Assembly: GCF_000739635.1 (NCBI RefSeq)
Contig: NZ_BATQ01000117.1
Span: 62,001 to 126,000, forward strand
Origin: Verrucomicrobium sp. BvORR034
GTDB lineage: Bacteria; Verrucomicrobiota; Verrucomicrobiia; Verrucomicrobiales; Verrucomicrobiaceae
DNA: 64,000 bases
Direction: 5' to 3'
Positions 1-64,000 of this stretch are shown here, piece by piece. The position numbers and the translations under genes were made by a program. The notes under the pieces were generated by a model. The model made no database searches. It was not told the DNA's origin and saw only the letters and a list, made by a program, of their open reading frames with translations. How positions within the stretch are numbered: the first letter of the stretch is position 1; the number at the start of each line of letters is the position of its first letter.

Positions 1-1867
1 CCGGCACCGCTTCACGCGCTTTCATTCGGCCGAGGTGCTCCACTGACGCACAGACAACGTGCTTGTCATCGCTGGTGGCGACATAGGCCATGAACAAGGG
101 GTTCAAGCTGGGGTCTTCCAGCTCGGCCATCTTCTTCACCACTTCGATGGCTCTCCATCGATCATTGAACGGCCCCTTCAGCAATTCCTCGAACCGGGCC
201 CGTCGTTTGTCCGGCTCAAGCGCGGCCAGGGCGATCCTGGCGGCAAGGGATACCTCGGTCATCTGGCCCGGCTCCTTGTTGACCAATTTTTCAAGGTAAT
301 CCCGGGCGCGAAGGTCTCCGAGTCTTCCCAATGCCGTCACCGCTTCAGGGGATTTCGAATGCTCCATGAGCAGGGGCACGGCCTCTTGAATTCGAAACTT
401 TGCCACGGCCCTTGAAAGATCGTCAACATCAGGCCAGCTCGAAGGTTGCAACGCGAGAGTCCTGGTCCGCAAGGCATCCATGAGCAAAGGCGCAGCGCGC
501 GGGTCACCCAGCCAAGTCAGCGCCAGCACTCCGTAGTCGCTGGGGTATTTCTTAAAGTTCGCCTCCAACACCGAGAACGCCCCTGGACACTTCGTTCGCG
601 CCAGCGCCAACGGGAGCCGTTCCTCTACCGTCGCATGCTCAAGAACGGTGCGGGCAGCTACGCCCCCTGCCCCAGCAGAAGAGCGATCAAAAGTGAGCTT
701 GCGGTCGTCCGTCAAAACCTTCTCCACCACGACCAGCACCCAAGGTGGAGTTTCGTGACCATAGCAGTGCAGAAGATGACTCAAGGCCCGGTGAAGTTCC
801 CTGACCTCCCTCCACTCCGTGGTCTGCGCCCAGTTCTTGAGCAAGCTCGTCGCAGGCTCACTGCCCATTCGTGGGGCCGGCAGGGCGATCAAGAGTTTCA
901 CCACCATCGGAGAAGCCTCGGCCATTCGCTTCTCCAGGATACTCCGCATCGGGAGTGGCTGGTAAAGGTCAACCGCAGCATCGAGTGCAATGTTGGACTG
1001 GCAAAGACCCTCGAACTGGGTGCCCCACAAGTCACGAGTGAGAGGGTGCCCAACGGCGTAACTGACGGGAGGGAGAATCGTCGGACACTCCAACTGCCCG
1101 CGCCGATGGACGTGCAATTTGATGGCCCGTCGCGTTGGAAATGGAGGAGTCTCCAGCACTCCCGTCCATGTTGAGGCCGACGTATTGGATGTCTTGATAG
1201 AAGACGGGCTCTTACCTCCCTTCGACATCGTCAAGGGTGGCCCATCAACGGCAACGGTTGAATTCTGACCTTCTCTGAGACGGAGGACGATCTTCACGTC
1301 TAGAGGATGTCTCCACGAATCACCTCCGGACCGATCGCCCCAGAGATAGACCAATGCCCCTTCCCCTGGCTGCAATACAACGGGTGGCCGTACGATGTCC
1401 TGCCCAGCGGAGTGTCCCGCATAGATCACGCCTCCTCTTTCCACCTTAGGACCGTCACCCTCCAGATGTTCGCCCGGCATCCAGGGTACCCGATGCCACG
1501 CCCCTTTCCGGTCATGCTTGTGCAATTCGAAGAGGCGCGCGAGTTGGGAATCAGGCGGGTTCCCCATGGGCACTCTCAATGGCGAACTGCCGACGTTGCG
1601 CAGCTGCACCAGCACCACATATCCAGCAGGTCCCCAAGGATCCACAAAGTCCACCCGCGCCGCCAATCCATTCACAGGTTCCGACCATCGGGCCATGGCG
1701 GATACTTCGGCGGCCATCTCCGTTGTCGTCGCTGATTTCCTGATCGGCACCTGGGTACCATCGTCCTGCTTCGCTTGGGCAGAGACGCAGGAGAGCATGC
1801 CACTCAATACGACGGCGATGCTCAGGCCGAGAACTGCCGCAACGCCATCTCGGAAAAGATGTTTCAC
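1..1867 (-). CDS. Secreted HEAT-repeat-like protein, 3' end cut by window edge
   Basis: I translated this open frame directly from the minus strand; it has no stop down to base 1. The chosen start is GTG at 1867, because a strong Shine-Dalgarno (GGAGGT, 1880-1875) sits 7 nt upstream. Two ATGs at 1873 and 1870 are in frame but too close to it. The first ~31 residues form a signal peptide (MKHLFRDG, then a hydrophobic run ending SCVSAQA). The first ~200 residues contain a beta-rich part (VLVQLRNVGSSPLRVPMGNP). The C-terminal half is alpha-helical with repeated units such as AVPLLMEHSKSPEAVTALG and ARDYLEKLVNKEPGQ, typical of HEAT-like scaffolds. Such proteins are usually envelope binding or scaffold proteins; no enzyme motif is visible. 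The partner and function are unknown. Confidence 0.75.
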   Translation of the reverse strand, partial: MKHLFRDGVAAVLGLSIAVVLSGMLSCVSAQAKQDDGTQVPIRKSATTTEMAAEVSAMARWSEPVNGLAARVDFVDPWGPAGYVVLVQLRNVGSSPLRVPMGNPPDSQLARLFELHKHDRKGAWHRVPWMPGEHLEGDGPKVERGGVIYAGHSAGQDIVRPPVVLQPGEGALVYLWGDRSGGDSWRHPLDVKIVLRLREGQNSTVAVDGPPLTMSKGGKSPSSIKTSNTSASTWTGVLETPPFPTRRAIKLHVHRRGQLECPTILPPVSYAVGHPLTRDLWGTQFEGLCQSNIALDAAVDLYQPLPMRSILEKRMAEASPMVVKLLIALPAPRMGSEPATSLLKNWAQTTEWREVRELHRALSHLLHCYGHETPPWVLVVVEKVLTDDRKLTFDRSSAGAGGVAARTVLEHATVEERLPLALARTKCPGAFSVLEANFKKYPSDYGVLALTWLGDPRAAPLLMDALRTRTLALQPSSWPDVDDLSRAVAKFRIQEAVPLLMEHSKSPEAVTALGRLGDLRARDYLEKLVNKEPGQMTEVSLAARIALAALEPDKRRARFEELLKGPFNDRWRAIEVVKKMAELEDPSLNPLFMAYVATSDDKHVVCASVEHLGRMKAREAVP

Positions 1868-2109
1868 CATCATCACCTCCAAAAAATGCCACACATCGAA
1901 TAGCCCGGGCAATCGGCATCTTCATCGATTTTTCACAGCCCAGTTTGGCCACTAGCCGACGCTTAAGGTTGTCACGTTAGATTCGCGCACCAGAGTTCAC
2001 CCTTCGTCCAGATTCACTGAATCCTTCCACACTCAAAGCGCCGGGACAAAAAGAGCATGCCGACTGCAAGCTACGCGACCGACATGCAGGCAGTTTCAAC
2101 AATGCGAAC
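1868..2109. other. Intergenic gap between two minus-strand genes
   Basis: This 242-nt gap lies upstream of the HEAT-like gene and downstream of the phosphoesterase gene. It should hold the promoter of the HEAT-like gene and the 3' end of the phosphoesterase transcript. The only clear element is the Shine-Dalgarno at 1880-1875. I see no convincing hairpin terminator and no small gene. Confidence 0.5.
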
Positions 2110-3312
2110 TCAAGCAATCGGCTTGAAAGAGACGTCCTGAATGACCTTCCCTTCCAGATCCTTCATCACGAACTTCAGCCCGCTCACGTCGGCGACGCCT
2201 TCGATGAAGGTGGCGGCCTGTGGCTTCGGACCTCCGCCGACCAACTGCCCGTAAGGGAATTCAGTGGTGCCTGGAATCCAGGCCGTCTGGTGGGTGTGGC
2301 CGGAAATCACGATCTGCGCCTTCCACGCGACCAAGGTATTGTGCCAAGCCTCGCGACTGAGGCGGCTGTAGTGATCGTAGCCACCGATTGCATAGTCGGC
2401 GATCTCCTCGTTCTTCCACCGCAGCGGAATGTGGCAGAACACCACGCGAAACGGTGCATCCCTAAACTCCGGCAATTCGACAACCTTCTTCAACCACTCG
2501 GCCTGCTCCTGACGGAGGAGTTCGAACGCCACCCGCCCTCCGAAGCTAGGATGATTGTCCGGCTTGTCCTCACCGGTATGGAGACAGATGAACGCCACCG
2601 GACCACTGCGAAATGCGTAGAACGGGCGGCCATTTGGCGTAGCAACGAGTTCCGGCATCTTGAACGCCCACTTGCCTCGGACATCGTGGTTTCCCCACAC
2701 AACGAACATGGGGCGGCCCGTGCTCACATCCTGACCAGCGGGATTCAGGAGCGTCGGAGCGAGCCAGTCCTCTTTGTCCCAGTTGTTGCAAATATCGCCG
2801 TTCCACAGCAGGAAATCCCCCTGCGGCGTAGCAGCATGGAGCTTCTTGATGGTTTCCTCGTTCTGGTGCGTGTCATTCCAGACCGCAAACTTGGTCGTGG
2901 CGGCCTTTGCATCCAGAACGCGAAAAGGCCTCCACGGGCTTTCTTCGCGGGCCTTTGCGCCATCGCCGGACTCGCTGACGGCACGAATCTGGTAGTTCAC
3001 GCCAGTTTTCAAGCCCTCGATACGCACGCGCACAATGCGATCGCCCTGCGGCACGAAACCGAATGCATCCTCGTGAGCTTTGCCATTGCTGCCATCCTCT
3101 GCCTTCCACTCCACCCAGCCGCAGGCCAGCCGACTGACTCCCCAGACGAGCTCGAGACCATCGGCACGCGGGGCCATGTGAACGGCCGGAGTCGTCATCA
3201 GCGAACCTCCCGCTGGAGTCTCTGCTGCTGCCGTTTCCGCCGTACGCACCAGACCTGCAGAACCTGCCACCGCTCCGCCTGCAACACTACCAAGGAATTC
3301 ACGTCGTTTCAT
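2110..3312 (-). CDS. Tat-exported metallophosphoesterase (purple acid phosphatase-like)
   Basis: This is a 400-residue protein. It starts with a twin-arginine signal (MKRREFLGSVAGG) and is probably exported folded. Residues ~40-135 look like an N-terminal fibronectin/purple-acid-phosphatase-type beta domain (WVEWK, VRIEGLKTGVNYQIRA). The calcineurin-like catalytic domain follows and has all the metal-binding blocks in order: D147-T-H149, G172-D-(x2)-N176, G207-N-H-D210, H294 and G338-H-T-H341. The family hydrolyses phosphomonoesters or phosphodiesters with a two-metal centre; the actual substrate cannot be told. Its start lies 101 nt upstream-side of the stop of the giant repeat protein, so the two may be co-transcribed. 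A role in scavenging phosphate outside the cytoplasm is inference. Confidence 0.88.
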   Translation of the reverse strand: MKRREFLGSVAGGAVAGSAGLVRTAETAAAETPAGGSLMTTPAVHMAPRADGLELVWGVSRLACGWVEWKAEDGSNGKAHEDAFGFVPQGDRIVRVRIEGLKTGVNYQIRAVSESGDGAKAREESPWRPFRVLDAKAATTKFAVWNDTHQNEETIKKLHAATPQGDFLLWNGDICNNWDKEDWLAPTLLNPAGQDVSTGRPMFVVWGNHDVRGKWAFKMPELVATPNGRPFYAFRSGPVAFICLHTGEDKPDNHPSFGGRVAFELLRQEQAEWLKKVVELPEFRDAPFRVVFCHIPLRWKNEEIADYAIGGYDHYSRLSREAWHNTLVAWKAQIVISGHTHQTAWIPGTTEFPYGQLVGGGPKPQAATFIEGVADVSGLKFVMKDLEGKVIQDVSFKPIA

Positions 3313-3413
3313 ATGAGGGCAAAGGTAAGTGGTCGAAACGCCAGATTCTGCAGCAATCTTCAGACTGACGCGAGAACAACCACTTGATGGTTGGATGGGA
3401 ATCGGGCTTCCTG

Positions 3414-6400
3414 TCAGACCGAGTGTCGGCGACGCCGCAATGCTACCAGCGCCGCAGCAAGCAGCAACATCACCGCACGGGACGGTTCCGGCACCACCAC
3501 GAGGATCCCCTGGGTCATGAACGCGCTGGTATCCCAGTAGTAACCAACGGCAAGCTCTGGCAAGTCCAGATCACCTGCCGAAGTGAGCCCGGCGAACTGT
3601 CCGCTCGTGACGGTAAACCCACCTTGAAGAAGCCCTACCCAGTCCAACAGGTTGAACACATCGCCGGTGCTTGCCGAATATCCTTCATTGATAAGAAGAA
3701 TGGTGCCGTTCCCGTAGGTGCCAGACTCCCTGATACCCAGCGTCAACGTTCCAGTCATGGCCACCGCATCATGACTGGACAATGGGCTCGCGGTGACATT
3801 CCAGGCAGGGTTGTTGGCAGTGTAGTAGGTCTGCGCATCCACCCAGCTTCCGCCCGTGATCGCCCCGTACAATGCGACGTCCTGAGGAATGGTTGCGGAC
3901 GTCAACTGTAGCTGGATTTGCCCTCCGGTAGCCACGGTCAGACTGCCCATAGATAGCCGCCCCTTCCCGGCACCTGCCAGATCTCCGGGTTTTAGGAAAG
4001 CATCATTCTGAATATCCACATGGTTGTTGATGGTACCCGTACCAGCCAGAGTGGCACTCGCCTGCACCGTCACGGCACTGCTGATGGATCCCGCCTGATT
4101 CTCACCTACTTGAAACACCCCCGCCTGGACTGAAGTCGCGCCAGTGTAACCGTTCACTCCAGATGCGATCAGGGTACCAGCGGTGGTTTTGACGAAGGCC
4201 CCGCCCCCATTAAGCTCCTGGAGATTCCGGATGCGCCCTTGCTGGGCTTGGAAGGTCACCTGACCGTTTGCAGCCGAGGAGCCGATCGTGCCCCCCGTCA
4301 TGTCCAGGATGCCCCCATTCAGCGTCACCGTTGCGGTGGCGGATGCACTCATCCCCTTGAGCATATTCCCCCCAATGGTGAAGGTCCCTCCCGTGAGGTT
4401 CAGGGCGCCTGACGACAGCCCGGTCCCATTGTTGTGTGCTGCGAGGGTGACATCCCCGGTCACCTCGAAGGAGCCACCTCCCATGTTAAGCGTCCCTGCA
4501 CCGAAAGTGGCGGTCGTGCTCCCGGTCCCGGAAGCAAAGCTCCCCACCACCAGCGAAGAAGCCACAACACTGTTGTTACTGGAGGCGCCCAGCGTCATCA
4601 CAGCGGTGGCGGTCCCCAACCCGCCTCCTGTCTTCTCGCCCATGACCACGGCTCCCAGATTGGCGATAAACGTGCCCGCCGACATGTCGAATGTACTTGT
4701 CGTGAGAGTCCCGGTGTTGCCCAGATTACGACCGATGTTGAGCGTGGTCGAACCACCGCTCAGCCCCTGCAGCGTCAACGTCCCGCCACTGGCCAGGGTG
4801 GCCTCGCCACTACCCTTGAACCCACCAATCGTCATCACTGGCGTGTTCACCGTATTGGTGCCGCTGCCGAAGGCAACTGTGTTGACTCCCACAACCCCAG
4901 GCGTGCTGCTGCTCGCCACGACAAAACTGGTCGCGGCCGTAATGGTGTTGTTCGTGGCCAGGAACAGGTCCCCCTCCAATCCCACGTTGCCGCCGCTGAC
5001 GTAAACACCCACGCGCACCATGCCCACGTTCGCAGTGAAGTTAGAGGCACCCCTCAAGTCCACAGTTCCCTTGCGCGCTGTGGTCGAAGCATCATTGATC
5101 ACTCCGATGTCGAGATTGCTGCTGGCCCCACTCCCGATGCTCAAACTCCCGCCGGCCACTGCGTAATTCAGGGCACCGGTTGCGAGGGTTCCCACCTGCA
5201 CCGTGCCAGTGAAGCTGTTAACTGCCCCCCCGAGGTTCATAGTCCCGGCCGTGACGGTGCCGGAGGTGAGGGCGAGCTGATTCCCAAAGGTGAGCGTGCC
5301 AGCGTTTACCACCACCGCGCCATTAAAATTGTTTGCGCCGTTCGCCAGCATCGTTCCCGCACCCCCTTTGGTAAAAGTGCCACCACCAGCGATCGCATTG
5401 GCCACCGTCAGCGTCACCCCCGAATTCACGGAGAACATCCCGCCCAATGCCCCGAGCGTGATGCCCCGGTTGGCATCATCAATGAGCATGTTGGCTGTAG
5501 CGATCAATGTCCCACCGTTCAAGGTAAGCTGGTCAGCCTGGAAACCTCCCGTGGGATTGCCGCCAAGTCCCACTTCCGCTGAGACCTGAATGGAGCCCGC
5601 GTTCACGACGGTCTTGCCGGTGTAGGTGTTCGCGCCCGAGAGCACCACCACCCCAGCCCCCGTCTTGATGATATCGCCTGTGCCAGAGACAGAGCCCGAT
5701 ACGGTGAAGACAGTAGAGGAATCCGTCACGGTCCAGGTCTGAGTTCCAGCCAGGGTCACGTTGGGACTGAAGCTGATATTGCCGGAGCCAGTCAACAAAC
5801 TGAACCCACCCAAGCCCAAAGTCAGGGTGTTCCCACCAGCAACCACGGTATTGTTTCCACCAGAACCTGAACCAGCCAGGAAGGTCACACTCTTCACGGC
5901 GATATCCGCGCCAAGTGAGGTAGTGAAGTTTTGCGCTCCAGTTGCGTTGAAGAAAACATCTGTCCCCGCGTCAGGCACCACCTGCGTATCCACGAGACCA
6001 TCTGCCGCCGTGGCCCAGTTGGTGTTGCCGTTGATCTGGGACGCGTTCCACACCCCTGTACCGGAGCCGGTGAGATCCCCTTTCCAGTAAGCCGTGGCGG
6101 GACCCGCGAGAGCGGTAACGTTCAACACCAAGTTGTTCGCCTGTGTATTGTCCAACGTGTAAACGTACGAGCCAGGATTAAAGATCGCTCCGAGGGAGAA
6201 TGCACTGTAGCTCGTCGCCACAGCACTCTGGACGAGGGTGTAACTGGTCAGCAGCGGGCTTCCCGAGATGTAGATGTCTGTGTTCACGGTGGTAGCAGCC
6301 ACGTTGAGAGACTGCCCTGCACCAAGCACCAGCCTGTCGTTGTTCGCTCCGTTGATTCCAAAACCCAGACTCACCGTGCCGCCCGATGTTCCCAGCGTGA

Positions 6401-9400
6401 CCACCGAACCCGAGCCCGTGAGTCCGTAGCTGGCACCACCGCCCGTGGAGGCGGTGTTGAGCACCAGTGAGGCCCCGTTAGCGACCGTGATGCTTGCGGT
6501 TGAACCGAGTCCCGAGGCATGTCTCACCTCCAGACGCCCTGCATTGACCTGGGTTGAACCCGAGTAGGTAGAGGCTCCGGCAAGCACCAGCGTTCCGGTG
6601 CCTTCCTTGTCGAGCCTGGTCTGAGCGCCACCGAAAATAGATCCCGCCACTGTCAAGGTGTTGGAACCTCCCGTCACCTCAATGTTCGCAATTTCCCCAC
6701 CCAACGTGAGGTGTTGGTTGTTCCCGAGAACCGAGGCAGCGCCTGTACTGGTCAAGGTGGAATTCTCAAGGATGGCGATGGTGTTGCCCACCGCATTGTT
6801 GCCCAGACTGCTGCTGAAGCTGATCCCCCCCTCCTCAATCACCAGGGCACCGGAGAAGGTGTTGGTACCGTTGAAGGCCACGGTGCCCGTTCCTCGCTTG
6901 ACGAACTTCCCGCTGCCTGACAGGTCTTTGCCCAGGTTCAGGGCGGTGCCGCTCGTGTAGTCGAACACCACCAGGGCATTGTTTACGATGCTACTGGCAA
7001 AGGAACTGGTGTTGAGTAGGTAGAGCGTACCGCCATTCACCGTGGTTCCACCCGTATACCTGATTTGAGATCCAGAGAGGATCTGCATACCGCTGCCCAA
7101 CTTCGTCAGGCTAAGCGGATTCGCATCGGCTCCGCCCACGTTGTTGTCTCTCAGGTAGCCGTTGTAGCTGAAGTCCCGGTCACTGTTCAGAATCAACGCA
7201 CCGGAAGAACTCACGGTATCCGTCTCCCGGTTTTCAATGACTCCAGCACCCGTCACGTCAGAGATGCCGGCCACCGTTTCGGTGTGCCCCAAAAGTTTGA
7301 AGTAAGCCCACCGGCTGCTGGCAGCGACCCCATTGAAGGTGATGGTTGAACCATCCGCGATCTGCTCGTCTGCGCCCAGCGCCGCGCCGGCAGTCCCGCC
7401 CGCTGGCGTTCCAGATGAACCTATCTGAAGATTTCCCAGGATCGTTTGATTGGTGGCACCGTTCAAGAGCACCCCTTGCGACACCCCTGCATTGCCCCCG
7501 GTAATGACCGACGTATGGCCCACGACGAAAGTCCCCGTGTAGGTCGAAGCGCCCTGGATCGTCAACAAACCCGAGCCAGACTTGATAAAGTTCCCCGGCC
7601 CCGTCATATCCAATCCGTTCAACCACACATAGCTGGTTCCATTGGTATCCAGAGTGCCGCCAGCGTTGGACACGTTGATGGCCCGGCCGCTCAGGTCATC
7701 CGCGAACACTCCGCCGAATCGCAAAACACCGCCATTGAACGTCAGCCCACCTGATCCGAGGTTTGCAAGGCTGGCTACCTGCAGCACCCCTTCATTCAGG
7801 AAAGTGCCTCCACCATAAGAGTTTGCGCCAGACAAGATCAGCGTGCCCCGGCCCGACTTGCTGAGTGAAGCGCCAGTACTGATCAGGCTGGAGGCGATTT
7901 CCACCGTCAATGCTGGAGTCGTGGCCGTCGAGATCGGATTCACCACCTGCATGATGTACTCGTTAGTGGCTCCCACCTGAATGCTGCTGAATCCGCTGAC
8001 CAGCAGACCATGTGCACTGGAAGCTGTAGCCCCCGTGTTCAGGGTGAAGAGGAATGCCCCGCTGGTGTTGGTCAGCACGCCAGAGCCGGACACCGTCAGA
8101 GATCCCGCCGCCGTGGTCGCGTCATGCAGAATCAACGAATTGATGGTCTGCCCGCTGACACCAGTGAGGTTCGCTGAAAGTGACTCCCGAATGTTGTCCT
8201 GGGCCACGCCGCCTGCCGCGAAGGTTCGAAACTCGGTCGCAAGATCCAGCACCACAAAGCCCCGGTTGTCCACATAGGTCACAAAGCTATTGCCCATGTT
8301 GTTGTCCGCGAGGTCATCCAGAATCGTCTCACCGATCACCCACGGCACAATGCTGACGTTCTTGTTGGATCCACCGGTTGCAGCCCCACCACCTACTAGA
8401 TTGGACGTCATGAATGCCGCGTCATTGGCGTCCGCAATCTTGAGCAAAGAGCGTTGTCCGCTGGTCGCCCCGAGAGCTGCGCCCCGGATGTTGAAGGTGG
8501 CACCGATGCTGCGAGAAATGCCATTGGCCGCAATAATGCCCGAGACGGAACTGCTGCCACCTGCGGCTTCGAGCCCAGCATAGTTGGCTCCACTGGCGAA
8601 GACCAGCGATCCCACGGTTTCCGTCAGGTTGCTATTGTTGTCCGTGCGAATAGAAAGTCCCCTTGCCCGGGTCTCACCAGCCCAGGGAGAGTTGACTGAG
8701 TTGAGCGTAATCACCGCCGAGTCCGAGATACGGGTGGTGTTGGAGGAGTCGTCGTCGTTGTCGATCAGGAACGAGCTTCCGGCATTGAGGTTGATCTCAA
8801 CGCTTCCATTCAGACGACCAGCCGATCCCGAGATGTAGAGCATCCCAGCATTCACGTTTACCGCTCCCGTAAATCCCGCGGCGGTGTTGCCCGTCAGCTG
8901 AAGGTTGCCATTACCCACCTTGGTGATGGTGCCGCCGCCCGTGAAGACACCACTGTAGGTGGCGCTGCCAGTTTGGTTGATGGTGAGCGAGCTGCCCGCA
9001 CCAAGTGAAATGGTACCGTTGGATGTGTTGGTAGTATCAATACCCAGTCGCCCCATCGTCTCGGACGCACCCGCTTCCAATTCCAGGATGGTGCCAGATT
9101 TCATGTGCACACTGGTTGCGTCCCCAATCGCGTTGCCACCTTTGAGGATCAGGGTGCCTTCATTCAGGGCCACGAAGCTGGCAGCTCCATTGTTCAGGCT
9201 GGTGGCGAAGTAGTTGTTTCCTGCAAGCACCAGCGCCCCAGTCCCGCTCTTGGTCAGCGTCGTGGTGCCGAAGAGCCGGGAGCCAATCGTCAGCGTGGCG
9301 AGGGTGTTGTATTGATGAACGATGATCTCGCCCGTGACCCCTGAGTTGGCTCCTGCCAACTGTCCGCCGGAAATGACGGTGCCATTGGCACCGACCCCGG

Positions 9401-12400
9401 AATCAACATAGATACCGCCATTGCGCAGAGTGAAGCGGCCTGCCGCGTCAACATTCACCGTTGAGGCCGTCCCACCAGCCACGAAACTTAAAGTGGATGC
9501 AGCCACTGACTGTGTGCCAATCACCCCCGAGAAAGCGCCCGTGTTGGAGACATTGTCAGTTGCCAGCCAGGTGGTCACGTCGTTTTTATTGACGCTCGTC
9601 ATCTGCACCACATTCCCAGTACCATCCGTTGCCGCCAGGCGGGTGGTGCCCCCAGTCGAAAGGGTGGCATACGGCAGGATCGCATTCAAATGTGCGGTGG
9701 CGACGCTCGCACTGCCATTGTTGTAAGCGAATGCAACAGCAGAACCTCCCACACTCCTGGTGATGGCCCCCAGATTCAACGTCGCAGTTTGGCCAGCGCC
9801 AGCATTGACATTGACATCCGTGGTTCCCAACAAAAGGGTGGTGCTGACCACAGCTTGGATGGTGGCGGCCGTGCCACTGCCATTGATGGTCAGCACCGGA
9901 TTCACCAAGGCTGGATTGGCTGCCCCAAGTGTCAAGACACCCCCAATTTTACTCGAGTTGTTAGTGGTATAATCCAGGATCAATGTGCCCTCCTGGATGT
10001 TGGTAGCTCCCGTGGTGGTTCGCGAGCCTGAAAAGACCACGATGCTGTTGCTCACCTTGGTGATCGCCCCTGTGCCTGCTAGGGTGATACCACTTTCGAC
10101 TGCCCCATTTCGCAGGGAGAATGCCCCAGCGGTGGTAATTGTGCCCGTGCCGGTGACGTTTCCGATATTGGTGCCATTGCCCAACTGAAGACCACTGGCC
10201 CCGATGGAGATATCTGCGGCCAGATCCAGCCGACCCGCAGCAGCGGCTGAGGCAGAGGAGGCATCCCCTACCAGGATCATGTCCGTGCCAGTGCTGATAC
10301 CGTTGGCGACCAACACGTTCACCCGTCCGCCGTTGCGGATGAAGAGATCATCCCCTTGGTGGACCCCGGAACCTCCTGCCGTGCCACCAATATTCACGAT
10401 CGCTGAATCCTGGGTGCCAGCACCATCAATGACGATGTCGTCCGTCGCGTTCAGGGCATTGCTCACATTGGCGTTCAGGGTGCCCGCATCAATCACCCAG
10501 TCATCAGTTGCAGAGGTGGCGGCGTTGATGTTCAGGACACCCGTGCTGTTCTTTTGCAGGTCGGAGCCTGAGCCAGTGACGGAGACGATGTTGTTGAGGG
10601 TGATGTCGCCCGTGCCCGAGAAGACCACGCGGTTGTCCGTGGTGAATCCAGTGCCCGTGATGGTTCCATTTAAAATCAGTTCGACAGTCGCTCCAGTGGA
10701 AGCGGCGGCCGTGATGGTCCGGCTGCCGGCGGGGGTGGCATAGAGCAATCCCGCATTCACAACCGAACCTTGAGGGTTGTTGGTCGCGCTATAAGTGAGC
10801 GTGCCACCGAGACTGATCACTCCACCACCAGCGGTGTCCAGAATGTTCGCCGCGGAAGACCCCGAAGCGCCCCCCAGGTTGATCGATGCCAGGGCGGGAC
10901 TTCCACCGTTCACATCAAACGCTGCCGTCGCTCCTGCTGCTGCAGTGATGGTGAGAGCACTCCCACCACTAAGATTACCCCCGGTCGCCAGTTGCAGAGT
11001 GCCTCCCGTGATCAGCGTCGCGCCGGTGTAGGTGTTGACTCCCCCCAAGATCAAAGTTCCGATCCCCACCTTGGTCAGCGCCATCGTGCCCGCTGCGCCA
11101 TTTCGCACCACTCCACTGAAGGTGGAGATCGTGTTCAGAGACCCCACCGTGAGAATAGAGGCAGCACTGATGTGGTTGTTTTCGACGAAACCACTACCAG
11201 TCAGCGAGCCTAGGTTGCCGTTGTTCCCATTGAGCCGCAGAATGGCAGTTCCATTGACCGTGTAGGCAGAGCTGGCGCTCAGTCCCGTATTCGAGCCGGC
11301 CTGCAACACACCTGTCGAGACGACTGTGGCCCCGGCATGACTGTTCACCCCAGAAATCGTCACGGTGCCCGCACCAGTTTTCGTCAGCATGCCATTCCCC
11401 GACAGGGCACCACTGATCGTCAGGGAGGCTCCAGTGGCGCTGATATTCCAAGTTTGATCCGTCCCCACCGCGACCGGCGCCGAGATGGTGATGGCACCAG
11501 CGTTGTCATCAATGATAAGACCATTCGCGGACACCGAAGGCGCGATGGTGAGCGTCCCGGATGATCCTTGGGCGACGGTGACGCTGGTGACACCAGCAGG
11601 AGCATTGGTGAAGCGAAGACTGGCAATGGCAAAATCACCATCCAACGTGGTTGAGATGGCCGCCCCAGTCGCAGCGCTCGAACTGAAGATCACCCCGTTG
11701 GCCACGCCAGGCAATGCTGCGGCATCCGTCGTGCCGACCGCATTGGAAGACCAGTTGGTGGAGCCTGGGGAATAGGAAGCCCAGCTGTTGCCCAAATCTC
11801 CGCGCCAGTAAACATCTCCCACCAGGGCCGAAAGGACATTCAATTGAACCACGGTCGGGGAACTGGTGAGACTGTAGGCATACCCTGTGAGATGTGCGGA
11901 GTAACTCGCGCCGCCAAGACCACTTCCCGCACTAAGCAGGTTGTAAATGCCCACTCCAAAGCCAGCCACTTTGGTGAGTTCAAATCGCACTGAGCTGGCA
12001 GTGACAGCGGCACCAGCAGTGGTGATCAGGTCAGAGGAGGTTCCCAGGTCCAGTCCCAGCCGGGCCATGCCGCCGCCCGCCCCCAAGTTCAAGGTGGCAA
12101 CATTGGCGAGCGGAACTCCCGCCCCGTTGGCTAGATTGAGATAGCCTCCGCCCGCCACGGTCACGGTCTGAATGGATCCGGGGGCCAGCATGGCGCCGCT
12201 GAGATTCAACGCAGACCCGGAGGAAACACTTAGCGCACTTGTGCTACTCAAGTCTCCTGAGATGGTAAGCACACCCGCGCTGGCCACAGTCGCCCCTGTG
12301 TGGGACGCCACACCAGTGATCACCAGAGTTCCCGTTCCGGTCTTGATCAGAGTGGCCCCGGCACCCGACACGTTGCCACCTAGGGTAAGCACGCCGGTAG

Positions 12401-15400
12401 CGGTGTTGACGTCCACCACTCCCCCACCCGTGCCCAAGTTGAGGCCCCGATTGACGCCAAGATCAAGCGCTGAGGCTCCGGTGTACCGAAGCACACTGCC
12501 ATTGCTGAGTCCCAGCGTATTGGTGGCAGAGGCATCACCCAGATTCTCACTTGCAGCGAACGCTAGCGTCCCACCTGAAACTCCGACAGCCCCGCTGAAG
12601 GTGTTGGCCCCGGAAAGCGTGAGCACGCCCACTCCCGTCTTGGTAAGTCCTCCGGATGTGTTAGCCGCCAACGTCACCGTCCCCAGGGTGGCAGCCGTCG
12701 CTGCGCCACCGCCTGAAAGTGTCACGCTGGGCGTGCCCGTGTAGTCCACCCCCGGATTGGTAATAGTGATGCTGGCCACCCTCAGCGTGCCATTCCCGGT
12801 GCCGTCATCCACCATGTTGGCGATCGCCGTCGCTCCGGCACCGAGGCCGGCAATGGTCACAGCCGGTGCTCCGATGTAGCCCGAACCACCATCCACCACC
12901 TGAACGGTGGCCACACCATTGCCGGTGGGCGCAAGCAAGTTGGCTCCAATGGTCAGATCAAAACTGTTGGTATCCACGACGGCACCTCCCGCGAAGGTAC
13001 CGAAGGCACCGTTCACCGTGACTCGGTTCACCGTCGTCGGAACAAACGTCGCGCCGGCCGCGCCGGCACGCAGCGTGCCGCCGTTAAAGTTGATGTAGCT
13101 GGTGCCTGAGGTGCGGGTGAAGGAGTTCGTCACCAGCGTGCCAGCATTCATATTTACGATGGCTGTACCCGTCCAGGTACCGCCACCGAACTGCACGCTG
13201 CGCCCGGTGTTGTCCAGCAACCCACCCGTAATGTTCAACTCCGCCCGCCCAGTCCCCTGCCAGCCAAGCGCAATGTTTTGTCCTGCTGCACTATGATTCA
13301 ACGTTCCACCTGCAACCGTGAGCACCCCGATGGATGCCCCGTGGCGGGCCAGCAGCAGGAATCCGGTGTTGTTGACCGTCCCTCCGGTGATCAAGCCGAC
13401 CCCGATACCGCCGGTCGTGTTCGCGCCTTGAACCCCTCCGAACTGGAACCTGGCCAAATTCAACGTGCCACCCGTCATGACAAGGCTGCCGTAGCCTCCG
13501 TTTGCCGCGCCGAATGCCGGGATGGTATCCTGGGTCTCACCCGTTGTCGCGGTATAGGTCCCTCCACTGATGTTCACCGCCCCTGAGGCTCCGTTGGCAT
13601 TGCCCACCACCAGCAAGGGGCTGGAAATGGATCCGCCCGCCACCAGGTTGAGGACGGCATTGCCGGCAGTGTTTCCCACAATGACGTTGGAAGTGGTGGT
13701 GATGCCACCGCTCGTTCCATTGCCCACAGTCACTGCACCGGCACTCACTGTCACCGTGCCTGTGAGAGTGTTTGCTCCCGTAAGCGTCAACGTGCCAGTG
13801 CCGGTCTTCACCAGGGCCAGTGTTCCCGTCCCGGCGCCGCTGTTGTTCCGCAGGGTCCCGCTGAAGACAGTGCTGAGATTGTTTCCTCCAACCGTGAGGG
13901 TGGCTGCCGTGCTGGCGTGATTGTTCTCCACGATCCCGGACCCGGCAAGGGAACCCATGGCGTTTGCGAAGCCATTCAGGCGCACCACCGCCGGACTGTT
14001 CACCGCATAGGCGGAGCTGGCACTGAATGCAGACGCGCCCCCTGCCACCACGGTGCCGCCACTGACCGTCGTTGCCCCTGTATGGCTGGATACCCCGCCA
14101 AATGTCAGCGTGCCATCTCCCGATTTCGTCAGGCTTCCCGCACCCGACACTCCACCGGACACTGTGAGGGAAGACCCATTTGCGCCTGTACCCACCACAT
14201 TCCAGGTCTGATTTCCCCCCAACACCACAGGCGCTGAGATGGTGACATTGCCTGCGTTGTCCTGAACCTGGATGCCTGTTGCGTCTGTTGTAGGGGTCAG
14301 GGTCAGCGCATTGGTCGTGTTCGCTCCCGGAGCGATGGTGACCGAGGTGACGCCTGTGGGTGCCGCCGTGAACGTCAAATCACGGATGAAGTAGTTCCCA
14401 TCCAGCGTGGTGGCGATCGAGGGTCCCGTGGCAGCACTTGAGCTGAAGATCACCGAATGATTTGTGCCCGGATTGCCTCCAGCATTGATCGCTCCCGCGG
14501 CGTCGGTCGTCCAGTTGGTAATCCCGGCGTTGTAGCCGGACCAGCTGTTGTTTACCCCGCCCCGCCAGTAGAGACTGCCTGCTGCCATGGCCGTCAGTTG
14601 CAGTGACACCTTCGTGTCCGAGACAACCAGATTGTACAGATAGCCGCCAGCCACGGAGCCCAGTGAATAGGTCGCCCCGCTCAGACCACCGCCCGCCGAA
14701 AGCAGGTCATAACTCGATGCCTGGCCAAATCCTGAGAGCGCGAAGATGTTGAAGGCAATGTTGTTGGCCGTAATGATGGAGCCGGTGCTCTCAAACCGGT
14801 CTGATCCAGCTGTGCTGGCCCCAAGTTCCAAACCAAGGCCGGCTGTGCCGGACCCAGTGCCGAAGCTCAATGTGCCAGACGAGTAGCTGTGCAACTGCCC
14901 GGTCTGGTTGTTTAGATTAAGTGTGCCCCCTCCTGCGACAGTGATACTGCTCGTCGTCACCACCGAACCTTGCGGCCCGGCCAGGTTCAACGTTCCCCCC
15001 ACTACAGTCGTACTGCCAGAATAGGAGGTGTCGGCTCCCGTCAGCGTCTGAATGCCAGCGCCTACCTTCACCAGCGAGAGCACGCCCCCGCCCGATCCGT
15101 CACGCAAAGTTCCATTGAAAACTGTCGAACTTCCATCTGTTCCTAGCGTGAGAGTCGATGCAACGACGTTAGCATTCTCCACAATTCCTGTGCCTGCCAG
15201 CGAACCGAACGAATTACTGAACCCATCCAACCTCACCGTCCCCGCCGCACCGACGTTCATCGCTGAACCATTGCCAAAAGCGCTGGTGGATCCCGCCAGA
15301 AGGAGCCCTCCATTCACCGTCGTGGGACCAGAGTAAGTGTTGTTTCCTGCGAGAGTCCAGGTTCCGGTCCCAGCCTTGGTGACACCCACAGGATCAGTAC

Positions 15401-18400
15401 CGTTTGAGATCGAACCGCTGAAGCGCCCGTTACCAGCGGTGGAACCCTGCAATGTCAGCGACTTGATGCCTGCCGCGGCAGTGGTCGCGCTCGCAAACTC
15501 CAGCAATCCCGTCCCGGACTGGTCAATGATAGCGACACCAGTAGTTGCTGAGAGATTGATGGTTCTGTCCGTCGTCTCACCCGTGCCGGTGTAGATGATT
15601 CGCGAAGTGATGGTGGCACCACTCCCGAGATTGATCACCGAGTTGAACCCCAAATTTCCCGCCGTTCCGACGTTCCCGATCTTTGACACGGAAACCGCCT
15701 GCCCTTGAATACTGGCCGTTCCAGTGAAGATGTTGTCCGCCGTCAGGATCGTCACGCCCGAGCTGTTTGTGCCACCATGGAAATCAATCGTCGCGGCAAT
15801 GCCGTCAGCAATCACGGCATTGATGACGAGCGTTTTGCTGCTTGCCGCCCCGTAGTCCCCATTTCCCACCCCAAGCAGAATTCGGCCACCTCCGGTGGCA
15901 TTGATGGTGCCGCTGTTGGAAGTCGTAAGGGACGAACTCCCCGTAAGAATCACATCGTTGCTGGCAATGTCGATCGTTCCGCCGTCCACAGAGATGCGAA
16001 GACCGCCGGTATTGATCCCCGCAGCGGCCAGCGTCAGCACATTGGCCGATGCCTGGGTGATGACGGATCCACTCGTGCCGAAAATGGCATTGTTGACGGT
16101 GTAGTTGTCGCTGCGGTTAAAGATGAGCGTACCGGTCAAGTTGACTGCCCCTGAGCCCAGTGAACCGGTAGCTCCTCCGTTGCCCACTCGAAGCGTTCCG
16201 GCCGTGATGGTGGTCATTCCGCTGTAAGTATTGTCCCCAGTCAGGACCCAGAGACCGGCACCACTCTTGGTCAAGGTGGTCGCGCCACCGTTGTCCCCGA
16301 TGCCAGCAGCCAGAATGTTTGCTCCGGTATTGGTGCCAGTCAGCGTCAGATTTCTGGCACCGCTTTGCCCGTTGAACCCCATAGCCCCAGTACCAGCAAA
16401 TGTCATCACGGCCGCCGCTGTTGCACTGGAGGAGTCGAGCGAACCGCCCCCCAAGCCCAGACTAAAGAGACGGTCGGTGCTCGTAGCGGTGGCCCCCGTG
16501 TATTGAAGTGCCCCTCCGTTCAGCACAAGATCTGCGGCAGAGCCAGCCGCTGAGCCTTTGCCCAGGCTGCTGGCGGTGTTCACATTGGCAAGCACCGCGA
16601 CATTGGTCGTGCCGGCAGACAGAGTCGTTGAGCCCGTGTACGTGTTTGTCCCCGCCAGTGTCACGAGACCCGCTCCTGTTCCAGATCGGTTCACCGAAAC
16701 AACACCCGTCCCATTGTCTGCGATGACCGAGTTGACGGTGATAGCAGATCCTGAGAAGTTGGAAAGGATCAGTTCACCCGCGGTATTGTCAGCTCCGCCT
16801 GCGGTCACGATGCCGGAGTTGGCCGCCGTCCCGATCACCAGCGCCCCCGTGGTGGACGCAGTCGGCGTCATCAATACCCCGCCGGCAGCACCGAACCGGA
16901 GCGTCTTGCCCGCAGTATCCACTGTCACAGCGGTGGTGGTGTTCTGGGTCAGCGTGTTAATGCTGGTCGTACCGGTCGCTAGTGCCATGTTGGCCCCGGA
17001 ACCTGCTGAATTGATCCTGACATTGCTGTTGGCAGAGTTGGCAAGCGTCCCGCCAAGTGCAGCGATGTCTATGAAGCTGGTGAGCGCAACAACCTTGCCG
17101 GTGCCGTCATTCATCGCAAAGGAGGCTCCCCCATTGACCGTGGCCCACGCCCCGAGAATGCCGGAAGCGTCGTTGGACTGATTGGTCAAGATGATCGCAT
17201 TCGTGCCCAGAGTTCCGGTGGTTGCTTTGAAGTCAACCGTGCCTCCCCGTTGTGTGCGGGTGATTCCCAGCGTTGCACCCGTACCTCTTAAGTCAAGCGT
17301 CGTCGAGGTTCCCGCATTGTTCACGTCGATGATTACCGCACCGCCAGCCACCTCAAGGCCATTGAGCACCATGGTCACACTTGCGGCAGAACGTCCCAGA
17401 TACTGAAACGTTCCCGTGCCGCTGAGCACGAGACCAGAGGCGCTGTTGATCGGAGCCGCATTGGTGGCGGCACTGGCCACCAGGGTGCCTGCATTCACAA
17501 TCGTATTGCCCGTGTAGGTGTTCAGACCAGTCAGGATCAAGGATCCCGAACCTGCTCCCACCTTGGTCAGGTTCATGCCATTTCCAGAAATGACACCGGA
17601 GATCGTCAATGCGGCCGTGTTGGTGACGCCCATGCTGGTGTGTCCAGCCAGGGTGATGGCGGATGCACTGCTGCCCGCAGTAGTCGTGGAGTTGGTGAGA
17701 GCCCCGCTGTTGTTAACACCACTGCCTTGCACGGTGATCGGATTGGCGTTTAGCGCAGCCCGGATGTCGAGCGAGGCCCCATCAGCCACCGTAATGGCCT
17801 TGCCCGCTGCTACCGCTCCCACTGCTCCGGCATTTTGCACCCGCAGCGTGCCGGACTGCACATTCACGCTACCGGAAAAAGTGTGAGCCACGCCCGTGTT
17901 ACCTAGAATCACCATGCCCGTGCCCGAGCCAGTGATGGTCAAATTGCCCGAACCGCCAAACTGGCCTGCATCGTCAAGCGTCAACGTCACCCCGTTGACC
18001 ACATTGAAAACACCTCCCCCTGTCCCGATGACAAACGACTTGCCACTGGTGGAAGAAGGGTTCGTGGAATTCACCGGAGCAACGACCGCTCCATTGGTCA
18101 GAGTGACAGCCTTGGCCCCCGCCCCTAGCGAGAGAAGGTCAGTGGTGGTGGTGAGAAATTCCAGACGGGACGCATTCACCAAAACATCACCCGTGAACGT
18201 GCTTGTGGGTGCCATCAGCCTGACGGTGCCTCCGCCATTGATGGACAGGGCGTTGGATCCCGCTGTGACCGTACCCGCCAAGACGGAATTGAACGTCAGG
18301 CGTGACCCACCAGCCACCTGTACGGAAAGGGGCGAAGCACCAGAAGACAACGATGCGCCCGCCAGAGTCAAAGTCCCTTCCTCCAACACCACACCCACAG

Positions 18401-18686
18401 CTGACTGGCTTGAATTCAGTACGACTTGATAAACTCCAGTAGCATTGGTTCCCGCTGCAAAGGCCGCAATCTGGCTAGCTGTCCACGTGGATACTGTACC
18501 CGTCCCGTCAGCCTGAGGGTTCCAGTTAGCCGCACTTGAGTTCCACACACCTGAGGGGCTGCTCCCTCCACCCGACCCGGCCACGTTGCCGTTGAGATCC
18601 CAGTACAACACCGACTGCGAATGCACCGGCAGCACAAGTAATTGAGCAACAGCAAGAAACGAAGCGAAAACAATGAAGACCTTCAT
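3414..18686 (-). CDS. Giant autotransporter-repeat surface protein with PEP-CTERM tail (5,090 aa)
   Basis: This single open frame makes a huge Gly/Thr/Ser/Asn-rich protein. The N-terminus is a signal peptide (MKVFIVFASFLAVAQLLVLP, then VHSQS). The body holds about 20 copies of the autotransporter-associated beta-strand repeat, roughly K-x-G-x-G-x-L-x-L-x-G-x-N-T-Y-x-G-x-T-x-V-x-x-G-x-L, which folds as a right-handed beta-helix in relatives. Four tryptophan-rich modules (YW.G...W...NW) begin at residues 28, 1373, 2293 and 4200. A pair of GxGY...P.VT segments lies near 1934-1993. The C-terminus has no autotransporter barrel. It ends with P5066-E-P, a hydrophobic stretch and RRRR, the PEP-CTERM signal cut by exosortases. 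It is probably a surface or extracellular-matrix fibre or adhesin. No exosortase gene is in the window. The ATG has no clear Shine-Dalgarno. Confidence 0.93.
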   Translation of the reverse strand: MKVFIVFASFLAVAQLLVLPVHSQSVLYWDLNGNVAGSGGGSSPSGVWNSSAANWNPQADGTGTVSTWTASQIAAFAAGTNATGVYQVVLNSSQSAVGVVLEEGTLTLAGASLSSGASPLSVQVAGGSRLTFNSVLAGTVTAGSNALSINGGGTVRLMAPTSTFTGDVLVNASRLEFLTTTTDLLSLGAGAKAVTLTNGAVVAPVNSTNPSSTSGKSFVIGTGGGVFNVVNGVTLTLDDAGQFGGSGNLTITGSGTGMVILGNTGVAHTFSGSVNVQSGTLRVQNAGAVGAVAAGKAITVADGASLDIRAALNANPITVQGSGVNNSGALTNSTTTAGSSASAITLAGHTSMGVTNTAALTISGVISGNGMNLTKVGAGSGSLILTGLNTYTGNTIVNAGTLVASAATNAAPINSASGLVLSGTGTFQYLGRSAASVTMVLNGLEVAGGAVIIDVNNAGTSTTLDLRGTGATLGITRTQRGGTVDFKATTGTLGTNAIILTNQSNDASGILGAWATVNGGASFAMNDGTGKVVALTSFIDIAALGGTLANSANSNVRINSAGSGANMALATGTTSINTLTQNTTTAVTVDTAGKTLRFGAAGGVLMTPTASTTGALVIGTAANSGIVTAGGADNTAGELILSNFSGSAITVNSVIADNGTGVVSVNRSGTGAGLVTLAGTNTYTGSTTLSAGTTNVAVLANVNTASSLGKGSAAGSAADLVLNGGALQYTGATATSTDRLFSLGLGGGSLDSSSATAAAVMTFAGTGAMGFNGQSGARNLTLTGTNTGANILAAGIGDNGGATTLTKSGAGLWVLTGDNTYSGMTTITAGTLRVGNGGATGSLGSGAVNLTGTLIFNRSDNYTVNNAIFGTSGSVITQASANVLTLAAAGINTGGLRISVDGGTIDIASNDVILTGSSSLTTSNSGTINATGGGRILLGVGNGDYGAASSKTLVINAVIADGIAATIDFHGGTNSSGVTILTADNIFTGTASIQGQAVSVSKIGNVGTAGNLGFNSVINLGSGATITSRIIYTGTGETTDRTINLSATTGVAIIDQSGTGLLEFASATTAAAGIKSLTLQGSTAGNGRFSGSISNGTDPVGVTKAGTGTWTLAGNNTYSGPTTVNGGLLLAGSTSAFGNGSAMNVGAAGTVRLDGFSNSFGSLAGTGIVENANVVASTLTLGTDGSSTVFNGTLRDGSGGGVLSLVKVGAGIQTLTGADTSYSGSTTVVGGTLNLAGPQGSVVTTSSITVAGGGTLNLNNQTGQLHSYSSGTLSFGTGSGTAGLGLELGASTAGSDRFESTGSIITANNIAFNIFALSGFGQASSYDLLSAGGGLSGATYSLGSVAGGYLYNLVVSDTKVSLQLTAMAAGSLYWRGGVNNSWSGYNAGITNWTTDAAGAINAGGNPGTNHSVIFSSSAATGPSIATTLDGNYFIRDLTFTAAPTGVTSVTIAPGANTTNALTLTPTTDATGIQVQDNAGNVTISAPVVLGGNQTWNVVGTGANGSSLTVSGGVSGAGSLTKSGDGTLTFGGVSSHTGATTVSGGTVVAGGASAFSASSAYAVNSPAVVRLNGFANAMGSLAGSGIVENNHASTAATLTVGGNNLSTVFSGTLRNNSGAGTGTLALVKTGTGTLTLTGANTLTGTVTVSAGAVTVGNGTSGGITTTSNVIVGNTAGNAVLNLVAGGSISSPLLVVGNANGASGAVNISGGTYTATTGETQDTIPAFGAANGGYGSLVMTGGTLNLARFQFGGVQGANTTGGIGVGLITGGTVNNTGFLLLARHGASIGVLTVAGGTLNHSAAGQNIALGWQGTGRAELNITGGLLDNTGRSVQFGGGTWTGTAIVNMNAGTLVTNSFTRTSGTSYINFNGGTLRAGAAGATFVPTTVNRVTVNGAFGTFAGGAVVDTNSFDLTIGANLLAPTGNGVATVQVVDGGSGYIGAPAVTIAGLGAGATAIANMVDDGTGNGTLRVASITITNPGVDYTGTPSVTLSGGGAATAATLGTVTLAANTSGGLTKTGVGVLTLSGANTFSGAVGVSGGTLAFAASENLGDASATNTLGLSNGSVLRYTGASALDLGVNRGLNLGTGGGVVDVNTATGVLTLGGNVSGAGATLIKTGTGTLVITGVASHTGATVASAGVLTISGDLSSTSALSVSSGSALNLSGAMLAPGSIQTVTVAGGGYLNLANGAGVPLANVATLNLGAGGGMARLGLDLGTSSDLITTAGAAVTASSVRFELTKVAGFGVGIYNLLSAGSGLGGASYSAHLTGYAYSLTSSPTVVQLNVLSALVGDVYWRGDLGNSWASYSPGSTNWSSNAVGTTDAAALPGVANGVIFSSSAATGAAISTTLDGDFAIASLRFTNAPAGVTSVTVAQGSSGTLTIAPSVSANGLIIDDNAGAITISAPVAVGTDQTWNISATGASLTISGALSGNGMLTKTGAGTVTISGVNSHAGATVVSTGVLQAGSNTGLSASSAYTVNGTAILRLNGNNGNLGSLTGSGFVENNHISAASILTVGSLNTISTFSGVVRNGAAGTMALTKVGIGTLILGGVNTYTGATLITGGTLQLATGGNLSGGSALTITAAAGATAAFDVNGGSPALASINLGGASGSSAANILDTAGGGVISLGGTLTYSATNNPQGSVVNAGLLYATPAGSRTITAAASTGATVELILNGTITGTGFTTDNRVVFSGTGDITLNNIVSVTGSGSDLQKNSTGVLNINAATSATDDWVIDAGTLNANVSNALNATDDIVIDGAGTQDSAIVNIGGTAGGSGVHQGDDLFIRNGGRVNVLVANGISTGTDMILVGDASSASAAAAGRLDLAADISIGASGLQLGNGTNIGNVTGTGTITTAGAFSLRNGAVESGITLAGTGAITKVSNSIVVFSGSRTTTGATNIQEGTLILDYTTNNSSKIGGVLTLGAANPALVNPVLTINGSGTAATIQAVVSTTLLLGTTDVNVNAGAGQTATLNLGAITRSVGGSAVAFAYNNGSASVATAHLNAILPYATLSTGGTTRLAATDGTGNVVQMTSVNKNDVTTWLATDNVSNTGAFSGVIGTQSVAASTLSFVAGGTASTVNVDAAGRFTLRNGGIYVDSGVGANGTVISGGQLAGANSGVTGEIIVHQYNTLATLTIGSRLFGTTTLTKSGTGALVLAGNNYFATSLNNGAASFVALNEGTLILKGGNAIGDATSVHMKSGTILELEAGASETMGRLGIDTTNTSNGTISLGAGSSLTINQTGSATYSGVFTGGGTITKVGNGNLQLTGNTAAGFTGAVNVNAGMLYISGSAGRLNGSVEINLNAGSSFLIDNDDDSSNTTRISDSAVITLNSVNSPWAGETRARGLSIRTDNNSNLTETVGSLVFASGANYAGLEAAGGSSSVSGIIAANGISRSIGATFNIRGAALGATSGQRSLLKIADANDAAFMTSNLVGGGAATGGSNKNVSIVPWVIGETILDDLADNNMGNSFVTYVDNRGFVVLDLATEFRTFAAGGVAQDNIRESLSANLTGVSGQTINSLILHDATTAAGSLTVSGSGVLTNTSGAFLFTLNTGATASSAHGLLVSGFSSIQVGATNEYIMQVVNPISTATTPALTVEIASSLISTGASLSKSGRGTLILSGANSYGGGTFLNEGVLQVASLANLGSGGLTFNGGVLRFGGVFADDLSGRAINVSNAGGTLDTNGTSYVWLNGLDMTGPGNFIKSGSGLLTIQGASTYTGTFVVGHTSVITGGNAGVSQGVLLNGATNQTILGNLQIGSSGTPAGGTAGAALGADEQIADGSTITFNGVAASSRWAYFKLLGHTETVAGISDVTGAGVIENRETDTVSSSGALILNSDRDFSYNGYLRDNNVGGADANPLSLTKLGSGMQILSGSQIRYTGGTTVNGGTLYLLNTSSFASSIVNNALVVFDYTSGTALNLGKDLSGSGKFVKRGTGTVAFNGTNTFSGALVIEEGGISFSSSLGNNAVGNTIAILENSTLTSTGAASVLGNNQHLTLGGEIANIEVTGGSNTLTVAGSIFGGAQTRLDKEGTGTLVLAGASTYSGSTQVNAGRLEVRHASGLGSTASITVANGASLVLNTASTGGGASYGLTGSGSVVTLGTSGGTVSLGFGINGANNDRLVLGAGQSLNVAATTVNTDIYISGSPLLTSYTLVQSAVATSYSAFSLGAIFNPGSYVYTLDNTQANNLVLNVTALAGPATAYWKGDLTGSGTGVWNASQINGNTNWATAADGLVDTQVVPDAGTDVFFNATGAQNFTTSLGADIAVKSVTFLAGSGSGGNNTVVAGGNTLTLGLGGFSLLTGSGNISFSPNVTLAGTQTWTVTDSSTVFTVSGSVSGTGDIIKTGAGVVVLSGANTYTGKTVVNAGSIQVSAEVGLGGNPTGGFQADQLTLNGGTLIATANMLIDDANRGITLGALGGMFSVNSGVTLTVANAIAGGGTFTKGGAGTMLANGANNFNGAVVVNAGTLTFGNQLALTSGTVTAGTMNLGGAVNSFTGTVQVGTLATGALNYAVAGGSLSIGSGASSNLDIGVINDASTTARKGTVDLRGASNFTANVGMVRVGVYVSGGNVGLEGDLFLATNNTITAATSFVVASSSTPGVVGVNTVAFGSGTNTVNTPVMTIGGFKGSGEATLASGGTLTLQGLSGGSTTLNIGRNLGNTGTLTTSTFDMSAGTFIANLGAVVMGEKTGGGLGTATAVMTLGASSNNSVVASSLVVGSFASGTGSTTATFGAGTLNMGGGSFEVTGDVTLAAHNNGTGLSSGALNLTGGTFTIGGNMLKGMSASATATVTLNGGILDMTGGTIGSSAANGQVTFQAQQGRIRNLQELNGGGAFVKTTAGTLIASGVNGYTGATSVQAGVFQVGENQAGSISSAVTVQASATLAGTGTINNHVDIQNDAFLKPGDLAGAGKGRLSMGSLTVATGGQIQLQLTSATIPQDVALYGAITGGSWVDAQTYYTANNPAWNVTASPLSSHDAVAMTGTLTLGIRESGTYGNGTILLINEGYSASTGDVFNLLDWVGLLQGGFTVTSGQFAGLTSAGDLDLPELAVGYYWDTSAFMTQGILVVVPEPSRAVMLLLAAALVALRRRRHSV

Positions 18687-19008
18687 GAGAAATTGTCGAA
18701 ATGGGATTATTCCGGCGAGTGAATACTAAGTACCCACAAAAATTTCGTCCACGAAAAATTCTGACCCCAGTGTCTGCTAGAGAAAAAGTGCGCCATTCGG
18801 CGGGATCTCCTTTGGGAGCCCCCCTTGCCAAAACAACCGGAGGGGTGGTACCGCCACCTGTTTTAGGCCAGAACATCTGAGAGCCTAACAGCCACGAAAA
18901 GGCTGTTTCGCCCGCATTACCCCAAAATGATGGGGCCTTCACCCCATATACAATTTCAACCAATCCTTCGAGAGTGGTGCCACAAAGACACCTCCAACTG
19001 CCCTCTCC
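18687..19008. other. Leader/intergenic region upstream of the giant gene
   Basis: These 322 nt lie between the divergent giant gene and the next plus-strand ORF. They are AT-richer near the giant gene and should carry its promoter and 5' leader. An imperfect palindrome centred at 18749-18750 (TTTCGT-CC-ACGAAA) could be an operator. A 7-bp hairpin lies at 18887-18907 (AACAGCC/GGCTGTT). An open frame crosses the region on the minus strand, but its sequence (Cys/Trp-rich, no family pattern) does not look coding. No riboswitch class is recognised. Confidence 0.4.
18743..18756. promoter_or_regulatory. Possible operator palindrome upstream of the giant gene
   Basis: TTTCGT and ACGAAA form a perfect 6+6 inverted repeat around CC, inside a longer A/T-rich imperfect palindrome, about 57 nt upstream of the giant gene's ATG. 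The spacing would suit a dimeric regulator near a promoter. No regulator is known for it, and a chance palindrome is possible. Confidence 0.25.
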
Positions 19009-19248
19009 ATGAAAACTCACCACAAATACGACGTCGCTGAATATCGCCCCGGAATGGGCATCACCTCGCCAGGGTTGCCGCCAACCGAACCACCCGACAA
19101 AGACACCCAGAGTAAAGAGGACAGCCCAAGCGAACTACAAGCGCCCAGCAGCCAGACACTCAATGATCTGACTGGTTCTTCCATCTTCGTCCCACCCCCA
19201 AATCCCCCGGTGGAAGACCTGTCATCCGAGCAAACAGATGCCGGATAA
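19009..19248 (+). CDS. Small proline-rich hypothetical protein (doubtful)
   Basis: This 79-residue frame is rich in Pro, Ser, Glu and Asp (LPPTEPPDKD, FVPPPNPPVEDLSSE). It has no signal peptide, membrane segment or known motif. No Shine-Dalgarno precedes the ATG. Its third-position GC is moderate and does not separate coding from non-coding. It lies 126 nt upstream of the DUF892 gene on the same strand, so it could be a short first gene of that unit. I list it because nothing else explains the stretch, but it may not be real. Confidence 0.3.
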   Translation: MKTHHKYDVAEYRPGMGITSPGLPPTEPPDKDTQSKEDSPSELQAPSSQTLNDLTGSSIFVPPPNPPVEDLSSEQTDAG

Positions 19249-19374
19249 CCTTGTCCTTGGTGGAAGACTGTTTCACAGCAAAAGGCAGGGCCGCACGTCC
19301 TTCGTTCCGCACGGGCATCGTCCCCCAAGTTACCAGACAACAACAACAAGGCGCCACCAACCGTCGCTACACTC

Positions 19375-19950
19375 ATGAAAACGCTCAAGGAACTGTTCCT
19401 CCACCAGCTCGGCAGCAGACTCAGCTCGGAAATGCAGCTGGTACGAGGAATGCCCTATATCATCGAGGAGGCAACGGCCTCCACGTTGCAGAGCCTGATG
19501 CTGTCTCACCATCATGAAACGGTACGTCAGGTCGAAAAGCTAACGCATGTCTTTCAGGCCTTCAACCAGCCAGCCATTGCCACCAAGTGCGAAGTCACCG
19601 CGAAACTGATTCAAGAGTGCCACCGCATGATCCATGCGTTCGGCAATTCGCCGGCCATCAACGCCGCCCTGGTAGGGGCCGCCCAGAAAATTGAACACCT
19701 CGAAATCGCCTCGTATGGTTGCTTGCACGAGTGGTCCTTGCATTTGAGGAACGATGAAGCAACCGGACTTCTGCAAGAGCTCCTCTCGGAGGAAAGAACC
19801 GCAGACCAGCTCTTGATCAAGCTGGCCCGTTTTCGCTGCAACAAACAAGCCATCGCCGAAAACAATGGAGCCGATCTCCAGTGCGATGCCTATGGTCATC
19901 TCGTCCGCTCATCCTCACCTCAGATGACCATGCCTGGGATATTGAGCTAG
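19375..19950 (+). CDS. DUF892/YciF-like ferritin-like protein
   Basis: This 191-residue, almost entirely helical protein matches the DUF892 (YciE/YciF) pattern. It begins LKELFLHQL...SSEMQLV, has H-x3-T-x2-Q-V-x-K-L-x-x-V-F around residues 47-62, and carries the diagnostic AQKIEHLEIASYG block followed by LLQELLSEERTAD. These Glu/His positions form the di-metal four-helix bundle in solved relatives. The family is linked to stress responses in enterobacteria, but its reaction is not firmly known. The last ~30 residues are an unstructured tail. Seven His residues and two Cys (CEVTAKLIQEC) near the middle are somewhat unusual. Confidence 0.8.
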   Translation: MKTLKELFLHQLGSRLSSEMQLVRGMPYIIEEATASTLQSLMLSHHHETVRQVEKLTHVFQAFNQPAIATKCEVTAKLIQECHRMIHAFGNSPAINAALVGAAQKIEHLEIASYGCLHEWSLHLRNDEATGLLQELLSEERTADQLLIKLARFRCNKQAIAENNGADLQCDAYGHLVRSSSPQMTMPGILS

Positions 19951-20118
19951 GTCAGAAGACGGAGGGCATTCCACAATAGCTGATTCAACAAAGTGTGGCC
20001 AGACAGTGAGCAAGGTTGTCGCTGTAAGATGGCTCGCCGGACCGCAGATTTCTGCAAGCTTCATCGGACCCGGCACCCCGCGAAGCATTCAAGCAGGCGG
20101 TGATTCGCACTCCGGCGA

Positions 20119-20147
20119 TTGACAACTTTTTACCGACTGGCTTTTAT
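20119..20147 (+). promoter_or_regulatory. Sigma-70-like promoter pointing antisense into tRNA-Ser
   Basis: A perfect -35 box TTGACA (20119-20124) is followed after exactly 17 nt by TTTTAT (20142-20147), four of six matches to the -10 consensus. On this strand no plus-strand gene follows; the tRNA and the next genes are all on the minus strand. It could drive a small or antisense RNA, or be fortuitous. Confidence 0.35.
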
Positions 20148-20152
20148 CACAA

Positions 20153-20170
20153 CATCACGCTTTGGTGATG
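20153..20170 (-). terminator. Hairpin just 3' of tRNA-Ser
   Basis: CATCAC/GTGATG form a 6-bp stem with a 6-nt loop, 2 nt beyond the encoded CCA end of the tRNA. There is no long T-run on the minus strand, so this may be a processing or weak termination hairpin. Confidence 0.35.
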
Positions 20171-20172
20171 AA

Positions 20173-20262
20173 TGGCGGACAGGGAGGGATTCGAACCCTC
20201 GGTACTATCACTAGTACACACGATTTCCAATCGTGCCCGTTCGACCACTCTGGCACCTGTCC
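20173..20262 (-). tRNA. tRNA-Ser (anticodon GGA), CCA encoded
   Basis: The minus strand folds as a class II tRNA. The 7-bp acceptor stem is GGACAGG/CCTGTCC, with discriminator G and an encoded CCA. The D arm begins GCCAGAGTGGTCGAA. The anticodon loop TTGGAAA gives GGA, which reads UCC/UCU serine codons. A long variable arm (GTACTA...TAGTAC) typical of tRNA-Ser precedes the GGTTCGAATCC T-arm. Confidence 0.96.
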
Positions 20263-20343
20263 TTGGAATTCATTTGAGGACGCGCAGTTTGCGTAGATTC
20301 CGCATTCCCGCAAGTCTTTTTTGCACTTCTAATGAACTGATTT

Positions 20344-20568
20344 TCAATGGCAGCCGCAACCGGTGCCGCAATGCCCACCACCGGATGAAACCGGAGCGGT
20401 CTGCCCCACGCCCATCAGTCCAGCCCCGCCAGTGATGACGCGGCGGACGGGCACTCCCGTCTCGGGATGGCTCGTCAGAGCGGTGTCGCGCATGCTCTGC
20501 TTGATCTCAAAACGCTTCGGGGCTTCCCCTTCCGTCTGGGGGATGGTTTCGTAGGTGTATGTCGCCAT
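20344..20568 (-). CDS. FmdB-like small protein lacking the usual zinc cysteines
   Basis: The start is placed at MATYTYET because FmdB-family proteins begin MPTYEY. The frame extends 11 codons further upstream, but that part does not fit. The body follows the FmdB pattern (FEIKQSM, then PVRRVITGGAGL). The two CxxC pairs that normally bind zinc are missing: the usual CxxC places read TIPQTEG and SHPETG. Instead the C-terminus has a Cys/His cluster, GGGHCGTGCGCH, which could bind metal on its own. The gene starts 30 nt after the FabZ-like gene and is probably in the same operon. FmdB proteins are loosely called regulators, but their role is not settled. Confidence 0.7.
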   Translation of the reverse strand: MATYTYETIPQTEGEAPKRFEIKQSMRDTALTSHPETGVPVRRVITGGAGLMGVGQTAPVSSGGGHCGTGCGCH

Positions 20569-20597
20569 GACTTGAAATACCACGGGCCTCCACGAAT

Positions 20598-21032
20598 TCA
20601 AGCGGACGCCGCGCCGCCACTCAGGGTCACCTGACCTTCCGCCAGCACTTTGTCCCCCACCCTCACCCGGCCCGTGGCCTGAATGAGGCCCCCCATCCTC
20701 CCCTGCACTTCGGCTTCGATCTGCAGCTCGTCGCCCGGGAATGCCGCTCCAAACACTTTCACCGACCGGATCGCCGTCAGTCGAAGATCGGCGAGCGGCG
20801 GGATCACTGTATCCGATTGCGCGGCCACGCCGGCGACCTGGGCAATGGCCTCCACCATCAGCACGGCTGGCATGAGCGGCTGACCAGGAAAGTGCCCGTT
20901 CAGAAAGGCTTCGTCGCCACGCAACCTATAGGTCCCGGTCGCCGACTTCCCTGGCTCAAGGGAAGCGAGAGCATTCACAAATCGGAACTCGGGACCGTGG
21001 GGCAAAGCACGAAGCGCTGAATCGAAATCCAT
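20598..21032 (-). CDS. FabZ-type 3-hydroxyacyl-ACP dehydratase (hotdog fold)
   Basis: This 144-residue protein has the FabZ active-site block NGHFPGQPLMPAVLMVEAIAQ. His47 and Glu61 are spaced 14 residues apart, as in FabZ, where the pair dehydrates (3R)-hydroxyacyl-ACP to trans-2-enoyl-ACP in fatty-acid elongation. The length fits the family. The protein begins with an N-terminal helix, LRALPHGPEFRFVN, where typical FabZ has LPHRYPFLLID, so it is a diverged paralogue. It may serve a special lipid pathway rather than being the housekeeping FabZ. The adjacent FmdB-like gene gives no clear pathway clue. No other fatty-acid genes are in the window. Confidence 0.82.
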   Translation of the reverse strand: MDFDSALRALPHGPEFRFVNALASLEPGKSATGTYRLRGDEAFLNGHFPGQPLMPAVLMVEAIAQVAGVAAQSDTVIPPLADLRLTAIRSVKVFGAAFPGDELQIEAEVQGRMGGLIQATGRVRVGDKVLAEGQVTLSGGAASA

Positions 21033-21111
21033 GCCCCAGCAATGATGACGAAAGGAGTGGGATCAATCTCAAAGTGAGGGATGATTCGCTCGCCCCCTCC
21101 TCTTCCAGTGA

Positions 21112-21933
21112 TCAGGAGTCCTTCATGATCTGAGGGAGGGCCTTGATCAAGATCTCCCGGCTGCGCGGTCCTCCGTATCCATCCTGGTCTTTGTCATCGA
21201 GCAGCAACTCGGCAAAAATCACCTTCCGGTCTGCCTTGGCGGCCCAGCCGACAAACCAGCCCACATGACGCTTCCTGTTCCAAGTGCCATCCGGTTTCCT
21301 TTGAAAGCCGCTGCCTGTTTTGCCTTGAAGCGTCCAGCCATCGTCTGCTTTGAACTGGGGCAGGATCCTCTGCGTCATGTCGCAGGCATGATCTGACACT
21401 GACAACTGCCGCTTCAGGAGCTTTTGCAGGAAGGCCACCTGCTGATCGGGCGAAATCAACAGGGACGACATGACCCAAGACTCGGTGAGACCGTTGTTCT
21501 TTCCCAGATCCCCCGACACATCCTGGTTGCCATAGTTGAACTGCTTAACGTACTTTTCGAAGGAGGCGGTTCCGAGCTGGCGGGTGATTTTCCGGGAGAA
21601 CCAGATCACTGAGATGCTCTCCCACGAGGTGGGATCGATGGTGCGCTGATCTTCCGTGCGAGACGAGTTGTATTCCGCGAGATAGTCCCAAGCGGGCTCA
21701 TGCTCGTTCTTCAAAATGCCCGCATCATAGCCCATGACAGCGAGTGGAACCTTGAAGGTGGAACACGGGCTGTGTGCCACGTCACAGGGACCCTCGCGCA
21801 CGATGATCTTCCCAGTGGCCCCATCAACAATGAGACGACAACTGCGCGCCTTGGCATCCTGAGCGTGGAGGGCGTTGGCTGCCCACAAGATGCAGGCAGC
21901 GACTACGGCACCCCTAAATATCGTCTTCAGCAT
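21112..21933 (-). CDS. Class D (OXA-type) beta-lactamase
   Basis: The ATG at 21933 gives a clean signal peptide (MLKTIFRGAVVAACILWAAN, then ALHAQ), so I prefer it; in-frame starts at 21966 and 21996 would add up to 21 residues. Numbered from 21996, it has all class D blocks: S79-T-F-K82 (acylated Ser and the lysine that is carboxylated in this class), an S-V-I variant of S-x-V at 129-131, Y155-G-N157, and K226-T-G228 followed by W and VGW. The enzyme would open beta-lactam rings in the periplasm. No mobile element or regulator (BlaR type) is nearby, which suggests a resident chromosomal gene. Its spectrum cannot be predicted. Confidence 0.9.
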   Translation of the reverse strand: MLKTIFRGAVVAACILWAANALHAQDAKARSCRLIVDGATGKIIVREGPCDVAHSPCSTFKVPLAVMGYDAGILKNEHEPAWDYLAEYNSSRTEDQRTIDPTSWESISVIWFSRKITRQLGTASFEKYVKQFNYGNQDVSGDLGKNNGLTESWVMSSLLISPDQQVAFLQKLLKRQLSVSDHACDMTQRILPQFKADDGWTLQGKTGSGFQRKPDGTWNRKRHVGWFVGWAAKADRKVIFAELLLDDKDQDGYGGPRSREILIKALPQIMKDS

Positions 21934-22175
21934 GCCAATGAGCGTGCGATGCACAGCCGGCTTCATCAAGAAGAAACACTTCGCGGAGATTCCCATTGGC
22001 GGGACCGCCGCCTCAACAGGACCAAAGGCCCTGCCTCACAGCAGTTCTGGGCAACGCCCAAGGTCTGCAGGTCAAAGACCCATTGAGGGCTGAATTCCCG
22101 ACGTCATCCAGTCTGCCCACGACACACATCCCTGCATCATTAAAGTCTGAAGTTTGGATTCTACACCCGAGCTCC

Positions 22176-22907
22176 TCACTCCTTCTCCACTTCATACCCC
22201 GTAGTGTCCACCTTGAACACGCTGTCCGGGATGGCTCCATTCAGACGATACTCCGTGATCGCGGTGGTCATGCTGGATCCATCGCGCATATGGATGGTGA
22301 GCGCATGCAGGGAACCTTCCTTGATGTTTCCCTTGAGGGTCACCTTGATGACAAAGAGCGCCGCTTTGTTGTCCTTCAATCCCAGCTCGAATGTCCAAAG
22401 GTCTGCGTTGTTGGCATCCTGCTCCCCTCCGCGAACTTTGAATTGCTCCTCGAACTCCTTCAAGGAGATCGCCTGCATGGACTGGATCATGGCAAATCCC
22501 TGTCCCTTTCCATCCTTCTCCTGTGCCTCCAGGGCTTCCTTGCTCCAGACCCGGGCTTTTTTGTCCTTGCCGTCCATCACCCACAAGGAGCCATCCGCCC
22601 CCCGCTGCACCAGGAGATCGGGCCCCTGCCCGACCTGCCAGCGGAAACCACCCGGCTTTTCCATCCAGAGCTGCCCTTCCCGCCTGAGCGGCTTGCGCAC
22701 GCTCTTGAGCTGACGGAGCTGGTCAAACTTGGCCTGGACAGAGGTCACCTTCGAGGCCGAGACCAGCCATTTCTCCAGGGCAGCGCGAGCCTCGTCGGCG
22801 GTGGCTGCGAAAGCTGTCCCCCAAGCCGACATCACCACTAGAAGGCCAAGGGTCGTCCACAATTTGCGAAGTGGAACATCATTGATCAGGCTGAACCAGC
22901 GTGGCAT
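22176..22907 (-). CDS. LolA-like outer-membrane lipoprotein carrier protein
   Basis: This 243-residue protein has a signal peptide (h-region LWTTLGLLVVMSAWGTAFA; cleavage after AFA). The mature part matches the LolA fold: a first helix VTSVQAKFDQLRQLKSV, then RREGQLWMEKPGGFRWQVG, then strand pairs ending YRLNGAIPDSVFKVD. LolA shuttles lipoproteins through the periplasm to the outer membrane. Paralogues of this type also occur with lipid or polyketide clusters, so housekeeping LolA is not certain. It lies 180 nt upstream of the beta-lactamase gene on the same strand. Confidence 0.8.
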   Translation of the reverse strand: MPRWFSLINDVPLRKLWTTLGLLVVMSAWGTAFAATADEARAALEKWLVSASKVTSVQAKFDQLRQLKSVRKPLRREGQLWMEKPGGFRWQVGQGPDLLVQRGADGSLWVMDGKDKKARVWSKEALEAQEKDGKGQGFAMIQSMQAISLKEFEEQFKVRGGEQDANNADLWTFELGLKDNKAALFVIKVTLKGNIKEGSLHALTIHMRDGSSMTTAITEYRLNGAIPDSVFKVDTTGYEVEKE

Positions 22908-22967
22908 TCAGCACACTGCACCACAGTCACAAGGAGGGCAAGCCTCTGGGCAGCCTCGAACAAGAGC

Positions 22968-23003
22968 AAAAAGAGAGACGGCAGGTAATCACCTGTCGTC
23001 TCT
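22968..23003 (-). terminator. Rho-independent terminator of the MFS gene
   Basis: On the minus strand AGAGACGACAGGT and ACCTGCCGTCTCT form a 13-bp stem (one G-U pair) around a 4-nt loop, followed by CTTTTTGC. It lies 39 nt after the stop of the MFS gene at 23043. Confidence 0.92.
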
Positions 23004-23042
23004 GAGTAGTCTGCCTAAGAGTGTTGGCTCAGATCAGCCTCG

Positions 23043-24641
23043 TTACGCCTCCATAGGGCCATTGACCCCACCCGTGATTCGCTCGGTCTCGATCGAAACG
23101 GGCTTGTAGCCGCCAATGGCTTTGAAGTAGCCGAGGAGCAGCAAATAGATCAACGCCATGGTGGCGGGAATGTAGGCATCCGCCTTCAATGTGCGGCGGT
23201 CACCCTCGATGCTGGCTTCCACAACCGACTTCTGAGCGGGGTTGCGCTCTTCAACTTTCACAGCCTGGGCTTCGGACAGTTTCGTGCCGTCCAAGCCATG
23301 CACAGGTTCAAGGAAGAGAAACGAGCTCGGCTTCTCCGCTTTGTACTCCGAGTAGAGAGCAGGATTGCTCTTCTGAAGCTCTTCACTGGAGAAGCGGTCT
23401 TTGGCATAGCCAAGACCAGCAGATCCGAGAAGACCGGCGGACATCATCCCGCAGCCGCCCATGACGGAGATGGCGATGGCACCCGTACGGGGGAAGCGGT
23501 CACTGACCACCGCCAGCATGGTGGGCCAGAAGAAGGTCTTGCCCAAGGCGTAAACCGAGAGAGCAACCATGGCACCGATGAAGGTGGTGATACCGCTGAC
23601 CATGTTCAGGCCGACCACCGCGAGGATGGCGCAGATCAGCAGAAGACCGATCGGGGAGATCTTGAGGTTCTTCTCGATGAAGTGTGCGCAGAAGCGCAGC
23701 AGGAACATCAACAGGGAAGTGAAGACGAAGAGAATCTTGCCCTGAGCCGGCGTGAGGATGTTGCCAGTGATGTTCTGAATCCAGCCGTCCGTGCCAAGCT
23801 CCACAGCGCCCACAAGTACGTGAGTGATGAAGAGGATGAACAGCAGGATCGAACCCACCGAGAACTTCGTCATGAGGGCTACCACGATGAGGATCACCGC
23901 ACCGAGACCGTAGGACACACCCACCGGAAGCTGAAGAGCGTTCTGGAAGAAGAGAACCAGAAGGTAGGAAGCCACGGCACCGCCGAGAAGTCCCACATCC
24001 TTGAGCATTTCGCCCACGCTAAGCCCTTTTTCAGAAGCTTCAGATTTAGGGAAAGACTGCCCCATGAAGGCAACACCGTAGAGAACCGTAGGAAGGAGGA
24101 AGATGCCAAGTTGAAGCTTCCAGCTCAAGTGCGCACCGTCACCCAGCACCCAGCCGATAAGACCACCAAGCACGAGACCTGCAGGCCAGCTGGCGTGGAG
24201 GATGTTGAGGTAATGCGTGCGGTTTTTCGGGAACAAAGTGGCGACAAGCGGGTTGGCCACAGCCTCAAGGGTACCGTTGGCCAGAGCGAAGACGAACGTG
24301 CCCCAATAAAGGAAATTGTAGGCTACTTCCTGAGGCTGCCCTTTGGTGGCTGCAAAAGTGATGAAAGCCGACGCCACATGGAACAGGAACGCTGCTGCGA
24401 CCAGCTTGCCGTATCCAATTTTGTCCACGACCACGCCGCCGATGATGATGCCGAAGCAGAAGCCAGTGAAGCCTGCCCCACCGATCGCTCCAAGCTGCGC
24501 CCCGGTGAAACCGAATTCAGCTGCCCAGTTAGCCAAGATGCCGCCTCGAATGCCGAAGCCGACACCTGCGGCCAGAATGGCCAGGAAGCCTGCCCAAAGC
24601 AGACGGTTTGCGTTGGGGACAATCCCCGCGTTGCTACTCAT
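23043..24641 (-). CDS. MFS transporter (FHS-like paralogue 1)
   Basis: This 532-residue protein has about 12 hydrophobic segments and a major-facilitator pattern, including DKIGYGK between helices 2 and 3. The segment [18 protein letters not shown], then [12 protein letters not shown], recalls the fucose/glucose:H+ symporter type (FHS family). That subfamily is inference, and the substrate is not predictable. A hydrophilic loop at ~430-490 precedes the last helix and the ending GGYKPVSIE. It is 41-nt-scale distant from its own terminator and 139 nt from the upstream paralogue, so the pair is probably an operon or a tandem duplication. The ATG has no clear Shine-Dalgarno. Confidence 0.85.
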
Positions 24642-24780
24642 GTGTGTGTTATGTATTTGGTTGATGTCTGTCTGGTGAGTGAGGTGAGTCTGGAGGGAAT
24701 GAGTCCCGCGAGAACCCAGAGAACGGCCAAAGCAGCCGCGTTTTTAACAGAAAGGAGGGAGCCCTCAAGGAAAAACTGGC

Positions 24781-26325
24781 CTAGAACCCGGGTTCCGCCT
24801 CTTCGGCGTGACCCAAAGCAACCGGTTTGTAGCCGCCCTTGGCCTTAAAATACAAAAACATGCCCAAATAGCACAAGAACATGAAGGCTGGGAGAATGGC
24901 GATGTTCACGAACACATGCAGCTTGCTCGCAGCCTGGGCCTTCTCCAGTTGCTTGGTCTCTTCGGGAGTCAGAGCCTTGATTTTCGTCTGGTCCAAGCTC
25001 GGCGCGCTGCCGAAGATGGTGGGTTTTTCCTCGCCTTTGACCTTGGCATAGAGGGCAACGTTCTCAGTCGCGGAGAGACGCTTGTCCATGTCCAGGTCCT
25101 GCTTGTAGCCAATCGCCGGAGTGCCCAGCACGCCCAAGAAAAGGACCCCGACGGCTGACACCCCATTCAGCGTCAGCGCCCCACCTTTGGGAAACTGCTC
25201 AGACACCATACCCAACGTCGTACTCCAGAGGAAGGTCTTGCCCAAGGCATACACAGTAGCGGCCCCCAGGATCACCCAACCCGCCGATTGCGACAGGCAG
25301 AGAAGCCCCACCACCGCAATGGCCGCACCTATGACCAGCAGTCCAATAGGCGAGAACTTGTGCACGATCGGGCCTGCATAGAAGCGCAGCGCCGTCATGA
25401 TCACGGACGTGTAAACGAAGATCCAAGTCTCAAAATGAGGAAAGTCCGGCCCACTAAGCTTGAGGAGGTCGGGCATCCAGCCATCCGTGCCTAGTTCGGT
25501 GGTGGCCAACGGTCCGATGGTGATGAGCACAAAGATGAAAAGCCAGTTGCCGAAGGACCGGGTGTATAGCCCCATGGCAATCGCGACCACTGCCGCAATC
25601 GAAAGCACCACCGTGAGCGACGCAGGCTGGCTCATCATCTGCGACACAGCGGGAACCGTCAAAGCCGCGATAATGAAGAAACCCACTGCGCCCACCTCCT
25701 TCAGCATATCCCGGTAGCTCACGCCAGCCGCCACCCGTTCGTTGGCCGGGAACCGGCAGGGAAGGATCAGCGCTGCATAGAGGACCACAGGGATGAAGCA
25801 GGCTCCATACGCCCATTTCAAGTTGGCAGCCTTGTCCACACCGGAGCCCAGCAACACAGCAAAGAGGGCGCCCAAGGCCAGTCCTGCCGGCCAGCCTGCA
25901 TGCAGGATATTGAGCCACTTCGCCTTCTGCCGCGGGAACAGCGTCGCCACCACCGGGTTCACAAAGGCCTCCACGGTGCCATTCCCCACAGAAACCAGCA
26001 GGGTGCTCCAGTAGAACGACTGGTAGCCGTTTGCCCGCAGCGTCAGCACCAGGGCCACCGCGTGGCACAGGACTGCAAAGACAGCAACGGTCTTGTATCC
26101 AATGCGATCAATGATCAGGCTGAAGAAGATGATGCTGAGAGCAAAGGGCCACATGCCCGCTCCGTTGATGGCCCCCTTCTCCTGCTCGGAGAGGTTAAAT
26201 GTGGCCTGAAGGTCGCCAATCGTATTCGCCCTCACCCCAAACACGAAGGAGGTCGCCACGAGGGCGATGAAACACGCCCAAAAAAGGCGCATGTCCGGCC
26301 GGATTGCAGTCGTCGGGTTGGTCAT
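24781..26325 (-). CDS. MFS transporter (FHS-like paralogue 2)
   Basis: The start is placed at 26325 (MTNPTTAIRPDMRLFW), which matches the N-terminus of the neighbour; the frame is open 50 codons further, but that part is not membrane-like. The protein has about 12 helices. It shares GNGTVEAFVNPVVATLFPR, LNILHAGWPAGL and the ending GGYKPV with the next gene, so the two are clearly paralogues. As there, a charged loop (about 60 residues, rich in Lys/Glu) precedes the last helix. The substrate is unknown; a sugar or sugar-derivative symporter is a guess from the family resemblance. Confidence 0.85.
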   Translation of the reverse strand: MTNPTTAIRPDMRLFWACFIALVATSFVFGVRANTIGDLQATFNLSEQEKGAINGAGMWPFALSIIFFSLIIDRIGYKTVAVFAVLCHAVALVLTLRANGYQSFYWSTLLVSVGNGTVEAFVNPVVATLFPRQKAKWLNILHAGWPAGLALGALFAVLLGSGVDKAANLKWAYGACFIPVVLYAALILPCRFPANERVAAGVSYRDMLKEVGAVGFFIIAALTVPAVSQMMSQPASLTVVLSIAAVVAIAMGLYTRSFGNWLFIFVLITIGPLATTELGTDGWMPDLLKLSGPDFPHFETWIFVYTSVIMTALRFYAGPIVHKFSPIGLLVIGAAIAVVGLLCLSQSAGWVILGAATVYALGKTFLWSTTLGMVSEQFPKGGALTLNGVSAVGVLFLGVLGTPAIGYKQDLDMDKRLSATENVALYAKVKGEEKPTIFGSAPSLDQTKIKALTPEETKQLEKAQAASKLHVFVNIAILPAFMFLCYLGMFLYFKAKGGYKPVALGHAEEAEPGF

Positions 26326-26522
26326 GGGAGAGAGCGAGGAGGCTGAGGAAAAAACGAGTGGAACCCAGTACGGAGTTCCAAGCGCGGCATTGCAACAAAA
26401 CCGCCACTCCAAGGCAATCCCTTTCTCCACTCCTGCCCGGCGTTGTGTTGCCCCCCTCTCCCACTCCCCATCCACGGCAACTTCCCGATTGCCCGGATTC
26501 CTTCCCCATCCTAGGTTGCCCC

Positions 26523-26726
26523 ATGCTCTCTCCTGCCATGATCGCCCTGCTGCGCTGCCCCAATACCAAGCAGCCGCTGCGTCTGGCCACGGCTGCGGAA
26601 AAGAGTGCCCACGGCATTCCTACGGACGAGGAAGCCCTGGCCGCAGAGGACGGCAGCCGGCTCTACCGGACAGTCAATGAAATGCCTGTGTTGCTTCCCT
26701 CAGCCGAGGTGGTCGCCACCGGGTAG
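26523..26726 (+). CDS. Trm112/UPF0434-like small protein
   Basis: The 67-residue reading MLSPAMIALLRCPNTKQPL...LYRTVNEMPVLLP follows the Trm112 pattern (CP.t..PL ... Y.i.d.IPvmLp). In eukaryotes and archaea Trm112 is a zinc-binding partner that activates methyltransferases; bacterial copies are poorly known. Here only one of the four zinc cysteines is present (Cys12), so zinc binding is unlikely. The ATG at 26523 fits the family start; the frame is open upstream but without similarity. Its 3' end overlaps the convergent gene at 26663 by 64 nt. Confidence 0.72.
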   Translation: MLSPAMIALLRCPNTKQPLRLATAAEKSAHGIPTDEEALAAEDGSRLYRTVNEMPVLLPSAEVVATG

Positions 26727-28717
26727 AAGATGCTCACACCCCGGCGAAGCTCCGAGTTCGAGCGCGAAGCCTCGTACACCAGGTTCTTGGCCTTCCGGTG
26801 CTTGGTCATGAGATTGTAGGCCCCCAGACACTCGAAACCGGCATTCAGAGCGCCGAGCATGGGCAGGTACTCGTCGAGATCCTTGGTGAAGTTCTCCACC
26901 ATGCCCCAGGGAGGGAAGAGCTGATCGTCTTCCATCTTGCGCAGCAGATCATACACGCCTTCTGGGTCGGGATCAGTGCTCCCGGAAATCAGGACGTAAT
27001 GCGGGTGAATGACGGTCTGCTGCGGCAGATCCACGCCGCCCACCATGTAGCCGTTGCCGTGCTGCGCCTCGCCAGCGGAGAGACCAAAGAAGCGCTCCTT
27101 GGCCACTTGGCTGTCCGGCCAGTTCTTGGGGAAGTATTCCTTCTGGCGCTTCAGCATGTCCTGCCGGATGGCGGGCCAGTTCTGCTTGGAGATCGCATCC
27201 GCCGTTTCCTGGTCGAAGTCGGGATAGAACAGGCTTTGGATTTCAGGGATGAACCCCGTGCCGTCATAAACTCGGCCAGTGGTGGCCATCTTCAGCGGCG
27301 GGGGCTTGGCCGTCATGTTAGCCATGGCAAGCACCAGGGCGGTCTCACCACCCCAGTCACGCCAGACAGCACGCAGCGGAGTCACCCGATCCTCACGCAC
27401 GCCGTGTCGGATGTACCCTTCCCCATCTACGAGCATCTCATCCAGGACAATGCCCCGCAATTGATCGGTCAGATGATCCTTGAGCGGCTGATCCCGCAGG
27501 ATCTCTGCCGCCACGAGCATGGCATGGTAGTAGATGGCCGTGTCCACCAGGCTGTACTCCGTTCCAGGCACAATGCCGTAGTGCCCGTTTTCGAATACCT
27601 TCACAAAGTGAGGCAGCAGACCGCGCGAACTGTCGAGCCGGGTGATGTTGTCATTCACGCGGTACACGAGGTCCCGCGCGAACTTGTGGTCCACCACTCC
27701 CAGTTCCGCAGCCAGCGCCGTGCACATGGCAAAAAGGCCCGTGGCGGGGACGTTGTCAAAATGACCATCCCGAATGTGGGCACGGTCTCTCACCCAGGCC
27801 GTTCGCAGACTGAAGCAGCGGGCCAGCTTGGCATAGCTTGTGAGAAACACGTACTCATCGAAGGGAATGGCAGGTGCCTGGACGATGAAAGAGATGGAAT
27901 CCAAGGAGACATCCGTCCCAGACTCTGCCACCCAGTTGAGGTACTTGGCTTTCCCGACCTGATCCGCACTCACAGGCTCCACCTGAGTGCGCATGTCCGG
28001 GGTGTCCAGGACAAAGGGCTTCATCCACAGCACCTGTTGCAGAGAGGATTTGATCTCAACCTTCAGCGTCCCCTTCCCCTTCCCGCGGAGTTCAAAACCC
28101 ACGATTTTGGGTTGAAACTTCGTGTTCATGAAAGGCGGGTAGCACGCCCGGAAATCGAGTTGGGAGTCCAGATCCGTCCCCATGCCAGCCAGCCCGTGCC
28201 ACATGCCCGCCCAATAGCCCTGTGGCATGTTGATCAGCACGGCACCCCGCTCGCAGCCGATGGATTCCTGCCCGTTGCCAATGAAACCAAAGTCGGTCCC
28301 GAGATGGGTGTAGGTGATGAAGGGGTTGACCTTCTCGTGAACATTCTGGCGAGCCTCCCGCTGGGGATCGAACACCGTAAAGTACTCCTGAAGGGGCTGC
28401 CGCACACGGCGCGGCTCCGGAACGGGCTCTGGCATGGTTCCCACAGGCATGTCTCCGGGAACTGCGGATGCCGCGACCACCGTCGGCGAAATGACGGGTC
28501 CCCCCGCAGATTGCGGAGCCGCTGGAGATGCGGCAGGGACAACCGCCGCAGGACTTGGTGACGCCAGAGGAGCCAGGATTGCCCCTTCCGCCGCAGGTGC
28601 GATCGTAGGAGGCGCCGGGGAGGTCGCAACTCCCGGTTCCTGGCTAAAAATGCTAAACTGCAAGACAGCGGCGCAAACGCCTCCCACTGTAAGCCAGGGG
28701 AAAACGTGCCGTTTCAT
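26663..28717 (-). CDS. Secreted protein, possibly (alpha/alpha)6-barrel glucoamylase-like
   Basis: The chosen ATG at 28717 gives a signal peptide (MKRHVFPWLTVGGVCAAVLQ); a GTG five codons upstream is the alternative. Residues ~30-110 are an Ala/Pro-rich linker. The remaining ~570 residues are helical with conserved-looking aromatics (GYWAGMWHGLAGMG, EYSLVDTAIYYHAML, LFPPWGMVENF). The last block resembles glucoamylase-type (alpha/alpha)6 barrels (PF10091), where it ends the catalytic domain, but I cannot identify catalytic acids with certainty. It probably acts on a polysaccharide outside the cytoplasm. The 3' end runs 64 nt into the Trm112-like gene on the other strand. Confidence 0.6.
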   Translation of the reverse strand: MKRHVFPWLTVGGVCAAVLQFSIFSQEPGVATSPAPPTIAPAAEGAILAPLASPSPAAVVPAASPAAPQSAGGPVISPTVVAASAVPGDMPVGTMPEPVPEPRRVRQPLQEYFTVFDPQREARQNVHEKVNPFITYTHLGTDFGFIGNGQESIGCERGAVLINMPQGYWAGMWHGLAGMGTDLDSQLDFRACYPPFMNTKFQPKIVGFELRGKGKGTLKVEIKSSLQQVLWMKPFVLDTPDMRTQVEPVSADQVGKAKYLNWVAESGTDVSLDSISFIVQAPAIPFDEYVFLTSYAKLARCFSLRTAWVRDRAHIRDGHFDNVPATGLFAMCTALAAELGVVDHKFARDLVYRVNDNITRLDSSRGLLPHFVKVFENGHYGIVPGTEYSLVDTAIYYHAMLVAAEILRDQPLKDHLTDQLRGIVLDEMLVDGEGYIRHGVREDRVTPLRAVWRDWGGETALVLAMANMTAKPPPLKMATTGRVYDGTGFIPEIQSLFYPDFDQETADAISKQNWPAIRQDMLKRQKEYFPKNWPDSQVAKERFFGLSAGEAQHGNGYMVGGVDLPQQTVIHPHYVLISGSTDPDPEGVYDLLRKMEDDQLFPPWGMVENFTKDLDEYLPMLGALNAGFECLGAYNLMTKHRKAKNLVYEASRSNSELRRGVSIFYPVATTSAEGSNTGISLTVR

Positions 28718-28876
28718 AAAGAAATACTTCACGACCGTTGATAAATTACCTCACTCAATCTTTCCATACAATCAAAATCCGCGGAGCCATTGTCAATCAA
28801 CGACTTGTCATGGATACGTGATGCAACTAGCAAAAGGTACCTGCTTTCTCCGCCCGACTTTTCTCGTCTACCCGCC

Positions 28877-29419
28877 ATGCCTTCCGTTGTCCAGCCTCCC
28901 GCCATTCAGGAGCCCATCAGGGTTTCCCCCATGGCGCATTTACCACCCCTTGCCAAAAAAGTGTGGGGCTTTCTCAAGCGCAGCCCCATTGGCGCACTTT
29001 TGATCTACACCGCCCTTTCTCTCATCTTGAAGGAGAACTACCCGTTCTCCAACTACCCGATGTACTCCAACCCGAGTGCCGAACGCCCCTACTACACGGT
29101 GGCTGATGGGAATGGGCAGCCGATCCCGGTACAGAAGCTGACCGGCATCACCTGCCCAAAGATCGGGAAAATCTACCGCAAGAAAGCGGAAGAACTCGCA
29201 AAGAAGCACGACATCAAGGCCAAAGATCTGCCCCCTGCCATGGTGCAGCAGGTTTGTGATGAGATGTTCGTCCAGTTGCGGCACGAGGCCAAAGGAAAGA
29301 ACCAAGTCCTGCCCGAGCAGCTTCAAATCATCAAGTCATATATCAGCTACAAAGACAGCAAGGTAGTGGAAGAAGTCGAACTCATCGGCAAGGAAACCCT
29401 CACCCCTCAGGCACGATGA
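28877..29419 (+). CDS. Small single-pass membrane protein coupled to HTTM-like gene
   Basis: The ATG at 28877 is chosen; another at 28931 (MAHLPPLAKKV) would also keep the single membrane helix (SPIGALLIYTALSLIL). After the helix comes the striking block KENYPFSNYPMYS, then a basic/acidic helical domain of ~110 residues (IYRKKAEELAKKHD, IIKSYISYKDSKVVEEVE). The stop overlaps the next gene's ATG in ATGA, so the two are translationally coupled and probably work together. I do not recognise a named family. The domain after the helix would lie on the periplasmic side if the N-terminus is cytoplasmic. Confidence 0.75.
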   Translation: MPSVVQPPAIQEPIRVSPMAHLPPLAKKVWGFLKRSPIGALLIYTALSLILKENYPFSNYPMYSNPSAERPYYTVADGNGQPIPVQKLTGITCPKIGKIYRKKAEELAKKHDIKAKDLPPAMVQQVCDEMFVQLRHEAKGKNQVLPEQLQIIKSYISYKDSKVVEEVELIGKETLTPQAR

Positions 29420-30624
29420 TCAAGTGGCTCTTCTCCGGCTGGAAAACCCTGCCCAAAGTCTCTGCACTCGAGGGTTTTCTCTCCCGCTTCCTCTTTTCGC
29501 TCTTCTTGTTGTTCACCCTCCGGCTGAGCATCGACTACACGCAGGAGCCACACCCCGTCGGGCTGCTGAAGCTGCTGCATGGCTTCAATGACGGAAAGCT
29601 CTGGCTCACCTGGCTGGCAGACCCCTCCACCTGGAATGTCTATCGCGCCATCTTTGCGGGCCTGCTCGTCTTCTACGTCGCCGGGGCTGCGCTCCCGCTG
29701 GTGCTGCCCGTGCTGGCGCTGATGCACGTCCTGCCCTTCACCCTGTACAACTCCCAGGGCTTCACCCACCACGGGTACCAGATCGTCAGCTGCACGCTCA
29801 TCATCCAGGCCATCGCGGTTCTCTACTACAACTTCCGGGAGAAGTTCACCCTGGCCCCGCCTGATGAAAAACTGCGCGCCTGGATGTTTGTGCAGGCCCA
29901 GGTCATTCTCACGGGGATGTACTTCATCTCCGTCTTCACGAAGCTCGACAACTCCGGAGGCATGTGGCTCTGGAATTCGAACAATGTGGCGATGGATATG
30001 CTCAAGACCGCCCGCCAGAGCTATTTGAACAACTTCGACCCCTCATTCGCGGGCAATCCGCCAGAGGCCATCTGGATGCTGGAGCACCCCTGGCTCTCCC
30101 GCCTGTTTTTCGGCAGCGGACTCTTCCTGGAGTTCCTCTGCATTTTCGCCATCGGGAATCGTGTGATGGGCTTTTTGCTGGGCATCTCCCTGCTCGTCAT
30201 GCACCGCAGCATCGACTGGCTCATGGGGGGAGTGGCCTTTATCAACAACGAGTTCCTCGCGTTCATCTTCCTGGTGAATCTGCCCTTCCTTCTGTCCTGG
30301 CCGGCCGACCGCATTTCCTCTCGATGGATTCGGTGGGGCCTGGTGGCGGGTGCCACGATGGGCTTTTTCGCCAGCTTCTGGCTGCACCCTGGGGGCTCTG
30401 GAAACAACTCTTTTGTGGATTACGGCTGGAATGTGGTCAAGTCCATTGATGTGTGGAATAGCCTCTCTGCCGAGGACTGGCGGAAATTCCTGACTTTCAC
30501 CACCCCCATCGCCCTCTCGATGGCCGGCGGCGGCGCTGCAGGAGCTGCTGCAGGCGCCATCGGCGGCATGTTCGTCCATTCCGCGAACCGCGGGAAGGGA
30601 CAAGCGGTAGGTTCTTCCCAATAG
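29416..30624 (+). CDS. HTTM/vitamin-K carboxylase-like multipass membrane protein
   Basis: This 402-residue protein has about 8-9 hydrophobic segments, spaced like the HTTM domain shared by vitamin-K-dependent gamma-carboxylases and many bacterial membrane proteins. Segments such as FVQAQVILTGMYFISVFTKLD (the family's signature-like helix), LFLEFLCIFAIGNRVMGFLLG and HRSIDWLMGG fit this. Eukaryotic relatives carboxylate glutamate using vitamin K hydroquinone; most bacterial members have no known reaction, and I see no proof of catalysis here. The C-terminus adds a Gly/Ala-rich helix (GGGAAGAAAGAIGGMF). It is coupled by ATGA overlap to the small membrane protein upstream and followed by a strong hairpin. 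Confidence 0.7.
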   Translation: MIKWLFSGWKTLPKVSALEGFLSRFLFSLFLLFTLRLSIDYTQEPHPVGLLKLLHGFNDGKLWLTWLADPSTWNVYRAIFAGLLVFYVAGAALPLVLPVLALMHVLPFTLYNSQGFTHHGYQIVSCTLIIQAIAVLYYNFREKFTLAPPDEKLRAWMFVQAQVILTGMYFISVFTKLDNSGGMWLWNSNNVAMDMLKTARQSYLNNFDPSFAGNPPEAIWMLEHPWLSRLFFGSGLFLEFLCIFAIGNRVMGFLLGISLLVMHRSIDWLMGGVAFINNEFLAFIFLVNLPFLLSWPADRISSRWIRWGLVAGATMGFFASFWLHPGGSGNNSFVDYGWNVVKSIDVWNSLSAEDWRKFLTFTTPIALSMAGGGAAGAAAGAIGGMFVHSANRGKGQAVGSSQ

Positions 30625-30653
30625 AAGGAAGAGTCAGGTCCACTCAAGCTCCA

Positions 30654-30695
30654 GGCCCGCCCCATTCGCGCATAGGTGTGCGAGTGGGGTGGGCC
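30654..30695 (+). terminator. Hairpin after the HTTM-like gene
   Basis: GGCCCGCCCCATTCGCGC and GTGCGAGTGGGGTGGGCC form an 18-bp stem (several G-U pairs) around a short loop, followed by TTCTCGT. The very stable stem and its place 29 nt after the stop suggest a terminator, though the T-run is short. Confidence 0.65.
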
Positions 30696-30779
30696 TTCTC
30701 GTAGGGTGATTGGGCATGGCGTCTCCCAAATCTTACCCGCAGCGGGTTCATGGAAATCTAGCGCCCTACCCCCATTACA

Positions 30780-30817
30780 ACAAAAAACGGCATCGAATTG
30801 CTTCGATGCCGTTTGAA
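30780..30817 (-). terminator. Rho-independent terminator of the lipoprotein gene
   Basis: On the minus strand a 13-bp stem AAACGGCATCGAA/TTCGATGCCGTTT closes a GCAA tetraloop and is followed by a T-run (GTTTTTTG). It lies 40-70 nt after the stop of the lipoprotein gene. Confidence 0.92.
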
Positions 30818-30856
30818 TGACTTCAAGATCGTCAAAGACGATCTCAAACTCCAGGA

Positions 30857-31348
30857 CTAGGAACCAGGAGCTGGGGCCGGAGCGGGAACTGCCGGAGCAG
30901 GTGCTGGCGCGGGAGCCGGAGCGGCTTCTGGAGCAGGCACAGGGGCCGGAGCTTCAGGAGCGGGAGTCGGCACCGGAGCGGGAACTGGCGGAGGTGTCGG
31001 AGCCGGAGTGACGGCTTCTTCCACCTTCTTCGCCGCTTCTTTTACGGCGTCAGCCGTGGCTTCAACAGCCTTTTCTCCGGCGGCCTTGGCATCAGCCGCA
31101 GCCTTCTCAGCCTTGGCCTTGAGTTCCTCAGAGGCTTTGGCAGCAGATTCCTTGGCTTCGTCGAGCTTGGCAGCCGCAGCATCGCCAGCCGCCTTGGTGG
31201 CGTCCTTGATCGCGTCTTTAGCCTGCTCAACCTTCTCGGAGGCCTCGCTGGCCTTCTGGTCGGCGTCCGTCTGCGGACCCGATTTCTTTTCGCAGGCGGT
31301 GATGCCGCCAGCGAGCAGAGCAATGATGAGGATGTGCTTCAGTTTCAT
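30857..31348 (-). CDS. Ala/Lys/Glu-rich lipoprotein with Ala-Pro tail
   Basis: The ATG at 31348 gives a lipoprotein signal MKLKHILIIALLAGGITAC: I-T-A-C is a lipobox, so Cys19 should be lipidated. The in-frame extension upstream is rejected. Residues ~25-120 are Ala/Lys/Glu-rich, with alternating KAS, AAAA and EKA units, predicted as one long amphipathic helix similar to late-embryogenesis-abundant or apolipoprotein-like helices. Residues ~125-163 are a low-complexity Ala-Pro tail. Such tails often span peptidoglycan or link to other envelope parts, so a periplasmic spacer or cell-wall tether is plausible. No enzyme motif is present. Confidence 0.82.
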   Translation of the reverse strand: MKLKHILIIALLAGGITACEKKSGPQTDADQKASEASEKVEQAKDAIKDATKAAGDAAAAKLDEAKESAAKASEELKAKAEKAAADAKAAGEKAVEATADAVKEAAKKVEEAVTPAPTPPPVPAPVPTPAPEAPAPVPAPEAAPAPAPAPAPAVPAPAPAPGS

Positions 31349-31457
31349 GGGATGTATCTTCTCAGAGTGAGGATAGTTATACAACCCGGATTGCGCACTT
31401 TGTTCGCCAAAATTGCTCCCTCTTGAGGATTTGGCAATTTGAAGCAATGTTACAGAA

Positions 31458-32453
31458 ATGCTTCCCTGGCTCTCCCCTGGCAAATTCCCCCTCTACCTCG
31501 CCCCCATGGCGGGCGTCACAGACATGGTTTTTCGCAGTCTGTGCAAGGAGCTGGGCGCTGACGTCATGGTTACGGAGTTCGTCTCCGCAGAAGGCATCTT
31601 GCAGGCGGACGAGCGAACCCGAAAGTACACCGAGTTCGACGACGCCCAGCGCACCGTAGGGGTGCAACTGTTTGGCGCCGATGGCCAGCGTATGGGCGAG
31701 GCCGCACGGAAGATCGTGGACTGGAAGAGCCCCGACTTCATCGACATCAACTTCGGCTGCCCCGTGAACAAGGTGGTGGCCAAAAATGGCGGCTCCTCCC
31801 TGCTCAAAGACTGTCCCCTTCTCAGCAGTGTGGCCGCAGGCATTGTCAAGGCCGTGCCCGTGCCCGTCACGGCGAAGATACGCATCGGGTGGGATGCCAC
31901 CACCATCAATGCCGTGGAGGTGTGCCGACTGCTGGAGGACACAGGCATCCAGGCCATCGCCATCCATGGTCGCACCCGGGCCCAGGGCTACACAGGCCAG
32001 GCCAACTGGGACGTCATCGCCGAGTGCGCCGCTGCCGTAAAGATTCCAGTGATCGGCAACGGCGACATCGCCACCGGTATGGATGTGGCCAAACGTCAGC
32101 GTGAAACCGGGGTACACGGCGTCATGATTGGCCGCGCAGCCATGGGCAACCCCTGGGTTTTCCGCGAAGCCAAACACTATCTCCAGCACGGCACTCACCT
32201 GCAGCCACCTACCACGGAACAGCGGTTTGAGCTCATGCTCCGGCACACCCGGCTGGCGGTGCACTCCAAGCGATACGGCAGCGAGATTCAGGCACTGCGC
32301 TCCATGCGCAACCGCCTGATGACCTACACTCAAGGCCTGCCGGGCAGCAAGCACCTACGCATGCAGTTCTGCCACATCGAAAGCATCACCGAGCTGGAGG
32401 ACATCGCTGCCGAATACCTGCGCCGGAAAGAAGAACTCGCCTGCGTCGCCTAG
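31458..32453 (+). CDS. dusB: tRNA-dihydrouridine synthase DusB
   Basis: This 331-residue TIM-barrel protein begins PLYLAPMAGVTDMVFR, the FMN-binding start of Dus enzymes. It has the catalytic Cys101 in DINFGCPVNKV and the basic block IHGRTRAQGY; the phosphate-binding end reads VIGNGDIATG and VMIGRAAMGNPW. These enzymes reduce uridine to dihydrouridine in tRNA with FMN and NADPH. The sequence fits the DusB group, although Dus subclasses are best fixed by phylogeny. It is divergent to the lipoprotein gene, with 109 nt between the starts, which probably holds both promoters. Confidence 0.93.
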   Translation: MLPWLSPGKFPLYLAPMAGVTDMVFRSLCKELGADVMVTEFVSAEGILQADERTRKYTEFDDAQRTVGVQLFGADGQRMGEAARKIVDWKSPDFIDINFGCPVNKVVAKNGGSSLLKDCPLLSSVAAGIVKAVPVPVTAKIRIGWDATTINAVEVCRLLEDTGIQAIAIHGRTRAQGYTGQANWDVIAECAAAVKIPVIGNGDIATGMDVAKRQRETGVHGVMIGRAAMGNPWVFREAKHYLQHGTHLQPPTTEQRFELMLRHTRLAVHSKRYGSEIQALRSMRNRLMTYTQGLPGSKHLRMQFCHIESITELEDIAAEYLRRKEELACVA

Positions 32454-32582
32454 CCCTCCCCTCCCCGGGCATTCGTTCATCCTGATGGACGCTCCCGCAC
32501 AATCACTTTTTGTTGGCAACCGGTCCGACCGTTGTGTCATAACACCCGCTGCCACGGCGTTCTACGCACCCTTAGTCCCCCC

Positions 32583-33830
32583 ATGTACCCTTCCAATCCC
32601 TGGTTCTGGCTGGCGATCCTCGCTACCATTGGGCTCTACAAGCTCGAGCTTTTCGCCATCCTTCTCAATCTGAAATCCCTGGTGCCCACCGTCCCTGACA
32701 AGTTCAAGGAATGGATGAACCAGGAGCAACTGGAGCGCGCGCAGGAATACGCCCGCACCAATGCCAGACTTGAGGTCATTGAGAGCAGCGTGAGCGTCGG
32801 CATCTTTATCACCTTTTGGTGGGCGGGCGGCTTTCATGCCATGGACCAGTGGATCCAGGGCTGGGGGCTGAACGCTCTCTTTACCGGGCTGGCCATCTTT
32901 GCGGTGTTTTCGGTCGCCCAATCGCTCCTCAGCCTGCCTTTCGAGATCTACCACACCTTCTTTGTCGAGGCCGAGTTCGGGTTCAACCGCACGACGATTC
33001 ACACCTTCATCATGGACCGGATGAAGGGCTTGGTGTTGCTCACAGCCTTGGGCGGACCTCTTCTGGCGATCATTCTCTGGCTCTTCGACCACGTGCCTAT
33101 GGCGGCGCTCTACGGGTGGCTCATCCTTACCGGCTTCTCACTGGCGATGACCTTCCTCTCCCCCCGCCTCCTCCTTCCTTTGTTCTTCAAGTTCCAACCG
33201 CTGCCAGACGAACAACTGAAGTCTGAGATCGTGGCCATGAGCGAGCGGTTGCAGTTTCCCGTGGGCGACGTCAGCCTGGTGGACGGTTCCCGGCGCAGCG
33301 CGAAGGCCAATGCGTTTTTCACAGGCATGGGTCGGCTCAAACGCATCGCGATCTTCGACACGCTGGTTCAGAACCATTCCCGGGAGGAGATTCTGGCAGT
33401 GCTGGCCCACGAAATCGGGCATTCCAAAAGGAAGCACGTCCCTAGGCAGATCGCGCTCAGCCTGGCAACCTCAGCACTGATGTTCGCGCTGCTCCACTTC
33501 GCCGTTCACGATCCCCGCCTCACCGCAGCCTTTGGCGTGACTCCTCCCACCATCGCCTGGAGCCTGCTCTTTTTCGGCATTCTCTACCGGCCATTCAGCA
33601 CCGTACTGGGCTGGGTCACCTCGTGGTTGAGCCGCAAGTACGAGTTTGAAGCCGACGCCTACGCGAGGGAAGCGATGGGTGGCCCGGCTCCTCTGAGTAG
33701 CGCCCTCACCCGCATGAGCCGCGACCACCTCAGCAACCCCACCCCACACCCCTTTTACGTTTTCCTCCACTACTCCCATCCTCCTGTCTTGCAGCGGCTG
33801 GAAGCCTTGGAAGGCAAAACGGCGGGGTGA
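32583..33830 (+). CDS. M48 family integral-membrane protease (Ste24/CAAX-protease type)
   Basis: The ATG at 32583 (MYPSNPWFWL) is used because the upstream codons do not fit the family. The 415-residue protein has ~6-7 membrane segments and the zinc-protease motif H276-E-I-G-H280, with the third zinc ligand E356 in EFEADAYA. The conserved block RRSAKANAFFTGMGRLKRI precedes the active site. The layout (membrane helices before, between and after the motif) is that of Ste24/CaaX protease 1 rather than HtpX. In bacteria these are taken to remove damaged or mislocalised membrane proteins; no CAAX processing is known there. Confidence 0.9.
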   Translation: MYPSNPWFWLAILATIGLYKLELFAILLNLKSLVPTVPDKFKEWMNQEQLERAQEYARTNARLEVIESSVSVGIFITFWWAGGFHAMDQWIQGWGLNALFTGLAIFAVFSVAQSLLSLPFEIYHTFFVEAEFGFNRTTIHTFIMDRMKGLVLLTALGGPLLAIILWLFDHVPMAALYGWLILTGFSLAMTFLSPRLLLPLFFKFQPLPDEQLKSEIVAMSERLQFPVGDVSLVDGSRRSAKANAFFTGMGRLKRIAIFDTLVQNHSREEILAVLAHEIGHSKRKHVPRQIALSLATSALMFALLHFAVHDPRLTAAFGVTPPTIAWSLLFFGILYRPFSTVLGWVTSWLSRKYEFEADAYAREAMGGPAPLSSALTRMSRDHLSNPTPHPFYVFLHYSHPPVLQRLEALEGKTAG

Positions 33831-33912
33831 TTCCGAAAAAGCAGGTGCAGTTTCTGCAATTTTCTACGACTATTGAAACCACAAGACTTTTTGCACTCCT
33901 GCTGATTCTGGA

Positions 33913-36423
33913 ATGAGCAACTCCGCCATTACCCTGCAATGCCCAAGCTGTGGAGGCATCTTCATCACTTTGCAGCAGAGCAGCGGCCCCATGGAAATTT
34001 GTCCGCACTGCGCAGTTTCCTCGCCCCGCAACCTGTTCCTCCCGGCTCAAGGTGGACCACAACCTCGGCATCGCACCACACTGCCATCTCGCCGGGCTGC
34101 AGGCGAGCCCCCCCGACTGACACACCTGGAGACTGAGAACCCGGCCACCGACGGCAGAGGCATCACTCCCGGAGCAGGCACCACACCCAGTCAGGGCATC
34201 GGCCATACGCTCCCCCCTCCAGCGACCATTCCCCAGACCTGGGAGCCGGCGCCTCAACTCGCTCCCCAAGGACACGGCCTACCGGGAACTGCCAGCTTCG
34301 CCCCCCATCCCGCCCCACCCTCATTCACGCCTTCAGCACCTTCTTATGGACAGCCGGTGCAGCCAATCGCGCCCCCGGTTGAGGCAGCGCCAACCATCAC
34401 CCCACCTCCAGCACAGCTGCCGGAGTTGCACTTCCCCGCGGTGACTTGGGATGCTCCGCCTGCCCAGCAGACGGCTCCAGTTCCCGACCCAGCACTTGGC
34501 GCTTGGCACCACGCTCCGCACCCCGCGCCCGCCGCAGCCCACGGATTTGCCGCTCCCCCGGCGGCATTGCCATTTCCTGCACCAGCTCCGCCCATTGCAC
34601 CCATGGCACCGTCCGGGCCAGCTCCAGCGATGGCACCCCCGGCGTCACCTCTACAACTGCCGCCTCCACCTCAGTTTGCCCCAGAGCAGCAGGCCACCGC
34701 CTATACGAGACCGGACGCCAATTTTGGATCGGTGGGCCCTCCAATTTCGACCTCACATTTCACACCGGCACCCGCGCCGGAAATAGCGCCCGAGCCGCCA
34801 CCAGCATTCATACCTGCGCCAGGACCTCCCCCTGGCTTTGGCTTTCCAACAACATTTGCCCCTTCCCCACCGGCGGAAACATCGGCCCCCAGCGCATTTG
34901 CGGGGCCGAACCACCCCTCGGGATGGGGGCCTCCCGTGTCACCGGCCGCCGCACCGCAGTGGTCACCGGGTGCGATTCAGATTCAACCCAACCAAGCCCC
35001 CCCAGAGCCGCGGGTCGATGCCGCTGTAACGTCGCCACCTGCCTCCTCTTCTGAGTTTGGCGGCGTCAATCCCCTCACGAAGCCCGCTGGCACCCCCGCC
35101 CCCCCTGCCAACACTCCTCTCGCGTTCTTCGGCATACCCGCACAGGAGGAGCCGGTGGAAGCCATTCCAGGGCACCCGACTCCGCCTGCAGAGCAACTTC
35201 CAGCCGTCCAGCCCGCCCCATTCTCCTGGCCACCACAGCAATCGGCACCAGGAGTTCCCCAAGCGGCAGTCGGCAACTCTTTGGGTTGGGCACCCGGAGC
35301 GCCACCCATCGCTCACGCGGCGCAACAGTTCGCCCATCACCCTCTTCCGCCTGTTGAGCCAGTCAATCACCCTCCACCAATGTGGCCCGGACTGGGCTTG
35401 GAAGGCAGCGATCAGCGCAATCATCCCTTTGCCAATCTGTTTGGCCGTGATGCGCCCCCTCAGGCCGATCAGGTCGCCATTGCGTCAGGAGTTGTGGACG
35501 GAGCCGCCCCGCCCCCAACGACCAAACGCACCTCAACCGTCTTGGTGATCTTGTTGCTCGCCATCATCGGCAGCACCTTCTGGTACGTGTGGAAGAATCG
35601 CGCCAAGCTGCTCAAGCTGGCCCCTTCCAGCCAGGCGGAAACCATCATCCCGCTCCCCCTGCCCTCCCTGGAGTTCGCGCCTGCCGCCTCGCCCGACCCC
35701 GCTCCAGCCGCAACGCTCGAACCAGCCATAGATCCTCTGGATGCCGCCACGCCGGATATCACCCATAACATCGCCGCCGCAGATCGTGCGGCAGTCTTGG
35801 TGAAGACGCTGGACGCCGCCAGCACCGAGGAGAACCGTCTCAAGGTCATCTTTCACGCGCAGGATCACAAGGCAGACGTGAAGCGGTTCTTTGACTCCCT
35901 CGGCAACCAGCTTAAGCCGATTCTGCTCGATCCCACCCCGGCCGTCGTCAACCCTCTCCTCGCTGGCCCTAAACTTCGTCTCTTTCGCCTGGTGACAGCC
36001 ACTTGCGCCAAGGGGGCCGTTCTTCGCATGGAGCCCGGCCCCAATGACACCCAGCTTCTTGACTGGCCGCTGTTCATGCAGACGCATGAGCAGCATTTTG
36101 ACAAGTTTGTGAAATCAAACCCGGCCCCTGAGCAGCGCAAGGCAGAGTGGTTCTCCGTCCTTTGCAAACGGCGGCACGATTTTGACCTGCCCAAGGACAC
36201 TCAAGATGCCTATGTCTGTCTCGAAGCGCAGGGCTCCCTGTCACCGGAGGGTAGCACCGTGCTCTACGTCAACAAGGGCCTGCCCGCTGGCCGCCTTCTC
36301 GAAACCCACCTGAAGTGGGCCGAGATCTACCTGGTGGATTTGCTCGTGGGCAAGGCTGAAATCGGGGGGAGCACCACTCACGTAGTCCTCGATTGTACTG
36401 GTACGGACACGGCTCGGAAATAG
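33913..36423 (+). CDS. Zinc-ribbon, proline-rich single-pass membrane protein (unrecognised C-domain)
   Basis: This 836-residue protein starts with a zinc ribbon, C10-P-S-C13 and C30-P-H-C33. Residues ~40-535 are a Pro/Ala/Gln-rich low-complexity linker. One membrane helix lies at ~541-560 (VLVILLLAIIGSTFWYVW). The final ~275 residues form a folded-looking domain (VKTLDAASTEENRLKVIF, LLAGPKLRLFRLVTATC, LLETHLKWAEIYLVDLLVG) that I cannot assign. With the ribbon at the N-terminus and no signal peptide, the ribbon should be cytoplasmic and the C-domain periplasmic. The gene ends 90 nt before rpoN, whose sigma-54 promoter starts 25 nt after this stop. Confidence 0.8.
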   Translation: MSNSAITLQCPSCGGIFITLQQSSGPMEICPHCAVSSPRNLFLPAQGGPQPRHRTTLPSRRAAGEPPRLTHLETENPATDGRGITPGAGTTPSQGIGHTLPPPATIPQTWEPAPQLAPQGHGLPGTASFAPHPAPPSFTPSAPSYGQPVQPIAPPVEAAPTITPPPAQLPELHFPAVTWDAPPAQQTAPVPDPALGAWHHAPHPAPAAAHGFAAPPAALPFPAPAPPIAPMAPSGPAPAMAPPASPLQLPPPPQFAPEQQATAYTRPDANFGSVGPPISTSHFTPAPAPEIAPEPPPAFIPAPGPPPGFGFPTTFAPSPPAETSAPSAFAGPNHPSGWGPPVSPAAAPQWSPGAIQIQPNQAPPEPRVDAAVTSPPASSSEFGGVNPLTKPAGTPAPPANTPLAFFGIPAQEEPVEAIPGHPTPPAEQLPAVQPAPFSWPPQQSAPGVPQAAVGNSLGWAPGAPPIAHAAQQFAHHPLPPVEPVNHPPPMWPGLGLEGSDQRNHPFANLFGRDAPPQADQVAIASGVVDGAAPPPTTKRTSTVLVILLLAIIGSTFWYVWKNRAKLLKLAPSSQAETIIPLPLPSLEFAPAASPDPAPAATLEPAIDPLDAATPDITHNIAAADRAAVLVKTLDAASTEENRLKVIFHAQDHKADVKRFFDSLGNQLKPILLDPTPAVVNPLLAGPKLRLFRLVTATCAKGAVLRMEPGPNDTQLLDWPLFMQTHEQHFDKFVKSNPAPEQRKAEWFSVLCKRRHDFDLPKDTQDAYVCLEAQGSLSPEGSTVLYVNKGLPAGRLLETHLKWAEIYLVDLLVGKAEIGGSTTHVVLDCTGTDTARK

Positions 36424-36447
36424 CTCGCTATGGAAATTTTGACGATC

Positions 36448-36463
36448 TGGCACGTATTTTGCT
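36448..36463 (+). promoter_or_regulatory. Consensus sigma-54 (-24/-12) promoter of rpoN
   Basis: TGGCACGTATTTTGCT matches the sigma-54 consensus TGGCACG-N4-TTGC(A/T) at every fixed position, with GG and GC separated by 10 nt. It lies 51 nt upstream of the rpoN ATG and reads towards it, so RNA polymerase carrying RpoN probably transcribes its own gene. Confidence 0.8.
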
Positions 36464-36488
36464 TGCATCCTTCTTGAAGTGGGATTCT

Positions 36489-36507
36489 ATGAGGCGGTAA
36501 ACCTCAT
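36489..36507 (+). promoter_or_regulatory. Small hairpin in the rpoN leader
   Basis: ATGAGG and CCTCAT form a 6-bp stem around a 7-nt loop, ending 6 nt before the rpoN ATG. It occupies the place where a Shine-Dalgarno would be (GAGG lies in the 5' arm), so it could limit translation. Chance is possible. Confidence 0.3.
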
Positions 36508-36513
36508 TCCACT

Positions 36514-37914
36514 ATGTCAAGTCAAGGCCTCTTTCAGCATCAAGCGCTCAAGCAGGTCATCGGGCCTCAGATGCAGCAGAGCCTGCAAATTCTGCAGGCT
36601 CCTGCTATGGAGCTTCAGCAGATCATTCAACAAGAAGTCGCCGTGAATCCGGTGCTCGAGGTTGAGTCCCCTGAAGTTTCCCTCGATCAAACAGCTTCAG
36701 AAGACCCCGATTCGGACATCTCGAATCTCTCTCGCCTGGATGAAGAATGGCGCGAGTACTATGCCCAGAATCGTGCCCAGTCCACCCCTCGCACGTCTGA
36801 CGACGAGGAACGGCATCGATTCATGATGGACTCCATTGTGGCGCAGACCACGCTTCAGGAACATCTGCTCAGCCAGCTCAACTTGAGCGAGGTGCAGGAC
36901 GCTCAGATGCGCGAGATGTGCGAGTTCATCATCGGGAACATTGATGACGACGGATTGCTTCACACCACGTTGGAGGAGTTGAGCCTGCGTCACGCCCTTC
37001 GTCTGGATGATCTGGAGAAGGCCAAAGCACTTGTGCAGAGCTTCGAGCCGGCTGGAGTCGGCGCGGAGAACCTGCGCGAGTGCCTGCTATTGCAACTGGA
37101 GCGCCAGGGGCGCAAGGCCAGCCTGGCCTACCGCATTGTGGATCATCACCTCGGAGACCTGGCCCACAAGCGCTACACTCTGCTTTCCAAAAAGCTCGCC
37201 GCTCCCCCTGATCAAATCAGTCGCGCCGTGGAGGTTGTCGCCGGGCTGGACCCCCGTCCAGCACAGGGCTTCGCCGTGATGCGCAATCATTACGTCACAC
37301 CGGACATCCACGTGGAGCGGCAGAACTCCGAGTTCGTGGCGGTGATGAACAACACCGATCTCCCGCATCTCCGCATTAGTAATGCCTACAAGGACATTTT
37401 AGCGCAGCCCGAAACCGGCAGCGAAGCCCGCAGCTACATCCGCGAAAAGATTCGCGGAGCCAAATTCCTGATCCGCAGCATCGCGCAACGCCAGCAGACG
37501 ATCCAGCGGATCGCTGCAGAAATCCTGAAGCACCAGCACGACTTCTTCGAAAAGGGGCCGAGCCAGCTCAAACCTCTGAACATGGCGACTGTGGCGGAGG
37601 CAGTGGGCGTGCACGAAACGACCGTGAGCCGGGCCATCGCTGGCAAATACATGGCCACTCCACACGGTGTGTTCGAGCTGAAGTACTTCTTCACCAGTGG
37701 CGTGCGAACTGAGGCAGGAGACGATGTCAGCAATACGGCGGTGAAGAACTCCATTGCGGAAATCATCAAGAACGAGCCCCCACAAAAGCCCTACTCGGAC
37801 GAGCAGTTGGTCAAACACCTCGGTCAGCGCGGCATCAAGGTCGCACGCCGTACCGTGGCCAAGTACCGGGAGGCCATGGGGGTGCTTCCCAGCCATTTGC
37901 GCAAAAGTGCGTGA
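36514..37914 (+). CDS. rpoN: RNA polymerase sigma-54 factor RpoN
   Basis: This 466-residue protein has the three RpoN regions: the Gln/Leu-rich region I (QMQQSLQILQAPAMELQQII), an acidic region II, and the core- and DNA-binding region III. The helix-turn-helix reads NMATVAEAVGVHETTVSRAI, and the RpoN box A444-RRTVAKYRE-453 reads the -24 element. The factor directs polymerase to -24/-12 promoters and needs AAA+ activators with ATP. The total length is close to that of other RpoNs. A consensus sigma-54 promoter sits directly upstream. No activator or nitrogen genes are nearby. Confidence 0.97.
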   Translation: MSSQGLFQHQALKQVIGPQMQQSLQILQAPAMELQQIIQQEVAVNPVLEVESPEVSLDQTASEDPDSDISNLSRLDEEWREYYAQNRAQSTPRTSDDEERHRFMMDSIVAQTTLQEHLLSQLNLSEVQDAQMREMCEFIIGNIDDDGLLHTTLEELSLRHALRLDDLEKAKALVQSFEPAGVGAENLRECLLLQLERQGRKASLAYRIVDHHLGDLAHKRYTLLSKKLAAPPDQISRAVEVVAGLDPRPAQGFAVMRNHYVTPDIHVERQNSEFVAVMNNTDLPHLRISNAYKDILAQPETGSEARSYIREKIRGAKFLIRSIAQRQQTIQRIAAEILKHQHDFFEKGPSQLKPLNMATVAEAVGVHETTVSRAIAGKYMATPHGVFELKYFFTSGVRTEAGDDVSNTAVKNSIAEIIKNEPPQKPYSDEQLVKHLGQRGIKVARRTVAKYREAMGVLPSHLRKSA

Positions 37915-38039
37915 GATGATGCAAGTTTTCGGTTTTCAGGGCACGGATTTCAGCGAAGGAGAACGTCGCCAGCCGCACTGGTGGCGCGTATCTCCCTCCT
38001 GACTCCCTGATTTCTGACACTGAAGACCACCTCTCCCAC

Positions 38040-39095
38040 ATGATTTCTGAAGATCTCGTCCGCTCCACCTTGGCCACGGTCAAATATCCGGGCTTTTCAC
38101 GGGACATTGTCTCGTTCGGTTTGGTCAAAGCCGTAAAGGTGGAAGGAGCGGACGTGCAGGTGGAAATCACCATCGCCACGAGGGACGCCAACATCCCCCG
38201 CCAGATCCACGAGCAGGCCACTGCAGCCCTTCAGGCCTTGAAGGGCGTGGGCAAGATCAAACTGAACTTCGACATAAAGGAGCCCCCGGGCGCCGCAGTC
38301 GGCCAGAATGCCGTGCAGGCGGGCATCCCGGGCGTGAAGCACGTCATCGCCGTGGCTTCAGGCAAGGGCGGCGTAGGCAAGTCCACCGTCTCAGCCAACC
38401 TGGCAGTGGCGCTGAGCAAAACCGGCGCTCGCGTCGGCCTGTGCGACTGCGACCTCTATGGCCCGAGCATCGCTTTCATGTTCGGCACGGATGAGCGCCC
38501 CTACGCCACCGACGACAACCAGATTGTCCCCATCGAACGCTACGGCCTGCAGCTCATGAGCATGGGCTTCCTGCTGGATGACGAGTCTCCGGTGATCGTC
38601 CGCGGCCCCATGGCCACCCGCTACACCCAGCAGTTCCTCCGCCAGTGCGCCTGGAACAATCTGGACTACCTGATTCTCGATCTCCCTCCAGGCACTGGCG
38701 ACATCCAGCTGACCATCGTACAGACCGTGGCCCTCAGCGGTGCGCTGCTGGTCACCACCCCGCAGGAAGTCGCCCTGATCGACGCCCGCAAGGCGGCCAC
38801 CATGTTTGGCAAGGTGAACGTCCCCATTCTGGGCATCATTGAAAACATGAGCCACTTTGTCTGCCCGAACGACGGCAACATCTATCACATCTTTGGCAAA
38901 GGTGGTGGTGAGCGCGAGGCCAAACGTCTGGGCGTGCCTTTGCTGGGCCACATCCCGCTGGAAATCCAGGTGCGGGAGAGTGGCGATGGCGGCAAGCCCG
39001 TGGCGCTGGAAAACCCAGCCGAGCACCCGGCGAGCCAGGCCTTCCACGATCTGGCCAAGGCGCTGGTCACCATGATTGAGCAGCGTCACTCCTGA
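38040..39095 (+). CDS. apbC: Mrp/NBP35-family Fe-S carrier ATPase (ApbC)
   Basis: This 351-residue protein has an N-terminal MIP18-type domain (~1-80) followed by a P-loop ATPase with the deviant Walker A GKGGVGKS (108-115). The Mrp blocks DCDLYGPSIAFMFG, DYLILDLPPGTGD and PLLGHIPLE are all present. Mrp/ApbC proteins carry and transfer [4Fe-4S] clusters. The usual CPHC cluster ligands read C275-P-N-D here, so one of the two cysteines is missing; some family members share this, and cluster binding is then uncertain. It is the next gene after rpoN (125 nt gap). Confidence 0.92.
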   Translation: MISEDLVRSTLATVKYPGFSRDIVSFGLVKAVKVEGADVQVEITIATRDANIPRQIHEQATAALQALKGVGKIKLNFDIKEPPGAAVGQNAVQAGIPGVKHVIAVASGKGGVGKSTVSANLAVALSKTGARVGLCDCDLYGPSIAFMFGTDERPYATDDNQIVPIERYGLQLMSMGFLLDDESPVIVRGPMATRYTQQFLRQCAWNNLDYLILDLPPGTGDIQLTIVQTVALSGALLVTTPQEVALIDARKAATMFGKVNVPILGIIENMSHFVCPNDGNIYHIFGKGGGEREAKRLGVPLLGHIPLEIQVRESGDGGKPVALENPAEHPASQAFHDLAKALVTMIEQRHS

Positions 39096-39157
39096 TACCG
39101 GCGAAGCGGCAGCTCCCCGGGTTTGTTATTTCTCGCACCCTCGACACCTCCCTCCGA

Positions 39158-40360
39158 ATGGCAGTCCCACTTCTCGACGTCAACGCCCAGAACCACCCCC
39201 TCGAGTCCGAATTCAACAGCGCCTTTCATCGCGTCTTCCGCACCGGCCATTTCATCATGGGCCAGGAGGTGACCTCGTTTGAGCAGGAGATCGCCGGCCT
39301 CGTAAAATCCAAGCACACTCTCGGCATCTCCTCAGGAACCGATGCCATTCTGCTGGCGCTGATGGCGCTCGACATCGGCCCTGGTGACGAGGTGCTCTGT
39401 CCGGCATTCACCTTCTTTGCGACAGCAGGTTGCGTATCCCGAGCCGGAGCCACTCCAGTGTTTGTGGACGCATGTCCAGGGTGCTTCAACCTGGACCTCC
39501 GCGACGCCAGGAAGAAGGTCACAGCCCGAACCAAGGCCATCGTGCCCGTGCATCTCTTTGGGCAAAGTGCCGACATGAATGGCATCATGGAGCTGGCCAC
39601 GGAACATGGGCTGCGAGTCATTGAAGACGCCGCTCAAGCCATCGGTGCCGGCTATCACGGCCGGAGCGTGGGGACCATCGGCGACTTCGGGTGCTACAGC
39701 TTCTTCCCTAGCAAGAACCTTGGCGGGCTCGGGGACGGCGGCCTGCTGGTGACCGAGGATGACGAGCTGGCCAAGAAAGCCATCTCTCTGCGCAACCATG
39801 GGATGAGCCCCAAGTACTACCACTCCCACATTGGCGGCAACTTCCGTCTCGATGCGCTTCAAGCAGCGTTCTTGCGCGTAAAGCTCCCCCACTACGCCGG
39901 CTATACCTCCAACCGCCGGGCAAATGCCGCCTTCTACACGGAACGCCTGAGTGCTCTGCCAGGCGTGGGCCAAGCATCCGTGAACGCCTGCGCATGCATC
40001 AACTCCTCGCCCACCGACACGGCGCCAGCAGCCCGCATCATTCTGCCACAGGCTCTGCCGGGTCATGATCACATCTGGAACCAATACACTCTGCGAGTAA
40101 CTGGTCCGGGACAACGCGACGCGTTGCGAGACCATCTGGTAAGCCGGCAAATCGGTTGTGAAATCTACTACCCTCTCACCATGGACCAGCAGGCCTGCTT
40201 TGCCGACCTGCCTGCCTCCTCCAAGGTTGGCTGCGAAGTTTCCCACCAGCTCGCCAGCGAAGTCCTGAGCATTCCCATCTACCCTGAACTCAAGGTGGAG
40301 CAAAAGGAGGAAGTCGTGTCCGCGATTACCGATTTCCTAACGACACAGTCTGCTGCATGA
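39158..40360 (+). CDS. DegT/DnrJ/EryC1/StrS-family sugar aminotransferase
   Basis: This 400-residue fold-type I PLP enzyme has the PLP lysine K186 in SFFPSKNLGGLGDGG. Earlier blocks are FIMGQEVTSFEQEIA, GISSGTDAILLALMAL and IEDAAQAIGAGYHG. The family transaminates nucleotide-linked keto-sugars in surface-polysaccharide synthesis. The start resembles enzymes acting at C3 of 3-keto sugars, but a C4 aminotransferase is not excluded. It is followed 67 nt later by gmd, so the keto-sugar made by Gmd is one candidate substrate. Residues ~270-292 carry a Cys/Ala/Pro-rich stretch that looks like an insertion. Confidence 0.9.
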   Translation: MAVPLLDVNAQNHPLESEFNSAFHRVFRTGHFIMGQEVTSFEQEIAGLVKSKHTLGISSGTDAILLALMALDIGPGDEVLCPAFTFFATAGCVSRAGATPVFVDACPGCFNLDLRDARKKVTARTKAIVPVHLFGQSADMNGIMELATEHGLRVIEDAAQAIGAGYHGRSVGTIGDFGCYSFFPSKNLGGLGDGGLLVTEDDELAKKAISLRNHGMSPKYYHSHIGGNFRLDALQAAFLRVKLPHYAGYTSNRRANAAFYTERLSALPGVGQASVNACACINSSPTDTAPAARIILPQALPGHDHIWNQYTLRVTGPGQRDALRDHLVSRQIGCEIYYPLTMDQQACFADLPASSKVGCEVSHQLASEVLSIPIYPELKVEQKEEVVSAITDFLTTQSAA

Positions 40361-40427
40361 TGTTCTGGAGAAAGGCGTTGCCCGATTTGGCGACATGATT
40401 CACGGTTAGGCATAGAATCTCGATTTC

Positions 40428-41435
40428 ATGAAAAAAGCGCTCATTACCGGCATCACCGGGCAGGACGGTTCTTACCTCGCGGAACTGCTGCTCGCCAAGG
40501 GCTACGAAGTACACGGGATCATTCGCCGCGCCTCGACCTTTAACACGAGCCGGATCGATCACCTCTACACGGATCCCCACTTTGACAACACCCGTCTCTT
40601 TCTTCACTACGGAGATCTGACGGACTCGGTGGCCCTGGTGAAGCTGCTTTATGCCCTGAAACCCGACGAAATCTACAACCTGGGCGCCCAGAGCCACGTG
40701 AGGGTCTCCTTCGATATCCCAGAGAGCACAGGTGACATCGACGGTCTCGGCACCCTCCGCATCCTTGAGGCTATTCGTGAAACCGGACTAGTGGAGAAGG
40801 TCCGCTTCTACCAGGCATCTTCATCCGAAATGTTCGGCAAGGTACAAGAGGTTCCCCAGACAGAGAAGACCCCCTTCTGGCCAAGATCACCCTATGCCTG
40901 CGCCAAGGTTTACTCGTACTGGCTCACGGTGAACTACCGCGAAAGCTACAATCTGCACGCCAGCAACGGCATCCTGTTCAACCACGAATCACCCCGCCGT
41001 GGCGAAACCTTTGTCACGCGCAAGATCACTCGTGCCGCCACTCGCATCAAGCTGGGCCTCCAGGACAAGCTGTTCCTCGGCAACCTCGATGCCAAACGTG
41101 ACTGGGGCTTCGCCAAGGACTATGTGGAGATGATGTGGATGATGCTCCAGCAGGACCAACCCGATGACTATGTGGTGGCCACGAATGAGACCCACAGCGT
41201 CCGGGAGTTCGTAGAGGAGACTTTCTCATGTCTGGATCTCGACTGGGAACAATACGTGAAACATGACCAGCGCTATGAGCGCCCCGCTGAGGTGGAGCTT
41301 CTCATCGGCGACCCCGCCAAGGCAAAGCGTCAGTTGGGCTGGGAGCCCAAAGTTCGTTTCAAAGAACTCGTCAAACTCATGGTCGATGCCGATCTGAAAC
41401 TTGCCGAGGCCGAGAAACGAGCGCTACAGGTTTGA
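40428..41435 (+). CDS. gmd: GDP-mannose 4,6-dehydratase
   Basis: This 335-residue short-chain dehydrogenase/reductase has the NADP-binding start [16 protein letters not shown]. The catalytic residues lie in SSSEMFG (~131-137) and Y156-x3-K160 (PYACAK), the Gmd pattern. The sequence [14 protein letters not shown] and [16 protein letters not shown] are typical of Gmd. It makes GDP-4-keto-6-deoxy-D-mannose, the precursor of GDP-fucose, rhamnose and perosamine. The absence of a fucose synthase next door and the aminotransferase upstream are suggestive, not proof, of an amino-sugar product. A strong terminator follows. Confidence 0.95.
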
Positions 41436-41475
41436 CGCAGGAGTCGGCGAGCCACCGACGGTCCAGCATGGTGAC

Positions 41476-41509
41476 AGAGCCGCACCCTCATGGGGCGGCT
41501 CTTTTTTTG
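41476..41509 (+). terminator. Rho-independent terminator of gmd
   Basis: GAGCCGC (41477-41483) and GCGGCTC (41495-41501) form a 7-bp stem with the loop region able to add CCC/GGG pairs, followed by TTTTTTTG. It lies 42 nt after the gmd stop. Confidence 0.92.
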
Positions 41510-41572
41510 TCCAGTCTGATCGCACCTCCCCTGGTCCCACACCCTCGGTACGAGGAACCCACAAGAGCCATC

Positions 41573-41593
41573 AAAAGCGGCGATTCTCGCCGC
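41573..41593 (-). terminator. Terminator of the glycosyltransferase gene (minus strand)
   Basis: On the minus strand GCGGCGA-GAA-TCGCCGC forms a 7-bp stem, followed by TTTTGA. It is 52-72 nt after the GT2 gene's stop. Confidence 0.7.
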
Positions 41594-41633
41594 GCTTCAG
41601 CAAAGCCCCGCTAGCGGGGCCAGGTGCTGAAGC
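41594..41633. repeat. Nested hairpin between convergent genes
   Basis: GCTTCAGCA...TGCTGAAGC (41594-41602 and 41625-41633) encloses a perfect 16-nt palindrome GCCCCGCTAGCGGGGC (41605-41620). It lies between the gmd terminator and the stop of the minus-strand glycosyltransferase. Confidence 0.7.
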
Positions 41634-41644
41634 CTCCACGCAAC

Positions 41645-43792
41645 TCACACCGCTCCAGACTCCTCCCGCAACACTGAAGATAGGGAACTCCCCTGCTGGC
41701 GGCGCGTTTGCCACTCTCCGATTCTCGGCGGGAACCCCAGTGAACCATCCTCATGCACCATGGACAGGTTCACATTAAACGCCGGATCCGCCTCACAATA
41801 CGGCTGCCATTTCTGGCGGAGCAACATGGTCTCCCGGGTTGCTCGTGCTTTGCCAGCATCAGTGCGCTCATCCGCTCCACGAGAGGCTGACTCATGGTGG
41901 CTCATCTCGGCAAAAGGGGTGTACACGTTGCGATAGCCTGCATCATCCAGCTTCAGACAGAAGTCGATGTCGTTGAAGGCCACCTTGAAATCTCCTTCAT
42001 CCAGTCCACCCACCTCCAGGTACTTGCGGCGCTCCACCACCAGACAAGCCGCAGTGACAGCAGAGAAATTCTGGCAGAGATGAAGCCGTCCCCCGTGGGA
42101 CTGGTTCGAGCTGTCACACCCCTTCAAAAAGTGTCCGGCAGCCCCACCCATCCCAAGGATCACCCCGGCGTGCTGAATGCGACCATCCGGATAGTACAGC
42201 TTGGTCCCCACCGCACCAACGTCTGGCCGGACCGCCTGGCTCACCATCTCTCGCAGCCAGTCGCGTTCATGAATTTCGATGTCATTGTTGAGCAGGCAAA
42301 CCACCTGCTCTGTGCATGCAGCAACAGCCTGATTGTTGAGCAGCGAGTAGTTAAAGGGCCCGGGGACCCGAATCACCTCTGCCTTATCCTGAGCCTGCAG
42401 ACCCGCCAGATACTCCAGTGTTGACTCCTCGTTCGAATCATTGTCCACAATGACCAGCCTGAAATGGGGATAGTCGGTGCGGGCCAGCACGGATTCCACC
42501 GCCACCTCCAGCAGATGCCGGAAGTTTCGGGTGGGGATGATGATGGCAACCGGCGGAGGATCGGACAGACTGCGGCGCACCCGCAAGTGCCCTTGCTTCA
42601 GCTCTTCCACTTCCTCCACTGCCTGATTTGTTCGGGCAAGATGATCCTCCACCACCCGCTTTCCGGCGCTGGAAGCATAGGACTTCTCAGAAACTCCCCG
42701 GGCAGTGCTACCCTCGATGCTACGCCAGTGGTACAGGATCCTGGGAACGTGATGGATCCGATTCCGGCCCACTGCTTCGAAAACACGCAGCGCCAGGTCC
42801 CAGTCCTGCGCGCCTTCCGTACCGGCGCGAAAGCCGCCCAACTCCCTCACCAGGTCCGTGCGGTACACACCGAGATGACAGACACAGTTTTGAGAGAGCA
42901 GCAGGTCGTAGTTGAAGTCAGGCTTGAAGTATGGGTCATACCGCACGCCCGCTTCATCCAGATGATCCTCATCAGAATAGATGAGAGCCGCCTCCGGCTT
43001 CGCCATGATCTCGCGGGCCATCTCCAGAAGAGCGTGGGGCCGCAACTCATCATCGTGATCCAACAGAGCCACGAAGGAGCCGGTGGCGAGTTCCAAGGCG
43101 CTGTTCGTGGCCGCAACAATATGCCCGTTGCTGGGCCGAAATACGACCTTGATCCTCGGATCACTGGCCGCATAGTTCTCAATCGTCTTCCGAACTTGCG
43201 GATCAGGCGAAGCATCATCAGCAATGCAGAGTTCCCATTGGGGATAAGCCTGGCCCAACACCGTCTCGATCACCCGCTTCAGCCAACGGAGCGGGGTATT
43301 ATACACCGGCAGTAACACGGAAATGAGAGGTCCGTCGGTGAGCGCAGCTCCCTCCTGCCGCAGCTTGACCAGATCCTCCGCATGAATCGTGTCATAGTGG
43401 TGCACCCACGTTGCGTAGTCCTGCCCGGAATCCTTTTGTTTCCACGGCCAGGCAATCCATGGAGCGGTGACCGGGAGTTCCTCCATCAACAACCACTTGC
43501 CATCGGACCGTTTGCATTCCACCTGGATGACACTTCGACCTCGCGGCACTTCTACGTCGATTAGAAACCCACTCAGGGCGGCTTCTGGATGATTGGGATA
43601 CCGATAGCCCAAATAGGGCCTGGGTCTCTTGCGACGAGCCGTGAAGGATTGTTCTCCGACCCTGGCGCGCACCCCTTTGAGAAACTCCCCTGCGAGGTCG
43701 AAACACCAGCCATGAATCGTCAGCTTTCTGCTGTGAAGCTTGCGCTCCACAGGGAATTCGATTGCATGCAGCACAACTGGGGATTCAGGCAT
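41645..43792 (-). CDS. Double-domain family 2 glycosyltransferase
   Basis: The 715-residue protein has an N-terminal beta domain (~1-110), then two GT2 (GT-A) domains. The first starts at PLISVLLPVYNTP (~155) with the metal-binding D245-H-D-D-E. The second starts at PVAIIIPTRN (~414) with N502-N-D-I-E. Two-domain GT2 proteins of this kind usually build O-antigens or rhamnan-type polysaccharides on the cytoplasmic side, each domain adding a different linkage. The second domain continues with VAFNDIDFCLKL and RGADERTD. It sits 34 nt downstream of the membrane-protein gene at 43827 in the same direction, so the two are probably co-transcribed. Confidence 0.9.
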   Translation of the reverse strand: MPESPVVLHAIEFPVERKLHSRKLTIHGWCFDLAGEFLKGVRARVGEQSFTARRKRPRPYLGYRYPNHPEAALSGFLIDVEVPRGRSVIQVECKRSDGKWLLMEELPVTAPWIAWPWKQKDSGQDYATWVHHYDTIHAEDLVKLRQEGAALTDGPLISVLLPVYNTPLRWLKRVIETVLGQAYPQWELCIADDASPDPQVRKTIENYAASDPRIKVVFRPSNGHIVAATNSALELATGSFVALLDHDDELRPHALLEMAREIMAKPEAALIYSDEDHLDEAGVRYDPYFKPDFNYDLLLSQNCVCHLGVYRTDLVRELGGFRAGTEGAQDWDLALRVFEAVGRNRIHHVPRILYHWRSIEGSTARGVSEKSYASSAGKRVVEDHLARTNQAVEEVEELKQGHLRVRRSLSDPPPVAIIIPTRNFRHLLEVAVESVLARTDYPHFRLVIVDNDSNEESTLEYLAGLQAQDKAEVIRVPGPFNYSLLNNQAVAACTEQVVCLLNNDIEIHERDWLREMVSQAVRPDVGAVGTKLYYPDGRIQHAGVILGMGGAAGHFLKGCDSSNQSHGGRLHLCQNFSAVTAACLVVERRKYLEVGGLDEGDFKVAFNDIDFCLKLDDAGYRNVYTPFAEMSHHESASRGADERTDAGKARATRETMLLRQKWQPYCEADPAFNVNLSMVHEDGSLGFPPRIGEWQTRRQQGSSLSSVLREESGAV

Positions 43793-43826
43793 TTCGGTCG
43801 CACTCTACAGATCAGGGAATCGCGGA

Positions 43827-45776
43827 TTATTCTCTCCGCCCCCCGGAGAGTCCAGCGGTTTCAGAACGAACTCCCAACGACAATACTCCTTCGACAAAGA
43901 GACACAAAAGGAGAAGCGCCCCTCCGACCAGTACCAGGTTCATCCCATTGTCGAGCAACCACTTTTTCTCCCGTTCCAGGTGTCCCACAGCTTTGGGCTC
44001 GGTAAAGGCAAACCAGCGGTCCGCGAAGCGGTCTGCGATCTTGATCCGGTAAGGACGATAAGGAATGCGCACTAAAAACCGCTTCCATTGATCCCCGGGG
44101 CGCTCTTCAGGCAACAGACGGATCTTGCGACGGCCCGTGGCGTCCTGAATCTCCAGAGAAGAACCCTTGGGGGATGGCGCCCCTGCCATCCAAATCTCCA
44201 CCCACTGCGTGGCAGGGGTGCCGGCGAACTCAAGCGTCAACTCCCCGGTGGCCGCACTGCCAGCAGGTGGAAGAAAGCTCCCCCAATAAGGCTGATGCGG
44301 AGCCGGACCTGTCCTCGCATCCACCCCACCATTTCTCACAAAGGCCCTCTCATCCCCGGCCACCACAGTGGATGGCGGAGCCTCCTTGAGGTCTGCTGGC
44401 AGCAAGTCCAGTAACGTCTTTGATCCCAAGATCTTCTTGAGCCGGCCTCCATTGCTCAATGGAGGAAGTGGATTCTCCTTCGACTGATACAGCCCCCTGT
44501 CATCGCCAACGCTGAGATAGCGCCGAATGCTCACTGTGTGCTGATTCTTCAGCCAGGCTAAGCTTCGAGCGGCCGGAGCTTGCACGACGAGGAAGTCACT
44601 CAACACTGCCCCCAATACGACCACGCTCCATGCAATCAATGCTCCGCGTACGATCGCCTGTCTTCTGACAATAGCTCCCCCTGCCACGGCCCAGCGCAAC
44701 AGAAGCACCGCCCAGGCGAAATTTGCTGCCAGCCCGCAGACATTGATGGGGAAGTACCGGCTGGCGATCACGGCTTCCGACCTCGCATAGGCAATCGCCA
44801 AAGCATGTACTGCCACCCAAAAGGAAAGCGCCATGGCGATGCGCACCCGGGAATCCAACACCAACCGCCCCATGAAGATCGCGACCAAGCCCGCCAGAGT
44901 AGGCAACTGCACCAGCAACCATCCCCACCCCCCTGCTCCTACAGGCCAGGACAGGAACACGAACAAACCGCGCAACCGATCCCACCAGGAATGATGAATG
45001 TTGGCCTCCGTGCTTTCGGGAAGATGAAATGCCAGAGCCCCAAAAGCGAAGAGCATAAGCAAACCAACACCCCAAACTTGGGCTTTGGTGCGCATCTGCG
45101 GCGCAGCAAGCGCTTCGACGATCAGCATTCCGGCGAGCGCCAACGCGGGAAAGAACCCACCCGCCATGGTGCCCACTCCCAGAACCAGCGGCAGCCAGCC
45201 CAACCACCACCGAACGCCGAGAGGCCGGGCGGCTCCAGCCGCGACCCAGATGGCAGCAAGTCCAAAGAGTCCCATCAACGGGAAGGAGTTTTGAAACCCA
45301 CAGAGCAGGTTTTCATAGTCCATCGGCACAGCGGCCAATCCCAACGCCACCACGAGACAGAGGCGTGCCGCCCCCCGGGTCAGGTGACACAACAATACAA
45401 ACAAGAGCACTGCAAACAGCCCATGGAGCCCAGCAGAAACCACCATCTGTAGAATAGGGTCCCAGATACCGTGAGCATCCAGCAGCGCGAGGAAAATCAA
45501 CCGTGGAAAGAGAATCCGATGCTCATTGTGTCGATCAAAGAGTGTGCGCCAGTCGAAGTGACCTTCCACCCACGGTGGATAGAGTATCTGTCCCTCTGCA
45601 TCCCATTGATCCCAAAACGGCGCAGGCGATGCCATGTCATGAATCCAGACCAGTCGCACGCCAAACACGATCAGAAACAACGCGACGCTCAGCAGTCCAA
45701 TTTCGCGCGACCTGCCCAAGCCCCCTACAATGCCACGGGTGCACTTTGAAAGGAACTCCCTGAAGCTATTTTTCAT
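43827..45776 (-). CDS. Polytopic membrane protein, possibly GT-C-like
   Basis: This 649-residue protein has about 10-11 membrane helices in residues ~20-400, then a soluble C-terminal domain (~420-615) and a last helix (LVLVGGALLLLCLFVEG). The first periplasmic loop has W-D-Q-W-D-x-E, then TLFDRHNEHRILFPRL, acidic and His residues placed as in lipid-linked-sugar glycosyltransferases of the GT-C fold, though I cannot name the family. The C-terminal domain (LTLEFAGTPATQWVEIWM) is beta-rich and might bind carbohydrate. Its place upstream of the double glycosyltransferase, 34 nt apart, supports a polysaccharide role. Confidence 0.65.
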   Translation of the reverse strand: MKNSFREFLSKCTRGIVGGLGRSREIGLLSVALFLIVFGVRLVWIHDMASPAPFWDQWDAEGQILYPPWVEGHFDWRTLFDRHNEHRILFPRLIFLALLDAHGIWDPILQMVVSAGLHGLFAVLLFVLLCHLTRGAARLCLVVALGLAAVPMDYENLLCGFQNSFPLMGLFGLAAIWVAAGAARPLGVRWWLGWLPLVLGVGTMAGGFFPALALAGMLIVEALAAPQMRTKAQVWGVGLLMLFAFGALAFHLPESTEANIHHSWWDRLRGLFVFLSWPVGAGGWGWLLVQLPTLAGLVAIFMGRLVLDSRVRIAMALSFWVAVHALAIAYARSEAVIASRYFPINVCGLAANFAWAVLLLRWAVAGGAIVRRQAIVRGALIAWSVVVLGAVLSDFLVVQAPAARSLAWLKNQHTVSIRRYLSVGDDRGLYQSKENPLPPLSNGGRLKKILGSKTLLDLLPADLKEAPPSTVVAGDERAFVRNGGVDARTGPAPHQPYWGSFLPPAGSAATGELTLEFAGTPATQWVEIWMAGAPSPKGSSLEIQDATGRRKIRLLPEERPGDQWKRFLVRIPYRPYRIKIADRFADRWFAFTEPKAVGHLEREKKWLLDNGMNLVLVGGALLLLCLFVEGVLSLGVRSETAGLSGGRRE

Positions 45777-45975
45777 GGATGGACAGATGTGCCGAGCCGA
45801 GGCCCGGCCATCATCCGCAGCTTCCCCATGCAGGCAACCAACTTCATCGCCAGAGCGGAAATATCATCCGTTCCTGCCATTCCCTCGGAAAGTGCATCGA
45901 CATGCCTGAGCGACAAGGCACGCGATGCCTTCTGCAATTCTCCTCACACGGACGCTCAAAAACTCTGCCACCAAA

Positions 45976-47286
45976 TCAGGACACGCCAGGCTTCCCAAAC
46001 ATCTCCTTCTTCAGCACCTTGGAATTCCGGCCACTGCGGTCGTATTGCTCGCGCCGGTCAGAGGGCAGGATGCCGGGGCCGACGTCCACATATCCCATCT
46101 TCTCTTCAAAGAACCGGGAGGCCTGGGTGCTGAGGGCGAAGATCCAGACGGCACCGCGCTGCCGTGCCATGTCTTCGGCATAGGCTACGAGCTTGCGCCC
46201 GTGACCTTTGTTCTTGTGCGCGCGGCTCACGAAGAGGCAGGCGAGTTCCGCCACCTTCTCCTTCTCGTCGGTTTCATACATGTGCACCGCGACGGTGCCC
46301 ACGAGATTCCCGTCCAGCTCAAAGACAAAGAAATCGTTGATGCGCTTATGCACCTGCTCGCGGGATCGTGGAGCAAGTGCAGCATCCTCCACGGACTGGC
46401 GCATCATGGTCATGATCGACGGGATGTCGGTCACCCGGGCACGACGGATCTGCTGGTACTCGTCCGCATGGATCATGGTGCCCACCCCTTCGTTGCTGAA
46501 CAACTCAGCAAGCAACACCTCGTCCTGGCGACCGTCGATGATATGGACGCGAGCCACCCCCTCGCCACAAGCGAGCGCGGCATACCGCAATTTCGACACC
46601 AGGCTGGGGTCCATATGAGGATCCCGGCGTTTGGCAATTTCACGAGCGAGCTTGATGGGCAATTGCGCCAGACGCTGGCCTTCGCTGTTCATCAGCCCTT
46701 CCTCGGCCACAAAGATCACTTTGGCAGCGTCCAGTGCGAGTGCCGTTTCCACTGCCACCGCATCGGAGTTCAACCGCAAGGTGGTGCCACGTCCATCATA
46801 GCCGAATGGAGGCAGCACAGGGATGATCCCTTCCTTGAGCATACCAATGAGCATCCGGGAATCCACTCGCTCGATCCTTCCGGTGTGTTCAAGATCCACC
46901 CCCTCAATCACGCCCGCAGGATGCACGGCCAAAGCATTCGGCACGGCCACGCGGAGTTCGAGCGCGGTGAGATCCGCCACCAATTCGCTCGTAAGCCGGG
47001 AAATGGCGTCTGCGCTCACCTCAAGGGTGGCGGTATCAGTGCGCCCCATGCCGTCGTCACTGGAAAGGGTGATGCTCCGGGCCTGGGCCAGCTCACGAAT
47101 CTGGAGCCGGGCACCAAATGAGATGACAACCTGGATGTTCAGAGATTGCAGGACGGCAATGTCCTGAAGCAGGCTGGTGAAGTTCGGCAGGCGCATCACC
47201 GCGCCATCCAGCGCGATCACAAAAATCCGCTCCCGGAACTGGGGAACGTATTGGAGAATGCCTCTCAGGTCTTCGAATTTGCTCAT
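45976..47286 (-). CDS. argA: N-acetylglutamate synthase (ArgA type)
   Basis: This 436-residue protein has the two-domain layout of classic ArgA: an N-terminal amino-acid-kinase domain (~1-290; VIALDGAVM, VVISFGARLQIREL, GIIPVLPPFGYDGRG, LNSDAVAVETALAL) and a C-terminal GNAT acetyltransferase domain (~290-436; ARVTDIPSIMTMM, ACLFVSRAHKNKGHGRKLVAYAE, the acetyl-CoA loop). It makes N-acetylglutamate, the first step of arginine synthesis; the kinase-like domain usually senses arginine. No other arginine genes are in the window. The preceding symporter gene lies 95 nt upstream and may or may not share a transcript. Confidence 0.93.
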   Translation of the reverse strand: MSKFEDLRGILQYVPQFRERIFVIALDGAVMRLPNFTSLLQDIAVLQSLNIQVVISFGARLQIRELAQARSITLSSDDGMGRTDTATLEVSADAISRLTSELVADLTALELRVAVPNALAVHPAGVIEGVDLEHTGRIERVDSRMLIGMLKEGIIPVLPPFGYDGRGTTLRLNSDAVAVETALALDAAKVIFVAEEGLMNSEGQRLAQLPIKLAREIAKRRDPHMDPSLVSKLRYAALACGEGVARVHIIDGRQDEVLLAELFSNEGVGTMIHADEYQQIRRARVTDIPSIMTMMRQSVEDAALAPRSREQVHKRINDFFVFELDGNLVGTVAVHMYETDEKEKVAELACLFVSRAHKNKGHGRKLVAYAEDMARQRGAVWIFALSTQASRFFEEKMGYVDVGPGILPSDRREQYDRSGRNSKVLKKEMFGKPGVS

Positions 47287-47380
47287 TGAAGGTAGAAGCC
47301 CCCAACATTCTCATCGAATGGCGGGGATACAAGCCCTTGGGCGATAAAGGTTGGATGGGAGATCAGGACAGTGAGCCCGC

Positions 47381-48970
47381 CTACTCTCCGTGATCCACCA
47401 CATTCGCCATCTCGGTGCGCTTGTGCTGTGGCGTCCTAAACAACACGGACACCCCCACGGTCACGAAAGTGCCCAAAGTGATGCGCCAGGGGAACGACAG
47501 AATGAATGGCTCAGACATTCCAACTCTCGTCTGGATATCCATCGGGTTGCTCAAAAACAGAACCGCCAGGATGCCGCAGATCATAGCAAGGATGTTCGTC
47601 CCATCGCGACCACGAGTCTTTGTCAGCACCGCCACAAGGAAGATCCCCAACAGCGACCCAAAAGTGAACCCGAGAATACCGAGCACCAGCTTGATGATTT
47701 CCTCTTCAGGATGGTGCGCCATGTACCAGGCTGTGGCAACCCCCACGACAATGATGAGTACAGCAAAGAGCACTGTGCTCCAGCGGAGCACCTTGATGCG
47801 CTTGGACTCCGGGGCATCCGCAGGCAGTCGAGGGAGGATGAAGTCGCGGGCGAAGCTGGTGGCCAAGGCATTGAGAGCCGTGCTCAGGGACCCCATGGCA
47901 GTAGCCAGAATGCCGGCCGTCACCAGACCCCGCATACCTGCGGGCATCTCCTTCATGATGAAGTAGGGAAAGACTTCCCGGGTTTCCGCAGGCATGCCCG
48001 AATCTGGATGGGCCTTGTAGTACGCGTAGAGGAGAACGCCGATGAAGATGAAGGCGGAAACCAAGGGCAGATCGACAATGCCGGACAGGATGGTGGCGAA
48101 GGCACTCTGCCGACGATTCTTGGCGGTGAGCATGCGCTGGACCGTGTCCTGATCGATACCATGAGTCGCCATGGTCACAAAGGTGCTGCCGATGATCGCC
48201 GCCCAGATGGTGTACTCCGTGGTGAGCACGTTTTTGATCCAGGCCCAGGCACCGGGTTCTGAAGGTTTGGCAAAGTCAAAGAACGCCGGTTCCTTGATCA
48301 CCGCAGCAACCGTCTCCATGCCGCCTGGAATGCGCCCCAACAGGTAAGGAATGGTGAATGCCAGTGCCGCAAGGAGAACCGCCACCTGAATGAAGTCGGT
48401 CCAGATCACGGCTCGAATGCCCCCCACAGAAGTGTAGATGGCGGTCATCAAGGTCACCAACACCACCGCACCCGCATAGAGCCAGAATTTCGTCCCTTGC
48501 TCGACAGGGGCTCCCGTCCACAAAGCGTAGGCAAGGACGATAATGATCGCGGAAACATACAGCCGGGTCCCCATGGCCAGCACGCGGGTGACCAAGAAAG
48601 TAACCGAAGCAAACTTCCGCGTCCAAGGGCCGAAACGGGTCCCCAGGAACTCGTAGAGCGACACCACATTGTGTTTGTAGAACACTGGGATGAACAAGAA
48701 GCTGACGATGATGCGGGCCAGCACGGTCCCGATCGCAAATTGAGCATAGCTCCAGTTCTGCCGGCTGAAGCCCGTCTCGGGAGCTCCGAGGAAGGTCGCC
48801 GCGCTGATCTCCGCTGCAATAATCGACGCCAACACCGCCCACCAGGCCATCTCGCGGTCGCCGAGTGCATAGCTTTCCACGCTCTTGTTCTTCCGGCTCT
48901 GGGCGAGACCAATCCCCAGAATCAGGGCGAAATAGAGCAGCAGCACCAGGATGTCCCACGTGAAATTCAT
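47381..48970 (-). CDS. Sodium:solute symporter (SSS family)
   Basis: The start is placed at 48970 (MNFTWDILVLLLYFAL); the frame also opens at 49006 (MSMLAVHAIVGP). The protein has ~13 helices and the SSS pattern: YALGDREMAWWAVLASIIAAEISAATF in helix 1-2, LARIIVSFLFIPVFYKHNVVSLYEFLG, YTSVGGIRAVIWTDFIQVAVL, and ATAMGSLSTALNALATSFARDF in the second inverted repeat. Members take up sugars, amino acids, vitamins or sialic acid with Na+. The substrate cannot be told here. It is divergent to the VIT/vWA gene (about 195 nt between the starts). Confidence 0.92.
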   Translation of the reverse strand: MNFTWDILVLLLYFALILGIGLAQSRKNKSVESYALGDREMAWWAVLASIIAAEISAATFLGAPETGFSRQNWSYAQFAIGTVLARIIVSFLFIPVFYKHNVVSLYEFLGTRFGPWTRKFASVTFLVTRVLAMGTRLYVSAIIIVLAYALWTGAPVEQGTKFWLYAGAVVLVTLMTAIYTSVGGIRAVIWTDFIQVAVLLAALAFTIPYLLGRIPGGMETVAAVIKEPAFFDFAKPSEPGAWAWIKNVLTTEYTIWAAIIGSTFVTMATHGIDQDTVQRMLTAKNRRQSAFATILSGIVDLPLVSAFIFIGVLLYAYYKAHPDSGMPAETREVFPYFIMKEMPAGMRGLVTAGILATAMGSLSTALNALATSFARDFILPRLPADAPESKRIKVLRWSTVLFAVLIIVVGVATAWYMAHHPEEEIIKLVLGILGFTFGSLLGIFLVAVLTKTRGRDGTNILAMICGILAVLFLSNPMDIQTRVGMSEPFILSFPWRITLGTFVTVGVSVLFRTPQHKRTEMANVVDHGE

Positions 48971-49165
48971 GGGGCCGACGATGGCGTGAACAGCCAGCAT
49001 TGACAAGGGCCGTCAGAAACGAACAGAACTTTTTCGATCCTCCAACCCACATCGCCAGCCGGGAAATGGCGTCTCAACGAGCGTGGCACCCCATCGCTTT
49101 GCTCAATACTCGTTCCCTTTTTATGTATTTAACAACCAAACTCCAGGGAAGGACGGTGGCGGCGT

Positions 49166-51283
49166 ATGAAGACACCTTGCCGTTTCACACGCCTGCTCAG
49201 AGCGCAAGCCATTCCCATGGCGGCAGCTTTGGCCTTCGCGCTCGCCTCCCCCACCCCGTCGCAAGCCGCCGGAGCGCTCACCCCAAAGGGCTCCCCGCAT
49301 GAGCCGCTCCGACTGGTGGACCACCACGTCCAAGTCACGCTCAACAACGGGTTCGCCCGTACAGAAGTCACCCAGTCGTTCTACAATCCCAACGCCCAGG
49401 ATCTGGAGGCCGTGTACCGGTTCCCTCTGCCAAAAAGCTCAAGCCTCTCTGAGGTCAGCCTGACCCTTGGCGAGCATGAGATTCACGGAGAGGTTGTGGA
49501 AAAGACCCGCGCCCGGACCATCTACGAAGACGAGAAGAAGAACGGCCAAGACGCCGGGATGGCGACGAAGGAGACCTTTCAGGCCTACGAGTTCCGGGTG
49601 ACCCCAGTTCGAGCCCAGCAGCAAACCCGCCTCAGACTCGTGTACTACCAACCACTGGAAGTCGACACAGGAGTCTGCCGGTATCTCTATCCCCTGGAGG
49701 AAGGGGGCACGGATGACGCCGCTGCTGCCAGTTTCTGGGGACCGGCCAACTCCACGCTGGATGGCACGTTCACCGCGGATGTAGAGGTCAAGTCGGCCTG
49801 GCCCGTGACCAACGTCCGGCTGCCGGGGTTCGAAGGCGACGCCCAGACCACCAAGATCGCTGAAGGGCACTACAAGGTGCACGTGGAACGCAAGAACCGA
49901 CCACTCACCAAAGACCTGGTGGTGTACTATCGCCTGGAAGACAACCTGCCCGGCCGGGTGGAAGTGATCCCCTTCCGCGCCTCTGAGACCGGACCTGGCA
50001 CCTTCATGATGGTGGTGACTCCCGGTCTCGATCTCCAACCCCTCAGCCACGGTGCAGACTATGTGTTTGTCCTCGACACCTCCGGCAGCATGAGCTCCAA
50101 ACTGCAAACCCTCGCCAAGGGAGTAAGTCAGGTGATCGGCAAGATGTCGCCTCAGGACCGGTTCCGCGTGATTTCCTTTGCCGACCGGGCCACAGATGTG
50201 ACCGGCTGGTTGGAGGCGACTCCGACCCATGTCGAGAGAGCCCTTCACCAGATCCAGACCCTGCGCTCCGCAGGCAGCACGAATCTCTACGATGGTCTCT
50301 CCATGGCCATGCAGAAGCTGGACGCCGACCGGGCCACCAGCGTGGTGCTGGTGACCGATGGCGTCACCAACACCGGCATCGTGGACTCGGCAGCGTTTCA
50401 CCAACTGGTGAAATCACACGACATCCGCATCTTCGGCTTCCTAATGGGCAACAGTGCCAACTGGCCTCTGATGCGGACCGTTTGCGAGGCCAGCGGCGGT
50501 TTTTACGCCGGGGTTTCCAACGATGACGACCTCCTCGGCCAGATCCTCCAGGCCAAAGGCAAAGTGTTGCACGAGTGCCTTCATGACGCGGAGTTCACCA
50601 TCCAGGGCGTAAAAACCCTCAACACAACGGGAAGCATTCCCGGCAAGATCTATCGTGGACAGCAGCTGGTGATGTTCGGCCAGTACGAAAAGGGCGGCGA
50701 CGCGGAGCTGGTCCTAAAAGCCCGTCTCACGGGAGAAGACAAGGTGTACCGCACCACCTTCAAGTTTCCCGAAACCGATATCGAGAATCCCGAGATCGAA
50801 CGCCTCTGGGCACTTGATCAGATCGAGCAATACGAACTTCGCGCCAACACCGGGGCCCTTCCCCAGCATGAAGCGAACAACGCCATCCTCGGTCTGGGAT
50901 TGCAATATCAACTGGTCACAGATCAGACCTCCATGCTGGTGCTCAATGACGACGCTTTTTCCCGTCACGGCATCGACCGTCAAAACCAGAGCCGCGCTGC
51001 GGCAGAACAAGCCGCCCACAATGTTCGCCAGGCTGCACCTGCGGCGACCAACTATCGTGTGGACGCCGCCCAGCCCATGACACCGCACGCTGCTCCGAGC
51101 GTGGCCCCGCCGCAGCGGTCATACAGCGAAAGCAGCAGCAGTTCGGGCGGCGGAAGCTGGTTCCCAAAAATCGGCGGTGGTGGTGGAGCGATCTCCCCGC
51201 CAGCGATGCTCGCGCTCGCTCTGTTCTCCGGACTGGCTCTCATGAGTCTGCGCCGGATTTCGGGTGACGCACGACAGGACTAG
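49166..51283 (+). CDS. VIT + vWA surface protein with GlyGly-CTERM-like tail
   Basis: This 705-residue protein starts with a signal peptide ending SPTPSQA. A VIT domain follows (~40-165; VQVTLNNGFARTEVTQSFYN, VEKTRARTIYEDEKK). The vWA domain has MIDAS D304-T-S-G-S308, then G-S-T-N and TDGVTNTG. The C-terminus is a Ser/Gly-rich linker, GGGGG (670-674), then PPAMLALALFSG and R696-R697: the order Gly-Gly, hydrophobic helix, basic end seen in GlyGly-CTERM proteins. VIT/vWA proteins with C-terminal sorting signals are known elsewhere next to a dedicated sortase (TIGR03788 type). Here a rhombosortase-like gene follows after 112 nt. The likely fate is cleavage near the glycines and surface attachment. 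Confidence 0.9.
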   Translation: MKTPCRFTRLLRAQAIPMAAALAFALASPTPSQAAGALTPKGSPHEPLRLVDHHVQVTLNNGFARTEVTQSFYNPNAQDLEAVYRFPLPKSSSLSEVSLTLGEHEIHGEVVEKTRARTIYEDEKKNGQDAGMATKETFQAYEFRVTPVRAQQQTRLRLVYYQPLEVDTGVCRYLYPLEEGGTDDAAAASFWGPANSTLDGTFTADVEVKSAWPVTNVRLPGFEGDAQTTKIAEGHYKVHVERKNRPLTKDLVVYYRLEDNLPGRVEVIPFRASETGPGTFMMVVTPGLDLQPLSHGADYVFVLDTSGSMSSKLQTLAKGVSQVIGKMSPQDRFRVISFADRATDVTGWLEATPTHVERALHQIQTLRSAGSTNLYDGLSMAMQKLDADRATSVVLVTDGVTNTGIVDSAAFHQLVKSHDIRIFGFLMGNSANWPLMRTVCEASGGFYAGVSNDDDLLGQILQAKGKVLHECLHDAEFTIQGVKTLNTTGSIPGKIYRGQQLVMFGQYEKGGDAELVLKARLTGEDKVYRTTFKFPETDIENPEIERLWALDQIEQYELRANTGALPQHEANNAILGLGLQYQLVTDQTSMLVLNDDAFSRHGIDRQNQSRAAAEQAAHNVRQAAPAATNYRVDAAQPMTPHAAPSVAPPQRSYSESSSSSGGGSWFPKIGGGGGAISPPAMLALALFSGLALMSLRRISGDARQD

Positions 51284-51298
51284 GCCATTGCGGGGACT

Positions 51299-51328
51299 CG
51301 TGGCTGCGCTTGCCTGCATGCGGCCACG
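51299..51328 (+). promoter_or_regulatory. Hairpin between the VIT/vWA gene and the rhombosortase-like gene
   Basis: CGTGGC and GCCACG form a 6-bp stem with inner TGC/GCA pairing. There is no T-run. It could reduce read-through so the protease is made in smaller amounts than its substrate, or protect the upstream 3' end. Confidence 0.35.
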
Positions 51329-51395
51329 ATAACCGCTTGGGGTGTGGGAGCTATTTCCCGCTCAACCTCTGCAACCATTTCCCACATCGTGACAT

Positions 51396-52091
51396 ATGCT
51401 CCACTCAACCTCTGAGCCATCGATCAGCATGCCCGCATCGCGTCTGCCCGTCATCATCGGGGCCTCTCTGGCCTTGGCGATTGCCGTGAGCACGGTCGCA
51501 TTGGGGTTTCAAGCCCTCCTGACTGAGACGTGGCAATGGCAACGGGGAGAGTGGGGCATTCGCCCCATGCCAGAACGTTGGCAGTGGCTGACAAGTCACC
51601 TCACGCACTGGTCGTGGGGGCATCTTCTCTGGGATCTGGGGGCGTTCATCGTACTTTCCATCGTCTGCCTTAGAGCTCTGCCAGCCCGCTATCCGCTGGC
51701 ACTGGCATTTGCAGCCGCCCTCATCCCCCTGGAGATCCGGCTTCTGGAACCGCAGTTTACCTCGTACCGCGGACTGTCTGGTCTGGACTCCGCGCTCTTC
51801 GGCCTCGTCGTGGCGGCGCTATGGAGGACCCAAACCTCCCTCCCTCGCCTGCTCGCCGTCCTGGGTGCCTGTGGGCTGGTGGGAAAAACAGGGTTCGAGC
51901 TGCTCACGGGCGCCACCCTGTTTGCCCCTGAGGAACCCGGACTCTATCTGCCTGTCCCCTCCGCTCATTTGACCGGATTTGTTGCCGGACTCCTTGCCGG
52001 GCTCCCCGTGCGTTCGCCACGATCTCCCCCGCCAGCACCGTGCGCCCCCGGTTCGCGAAACACATTTCCACTTCCGGCATGGCACAGGTGA
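51396..52091 (+). CDS. rrtA: Rhombosortase-like rhomboid-family intramembrane protease
   Basis: This 231-residue protein has about 5-6 membrane helices. It shows the rhombosortase pattern: H68-LTHWSWGHLLWDL, then Y124-RGLSG-L with the catalytic Ser128, and H191 in PSAHLTGFVAGL. Ser and His form the dyad of rhomboid proteases. Rhombosortases are a rhomboid branch paired with GlyGly-CTERM proteins; they cut the tail and release or attach the protein. The gene follows such a substrate on the same strand at 112 nt. The last ~25 residues are a Pro-rich cytoplasmic tail. Either ATG, 51396 or 51429, could be the start; neither has a Shine-Dalgarno. Confidence 0.82.
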   Translation: MLHSTSEPSISMPASRLPVIIGASLALAIAVSTVALGFQALLTETWQWQRGEWGIRPMPERWQWLTSHLTHWSWGHLLWDLGAFIVLSIVCLRALPARYPLALAFAAALIPLEIRLLEPQFTSYRGLSGLDSALFGLVVAALWRTQTSLPRLLAVLGACGLVGKTGFELLTGATLFAPEEPGLYLPVPSAHLTGFVAGLLAGLPVRSPRSPPPAPCAPGSRNTFPLPAWHR

Positions 52092-52225
52092 TAGCTCCCC
52101 TCACCTCTCCGCGTTTAGCTCTGGCCTTTTTGGCCGCATCTGGCCATTGTCATCGTTTTTCCGATCGCATCTCCTGCCCCACTTACATTCACACCCACCT
52201 CCCCTGACACTCCGACTCCCGACTC

Positions 52226-53761
52226 ATGGCCTCCATTCCCCCTCCCAACGCCCGCGGCCGAAATATGGCGCTCACCGCAGCCTTTCTTGGCTGGCTTTTT
52301 GACGGCTTTGAGATGGGGCTCTTCCCCTTGATTGGCAAACCCGCGCTGCAGGATTTGCTGGCAGGCACTGGGGATCCGTCTTTGATCAGCCAGGGCGTGG
52401 ACCGCTGGTTCACCGTCATTATCGCCACCTTCCTGGTGGGCGCGGCCACGGGGGGCGTCTTCTTCGGCTGGCTGGGTGACCGGATCGGCCGCGTGAAGGC
52501 CATGACCTTCTCCATTTTCACCTATGCCATCTTCACCGGTCTGTGTGGTTTTGCCACTGAGGCCTGGCACGTTGCGATCCTACGCTTCATTGCCTCTTTG
52601 GGAATGGGCGGAGAGTGGGCCTTGGGCGTGGCCCTGGTCAATGAGCTCTGGACCAAAGGCAACCGCGCCTGGGTCGCAGGTGCGATCGGCGCCGCGGCGA
52701 ATATTGGTTACCTTCTTGTGGCCTTCCTCAGCCTCGGCATGAACAACTTCCTCACCTCGGTTCAGGATATCTTCGCCAGCCTCGGAGCTTCGCAGGGGCT
52801 CTCGGACTATCTGCTGCACAACCAGGCCTGGCGTTTCCTCATGATCAGCGGTGCCTTCCCTGCTGTGCTCATCTTCTTCATCCGGCTCTTCGTGCCGGAG
52901 TCCGACAAGTGGGAGGAGGAGAAGAAAACCGGCTCCACCTCGCACTGGAGTACGCCGGATCTGCTCGGCGTCCTCTTTGGAGCCGTCGTTGCGATGATTA
53001 TCATCTGGGCGTGGTCACCGATGGGTGTAGCCACCCCTACGGCTACCGTCATCACCGTCGTTGGGTTCTGCGCCGTGGTCTGGGGCTTCCTCCTGCCAGT
53101 GCGCCGTTACCTGCAGCGCTCCACGGCTGCAGGAAACATGTCTGAGGACATGCGCCGCAAGGTGCGGTCCAACCTCGTCATCGGTGCCACCCTCGCGGGG
53201 ATTGCGTTGCTCGGCACCTGGGGGGCCGCCCAACAGGCACCCAAGTGGTCCACAGAGCTTGCCTCCAATGGATACTCTCACCCCATGCAGTACACCCAGA
53301 TCTGCACGGCATTGGGAGCCACGGTTTTTGCCCTCCTCACACCGGTGCTTGCAGACATTCTGAACCGCCGTCTCACCTACCTTTTCTGCTGTATCACGGC
53401 CATGGCCTCCAGCATCTTCTTCTTCCGGTTCAACACCCAGATCGACACCAACTTCTTCATCAGTGCCTTCCTCATGGGCGGCCTCACTGCCTCGTTCTAC
53501 GGATTCTTCCCCCTCTATTTGCCTGAACTCTTCCCCACAGCCGTTCGCGCCACCGGCCAGGGGTTCTGCTTCAACGTTGGTCGCATCATTGCGGCGATCG
53601 GCGGCCTCCAGTTGGCCAACCTCATCGCTGTCTTTGGCGGGGACGGAGCCTCCAAGCTGCAAGCCTCCGCCAGCGCCTTCACGGTCCTGTGCAGCGTCTA
53701 TCTGGTGGGCATGATCCTCATCTGGTTCGCCCCGGAGACCAAGGGGAAGGCATTGCAATAA
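52226..53761 (+). CDS. MFS transporter (sugar/organic acid type)
   Basis: This 511-residue protein has 12 hydrophobic segments with the MFS motif GDRIGRVKAM between helices 2 and 3. The second half contains YLPELFPTAVRATGQGFCFNVGRI and ends FAPETKG, the pattern of the metabolite:H+ symporter and sialate/aromatic-acid groups. An expanded loop after helix 6 (KWEEEKKTGSTSHW) is cytoplasmic. The acidic FDGFEMGLF in helix 1 resembles the D-x-x-D/E pattern of these H+-coupled carriers. The substrate is not predictable; the neighbours (rhombosortase, topoisomerase) give no clue. Confidence 0.88.
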   Translation: MASIPPPNARGRNMALTAAFLGWLFDGFEMGLFPLIGKPALQDLLAGTGDPSLISQGVDRWFTVIIATFLVGAATGGVFFGWLGDRIGRVKAMTFSIFTYAIFTGLCGFATEAWHVAILRFIASLGMGGEWALGVALVNELWTKGNRAWVAGAIGAAANIGYLLVAFLSLGMNNFLTSVQDIFASLGASQGLSDYLLHNQAWRFLMISGAFPAVLIFFIRLFVPESDKWEEEKKTGSTSHWSTPDLLGVLFGAVVAMIIIWAWSPMGVATPTATVITVVGFCAVVWGFLLPVRRYLQRSTAAGNMSEDMRRKVRSNLVIGATLAGIALLGTWGAAQQAPKWSTELASNGYSHPMQYTQICTALGATVFALLTPVLADILNRRLTYLFCCITAMASSIFFFRFNTQIDTNFFISAFLMGGLTASFYGFFPLYLPELFPTAVRATGQGFCFNVGRIIAAIGGLQLANLIAVFGGDGASKLQASASAFTVLCSVYLVGMILIWFAPETKGKALQ

Positions 53762-53763
53762 CC

Positions 53764-53880
53764 AAGGGAAAAGGCATGAGGGTCAAGGGATAAGGGGACT
53801 TTTGCACGTCCGTTTCGGACTCCAATACAGCAGAAGTAGGCCGGGGAGATCCCCTATGGCTTCCTTTTCCCTTATCCCTT
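53764..53880. repeat. Purine/pyrimidine inverted repeats between MFS and topB
   Basis: AAGGGAAAAGG (53764-53774) and AAGGGATAAGGG (53785-53796) are answered on the same strand by CCTTTTCCCTT (53863-53873) and CCCTTATCCCTT (53869-53880). The two arms can form a long imperfect hairpin over the gap. It could act as a terminator-like barrier after the MFS gene; there is no T-run after it. Confidence 0.6.
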
Positions 53881-53941
53881 TGTCCTAATCCCTCTCTTCC
53901 CTTGACACCCCTGCCGTTCGTATGCCTTTGTGCCTGTTCCT

Positions 53942-56545
53942 ATGTCCAAATCCCTCATCATTGCCGAAAAGCCCAGCGTCGCTGCGGACCTTGCCCGCGC
54001 GCTTGCCAAGGCCCCCGGCATGACTCCTTTTAAGAAGGAGAGCGACTTTTTCGAAAACGAAACGCACGTCATCACCTCTGCCGTCGGTCACCTGCTGGAG
54101 CAGGAAATGCCTATGAAGGACGGCAAGAAAATCGGCTGGGGCTTCACGACTCTCCCGATTCTTCCCGAGAAGTTTGAGCTCAAGCCCATCGACAAGACGG
54201 CCGACCGCTACCGGGCCGTCACCCGCCTGATCAAGCGCAAGGATGTGGTCGATATCATCAATGCTTGCGATGCCGGGCGCGAAGGCGAGCTGATCTTCCG
54301 CAACATCATTGAGGCGACTGGGACGAAGAAACCGGTGAGCCGGATGTGGATGCAGTCCATGACCAACGGCGCCATCTTGGAGGCCTTTGACAAGCTGCGG
54401 ACGGATGAGGACATGCAGCCTCTGGCGAATGCCGCCAAGTGCCGCAGTGAGAGCGACTGGATCGTGGGCATCAACAGCACCCGGGCCCTGACCGCCCTGA
54501 ACTCCCGCCACGGCGGCTTCCGCCTGACGCCGGTCGGTCGCGTCCAGACCCCGACGCTCACCATTCTGGCCAAGCGCGAGCGCGAGATCACCACCTTTGA
54601 ACCTCGCACCTATTATGAAGTGCACGCGCTTTTCGGCGTCGCTGCCGGAGAGTATGCCGGGCGCTGGCTGGACGAGACGTTCAAGAAAGACGACACCGAC
54701 GAACACCTGAAGGCGGAGCGCCTCTGGGATCGCGAGGCTGCGGAAGCGATTGTCGCCCGCTGCTTTGGGAAAAAGGCCACGGTGGAGGAAACCACCAAGC
54801 CCACCCGCCAGGTGGCGCCGCTCCTGTACGACCTGACCAGCCTCCAGCGCGAGGCGAGCAACCGCTTTGGTTTCAGCGCCCGCCGCACCCTGCAGCTGGC
54901 CCAGGCCCTCTACGAAAAGCACAAGGCCCTCACCTACCCCCGAACTGACTCCCGCTACCTCCCCAATGACTACATTGCGACGGTGAAAGGGACCATCCGT
55001 GGGTTCTCAGATCTGACAGCCAGCAAGGCCGGTGCCTTCCCTGTGGAGCTGCGTCCCTTCTGCGACAAGATCCTGGACGAAGACTGGGTGCGCCCGAATC
55101 GTCGTGTGTTCGACACTAGCAAGGTGAGCGATCACTTTGCGATCATCCCGACGGGTCAACCCCCGCCGAAGAGCCTGGACGAGGCCGAGCAGAAACTTTA
55201 CGACATGGTGTTGCGTCGTTTCCTGGCCGTCTTCTTCCCGGCGGCCGAGTTCGATGTCACCACCCGGTTCTCCCGGATTGGCGAAGATGTCTTCAAGTCC
55301 GACGGCAAAGTTCTGCGCGAGGCGGGCTGGCTCGAAGTCTATGGCAAGAAAGCTGTCGACGAGCAGGAAGGCGAAGGCGGCGGCCGAGTCCTCGTGCCCG
55401 TGAAGCCGAAAGAGATAGCCGATGCCAAAACCGTGGAAATGCGAGAAGAATCCACGAAGCCCCCACCCCGCTACAACGAAGCCACCCTGCTCTCCAGCAT
55501 GGAAGGGGCAGGCAAACTGGTGGACGATGATGAGCTGCGTGAGGCCATGAGTGAACGAGGTCTGGGCACCCCGGCCACGCGAGCCGCGATCATCGAAGGC
55601 CTCATCATGGACAAGTACGTCGAGCGCCAGGGTCGCGAGTTGATTGTGACCACCAAGGGACTCGACCTCGTGGAACAGCTTTCCGACCTGGGAGCCGAAA
55701 CCCTCTGCTCCCCGGAACTCACCGGGCAATGGGAGTACAGGCTCAAGCTCATGGAGCACCGCCAGCTCGACCGCAACAGCTTCATGCGGGATATCCGCAC
55801 GCTGGCGGCTGACATCGTGGACAAGAGCAAAGCCTACGCCAAGGCCGCCAAAGAGCGAGTCCTGCCGGACTTTGTCGCCACCTGTCCTTTCTGCGGTGCC
55901 AAAACCTTCAAGAACACGGAGGAGTTTGTGGCCTGCCGGACAGAGGATTGCAAGCTGCGGGTCTTCAAGAACGTGGCGGGCCGAAATCTGAACGATGACG
56001 AGCTCCGGACGCTGATCGAAAAACGGTTGCTCCCCACTATGGACGGCTTCCGCAGCCGTGTCGGCAAGGAGTTCAGCGCCGGCCTGGAGATCAAGGACGA
56101 CCGGAAGGTCAACTTCCTCTTCGAGAAGGGACAGAGCGATGAAATTAACTGGGCGGAGGCCCCGGTCCTCTGCGAGTGCCCGGTATGTGCCAAACAAGGC
56201 AGGAAGGCAAACATCCACATCCTGCCGATCGGCTACGTGTGCCACACCGCCATCACAGAGCCCAAGAAATGCAACGCCAAGCTCCCCTTGGAACTCTGCA
56301 AAAAGAGGATTAGCGAGGATAATGCCCGGAAATTCTTCACCCAGGGCAAGACGGATGTCATCGAGGGCATGATCTCAAAGAAAAACCGTCCTTTCAGCGC
56401 CTTCCTGGTCTGCAAGGCTGGTGACAAGCGCATCCTCGGCTGGGAGTTCCCACCCCGGGAGCCCAAGCCCAAAACCGCCTCCGCCAAGTCCCCTGGGGCT
56501 AAATTCGGGCGGCAGAAACCCGCCCCGGCAGAGGAACAACCCTAG
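53942..56545 (+). CDS. topB: DNA topoisomerase III (type IA)
   Basis: The start at 53942 ([18 protein letters not shown]) gives an 867-residue protein. It begins with a Toprim domain (E9, then [12 protein letters not shown]). The active-site Tyr332 lies in [13 protein letters not shown], and helices [13 protein letters not shown] and [18 protein letters not shown] complete the type IA gate. Beyond the core, ~250 residues at the C-terminus include a zinc ribbon (CPFCGAKT...ACRTEDC) and a second four-Cys unit (CPVC...CHT...KKC), as in many TopB/TopA proteins. The enzyme cuts one strand and decatenates DNA. A terminator follows, then the histone-like gene. Confidence 0.95.
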
Positions 56546-56616
56546 TCCCCTCGAACCGGGCTCTAGGTAAGTTTCAGGCGGCCGGAAGCGGGCCAAAGTT
56601 CGCCTCCGGCCGAATT

Positions 56617-56650
56617 AACACCCCTTAGTCAAGGGGTGTTTTTCATTTTT
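56617..56650 (+). terminator. Rho-independent terminator of topB
   Basis: AACACCCCTT and AAGGGGTGTT form a 10-bp stem around AGTC, followed by TTTCATTTTTTTC. It lies 72 nt after the topB stop. Confidence 0.92.
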
Positions 56651-56680
56651 TTCTTGCCAAATGTCCTGTTTTTGTTTACA

Positions 56681-56700
56681 GGTTCTAGGAACTAGCAACC
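56681..56700 (+). promoter_or_regulatory. Possible operator before the histone-like gene
   Basis: GGTTCTAG-GAA-CTAGCAACC is an interrupted inverted repeat (CTAG/CTAG plus GGTT/AACC with one extra base), ending 15 nt before the ATG. It could be a repressor site or leader hairpin. CTAG is rare in many bacteria, and a third copy (56710-56713) follows. Confidence 0.3.
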
Positions 56701-56715
56701 AAACCAATACTAGTC

Positions 56716-57183
56716 ATGCCCTACGCCGATCCAGAAAAACAAAGACAGGCCCAGGCCGCGTGGTTCCGCAACGAATACCGCGCCAACGCCAAATTCCGCA
56801 AGAAGCACCTCGCGGAGAAAGCCGCCTGGTGGGCGGAGCGTGCCACTGAGGATGAAAAAGAGCGCCGTCGCGTTTACGCCCGCGACTACATGCGCAAAAA
56901 GCGTGCGAGCGCCAAGCGCCTTGCTGCCAAGGAAGCCAAAGCCAAAGGCAAAACGGTGGCCGCCCCTGTTAAGAAGGCCGCTGCCAAGCCCGTGGTGAAA
57001 AAAGCGGTGAAAGCCGTCAAAGTGGCTAAAAAGGCGGTCAAAGTGACGAAGGCCCCCGTCAAGAAGGCGCCTGTGAAGTCCGTGAAGAAAGCTGCTGTGA
57101 AAAAAGTCGCCGTCAAGGTGGCTAAGAAGGCAGTGAAAAAGGCGGTCAAGAAAGCACCTGCCAAAAAGGGCAAGCGCAAGTAA
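56716..57183 (+). CDS. Histone-H1-like basic DNA-binding protein
   Basis: This 155-residue protein has two parts. Residues 1-75 are a charged, aromatic helical domain (ADPEKQRQAQAAWFRNEYRA, EKAAWWAERATEDEKERRRV) that begins like the small YxDPEKQRxxQ proteins. Residues ~76-155 are repeats of Lys/Ala/Val/Pro (VKKAVKAVKVAKK) typical of the histone H1 C-tail and chlamydial Hc proteins. It probably binds and compacts DNA. It sits downstream of topB but behind its own terminator, so it is likely a separate transcript. No Shine-Dalgarno is seen before the ATG; a near-palindrome (56681-56700) precedes it. Confidence 0.82.
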   Translation: MPYADPEKQRQAQAAWFRNEYRANAKFRKKHLAEKAAWWAERATEDEKERRRVYARDYMRKKRASAKRLAAKEAKAKGKTVAAPVKKAAAKPVVKKAVKAVKVAKKAVKVTKAPVKKAPVKSVKKAAVKKVAVKVAKKAVKKAVKKAPAKKGKRK

Positions 57184-57200
57184 TTCGCCTCCGGAACTGC

Positions 57201-57221
57201 TTTAGGAGAGATTATCCTAAA
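57201..57221 (+). terminator. Stem-loop after the histone-like gene
   Basis: TTTAGGA and TCCTAAA form a 7-bp stem around a 7-nt loop, 17 nt after the stop. It lies before the stronger terminator at 57241-57272 and may assist it. Confidence 0.35.
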
Positions 57222-57240
57222 TCTAGTTTCTTGAACCTGA

Positions 57241-57272
57241 TAGGACGGCACCCCGGTGCCGTCCTTTTTTTA
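57241..57272 (+). terminator. Rho-independent terminator of the histone-like gene
   Basis: GGACGGCACC and GGTGCCGTCC form a 9-10-bp stem with a tight loop (CC), followed by TTTTTTTA. It lies 59 nt after the stop. Confidence 0.93.
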
Positions 57273-57421
57273 TCTACCCTGCCACACAGCGTCCACACTT
57301 TCTTAGAACCCGGGATGGTTCCTGTGGCACCCACTCATGGTGCTGTTGTTTACAAAACCGTGACCACCCTTTCCCGTTGGCGTGCTTCCTGAACCCGCCC
57401 GCCTTCATGGGACAAGAGGTC

Positions 57422-58870
57422 TCAAGAAGCGATAGTGGGCAGAGCGACGTTGCCCTCCGTCCCGGTCAGTCGAAAGTCCCGCCCCCCATAGTTAAATGTC
57501 AGGCGCTTGTGATCCAGCCCCAGCAGATGGAGGACCGTGGCATGCCAGTCGTGAATGTGCATTGGATCCACCACCGCCCGATGGCCAAACTCGTCCGTGG
57601 CACCGTATCGCAATCCTCCCCTCACCCCACCTCCGGCCATCCAGATGGAGTAGCCACGGTGATTGTGATCCCGTCCATCCCCACTCTGGGCGTAGGGCGT
57701 ACGGCCAAATTCGCCCGCCCAAACCACCAGCGTGTCTTTGAGCAACCCCCGGGCCTTCAGGTCAGTAAGCAGGGCGGCAATGGGCCGGTCAGTGGCCGCA
57801 CACGCCTTGGCCAGCCCGTCTTTGAGGAGATGGTGGTGGTCCCAGCCCGTGGGAGACGCGATCTCGACAAACCGTACCCCAGCCTCGGTGAGCCTGCGTG
57901 CGAGCAAACACTGGCGCGCAAACTGGTCGTTGGGCTCTCCCACGCCATAGAGTTTGCGTACCGTCTCCGACTCGCCCCGTAGATCCAACACCTCTGGCAC
58001 CTCGGCCTGCATGCGAAACGCCAGCTCAAAGGACTCAATCGCCCCCTCGATCTCCGGCTGATGCCCCGCCTGGGCCAGCCGGTGCTCGTTGAGGGCCCGG
58101 ATAAAATCGACCTGCCGACGCAGTTCCGGCCGATCGAGATTCTCGTTGATCAAATTCTTCAGAGGAGGGCCCGGAGCCACGTCTTTCTTCAGGAGAGCCG
58201 CATACAAGTCCGGGAGCTGGCTGCTTCCCAAGCGTGTGCCCTGACAGGCTGCCGGTAAAAAGGCGCTGCCATAGTTCTGCGCCCCGCCGTTGTCCGCCGG
58301 AGGGTTGAGAGTGATGAATCCTGGCAGGTTGGCATTCTCGCTGCCCAGCCCATAGAGGGTCCATGCCCCAAGCGACGGACGAACGAACTGAAAACTCCCC
58401 GTGTGCATCTGGCCGAACGCCTGGGCGTGGTTGGGCAGGTCAGTGTGCATGGAGTTGATGATGCACAGCTCGTCCGCATGGCGCGCCAGGAGCGGGTAGG
58501 TATCGGCGATCCAATGCCCCGACTCCCCATGCTGAGCAAAACCGTGAGCTGGCCCAAAGTACTTCGCTCCTGCCGCGTCCCGCCCTTGGCTGACAGCCTC
58601 ACCATTCCTTCGAGTCAACTCCGGCTTGTAGTCGAACAGATCCACATGGGAGGGGCCGCCCCGCATGGTCAGAAAGATCACCCGCTTGGCTCTCGCAGGA
58701 AAATGAGCCCTGAGAGGCTCGGCCTGACCCGTTGCCGCGCGTCCGTTCTGGGCAAGTGCTGCAAACGCCAGCCAGCCGATGCCTGACGAGAGGGACACCA
58801 GCATCTCACGTCGGGTGGTGCCGACGCGTGGAAACGGCTGGGTGAGGTGACTTTGTAGAATCGGGCTCAT
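57422..58870 (-). CDS. DUF1501 secreted protein (sulfatase-like fold)
   Basis: The ATG at 58870 is preferred because it overlaps the preceding gene's stop in ATGA; the frame extends 12 codons further. The N-terminus has a Tat signal (TTRREMLVSLSSGIGWLAF). The body has DUF1501 blocks: RVIFLTMRGGPSHVDLFDYKP, INSMHTDLPNHAQA, LVVWAGEFGRTPYAQ, DGRDHNHRGYSIWMAGGGVRGG and HIHDWHATVLHLLGLD, with His/Asp residues placed as in alkaline-phosphatase-superfamily metal sites. DUF1501 proteins are abundant in planctomycetes and verrucomicrobia, often paired with PSD1/DUF1553 proteins. Their exact reaction is not established; a role in handling sulfated or complex polysaccharides is a common inference. Confidence 0.92.
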   Translation of the reverse strand: MSPILQSHLTQPFPRVGTTRREMLVSLSSGIGWLAFAALAQNGRAATGQAEPLRAHFPARAKRVIFLTMRGGPSHVDLFDYKPELTRRNGEAVSQGRDAAGAKYFGPAHGFAQHGESGHWIADTYPLLARHADELCIINSMHTDLPNHAQAFGQMHTGSFQFVRPSLGAWTLYGLGSENANLPGFITLNPPADNGGAQNYGSAFLPAACQGTRLGSSQLPDLYAALLKKDVAPGPPLKNLINENLDRPELRRQVDFIRALNEHRLAQAGHQPEIEGAIESFELAFRMQAEVPEVLDLRGESETVRKLYGVGEPNDQFARQCLLARRLTEAGVRFVEIASPTGWDHHHLLKDGLAKACAATDRPIAALLTDLKARGLLKDTLVVWAGEFGRTPYAQSGDGRDHNHRGYSIWMAGGGVRGGLRYGATDEFGHRAVVDPMHIHDWHATVLHLLGLDHKRLTFNYGGRDFRLTGTEGNVALPTIAS

Positions 58871-59619
58871 GGCCATTGCATGGATTTGAGGATTTGTTCC
58901 CGCCACACCCCATATGCCGCATCATTCAGATGCAGCCCGTCTGGAGTGAACTCCGTCTTCAACTGTCCTTGGCCATCCACCATGAGCGCATGGAGGTCGA
59001 TAAAATCATACCCATACTCCTCCGACAGCTTCTTCAACTGCTTGTTGAACTGCCGGACCGGCTCGTTCTGGCGGTCATGATCACCTCTTGTGGGCAGGAG
59101 GGATTGCACGTGCACTTTCAGTCTTGGAGCCCCCGCTTTGAGGCGGGAAAGGAGGTCCCGATAGCCATCCTCCATGACATCCACCGTACGTCCCGAATTG
59201 AGGTCATTGATCCCGATCAGGATAAAAACGTCCGTGGCGCTGCAATCGAAAACGGAGCAATCCAACCGCTGAAGCACCCCTCGCGGATCATCTGGCGGCA
59301 GGGCGTTCCCAATTACGTCCGCGCCAATGCCCCGATTGAGAATCCTACGCCCCGGGAAAAACTTGGCCACATCGAAGCCCTCCGTGATGCTGTCGCCGAG
59401 CAACACCACATTTTGCCAGGCCGGGGTCTGCTCGCTGAAGGCCCGCACACGGTTCTGCCAGTGCATCTTGAACAACGCACCCCAGTCCGCTCCCGCATCT
59501 CGTTGGGCGGGCTCTACACGCTTCTCCTCCGCATTCAAACACGCCACTCCCATCTGAACGACGCAGATCACGGCGAAGCTCGCCCTGCAAATTCTCTTCA
59601 GACGTTTTGTGCGGGTCAT
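58867..59619 (-). CDS. Secreted SGNH/GDSL-type esterase
   Basis: The start at 59619 (MTRTKRLKRICRASFAVICV) gives a signal peptide; two in-frame ATGs lie further upstream. The four SGNH blocks are all there: GDS77-ITEG, the glycine block N95-RGIG, G-I-N138-D and D227-G-L-H230. The family deacylates sugars or other esters; in polysaccharide-degrading bacteria it often removes acetyl groups. The stop overlaps the start of the DUF1501 gene by 4 nt, so the two are translationally coupled and probably act on the same material outside the cytoplasm. Confidence 0.92.
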   Translation of the reverse strand: MTRTKRLKRICRASFAVICVVQMGVACLNAEEKRVEPAQRDAGADWGALFKMHWQNRVRAFSEQTPAWQNVVLLGDSITEGFDVAKFFPGRRILNRGIGADVIGNALPPDDPRGVLQRLDCSVFDCSATDVFILIGINDLNSGRTVDVMEDGYRDLLSRLKAGAPRLKVHVQSLLPTRGDHDRQNEPVRQFNKQLKKLSEEYGYDFIDLHALMVDGQGQLKTEFTPDGLHLNDAAYGVWREQILKSMQWP

Positions 59620-59809
59620 GGTGGTGGATATCCCCATTGGGTTGAGATGCCCGGACGGTTCCAAACCGTCTCCTCTCCATCAACGTGGCGATTCACACTA
59701 AGAAAGTTCACCTCCTGCAGAGAATTCTTTTCGTCCCAACACTGAAACCCGGGGAGAAAGGAATCACCTTCCGCTGCCGCAGTGAGTTGACTGTCCTGAA
59801 CAAGGTTGC

Positions 59810-60640
59810 TTGAAGAATCTGGAAGAACACGTATTGAGGTTATACCTCCATTGTTTTCCATTGAACATTAACCTCAAGAGAGCGATCCAATCCCGCCCCG
59901 CCCTGCTTGCGCTGGCGCGCTGGGTCAACGCGAGGATCAAAGGCACTTGGAAACAAGATCCTTCGATCTGGATTGGTAAAATCGTTGGCCCGGCCAGTGC
60001 CCAGATTGTGCAGATCGGCTCCAACGATGGCAAAACCGGGGATCCCCTCCACCGCCTGCTCCGCCGACGGCACCGGTGGAAAGCCCTCTTCGTCGAGCCA
60101 GTTCCCTACCTTTTTGAGCGGCTGAAAGGAAACTACGACGACCCTAAACGCTTCGCTTTCGAGAACGCGTTGATCAACGACGGCAGTGCCTGCCAGTTTT
60201 ACTGGGTGGATCCCGCAGCCCGTCAGCTCTTAAAAGATCTGCCCCCTTGGTTTGACCAACTGGGATCTTTCAAGCGTCATCACATCACCTACTGCCTGCC
60301 TGTCGTGGAGCCTTACATCAAGGAATCTCTTTTGACCGGCATGACGTTGGACACGCTGTTCGCCAAGCACAGCATACTGGATGTGGACATCCTGCACATC
60401 GACACCGAAGGCGCTGACTACTCCATTCTCCGCCAGTTGAATCTGAACACGCTGAGACCCAGGGTGATCCTGTTCGAGCACAAGCATTTGACCAAGGAGG
60501 AGTCTGAAGCATCCGTGCGTTTCCTCAGCCCCCACTATTCGCTGTACCGGCTGCGGGGTGACACTCTGGCCGTGCCCCCCTCAGCCGATGTGATCCTGCA
60601 AGCAGCCGGGCTTCAGCCTCTGCCCAAGCCAGGGCCCTGA
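59810..60640 (+). CDS. FkbM-family methyltransferase
   Basis: The protein (276 residues) has the SAM-binding start AQIVQIGSNDGKTGDPL, then ALFVEPVPYLFERL and VDILHIDTEGADYSILRQL, a pattern of FkbM methyltransferases that usually O-methylate sugars of glycolipids or polysaccharides. The start is TTG at 59810: it is the only possible start after the in-frame stop at 59783-59785, and AAGG (59803-59806 region) lies a few nt upstream. It is a single gene between divergent and convergent minus-strand genes, so no operon partner is evident. The likely substrate is a surface carbohydrate, which fits the polysaccharide genes at 39-46 kb. Confidence 0.82.
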   Translation: MKNLEEHVLRLYLHCFPLNINLKRAIQSRPALLALARWVNARIKGTWKQDPSIWIGKIVGPASAQIVQIGSNDGKTGDPLHRLLRRRHRWKALFVEPVPYLFERLKGNYDDPKRFAFENALINDGSACQFYWVDPAARQLLKDLPPWFDQLGSFKRHHITYCLPVVEPYIKESLLTGMTLDTLFAKHSILDVDILHIDTEGADYSILRQLNLNTLRPRVILFEHKHLTKEESEASVRFLSPHYSLYRLRGDTLAVPPSADVILQAAGLQPLPKPGP

Positions 60641-60690
60641 GGCAGCTGCTCACAGCATGGAGCTAGCAGCGGGCTCCATCGCACGACGCA

Positions 60691-62103
60691 TCACTGCCGC
60701 TTTGCCACCTCTTTTGCCGCCGACAGCTTCGGATCATCCAGATCCAGGCGATACAGCATCTGATTGTAGTCGTAGCGCGGCGTGGCGTGGGCATGATCAG
60801 CAAACTGCATGGTATAGGTCCCCTCGAAGATCAGGATGGGTGAGCCCTCCGGTGTGAACTCTGGATGGAGTCTCGGATTGTAGAAGGTGTAGTTCTGATG
60901 GGTGATCACTTTGACCGCTGGCCCCCATGGGCCGGTGGGATGATCTGCCTCTGCATACCACAGCTCACCGAACACGGAAGGTTTGCCGAAGCTCTCCATG
61001 AAGACGCTCACCCAGCGCTTCCGGTAGGCGTTCCACGCAATGGAACCGCTGTGGGGCACCACCTTTTCCTGACCGCCGGTCCCCTTCAAAGACTCCTGAC
61101 GCTGAAGTTTCTCCCACTGGGTTGAATCTTCCCATGCCTCAAACGTGGCCGGACAGCGGAGCACGGGCAGTGGATCGCCGAAATAGATCCACTCCCTCCC
61201 CTGCTCATCCTTCCACAGGGCTGGATGACCCGAGGGCATGGGAGGCGGCTTCGGCTGGGCGGCAGCTTGTTTCCAGAGGACCTTGTGCTGAACAAACGAA
61301 TTTGTTTCCTCATTCCACACGCACAGGCCGCTTTCATAGGCGTCCATGGGAGGCTTGATCTTCACATAGGAGCCAACCAGGCGGATCTTGCCCGCCTTGT
61401 CCGGCAGCGTGGTGTAGCCGCTCACCCAGGTTGGCCCGCTCCCCGGCATCTTGGCCACGCCCCGCACCGCCCCCTTGTCATCGCGGAAATAATCAAAGCG
61501 CAGCTTCAATGGTGGTTCGAACCGATCCAAAGGCTGCACCGGGGTGGTGGCGCTGCTCATGTCGAACACGCCCAGCGGATAGCCCGGTATGGCCGTGTCC
61601 CCCCAGGCCCAGAACATGCGGCCGTTGTGCACCGCGTTCTGCACGCTATCGCAGCCCACGATGCCCTGCTCCTGCCAGTCCAGCATCTGGCCGAGGCGTT
61701 GACTCTCGGCATACAGTCCGGCGCCGGTGAGCCGACCAATCCTGCGGGCAACGTTCGTCCGGGTCACCTCCACCTTCAGCGTCTTGCCTGACTCAGGGGT
61801 GACACGGACGCCCCGCATGCCAAAGCCATCTTTGCCCACCTCGTAGCCATGCCCGATGACATCGAACCAAGTGAGCTTCCCCAGCAAATCCGGCGCATCA
61901 AAGGCGATCACTCCGGCATTGTCCGTGATGTAACGCTGCTGGTTCACCGTTCTCAGCTCCACCAGCGGCACCGGCCAGCCATTCTCTTTGTCCACCACCT
62001 GGATGCGACACAGACCTGAAGGCACGGTCTCTGGCTCCGCGCCCGGCAGGGAGTTCATCGTCAGGGTCAGGAGCCCTGCTATCAGTTGTTTCATGGGTAT
62101 CAT
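60691..62103 (-). CDS. Secreted beta-propeller-like protein (family not recognised)
   Basis: The start is placed at 62103 (MIPMKQLIAGLLTLTMNSLP) because it gives a signal peptide; the frame also opens with GTG at 62190, overlapping the PSD1/DUF1553 stop. After ~30 residues there is a carboxypeptidase-regulatory-like beta domain (~35-115; VPSGLCRIQVVDKENGWPVPLVELRTV). The rest shows repeated blade-like segments with Trp/Asp turns (MFWAWGDTAIPG, WIYFGDPL, ELWYAEADHPTGPWGPAVKV, YNPRLHPEFTPEG), typical of five-bladed propellers as in GH43-like or DUF4185 proteins. No catalytic triad can be fixed. It follows the PSD1/DUF1553 gene at once and is probably co-transcribed with it. Confidence 0.68.
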   Translation of the reverse strand: MIPMKQLIAGLLTLTMNSLPGAEPETVPSGLCRIQVVDKENGWPVPLVELRTVNQQRYITDNAGVIAFDAPDLLGKLTWFDVIGHGYEVGKDGFGMRGVRVTPESGKTLKVEVTRTNVARRIGRLTGAGLYAESQRLGQMLDWQEQGIVGCDSVQNAVHNGRMFWAWGDTAIPGYPLGVFDMSSATTPVQPLDRFEPPLKLRFDYFRDDKGAVRGVAKMPGSGPTWVSGYTTLPDKAGKIRLVGSYVKIKPPMDAYESGLCVWNEETNSFVQHKVLWKQAAAQPKPPPMPSGHPALWKDEQGREWIYFGDPLPVLRCPATFEAWEDSTQWEKLQRQESLKGTGGQEKVVPHSGSIAWNAYRKRWVSVFMESFGKPSVFGELWYAEADHPTGPWGPAVKVITHQNYTFYNPRLHPEFTPEGSPILIFEGTYTMQFADHAHATPRYDYNQMLYRLDLDDPKLSAAKEVAKRQ

Positions 62104-62186
62104 AGGGAATAGGAAAGGGTCGTGAAAAAGTACACCGGCGCTGATGGCAGCCGGAGTCAGATGAAGATCGATTGCGGAGCGTGTGC

Positions 62187-64000
62187 TCACTCCACCAGCC
62201 TGAACTCTGCCGTGGCCAGCAGGGACTGGCAGAAGGCTGTCCAGACTTTGGGTTGTCCCCCGGCCTCAAGATACTGCCGGGCCAGGCGCATCTCAGCGGC
62301 ATCGGGTTCTCGGGTAAAACAAAGCTGAAACGCCAGTCGAATCCTGTCTTCAGTGGACGAGGCTCCCTGGCTGAGCCGACCGGCCAACGACTCCGCCTGC
62401 CCTCTTACGAACCGGCCGTTCAGGAGGTAGAGAGCCTGGAGCGAGGTATTGGTGACGTCCCGATCCCCCGTCACGAGGCTTGGTTCGGCAAAGTCAAAGG
62501 TCTGCAACGCATCCGGCAACTGGTCGCGCAACACGGGCAGGTACACAGACCGGTGGCGGGAACCGTCCAGGTCAGCGGGAATTTTTTCATTGAACCCGAT
62601 GAGCGAAACCGACTGGCCGTCCAGCTCGGCAACCAAAGACCCCCGACGACGCGACACGTCCAGATTCCCTGAAACCGCGAGCATGGCATCGCGGATCACC
62701 TCCGCATCCAGGCGCCGGGGTCGCATGCGCCAGAGCAACCGGTTGTCAGGATCCTGCTCGTAGGCCTGAGCGCGATACCCGGCTGACTGCCGGTACGTGC
62801 GTGACAGCACGATTTCCCGCACCACGGACTTCACCGACCAGCCGTTCTCCATGAACTGCACCGCGAGAGCGTCCAGCAGCCCAGGATGGCTGGGCATTTC
62901 CCCGGTGGTGCCAAAATTGTCCACTGTGCGCACAAGACCGATGCCAAACAGTTGCCGCCAGATACGGTTCACCATCACACGCGCAGTGAGCGGGTTCTCC
63001 CGGCACCCTAGCCATTGGGCCAGTTCCAACCGCCCGCTTTGCCGCGCTGGCATTCCTGGCACAACCTGCCCCTTTCTCGTGAAGACCGCTGGCAGACCTC
63101 GGGGCACCTTTTGTCCTGGGTGGCTGATGTCGCCACGCTCCAGGAGGGCGGCATCCTGTACCTTGTCCGGCTCCACATCGGTGGCTCCCATGCACAGAGG
63201 AAGGGCCCGCCCCTCGTCATCCACCGTCTGGAGTCGTCCTTCGATCCCTCCCCGGCTCCAGTAGATCCGGATGGCATTCTGCAACATCTTGAAGGAGTCC
63301 TTGCTGATGTCCCGCCCCTCCTCCAGCGCTCTCTTCACCATGGCATTTTGCACCTCTTCTTCGCGATTAAGCGTGGCCAGATCTGCCTTCAGCTTTGCCA
63401 CCTCCTGAGCGCGCAGGGATCTGTTGGGAATCACCTCTCCCGGCAGATTGGGGAGTCGCAGCAGCTCCCCGCCATTGTTGCTTTCGGAATCGATCCAGGT
63501 GCCATAGTAAGTGCGCGTGCTGCGGAAAATGCCGGCCAGCGCATAGTAGTCCTCCATCCGGTAGGGGTCAGACTTGTGATCATGACAGCGCGCGCAGGCC
63601 ACAGAGCTGGCCAGCACCGCCCGGGTCACCGTATCCACCTGCTCATCCACCAGATCGGCGGCGAACTGCGCCTTGCTCATTTCATTCAGCCCCTTTGCCC
63701 CCATGGCCAGGAATCCGGTCGCGATGAGCAGCCTTGCGCGTTCAGCGTTGTCGGCAGCAGGCAGGAGATCACCGGCAATCTGCTCCTGAAGAAATCGGTC
63801 GTACGGCAGATCGGCATTGAACACATCAATGACATAGTCCCGATACCGCCACGCATGGGGAAAGGTGAGATTGGACTCCCGCCCATTTGATTCCGCGAAC
63901 CGCGCCACATCCAGCCAGTGCCTCCCCCAGCGCTCGCCAAACCGGGGACTGGCCAGCAAACGATCCACCTTAGCGGCCAGATGCGCATCCAGCGCAGAAG
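62187..64000 (-). CDS. PSD1/DUF1549-DUF1553 protein, 5' end cut by window edge
   Basis: The frame is open to base 64000 (no start seen), so at least the N-terminal part is missing; in relatives a cytochrome c-like PSD1 domain precedes. The visible part starts in DUF1549 (RLLASPRFGERWGRHWLDVARF, YRDYVIDVFNADLPYDRFL). A C-x2-C-H motif, C-A-R-C-H-D-H, occurs in VACARCHDHKSDPY and resembles the heme motif. The DUF1553 part follows (PLTARVMVNRIWRQLFGIGLV, FGTTGEMPSHPGLLDALA, SRTYRQSAGY, LLWRMRPRRLDAEVIRDAMLA). These proteins are common in planctomycetes and verrucomicrobia, usually exported and next to DUF1501 or sugar-active genes; the function is unproven. Confidence 0.92.
   Translation of the reverse strand, partial: SALDAHLAAKVDRLLASPRFGERWGRHWLDVARFAESNGRESNLTFPHAWRYRDYVIDVFNADLPYDRFLQEQIAGDLLPAADNAERARLLIATGFLAMGAKGLNEMSKAQFAADLVDEQVDTVTRAVLASSVACARCHDHKSDPYRMEDYYALAGIFRSTRTYYGTWIDSESNNGGELLRLPNLPGEVIPNRSLRAQEVAKLKADLATLNREEEVQNAMVKRALEEGRDISKDSFKMLQNAIRIYWSRGGIEGRLQTVDDEGRALPLCMGATDVEPDKVQDAALLERGDISHPGQKVPRGLPAVFTRKGQVVPGMPARQSGRLELAQWLGCRENPLTARVMVNRIWRQLFGIGLVRTVDNFGTTGEMPSHPGLLDALAVQFMENGWSVKSVVREIVLSRTYRQSAGYRAQAYEQDPDNRLLWRMRPRRLDAEVIRDAMLAVSGNLDVSRRRGSLVAELDGQSVSLIGFNEKIPADLDGSRHRSVYLPVLRDQLPDALQTFDFAEPSLVTGDRDVTNTSLQALYLLNGRFVRGQAESLAGRLSQGASSTEDRIRLAFQLCFTREPDAAEMRLARQYLEAGGQPKVWTAFCQSLLATAEFRLVE

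Follow-up and report, generated by a model that had tools for sequence, protein, structure and literature searches.

The rpoN locus

The window, meaning the whole stretch of 64,000 nucleotides of Verrucomicrobium sp. BvORR034 that was analysed, carries on its forward strand an rpoN gene (36514-37914) encoding a sigma-54 of 466 amino acids, which matches PF00309, PF04963 and PF04552 and is full length, with the activator-interacting, core-binding and DNA-binding domains all present. The best matches of this protein in the named collection are from Verrucomicrobiota, and no second rpoN was found in the 8.58 Mb genome (G000). The downstream neighbour is a gene for an Mrp/NUBPL-like ATPase; directly upstream, and co-directional with rpoN, is an ORF of 836 amino acids (33913-36423) whose proline/alanine-rich product gave no Pfam match.

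Between this ORF and rpoN lies a sigma-54 -24/-12 site, TGGCACGTATTTTGCT (36448-36463, forward strand), assigned on an exact match and on conservation in the family. It reads TGGCACG-N4-TTGCT, with the GG of the -24 element (36449-36450) and the GC of the -12 element (36461-36462) at canonical spacing, and shows zero mismatches to the consensus TGGCACGNNNNTTGCT, of which it is the sole perfect match on either strand of the 64 kb (0.01 expected from shuffles). The first-pass annotation had described the site as fitting the -24/-12 consensus at every fixed position and as ending 50 nt ahead of the rpoN ATG (36514); the match is indeed complete and the coordinates give the same gap. Counting 12 nt on from the C of the -12 element, a transcription start for sigma-54 RNA polymerase is predicted at 36474 on the forward strand, the offset at which the family-wide hairpin signal described below also begins.

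Searched across the whole genome, TGGCACN5TTGCW occurs 13 times compared with 5 for the reversed control, and TGGCAYRN4TTGCW occurs 6 times compared with 4. These counts were too near the reversed control for a genome-wide sigma-54 regulon to be drawn up by pattern, and that attempt was dropped. Given that the short motif is not rare enough genome-wide, the case for TGGCACGTATTTTGCT must rest on its position and its conservation.

A sigma-54 promoter would require an AAA+ activator, which had been noted as absent from the window, and a PF00158 profile search of the window likewise gave no strong match to such a protein. Elsewhere in the genome there are nine strong PF00158 matches, counted among the best 13 of 18 matches (the remaining five being weaker), and these nine genes are candidate activators as judged from their sequence.

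Conservation of the site within the family

The upstream DNA of 55 rpoN loci was compared within the window's family, in which 57 of 59 genomes have rpoN; two of these (G037 and G042) were not taken in, and the other two genomes gave no rpoN match. A site was counted where GG and GC were both present, 9 or more of the 12 consensus positions matched and the distance to the start was at most 100 nt, so that four bases of every counted site are fixed by selection. Such a site was present at 54 of the 55 loci, which are not phylogenetically independent, compared with 3.3% of dinucleotide shuffles, and the same search returned 4/55 on the reverse strand and 0/55 in a stretch inside the gene. All 54 aligned sites share TGGC and TGCTT (the GG and GC among these being fixed by the selection), many positions to either side are close to random, and in different genera the site is preceded by differing upstream sequences. 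Alignment of the region in relatives, the check proposed in the first-pass annotation, thus found the -24/-12 bases conserved in close and distant relatives, and given a real and conserved site, the autoregulation of rpoN by sigma-54 proposed there is still the best reading.

Three further observations were made. At L100, a family member in genus g7, the forward site has been lost and a perfect inverted site, TGGCACGATTTTTGCT, lies farther upstream; the upstream ORF there is co-directional. At 31 of 54 loci of the family (f1; L120 and L121 for example), where 0.23 would be expected, the short element RTGCCA precedes the -24 element of the sigma-54 site by 46-48 nt; it is followed by a T-tract and then an A-tract, is absent from the window's genus, and has the appearance either of a -24 half-site in inverted orientation or of a binding site for an activator. 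Finally, five g8 genomes carry a second rpoN (rpoN2, L143-L147), about 39% identical and with a GTG start, upstream of which are -24/-12-like sites mostly ending in TGCA instead of TGCT; in one of the genomes examined (G010) a gene for an enhancer-binding protein lies about 0.5 kb from rpoN2.

The leader hairpin

Directly before the ATG, on the forward strand, is a 5'-leader hairpin (36478-36513) of 12 pairs (-13.0 kcal/mol, z -2.7) with a 6-bp core of ATGAGG/CCTCAT. A hairpin near the rpoN ATG had been proposed as a 6-bp structure closing over the GAGG. The hairpin exists and is longer than described, but its role as a lid on the GAGG is unsupported: GAGG (36491-36494) lies 19 nt ahead of the ATG, a greater distance than an ordinary Shine-Dalgarno sequence allows, and most of the family is without it, so sequestration was rejected. 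A mini-ORF overlapping the hairpin, ATGAGGCGGTAA (36489-36500), was also rejected as it is not conserved; the corresponding ATG reads in frame into rpoN at L010 and is followed at once by a stop at L011.

Across the family, the predicted transcript retains a hairpin close to its 5' end while the sequence of the hairpin changes. The folding signal peaks over the 36 nt that follow the predicted sigma-54 start (family mean z -1.0), compared with mean z values of -0.3 to +0.8 for stretches at offsets of 10 or less or of 40 or more. Of the 52 leaders with a fold of -5 kcal/mol or better, 50 have a hairpin that starts 0-7 nt after the predicted start. The signal is absent from forward sites outside the order (mean z 0.1-0.2, n=24). 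Among other members of the order, neither seven leaders of family f2 (mean z -0.4) nor the leaders of L299 and L300 showed a significant signal, and the hairpin is therefore taken as limited to the window's family. An Rfam search of the leader returned no known RNA family.

Support for pairing differs between subclades. Among the 16 related leaders of set A1, pairing holds in 88% of cells compared with 29-61% for slid structures, 8 cells have changed on both sides in a compensatory manner and there are many G-U pairs; in 11 others (A2) support from covariation is weak. Both sets consist of close relatives that were sorted by leader type before counting. For a third set (A3, eight leaders including that of the window) RNAalifold returned no consensus structure, perhaps as a result of a poor alignment, and most of its members fold singly.

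The G-U pairs point to RNA, and both arms of the hairpin should therefore be transcribed. A sigma-70 start in the register seen elsewhere in the class would fall inside the hairpin, while the sigma-54 start falls just before it, and this is the main reason that transcription driven by sigma-54 is preferred for the family. Most simply, the hairpin may protect the 5' end of the mRNA, a role that its beginning 0-7 nt after the predicted start would suit.

rpoN upstream regions across the class

For the class Verrucomicrobiia, 189 genomes were drawn, of which 186 have rpoN. One hundred loci outside the window's family were examined, five of them taken from the named collection; together they represent about 50 families. 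Loci whose gene was partial or whose upstream DNA was too short were dropped (for example L193, L267, L279-L282 and L284-L291). Within 100 nt of the start, sites were found in the forward orientation at 35 of the 100 loci and on the opposite strand at 24, some of which overlap a forward site, compared with 2% in shuffles. The inverted sites are concentrated 35-70 nt ahead of the start codon. When forward sites up to 110 nt and inverted sites at 35-70 nt were set against each other, 36 loci had a forward site only, 15 an inverted site only, none both and 49 neither, a mutual exclusion with a Fisher p of 0.0009, uncorrected for relatedness.

Several of the inverted sites face a divergent gene, encoding an MBL-fold hydrolase, MiaB, HtpG or an SDR protein. 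At L252 and L261, however, the gene upstream of the inverted site is co-directional, with Pfam support (a KDPG/KHG aldolase and a histidine kinase with receiver, respectively), and at L220 there is a co-directional upstream ORF with no Pfam match. An MBL-fold gene is divergent from rpoN at L244 and L265 too, where the site is forward.

Many of the loci outside the family also carry what resembles a leaderless sigma-70-type promoter, defined as TTGnnn-N15-18-TAnnnT-N4-13 followed by the start (ATG). This pattern occurs at 48 of the 100 loci, compared with 0.3% of random upstream places, and is found with forward sites (14/36), with inverted sites (11/17) and with neither (23/47). Measured from the forward site, TTG is present at offset 15 in 24 of 36 loci and TAnnnT at offsets 36-39 in 16 of 36, other offsets giving 0-3. 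The resulting promoter is TTGnnn-N16/17-TAnnnT, whose -35 element touches the sigma-54 -12 element and whose -10 element ends a few nucleotides ahead of the start codon, giving it its leaderless look. Where the site is inverted, the leaderless pattern lies mostly downstream of it. In class relatives the sigma-54 site thus overlaps or abuts a recognisable sigma-70-type promoter in either orientation. In genus g12 of family f2 (L268-L278 and L283), whose genomes measure 2.2-3.5 Mb, no sigma-54 site was counted upstream of rpoN, and the leaderless pattern is present at every one of the 12 loci with enough upstream DNA.

A further 40 class genomes, 39 of them usable (L340 gave no start codon), were examined against five tests set beforehand; as they come from the same families as the first sample, they provide a check on consistency and not on independent origins. 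Forward sites were present at 11 loci, inverted sites at 4, both at 0 and the leaderless pattern at 9 (shuffle rates of 1.5, 0.6 and 0.9% for forward, inverted and leaderless); TAnnnT stood at the preset offset in 3 of the 11 forward sites, and all 4 inverted-site loci had the leaderless pattern.

The same register can be followed in the window's family. In the window, TTGCAT (36463-36468, forward strand) occupies the position of the class-wide -35 element and TTCTAT (36485-36490, forward strand) that of the class-wide TAnnnT -10 element, the A of which it lacks. This A is needed by sigma-70. Among the family loci, 50 of 54 keep TTG at the -35 offset, 1 of 54 has TAnnnT in register for the -10 and 0 of 54 have the full leaderless pattern; TTnnnT occurs at offsets 37-39 in 27 of 54, with 16 of these at offset 38. 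Promoter and terminator calling over 36100-36560 returned no sigma-70 promoter and no terminator. The TTG/TTnnnT remnant may be either a fossil or a weak living sigma-70 promoter.

Discussion

The arrangement described here suggests that the sigma-54 site upstream of rpoN has been put to two uses. Its recurrence on or beside a sigma-70-type -35 element, in either orientation, points to autorepression by occlusion as a widespread function of the site in the class: sigma-54 RNA polymerase would form a stable closed complex that needs an activator to proceed, would exclude the sigma-70 polymerase meanwhile, and would thereby cap the level of sigma-54. The -10 element of the sigma-70 promoter has been lost from the window's family, where rpoN is probably transcribed by sigma-54 itself, most likely from the site at 36448-36463 with a start near 36474 and a 5' hairpin leader. 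The window's rpoN would then depend on sigma-54 and an AAA+ activator, with a basal supply of sigma-54 coming from read-through or from the remnant sigma-70 promoter. On balance this combined account, in which TGGCACGTATTTTGCT is predicted to be a genuine binding site for sigma-54 holoenzyme through which sigma-54 controls its own gene, by occlusion in the class and by initiation in the family, is considered the probable one, on the strength of the sequence comparisons; the 49 of 100 class loci without a counted site count against it.

Given that overlap of the site with a -35 element is the common arrangement in the class, and that repression of overlapping sigma-70 promoters by sigma-54 is known from PMC4551910, it might be argued that autorepression operates in the window too, with a weak TTGCAT-N16-TTCTAT promoter (36463-36490) driving rpoN and sigma-54 at 36448-36463 only blocking it. 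The retained TTG and the TTnnnT in half of the family loci speak for this, and are the main evidence against a gene driven purely by sigma-54. It is nevertheless judged unlikely: the -10 element is without its A, no sigma-70 promoter was called, a single close clade supplies many of the TTnnnT cases (the 16 at offset 38), and transcription from such a start would take in only part of a G-U-paired hairpin. The window has the sigma-54 and the sigma-70-type elements in register with each other, which would allow sigma-54 to initiate when its activator is active and otherwise to block a weak sigma-70 start, but such dual control meets the objections to both pure models and is regarded as a distinctly improbable arrangement. 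That TGGCACGTATTTTGCT is a functionless chance match finds some encouragement in the genome-wide counts, where short -24/-12 patterns are only slightly commoner than the reversed control, yet is hardly credible for a site held in the same place at 54 of 55 family loci while the flanks diverge.

For the class, the question is whether the inverted sites bear on rpoN at all, given that many of them face MBL-fold, MiaB, HtpG and SDR genes and could be the sigma-54 promoters of these divergent neighbours. This is thought rather doubtful, as the position relative to rpoN is kept though the neighbours differ, forward and inverted sites exclude each other, the upstream genes of L252 and L261 (and of L220, by ORF) are co-directional, and the divergent MBL-fold gene also accompanies forward sites. 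A broader proposal is that sigma-54 acts class-wide as an autorepressor indifferent to the orientation of its site, and that in the window's family the sigma-70 promoter decayed and the operator took over as promoter, so that a gene once under negative feedback came to depend on its own product and gained a folded leader. This is put forward only tentatively.

Autoregulation of rpoN by sigma-54 is not new as such: according to PMC12316311, rpoN (COG1508) is enriched among predicted sigma-54 targets in Verrucomicrobiia and other classes, from which autoregulation was inferred, and the view in the first-pass annotation that such autoregulation is not the rule is therefore too strong. The present site resembles that prediction in being a -24/-12 site upstream of rpoN in the same class; the overlap with sigma-70 elements, the inverted sites and the change in one family are not described in the available part of that text. 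A literature search over titles and the beginnings of abstracts, with subscription journals mostly outside its reach, returned nothing on an rpoN overlap, inverted sites or a promoter change in the phylum. What is new here is the class-wide arrangement of a leaderless sigma-70-type promoter with a sigma-54 site, forward or inverted.

Several described systems offer partial parallels. Competition between sigma-54 and sigma-70 has been shown in vitro with purified E. coli components (PMC4551910), where the sigma-54 site likewise overlaps a sigma-70 footprint; the targets there are argT, chaC, mdfA and patA, whereas here the target would be rpoN itself, as proposed from sequence. PMC4591121 describes repression by sigma-54 when it binds over another promoter, and rpoN of Rhizobium leguminosarum is stated to be negatively autoregulated (PMC3538637), the same net outcome as is suggested here for the greater part of the class, the comparison being one of effect and not of site architecture. 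Leaderless genes with a TANNNT -10 element adjoining the start codon are reported in PMC3160421 and resemble the class relatives, in which a -10-like element stands a few nucleotides before the ATG; the window's family differs in that its leader would be 40 nt long and folded.

If the proposed account is true, a single conserved site acts as operator in much of the class and as promoter in one family, and a feedback loop that changes its sign is seen at the level of sequence. To our knowledge, it has seldom been established what sets the level of sigma-54 itself. The finding would also bear on an idea raised in PMC4551910, that sigma-54 may act as a repressor besides being an activator-dependent initiator.

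Follow-up and report, generated by a model that had tools for sequence, protein, structure and literature searches.

A putative rhombosortase variant beside a VIT/vWA surface protein in Verrucomicrobium sp. BvORR034

In the genome of Verrucomicrobium sp. BvORR034 (8.58 Mb, 99.96% complete), a gene for a VIT/vWA protein that ends in a glycine run, a hydrophobic helix and basic residues is followed by a gene for a small rhomboid protease. Is the tail of the first protein cut by the second, and do the tail and the protease evolve together? The general principle of such a pairing is not new, and the locus is a fresh instance of an idea published in 2011, when Haft and Varghese defined the rhombosortase and GlyGly-CTERM system (PMC3237569). 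The same study reported VIT/vWA proteins with GlyGly-CTERM tails, PEP-CTERM tails (in V. spinosum) or LPXTG tails (Fig. 3C). It also found adjacent rhombosortase-target pairs in 16 of 21 genomes with a single target, including the verrucomicrobium Opitutus terrae and Rhodopirellula baltica. The initial annotation of this DNA had stated that a single rhombosortase usually handles many targets dispersed through a genome, which leaves out these adjacent pairs. In Vibrio cholerae, the rhombosortase RssP cuts VesB in its glycine motif (PMC6219818), and the new C-terminus of VesB carries glycerophosphoethanolamine, a modification linked to surface retention (PMC6219818, PMC11389362).

The two genes and their products

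The window, by which we mean the whole stretch of 64,000 nucleotides that was analysed, carries both open reading frames proposed in the initial annotation. The VIT/vWA region, the GGGGG motif, the hydrophobic helix and the R696-R697 pair that it had read are likewise present. The features are as follows.

49166..51283, + strand: VIT/vWA surface protein and predicted rhombosortase substrate, 705 aa (open reading frame and translation; VIT and vWA Pfam matches; fold match)
49166..49270, + strand: signal-peptide-like N-terminus, residues 1-35, ending SQAA (basic start, hydrophobic stretch and A-x-A-like end, judged by eye)
49316..49645, + strand: VIT domain, residues 51-160 (PF08487, E 1.9e-27)
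50063..50530, + strand: vWA domain, residues 300-455, with intact MIDAS (DTSGSM at 304-309, T372, D398; PF13519/PF00092)
51101..51172, + strand: disordered linker between body and tail, residues 646-669 (low pLDDT, weak conservation in the alignment)
51173..51187, + strand: GGGGG motif, residues 670-674, the predicted recognition site, followed by A675 and P678 (invariance in orthologues)
51197..51265, + strand: C-terminal transmembrane helix and basic end, residues 678-700, with R696-R697 (AlphaFold2 helix; reading of the DNA)
51396..52091, + strand: rhombosortase-family rhomboid protease, 231 aa (TIGR03902; predicted fold)
51606..51626, + strand: HWSWGHL motif, residues 71-77 (conserved in orthologues)
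51777..51779, + strand: predicted catalytic Ser128 in YRGLSG (aligns with GlpG Ser201)
51786..51791, + strand: Asp131-Ser132, a clade signature (alignment with GlpG and canonical rhombosortases)
51966..51968, + strand: predicted catalytic His191 in SAHLTG (aligns with GlpG His254)

The predicted fold of the 705-aa protein resembles structure 6fpy, inter-alpha-trypsin inhibitor heavy chain 1 (600 columns, E 4e-33), and the MIDAS residues D304, S306, S308, T372 and D398 are invariant across 26 relatives. Residues 1-35 have low confidence in the AlphaFold2 model, and the mature part begins with AG-LTP, which is conserved in the alignment. The tail reads GGGSWFPKI-GGGGG-AISPP, in which G670-672, G674, A675 and P678 are invariant in 12 orthologues, and G672, G674 and A675 across all 26 relatives. 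It follows a region of very low model confidence (pLDDT below 50 for residues 646-677).

The protein has the overall architecture expected for GlyGly-CTERM, including a signal peptide (judged by eye), a glycine motif lacking Cys, a single helix and a basic C-terminus. Sequence and model reveal no membrane segment besides the signal peptide and the C-terminal helix. The 22-residue GlyGly-CTERM model TIGR03501 nevertheless gives no match to the 705-aa protein at E values up to 10 and none to 25 of its relatives, and the same model run genome-wide finds nothing above its cut-off and has no match at this locus. A related model, TIGR03867, is weakly touched by six of the 26 tails (best E 0.016). 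The tail carries neither an LPXTG nor a PEP motif, and the protein scores 197 bits with TIGR03788, for which the cut-off is 552.

The initial annotation had proposed a search of the 231-aa protein against TIGR03902 and rhomboid profiles. Its TIGR03902 score of 85.4 bits passes the cut-off of 84 by a thin margin of 1.4 bits; relatives from its clade score higher, and the protein also matches Pfam Rhomboid. The predicted fold (pLDDT 88) matches E. coli GlpG structures with a probability of 1.00, and S128 and H191 align with the catalytic residues of GlpG, in keeping with a rhomboid fold that has its Ser in TM4 and its His in TM6 (AHxxG). All three motifs that had been read from the sequence are present, and S128 in YRGLSG, H191 in SAHLTG and H71, W72 and H76 of HWSWGHL are invariant in 13 orthologues. 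More widely, Ser occupies the Ser128 column in 150 of 150 aligned rows, and H71, H76 and His191 are invariant in 53 relatives.

One active-site residue sets the enzyme apart. Ser132 occupies the position of the His in canonical rhombosortases and of Tyr205 in GlpG, and this Ser+4 position holds Ser, Thr or Cys in 100 of 100 rows from the clade of the 231-aa protein. According to the 2011 study, nearly every rhombosortase has a His at this site, and this His was the best SIMBAL predictor of the family (PMC3237569). The 231-aa protein lacks this SGxxH signature. Because the His is a predictor and no formal requirement of the model, the protein is classified here, from its sequence, as a variant of the rhombosortase family and not as a typical member. 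The initial annotation had overlooked the absence of this nearly universal His.

Conservation and linkage of the pair

Searches of 240 Verrucomicrobiales genomes identified a rhombosortase (at least 72 bits, with the next rhomboids at 63 bits or less) in 13, and the VIT/vWA orthologue is present in exactly those 13 genomes. The two genes are adjacent in 12 of the 13 pairs, and those of the thirteenth are located at the ends of two contigs. Identical sets would arise by chance with a probability of about 1e-21 if genomes were independent, which they are not. The nearest named relative of the 231-aa rhombosortase is found in Verrucomicrobium sp. BvORR106 (76% identity). Among the other sampled genomes of the window's genus, G137 carries both genes, and G045 and the incomplete G180 carry neither. 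Presence that varies in this way within genera shows that the two genes have been gained or lost together.

A scan of named genomes yielded 80 loci, which are assigned to Verrucomicrobiota, Planctomycetota, Kiritimatiellota and a small number of other phyla; some may be misbinned. When upstream sequence is available, a VIT/vWA gene is located directly upstream on the same strand, often overlapping the protease gene (72 of 72 loci); at the remaining eight loci the contig ends within 417 bases. By the criterion of the initial annotation, the pairing would fail if homologous loci never kept the two genes together; both surveys find them together. The named-genome scan used patterns from the clade of the 231-aa protein (the D/C clade described below) and is biased to it. 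The profile searches in Verrucomicrobiota lack that pattern bias, and the unbiased counting covers this phylum.

Within the window, the two genes are separated by 112 bp and do not overlap, and overlaps of 1-4 bp are common between the paired genes of relatives. A promoter scan of the locus found no promoter-like sites, and a terminator scan found three terminator-like sites, a count not above that of shuffled sequence.

The idea that the pair is dedicated also came from the initial annotation, and a genome scan for similar tails lends it weight. When the window's genome was searched with a profile of the tail, only the 705-aa protein was significant (E 2e-11). The next match (E 0.019) proved to be a PEP-CTERM protein. 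The VIT/vWA protein is again the only one to stand out in four relatives searched with the same profile. The pair thus looks dedicated on sequence grounds, because the tail is the only significant match of its kind in the genome, and an arrangement with many dispersed substrates does not apply here. The glycine tail is absent from all eight VIT/vWA relatives that have no rhombosortase nearby. Plasmid records revealed no proteobacterial rhombosortase and no VIT/vWA relative.

Protease types and matching tails

Several types of protease can be told apart among the named loci and across 388 genomes of Verrucomicrobiota. Active sites of the D/C type read SG-x-D-(S/T/C) or SG-x-(N/G)-C, and those of the H type read SG-x-x-H. 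All D/C-type enzymes with a readable upstream gene (93 loci, about 90 of them distinct) have as their partner a VIT/vWA protein whose tail is GG(G)-A-(I/L)-x-P or a close variant. The H-type enzymes, which come from the same phylum, are paired in nine of nine cases with VIT/vWA proteins ending in G-(T/S/A)-GPVG. Two more protease types, both from one family that is probably Opitutaceae, adjoin other proteins. One is found beside proteins of about 300 aa that end in KPGYTGGGS and have no Pfam domain, and the other beside matrixin-like proteins that end in GGGGAPSxWF. A separate D/C clade that lacks the published His signature and has its own tail type is possibly new.

Two loci (L247 and L248) appeared to break the match between tail and protease, but their gene models are broken and the GPVG tail is encoded just upstream in another frame. 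Four proteins scoring 63-69 bits in the phylum search (L261, L263, L264 and L265) are GlpG-like on inspection and are not rhombosortases.

Trees of the proteases and of the VIT/vWA bodies disagree. With the active-site columns removed, the D/C and H proteases still form separate clades (support 98 and 100, from about 215 columns). The VIT/vWA bodies also form two clades (support 100), each of which includes both tail types. The trees come from quick searches, have long branches and include just 8-9 loci of the H type. AU tests on 51 matched loci reject, for the protease, a grouping by body clade (p-AU 1.6e-11) and, for the bodies, a grouping by tail (p-AU 2.6e-5); the groups tested had been named after the trees were seen.

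The simplest reading of these alignments is that the tail and the protease, whose coding sequences adjoin each other, have been exchanged against different bodies with a junction in the linker; residues 646-669 are the proposed region of this exchange. We give roughly even chances to the proposal that the tail and the rhomboid protease have passed as a portable module between VIT/vWA proteins on more than one occasion, and that the Ser+4 residue (His versus Ser/Thr/Cys) is part of a code matching enzyme to tail (GPVG versus GGG-A-x-P). If this is true, the rhombosortases comprise several orthogonal protease-tail pairs.

Possible processing of the tail and competing explanations

Taken together, we consider it likely that the locus is a two-gene cassette for cell-surface display, in which a rhombosortase of a distinct clade cuts the tail of the VIT/vWA protein, and tail and protease are exchanged as a unit. 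The protein would be exported and retained in the inner membrane through its C-terminal helix. By analogy with the Vibrio system, the neighbouring protease would then recognise the GGGGG-A-(I/L)-x-P tail and cut within or beside the glycine run, with GGGGG at residues 670-674 probably being the cleavage region. As with VesB, the new C-terminal glycine would probably be joined to a lipid-linked moiety and the product retained at the surface. The outcome would be a metal-binding vWA protein, presumably carried across the outer membrane and adhesin-like in its role, that is held at the cell surface, and its tail would evolve and be exchanged together with the protease as one unit. Of these steps, cutting of the tail of the 705-aa protein by the adjacent protease is, judging from the sequence comparisons, highly probable. 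A search of the genome for a type II secretin (TIGR02517) returned many paralogues but none above the curated cut-off, and the Vibrio export route is therefore not established here.

Other explanations differ in what they ask of the protease. The 231-aa protein could be an ordinary GlpG-like rhomboid that reaches TIGR03902 by chance, given its margin of just 1.4 bits and the missing canonical His at Ser+4. This is highly improbable, since all 53 relatives scanned match TIGR03902, GlpG-like rhomboids from this order reach 63 bits at most, and the protein does not have the Tyr or Phe of GlpG at Ser+4. In addition, the protein falls with the rhombosortases in a tree, as the initial annotation had anticipated, and the GlpG-like rhomboids tested are outside this group (support 99, in a tree built without proteobacterial rhombosortases). 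The whole loci might instead have descended together with no exchange, such that the conflict between the trees is a long-branch artefact. The short protease alignment, the quick searches and the post hoc groups fit this view, but the protease splits persist without the active-site columns, the body clades are fully supported, and both AU tests reject strongly. We therefore regard descent without exchange as unlikely.

Even with a genuine rhombosortase, its neighbour might be left alone or might meet another fate. The tail could be a plain anchor that stays uncut, with the rhomboid acting elsewhere and the genes being neighbours only for reasons of expression. The 112 bp gap and the lack of promoter or terminator evidence for one transcript are in keeping with this. 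However, the two genes are present or absent together throughout 240 genomes and are linked in several phyla, and tail type strictly follows protease type even though the trees conflict. Such patterns are difficult to account for unless the protease recognises the tail, and we judge an uncut anchor quite improbable. A less remote, though still doubtful, alternative is that the protease releases the VIT/vWA protein to the medium and no lipid is attached, so that the cassette works as a secretion or signalling switch and not as an anchor. Ectodomain release is common among rhomboids, VesB becomes soluble when cut by GlpG (PMC11389362), no lipid-transfer enzyme has been identified here, and the Ser+4 residue differs from that of the canonical enzyme. 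Against shedding, a glycine-rich site at a membrane segment with a dedicated enzyme resembles RssP and GlyGly-CTERM, where cleavage leads to surface retention, and the related VIT/vWA pairs with exosortase or sortase are considered to serve sorting to the surface (PMC3237569).

Relation to known sorting systems

Like RssP-VesB and other rhombosortase/GlyGly-CTERM systems, the window pair combines a rhomboid with a Ser/His dyad and a substrate with signal peptide, glycine motif, helix and basic end. It also shares gene adjacency when there is a single target, and VIT/vWA proteins are among the known targets. However, its clade has Ser, Thr or Cys in place of His at Ser+4, its GGG-A-(I/L)-x-P tail escapes TIGR03501, and its pairing with VIT/vWA is strict. 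Gram-negative VIT/vWA proteins with sortases (TIGR03788/TIGR03784) are homologous proteins beside a dedicated C-terminal processing enzyme, but the enzyme of the window is a rhomboid and not a sortase, and its target lacks LPXTG. Myxosortase and MYXO-CTERM (PMC11980579) similarly join an intramembrane protease to a tripartite C-terminal tag for surface localisation. That protease family is unrelated, and its tag has an invariant Cys that the window tail lacks.

Substrate choice by rhomboids is poorly understood, and about 100 loci of this kind encode an intramembrane protease beside its only known substrate. Two matched versions of protease and tail, possibly four or five, make reading of the tail by the active site directly testable. 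The pairing may also explain rhombosortases reported to have no recognisable target, as in Verrucomicrobiae bacterium DG1235 (PMC3237569), because present tail models miss such tails.

The initial annotation had further suggested that an intramembrane protease has taken over the sortase role for this type of surface protein. A rhomboid is indeed located beside the VIT/vWA gene, but takeover is too simple an account, because the genome keeps a PEP-CTERM VIT/vWA protein beside an exosortase. This paralogue (675 aa, locus L337 on contig C70) has the PEP-CTERM tail and exosortase partner that the 705-aa protein lacks, and its gene overlaps the exosortase gene by 4 bases (PF09721, E 1.3e-23). The arrangement is like that of the VIT/vWA PEP-CTERM proteins of V. 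spinosum (PMC3237569), which match the window pair in protein architecture and operon logic but rely on PEP and exosortase, not on a glycine motif and a rhomboid. The sequences thus indicate two sorting routes operating in parallel on VIT/vWA paralogues and not a simple replacement. The use of an exosortase for one paralogue and a rhomboid for another suggests fairly free reshuffling of surface proteins and sorting enzymes among these bacteria. G045, which lacks the rhombosortase pair, has the PEP-CTERM VIT/vWA paralogue, and the 705-aa protein and the L337 paralogue are distant from each other in the body tree.

A likely PEP-CTERM protein and a paralogous cassette

The genome of the window also encodes a likely PEP-CTERM protein and a VIT/vWA protein with a PEP-CTERM tail, at the following places.

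Window 3414-18686, minus strand: PATR-repeat protein of 5090 aa, with the C-terminal end VVPEPSRAVMLLLAAALVALRRRRHSV
L337:2435-5814, contig C70 of the same genome: paralogous VIT/vWA cassette, comprising a PEP-CTERM-tailed VIT/vWA gene and an exosortase gene

The 5090-aa protein is likely to be an exosortase substrate of the PEP-CTERM kind. The window carries both this predicted PEP-CTERM protein and the rhombosortase pair. In the paralogous cassette, the exosortase and VIT/vWA genes share a 4-base overlap, and the cassette is arranged in the same way in G137, another genome of the genus.

Further candidate pairs and disrupted VIT/vWA genes

Genes for A-type rhombosortases (L201, L202, L208, L209, L223, L224, L237 and similar loci), all in one family that is probably Opitutaceae, adjoin genes for proteins of about 300 aa. 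These neighbours carry no Pfam domain and end in EHKPGYTGGGS followed by a helix, which suggests a possible further dedicated pair. The L201 pair (G326:C1) may be the Opitutus terrae pair (strain PB90-1) included in the 2011 listing of adjacent rhombosortase/target pairs. If so, its target would be a 322-aa KPGYTGSGS protein rather than a VIT/vWA protein.

In L203, L219 and L226, a rhombosortase with the active site GLSA(V/L)(N/D)L is encoded beside a matrixin-like (Peptidase_M10) protein ending in GGGGAPSxWF, and the two might form another pair. Two rhombosortase genes lie in tandem in each of L203 and L212.

In three metagenome-derived loci (L247, L248 and L061), a VIT/vWA gene disrupted by a frameshift or stops lies directly upstream of an intact rhombosortase gene. 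These breaks could reflect either decay or assembly error.

A histone H1-like protein

Window 53930-56545: topoisomerase-like gene
Window 56716-57183, plus strand: putative histone H1-like protein of 155 aa, Lys/Ala-rich with KKAVKKAPAKK repeats

The two genes, whose putative functions are judged from the sequence, lie near each other.
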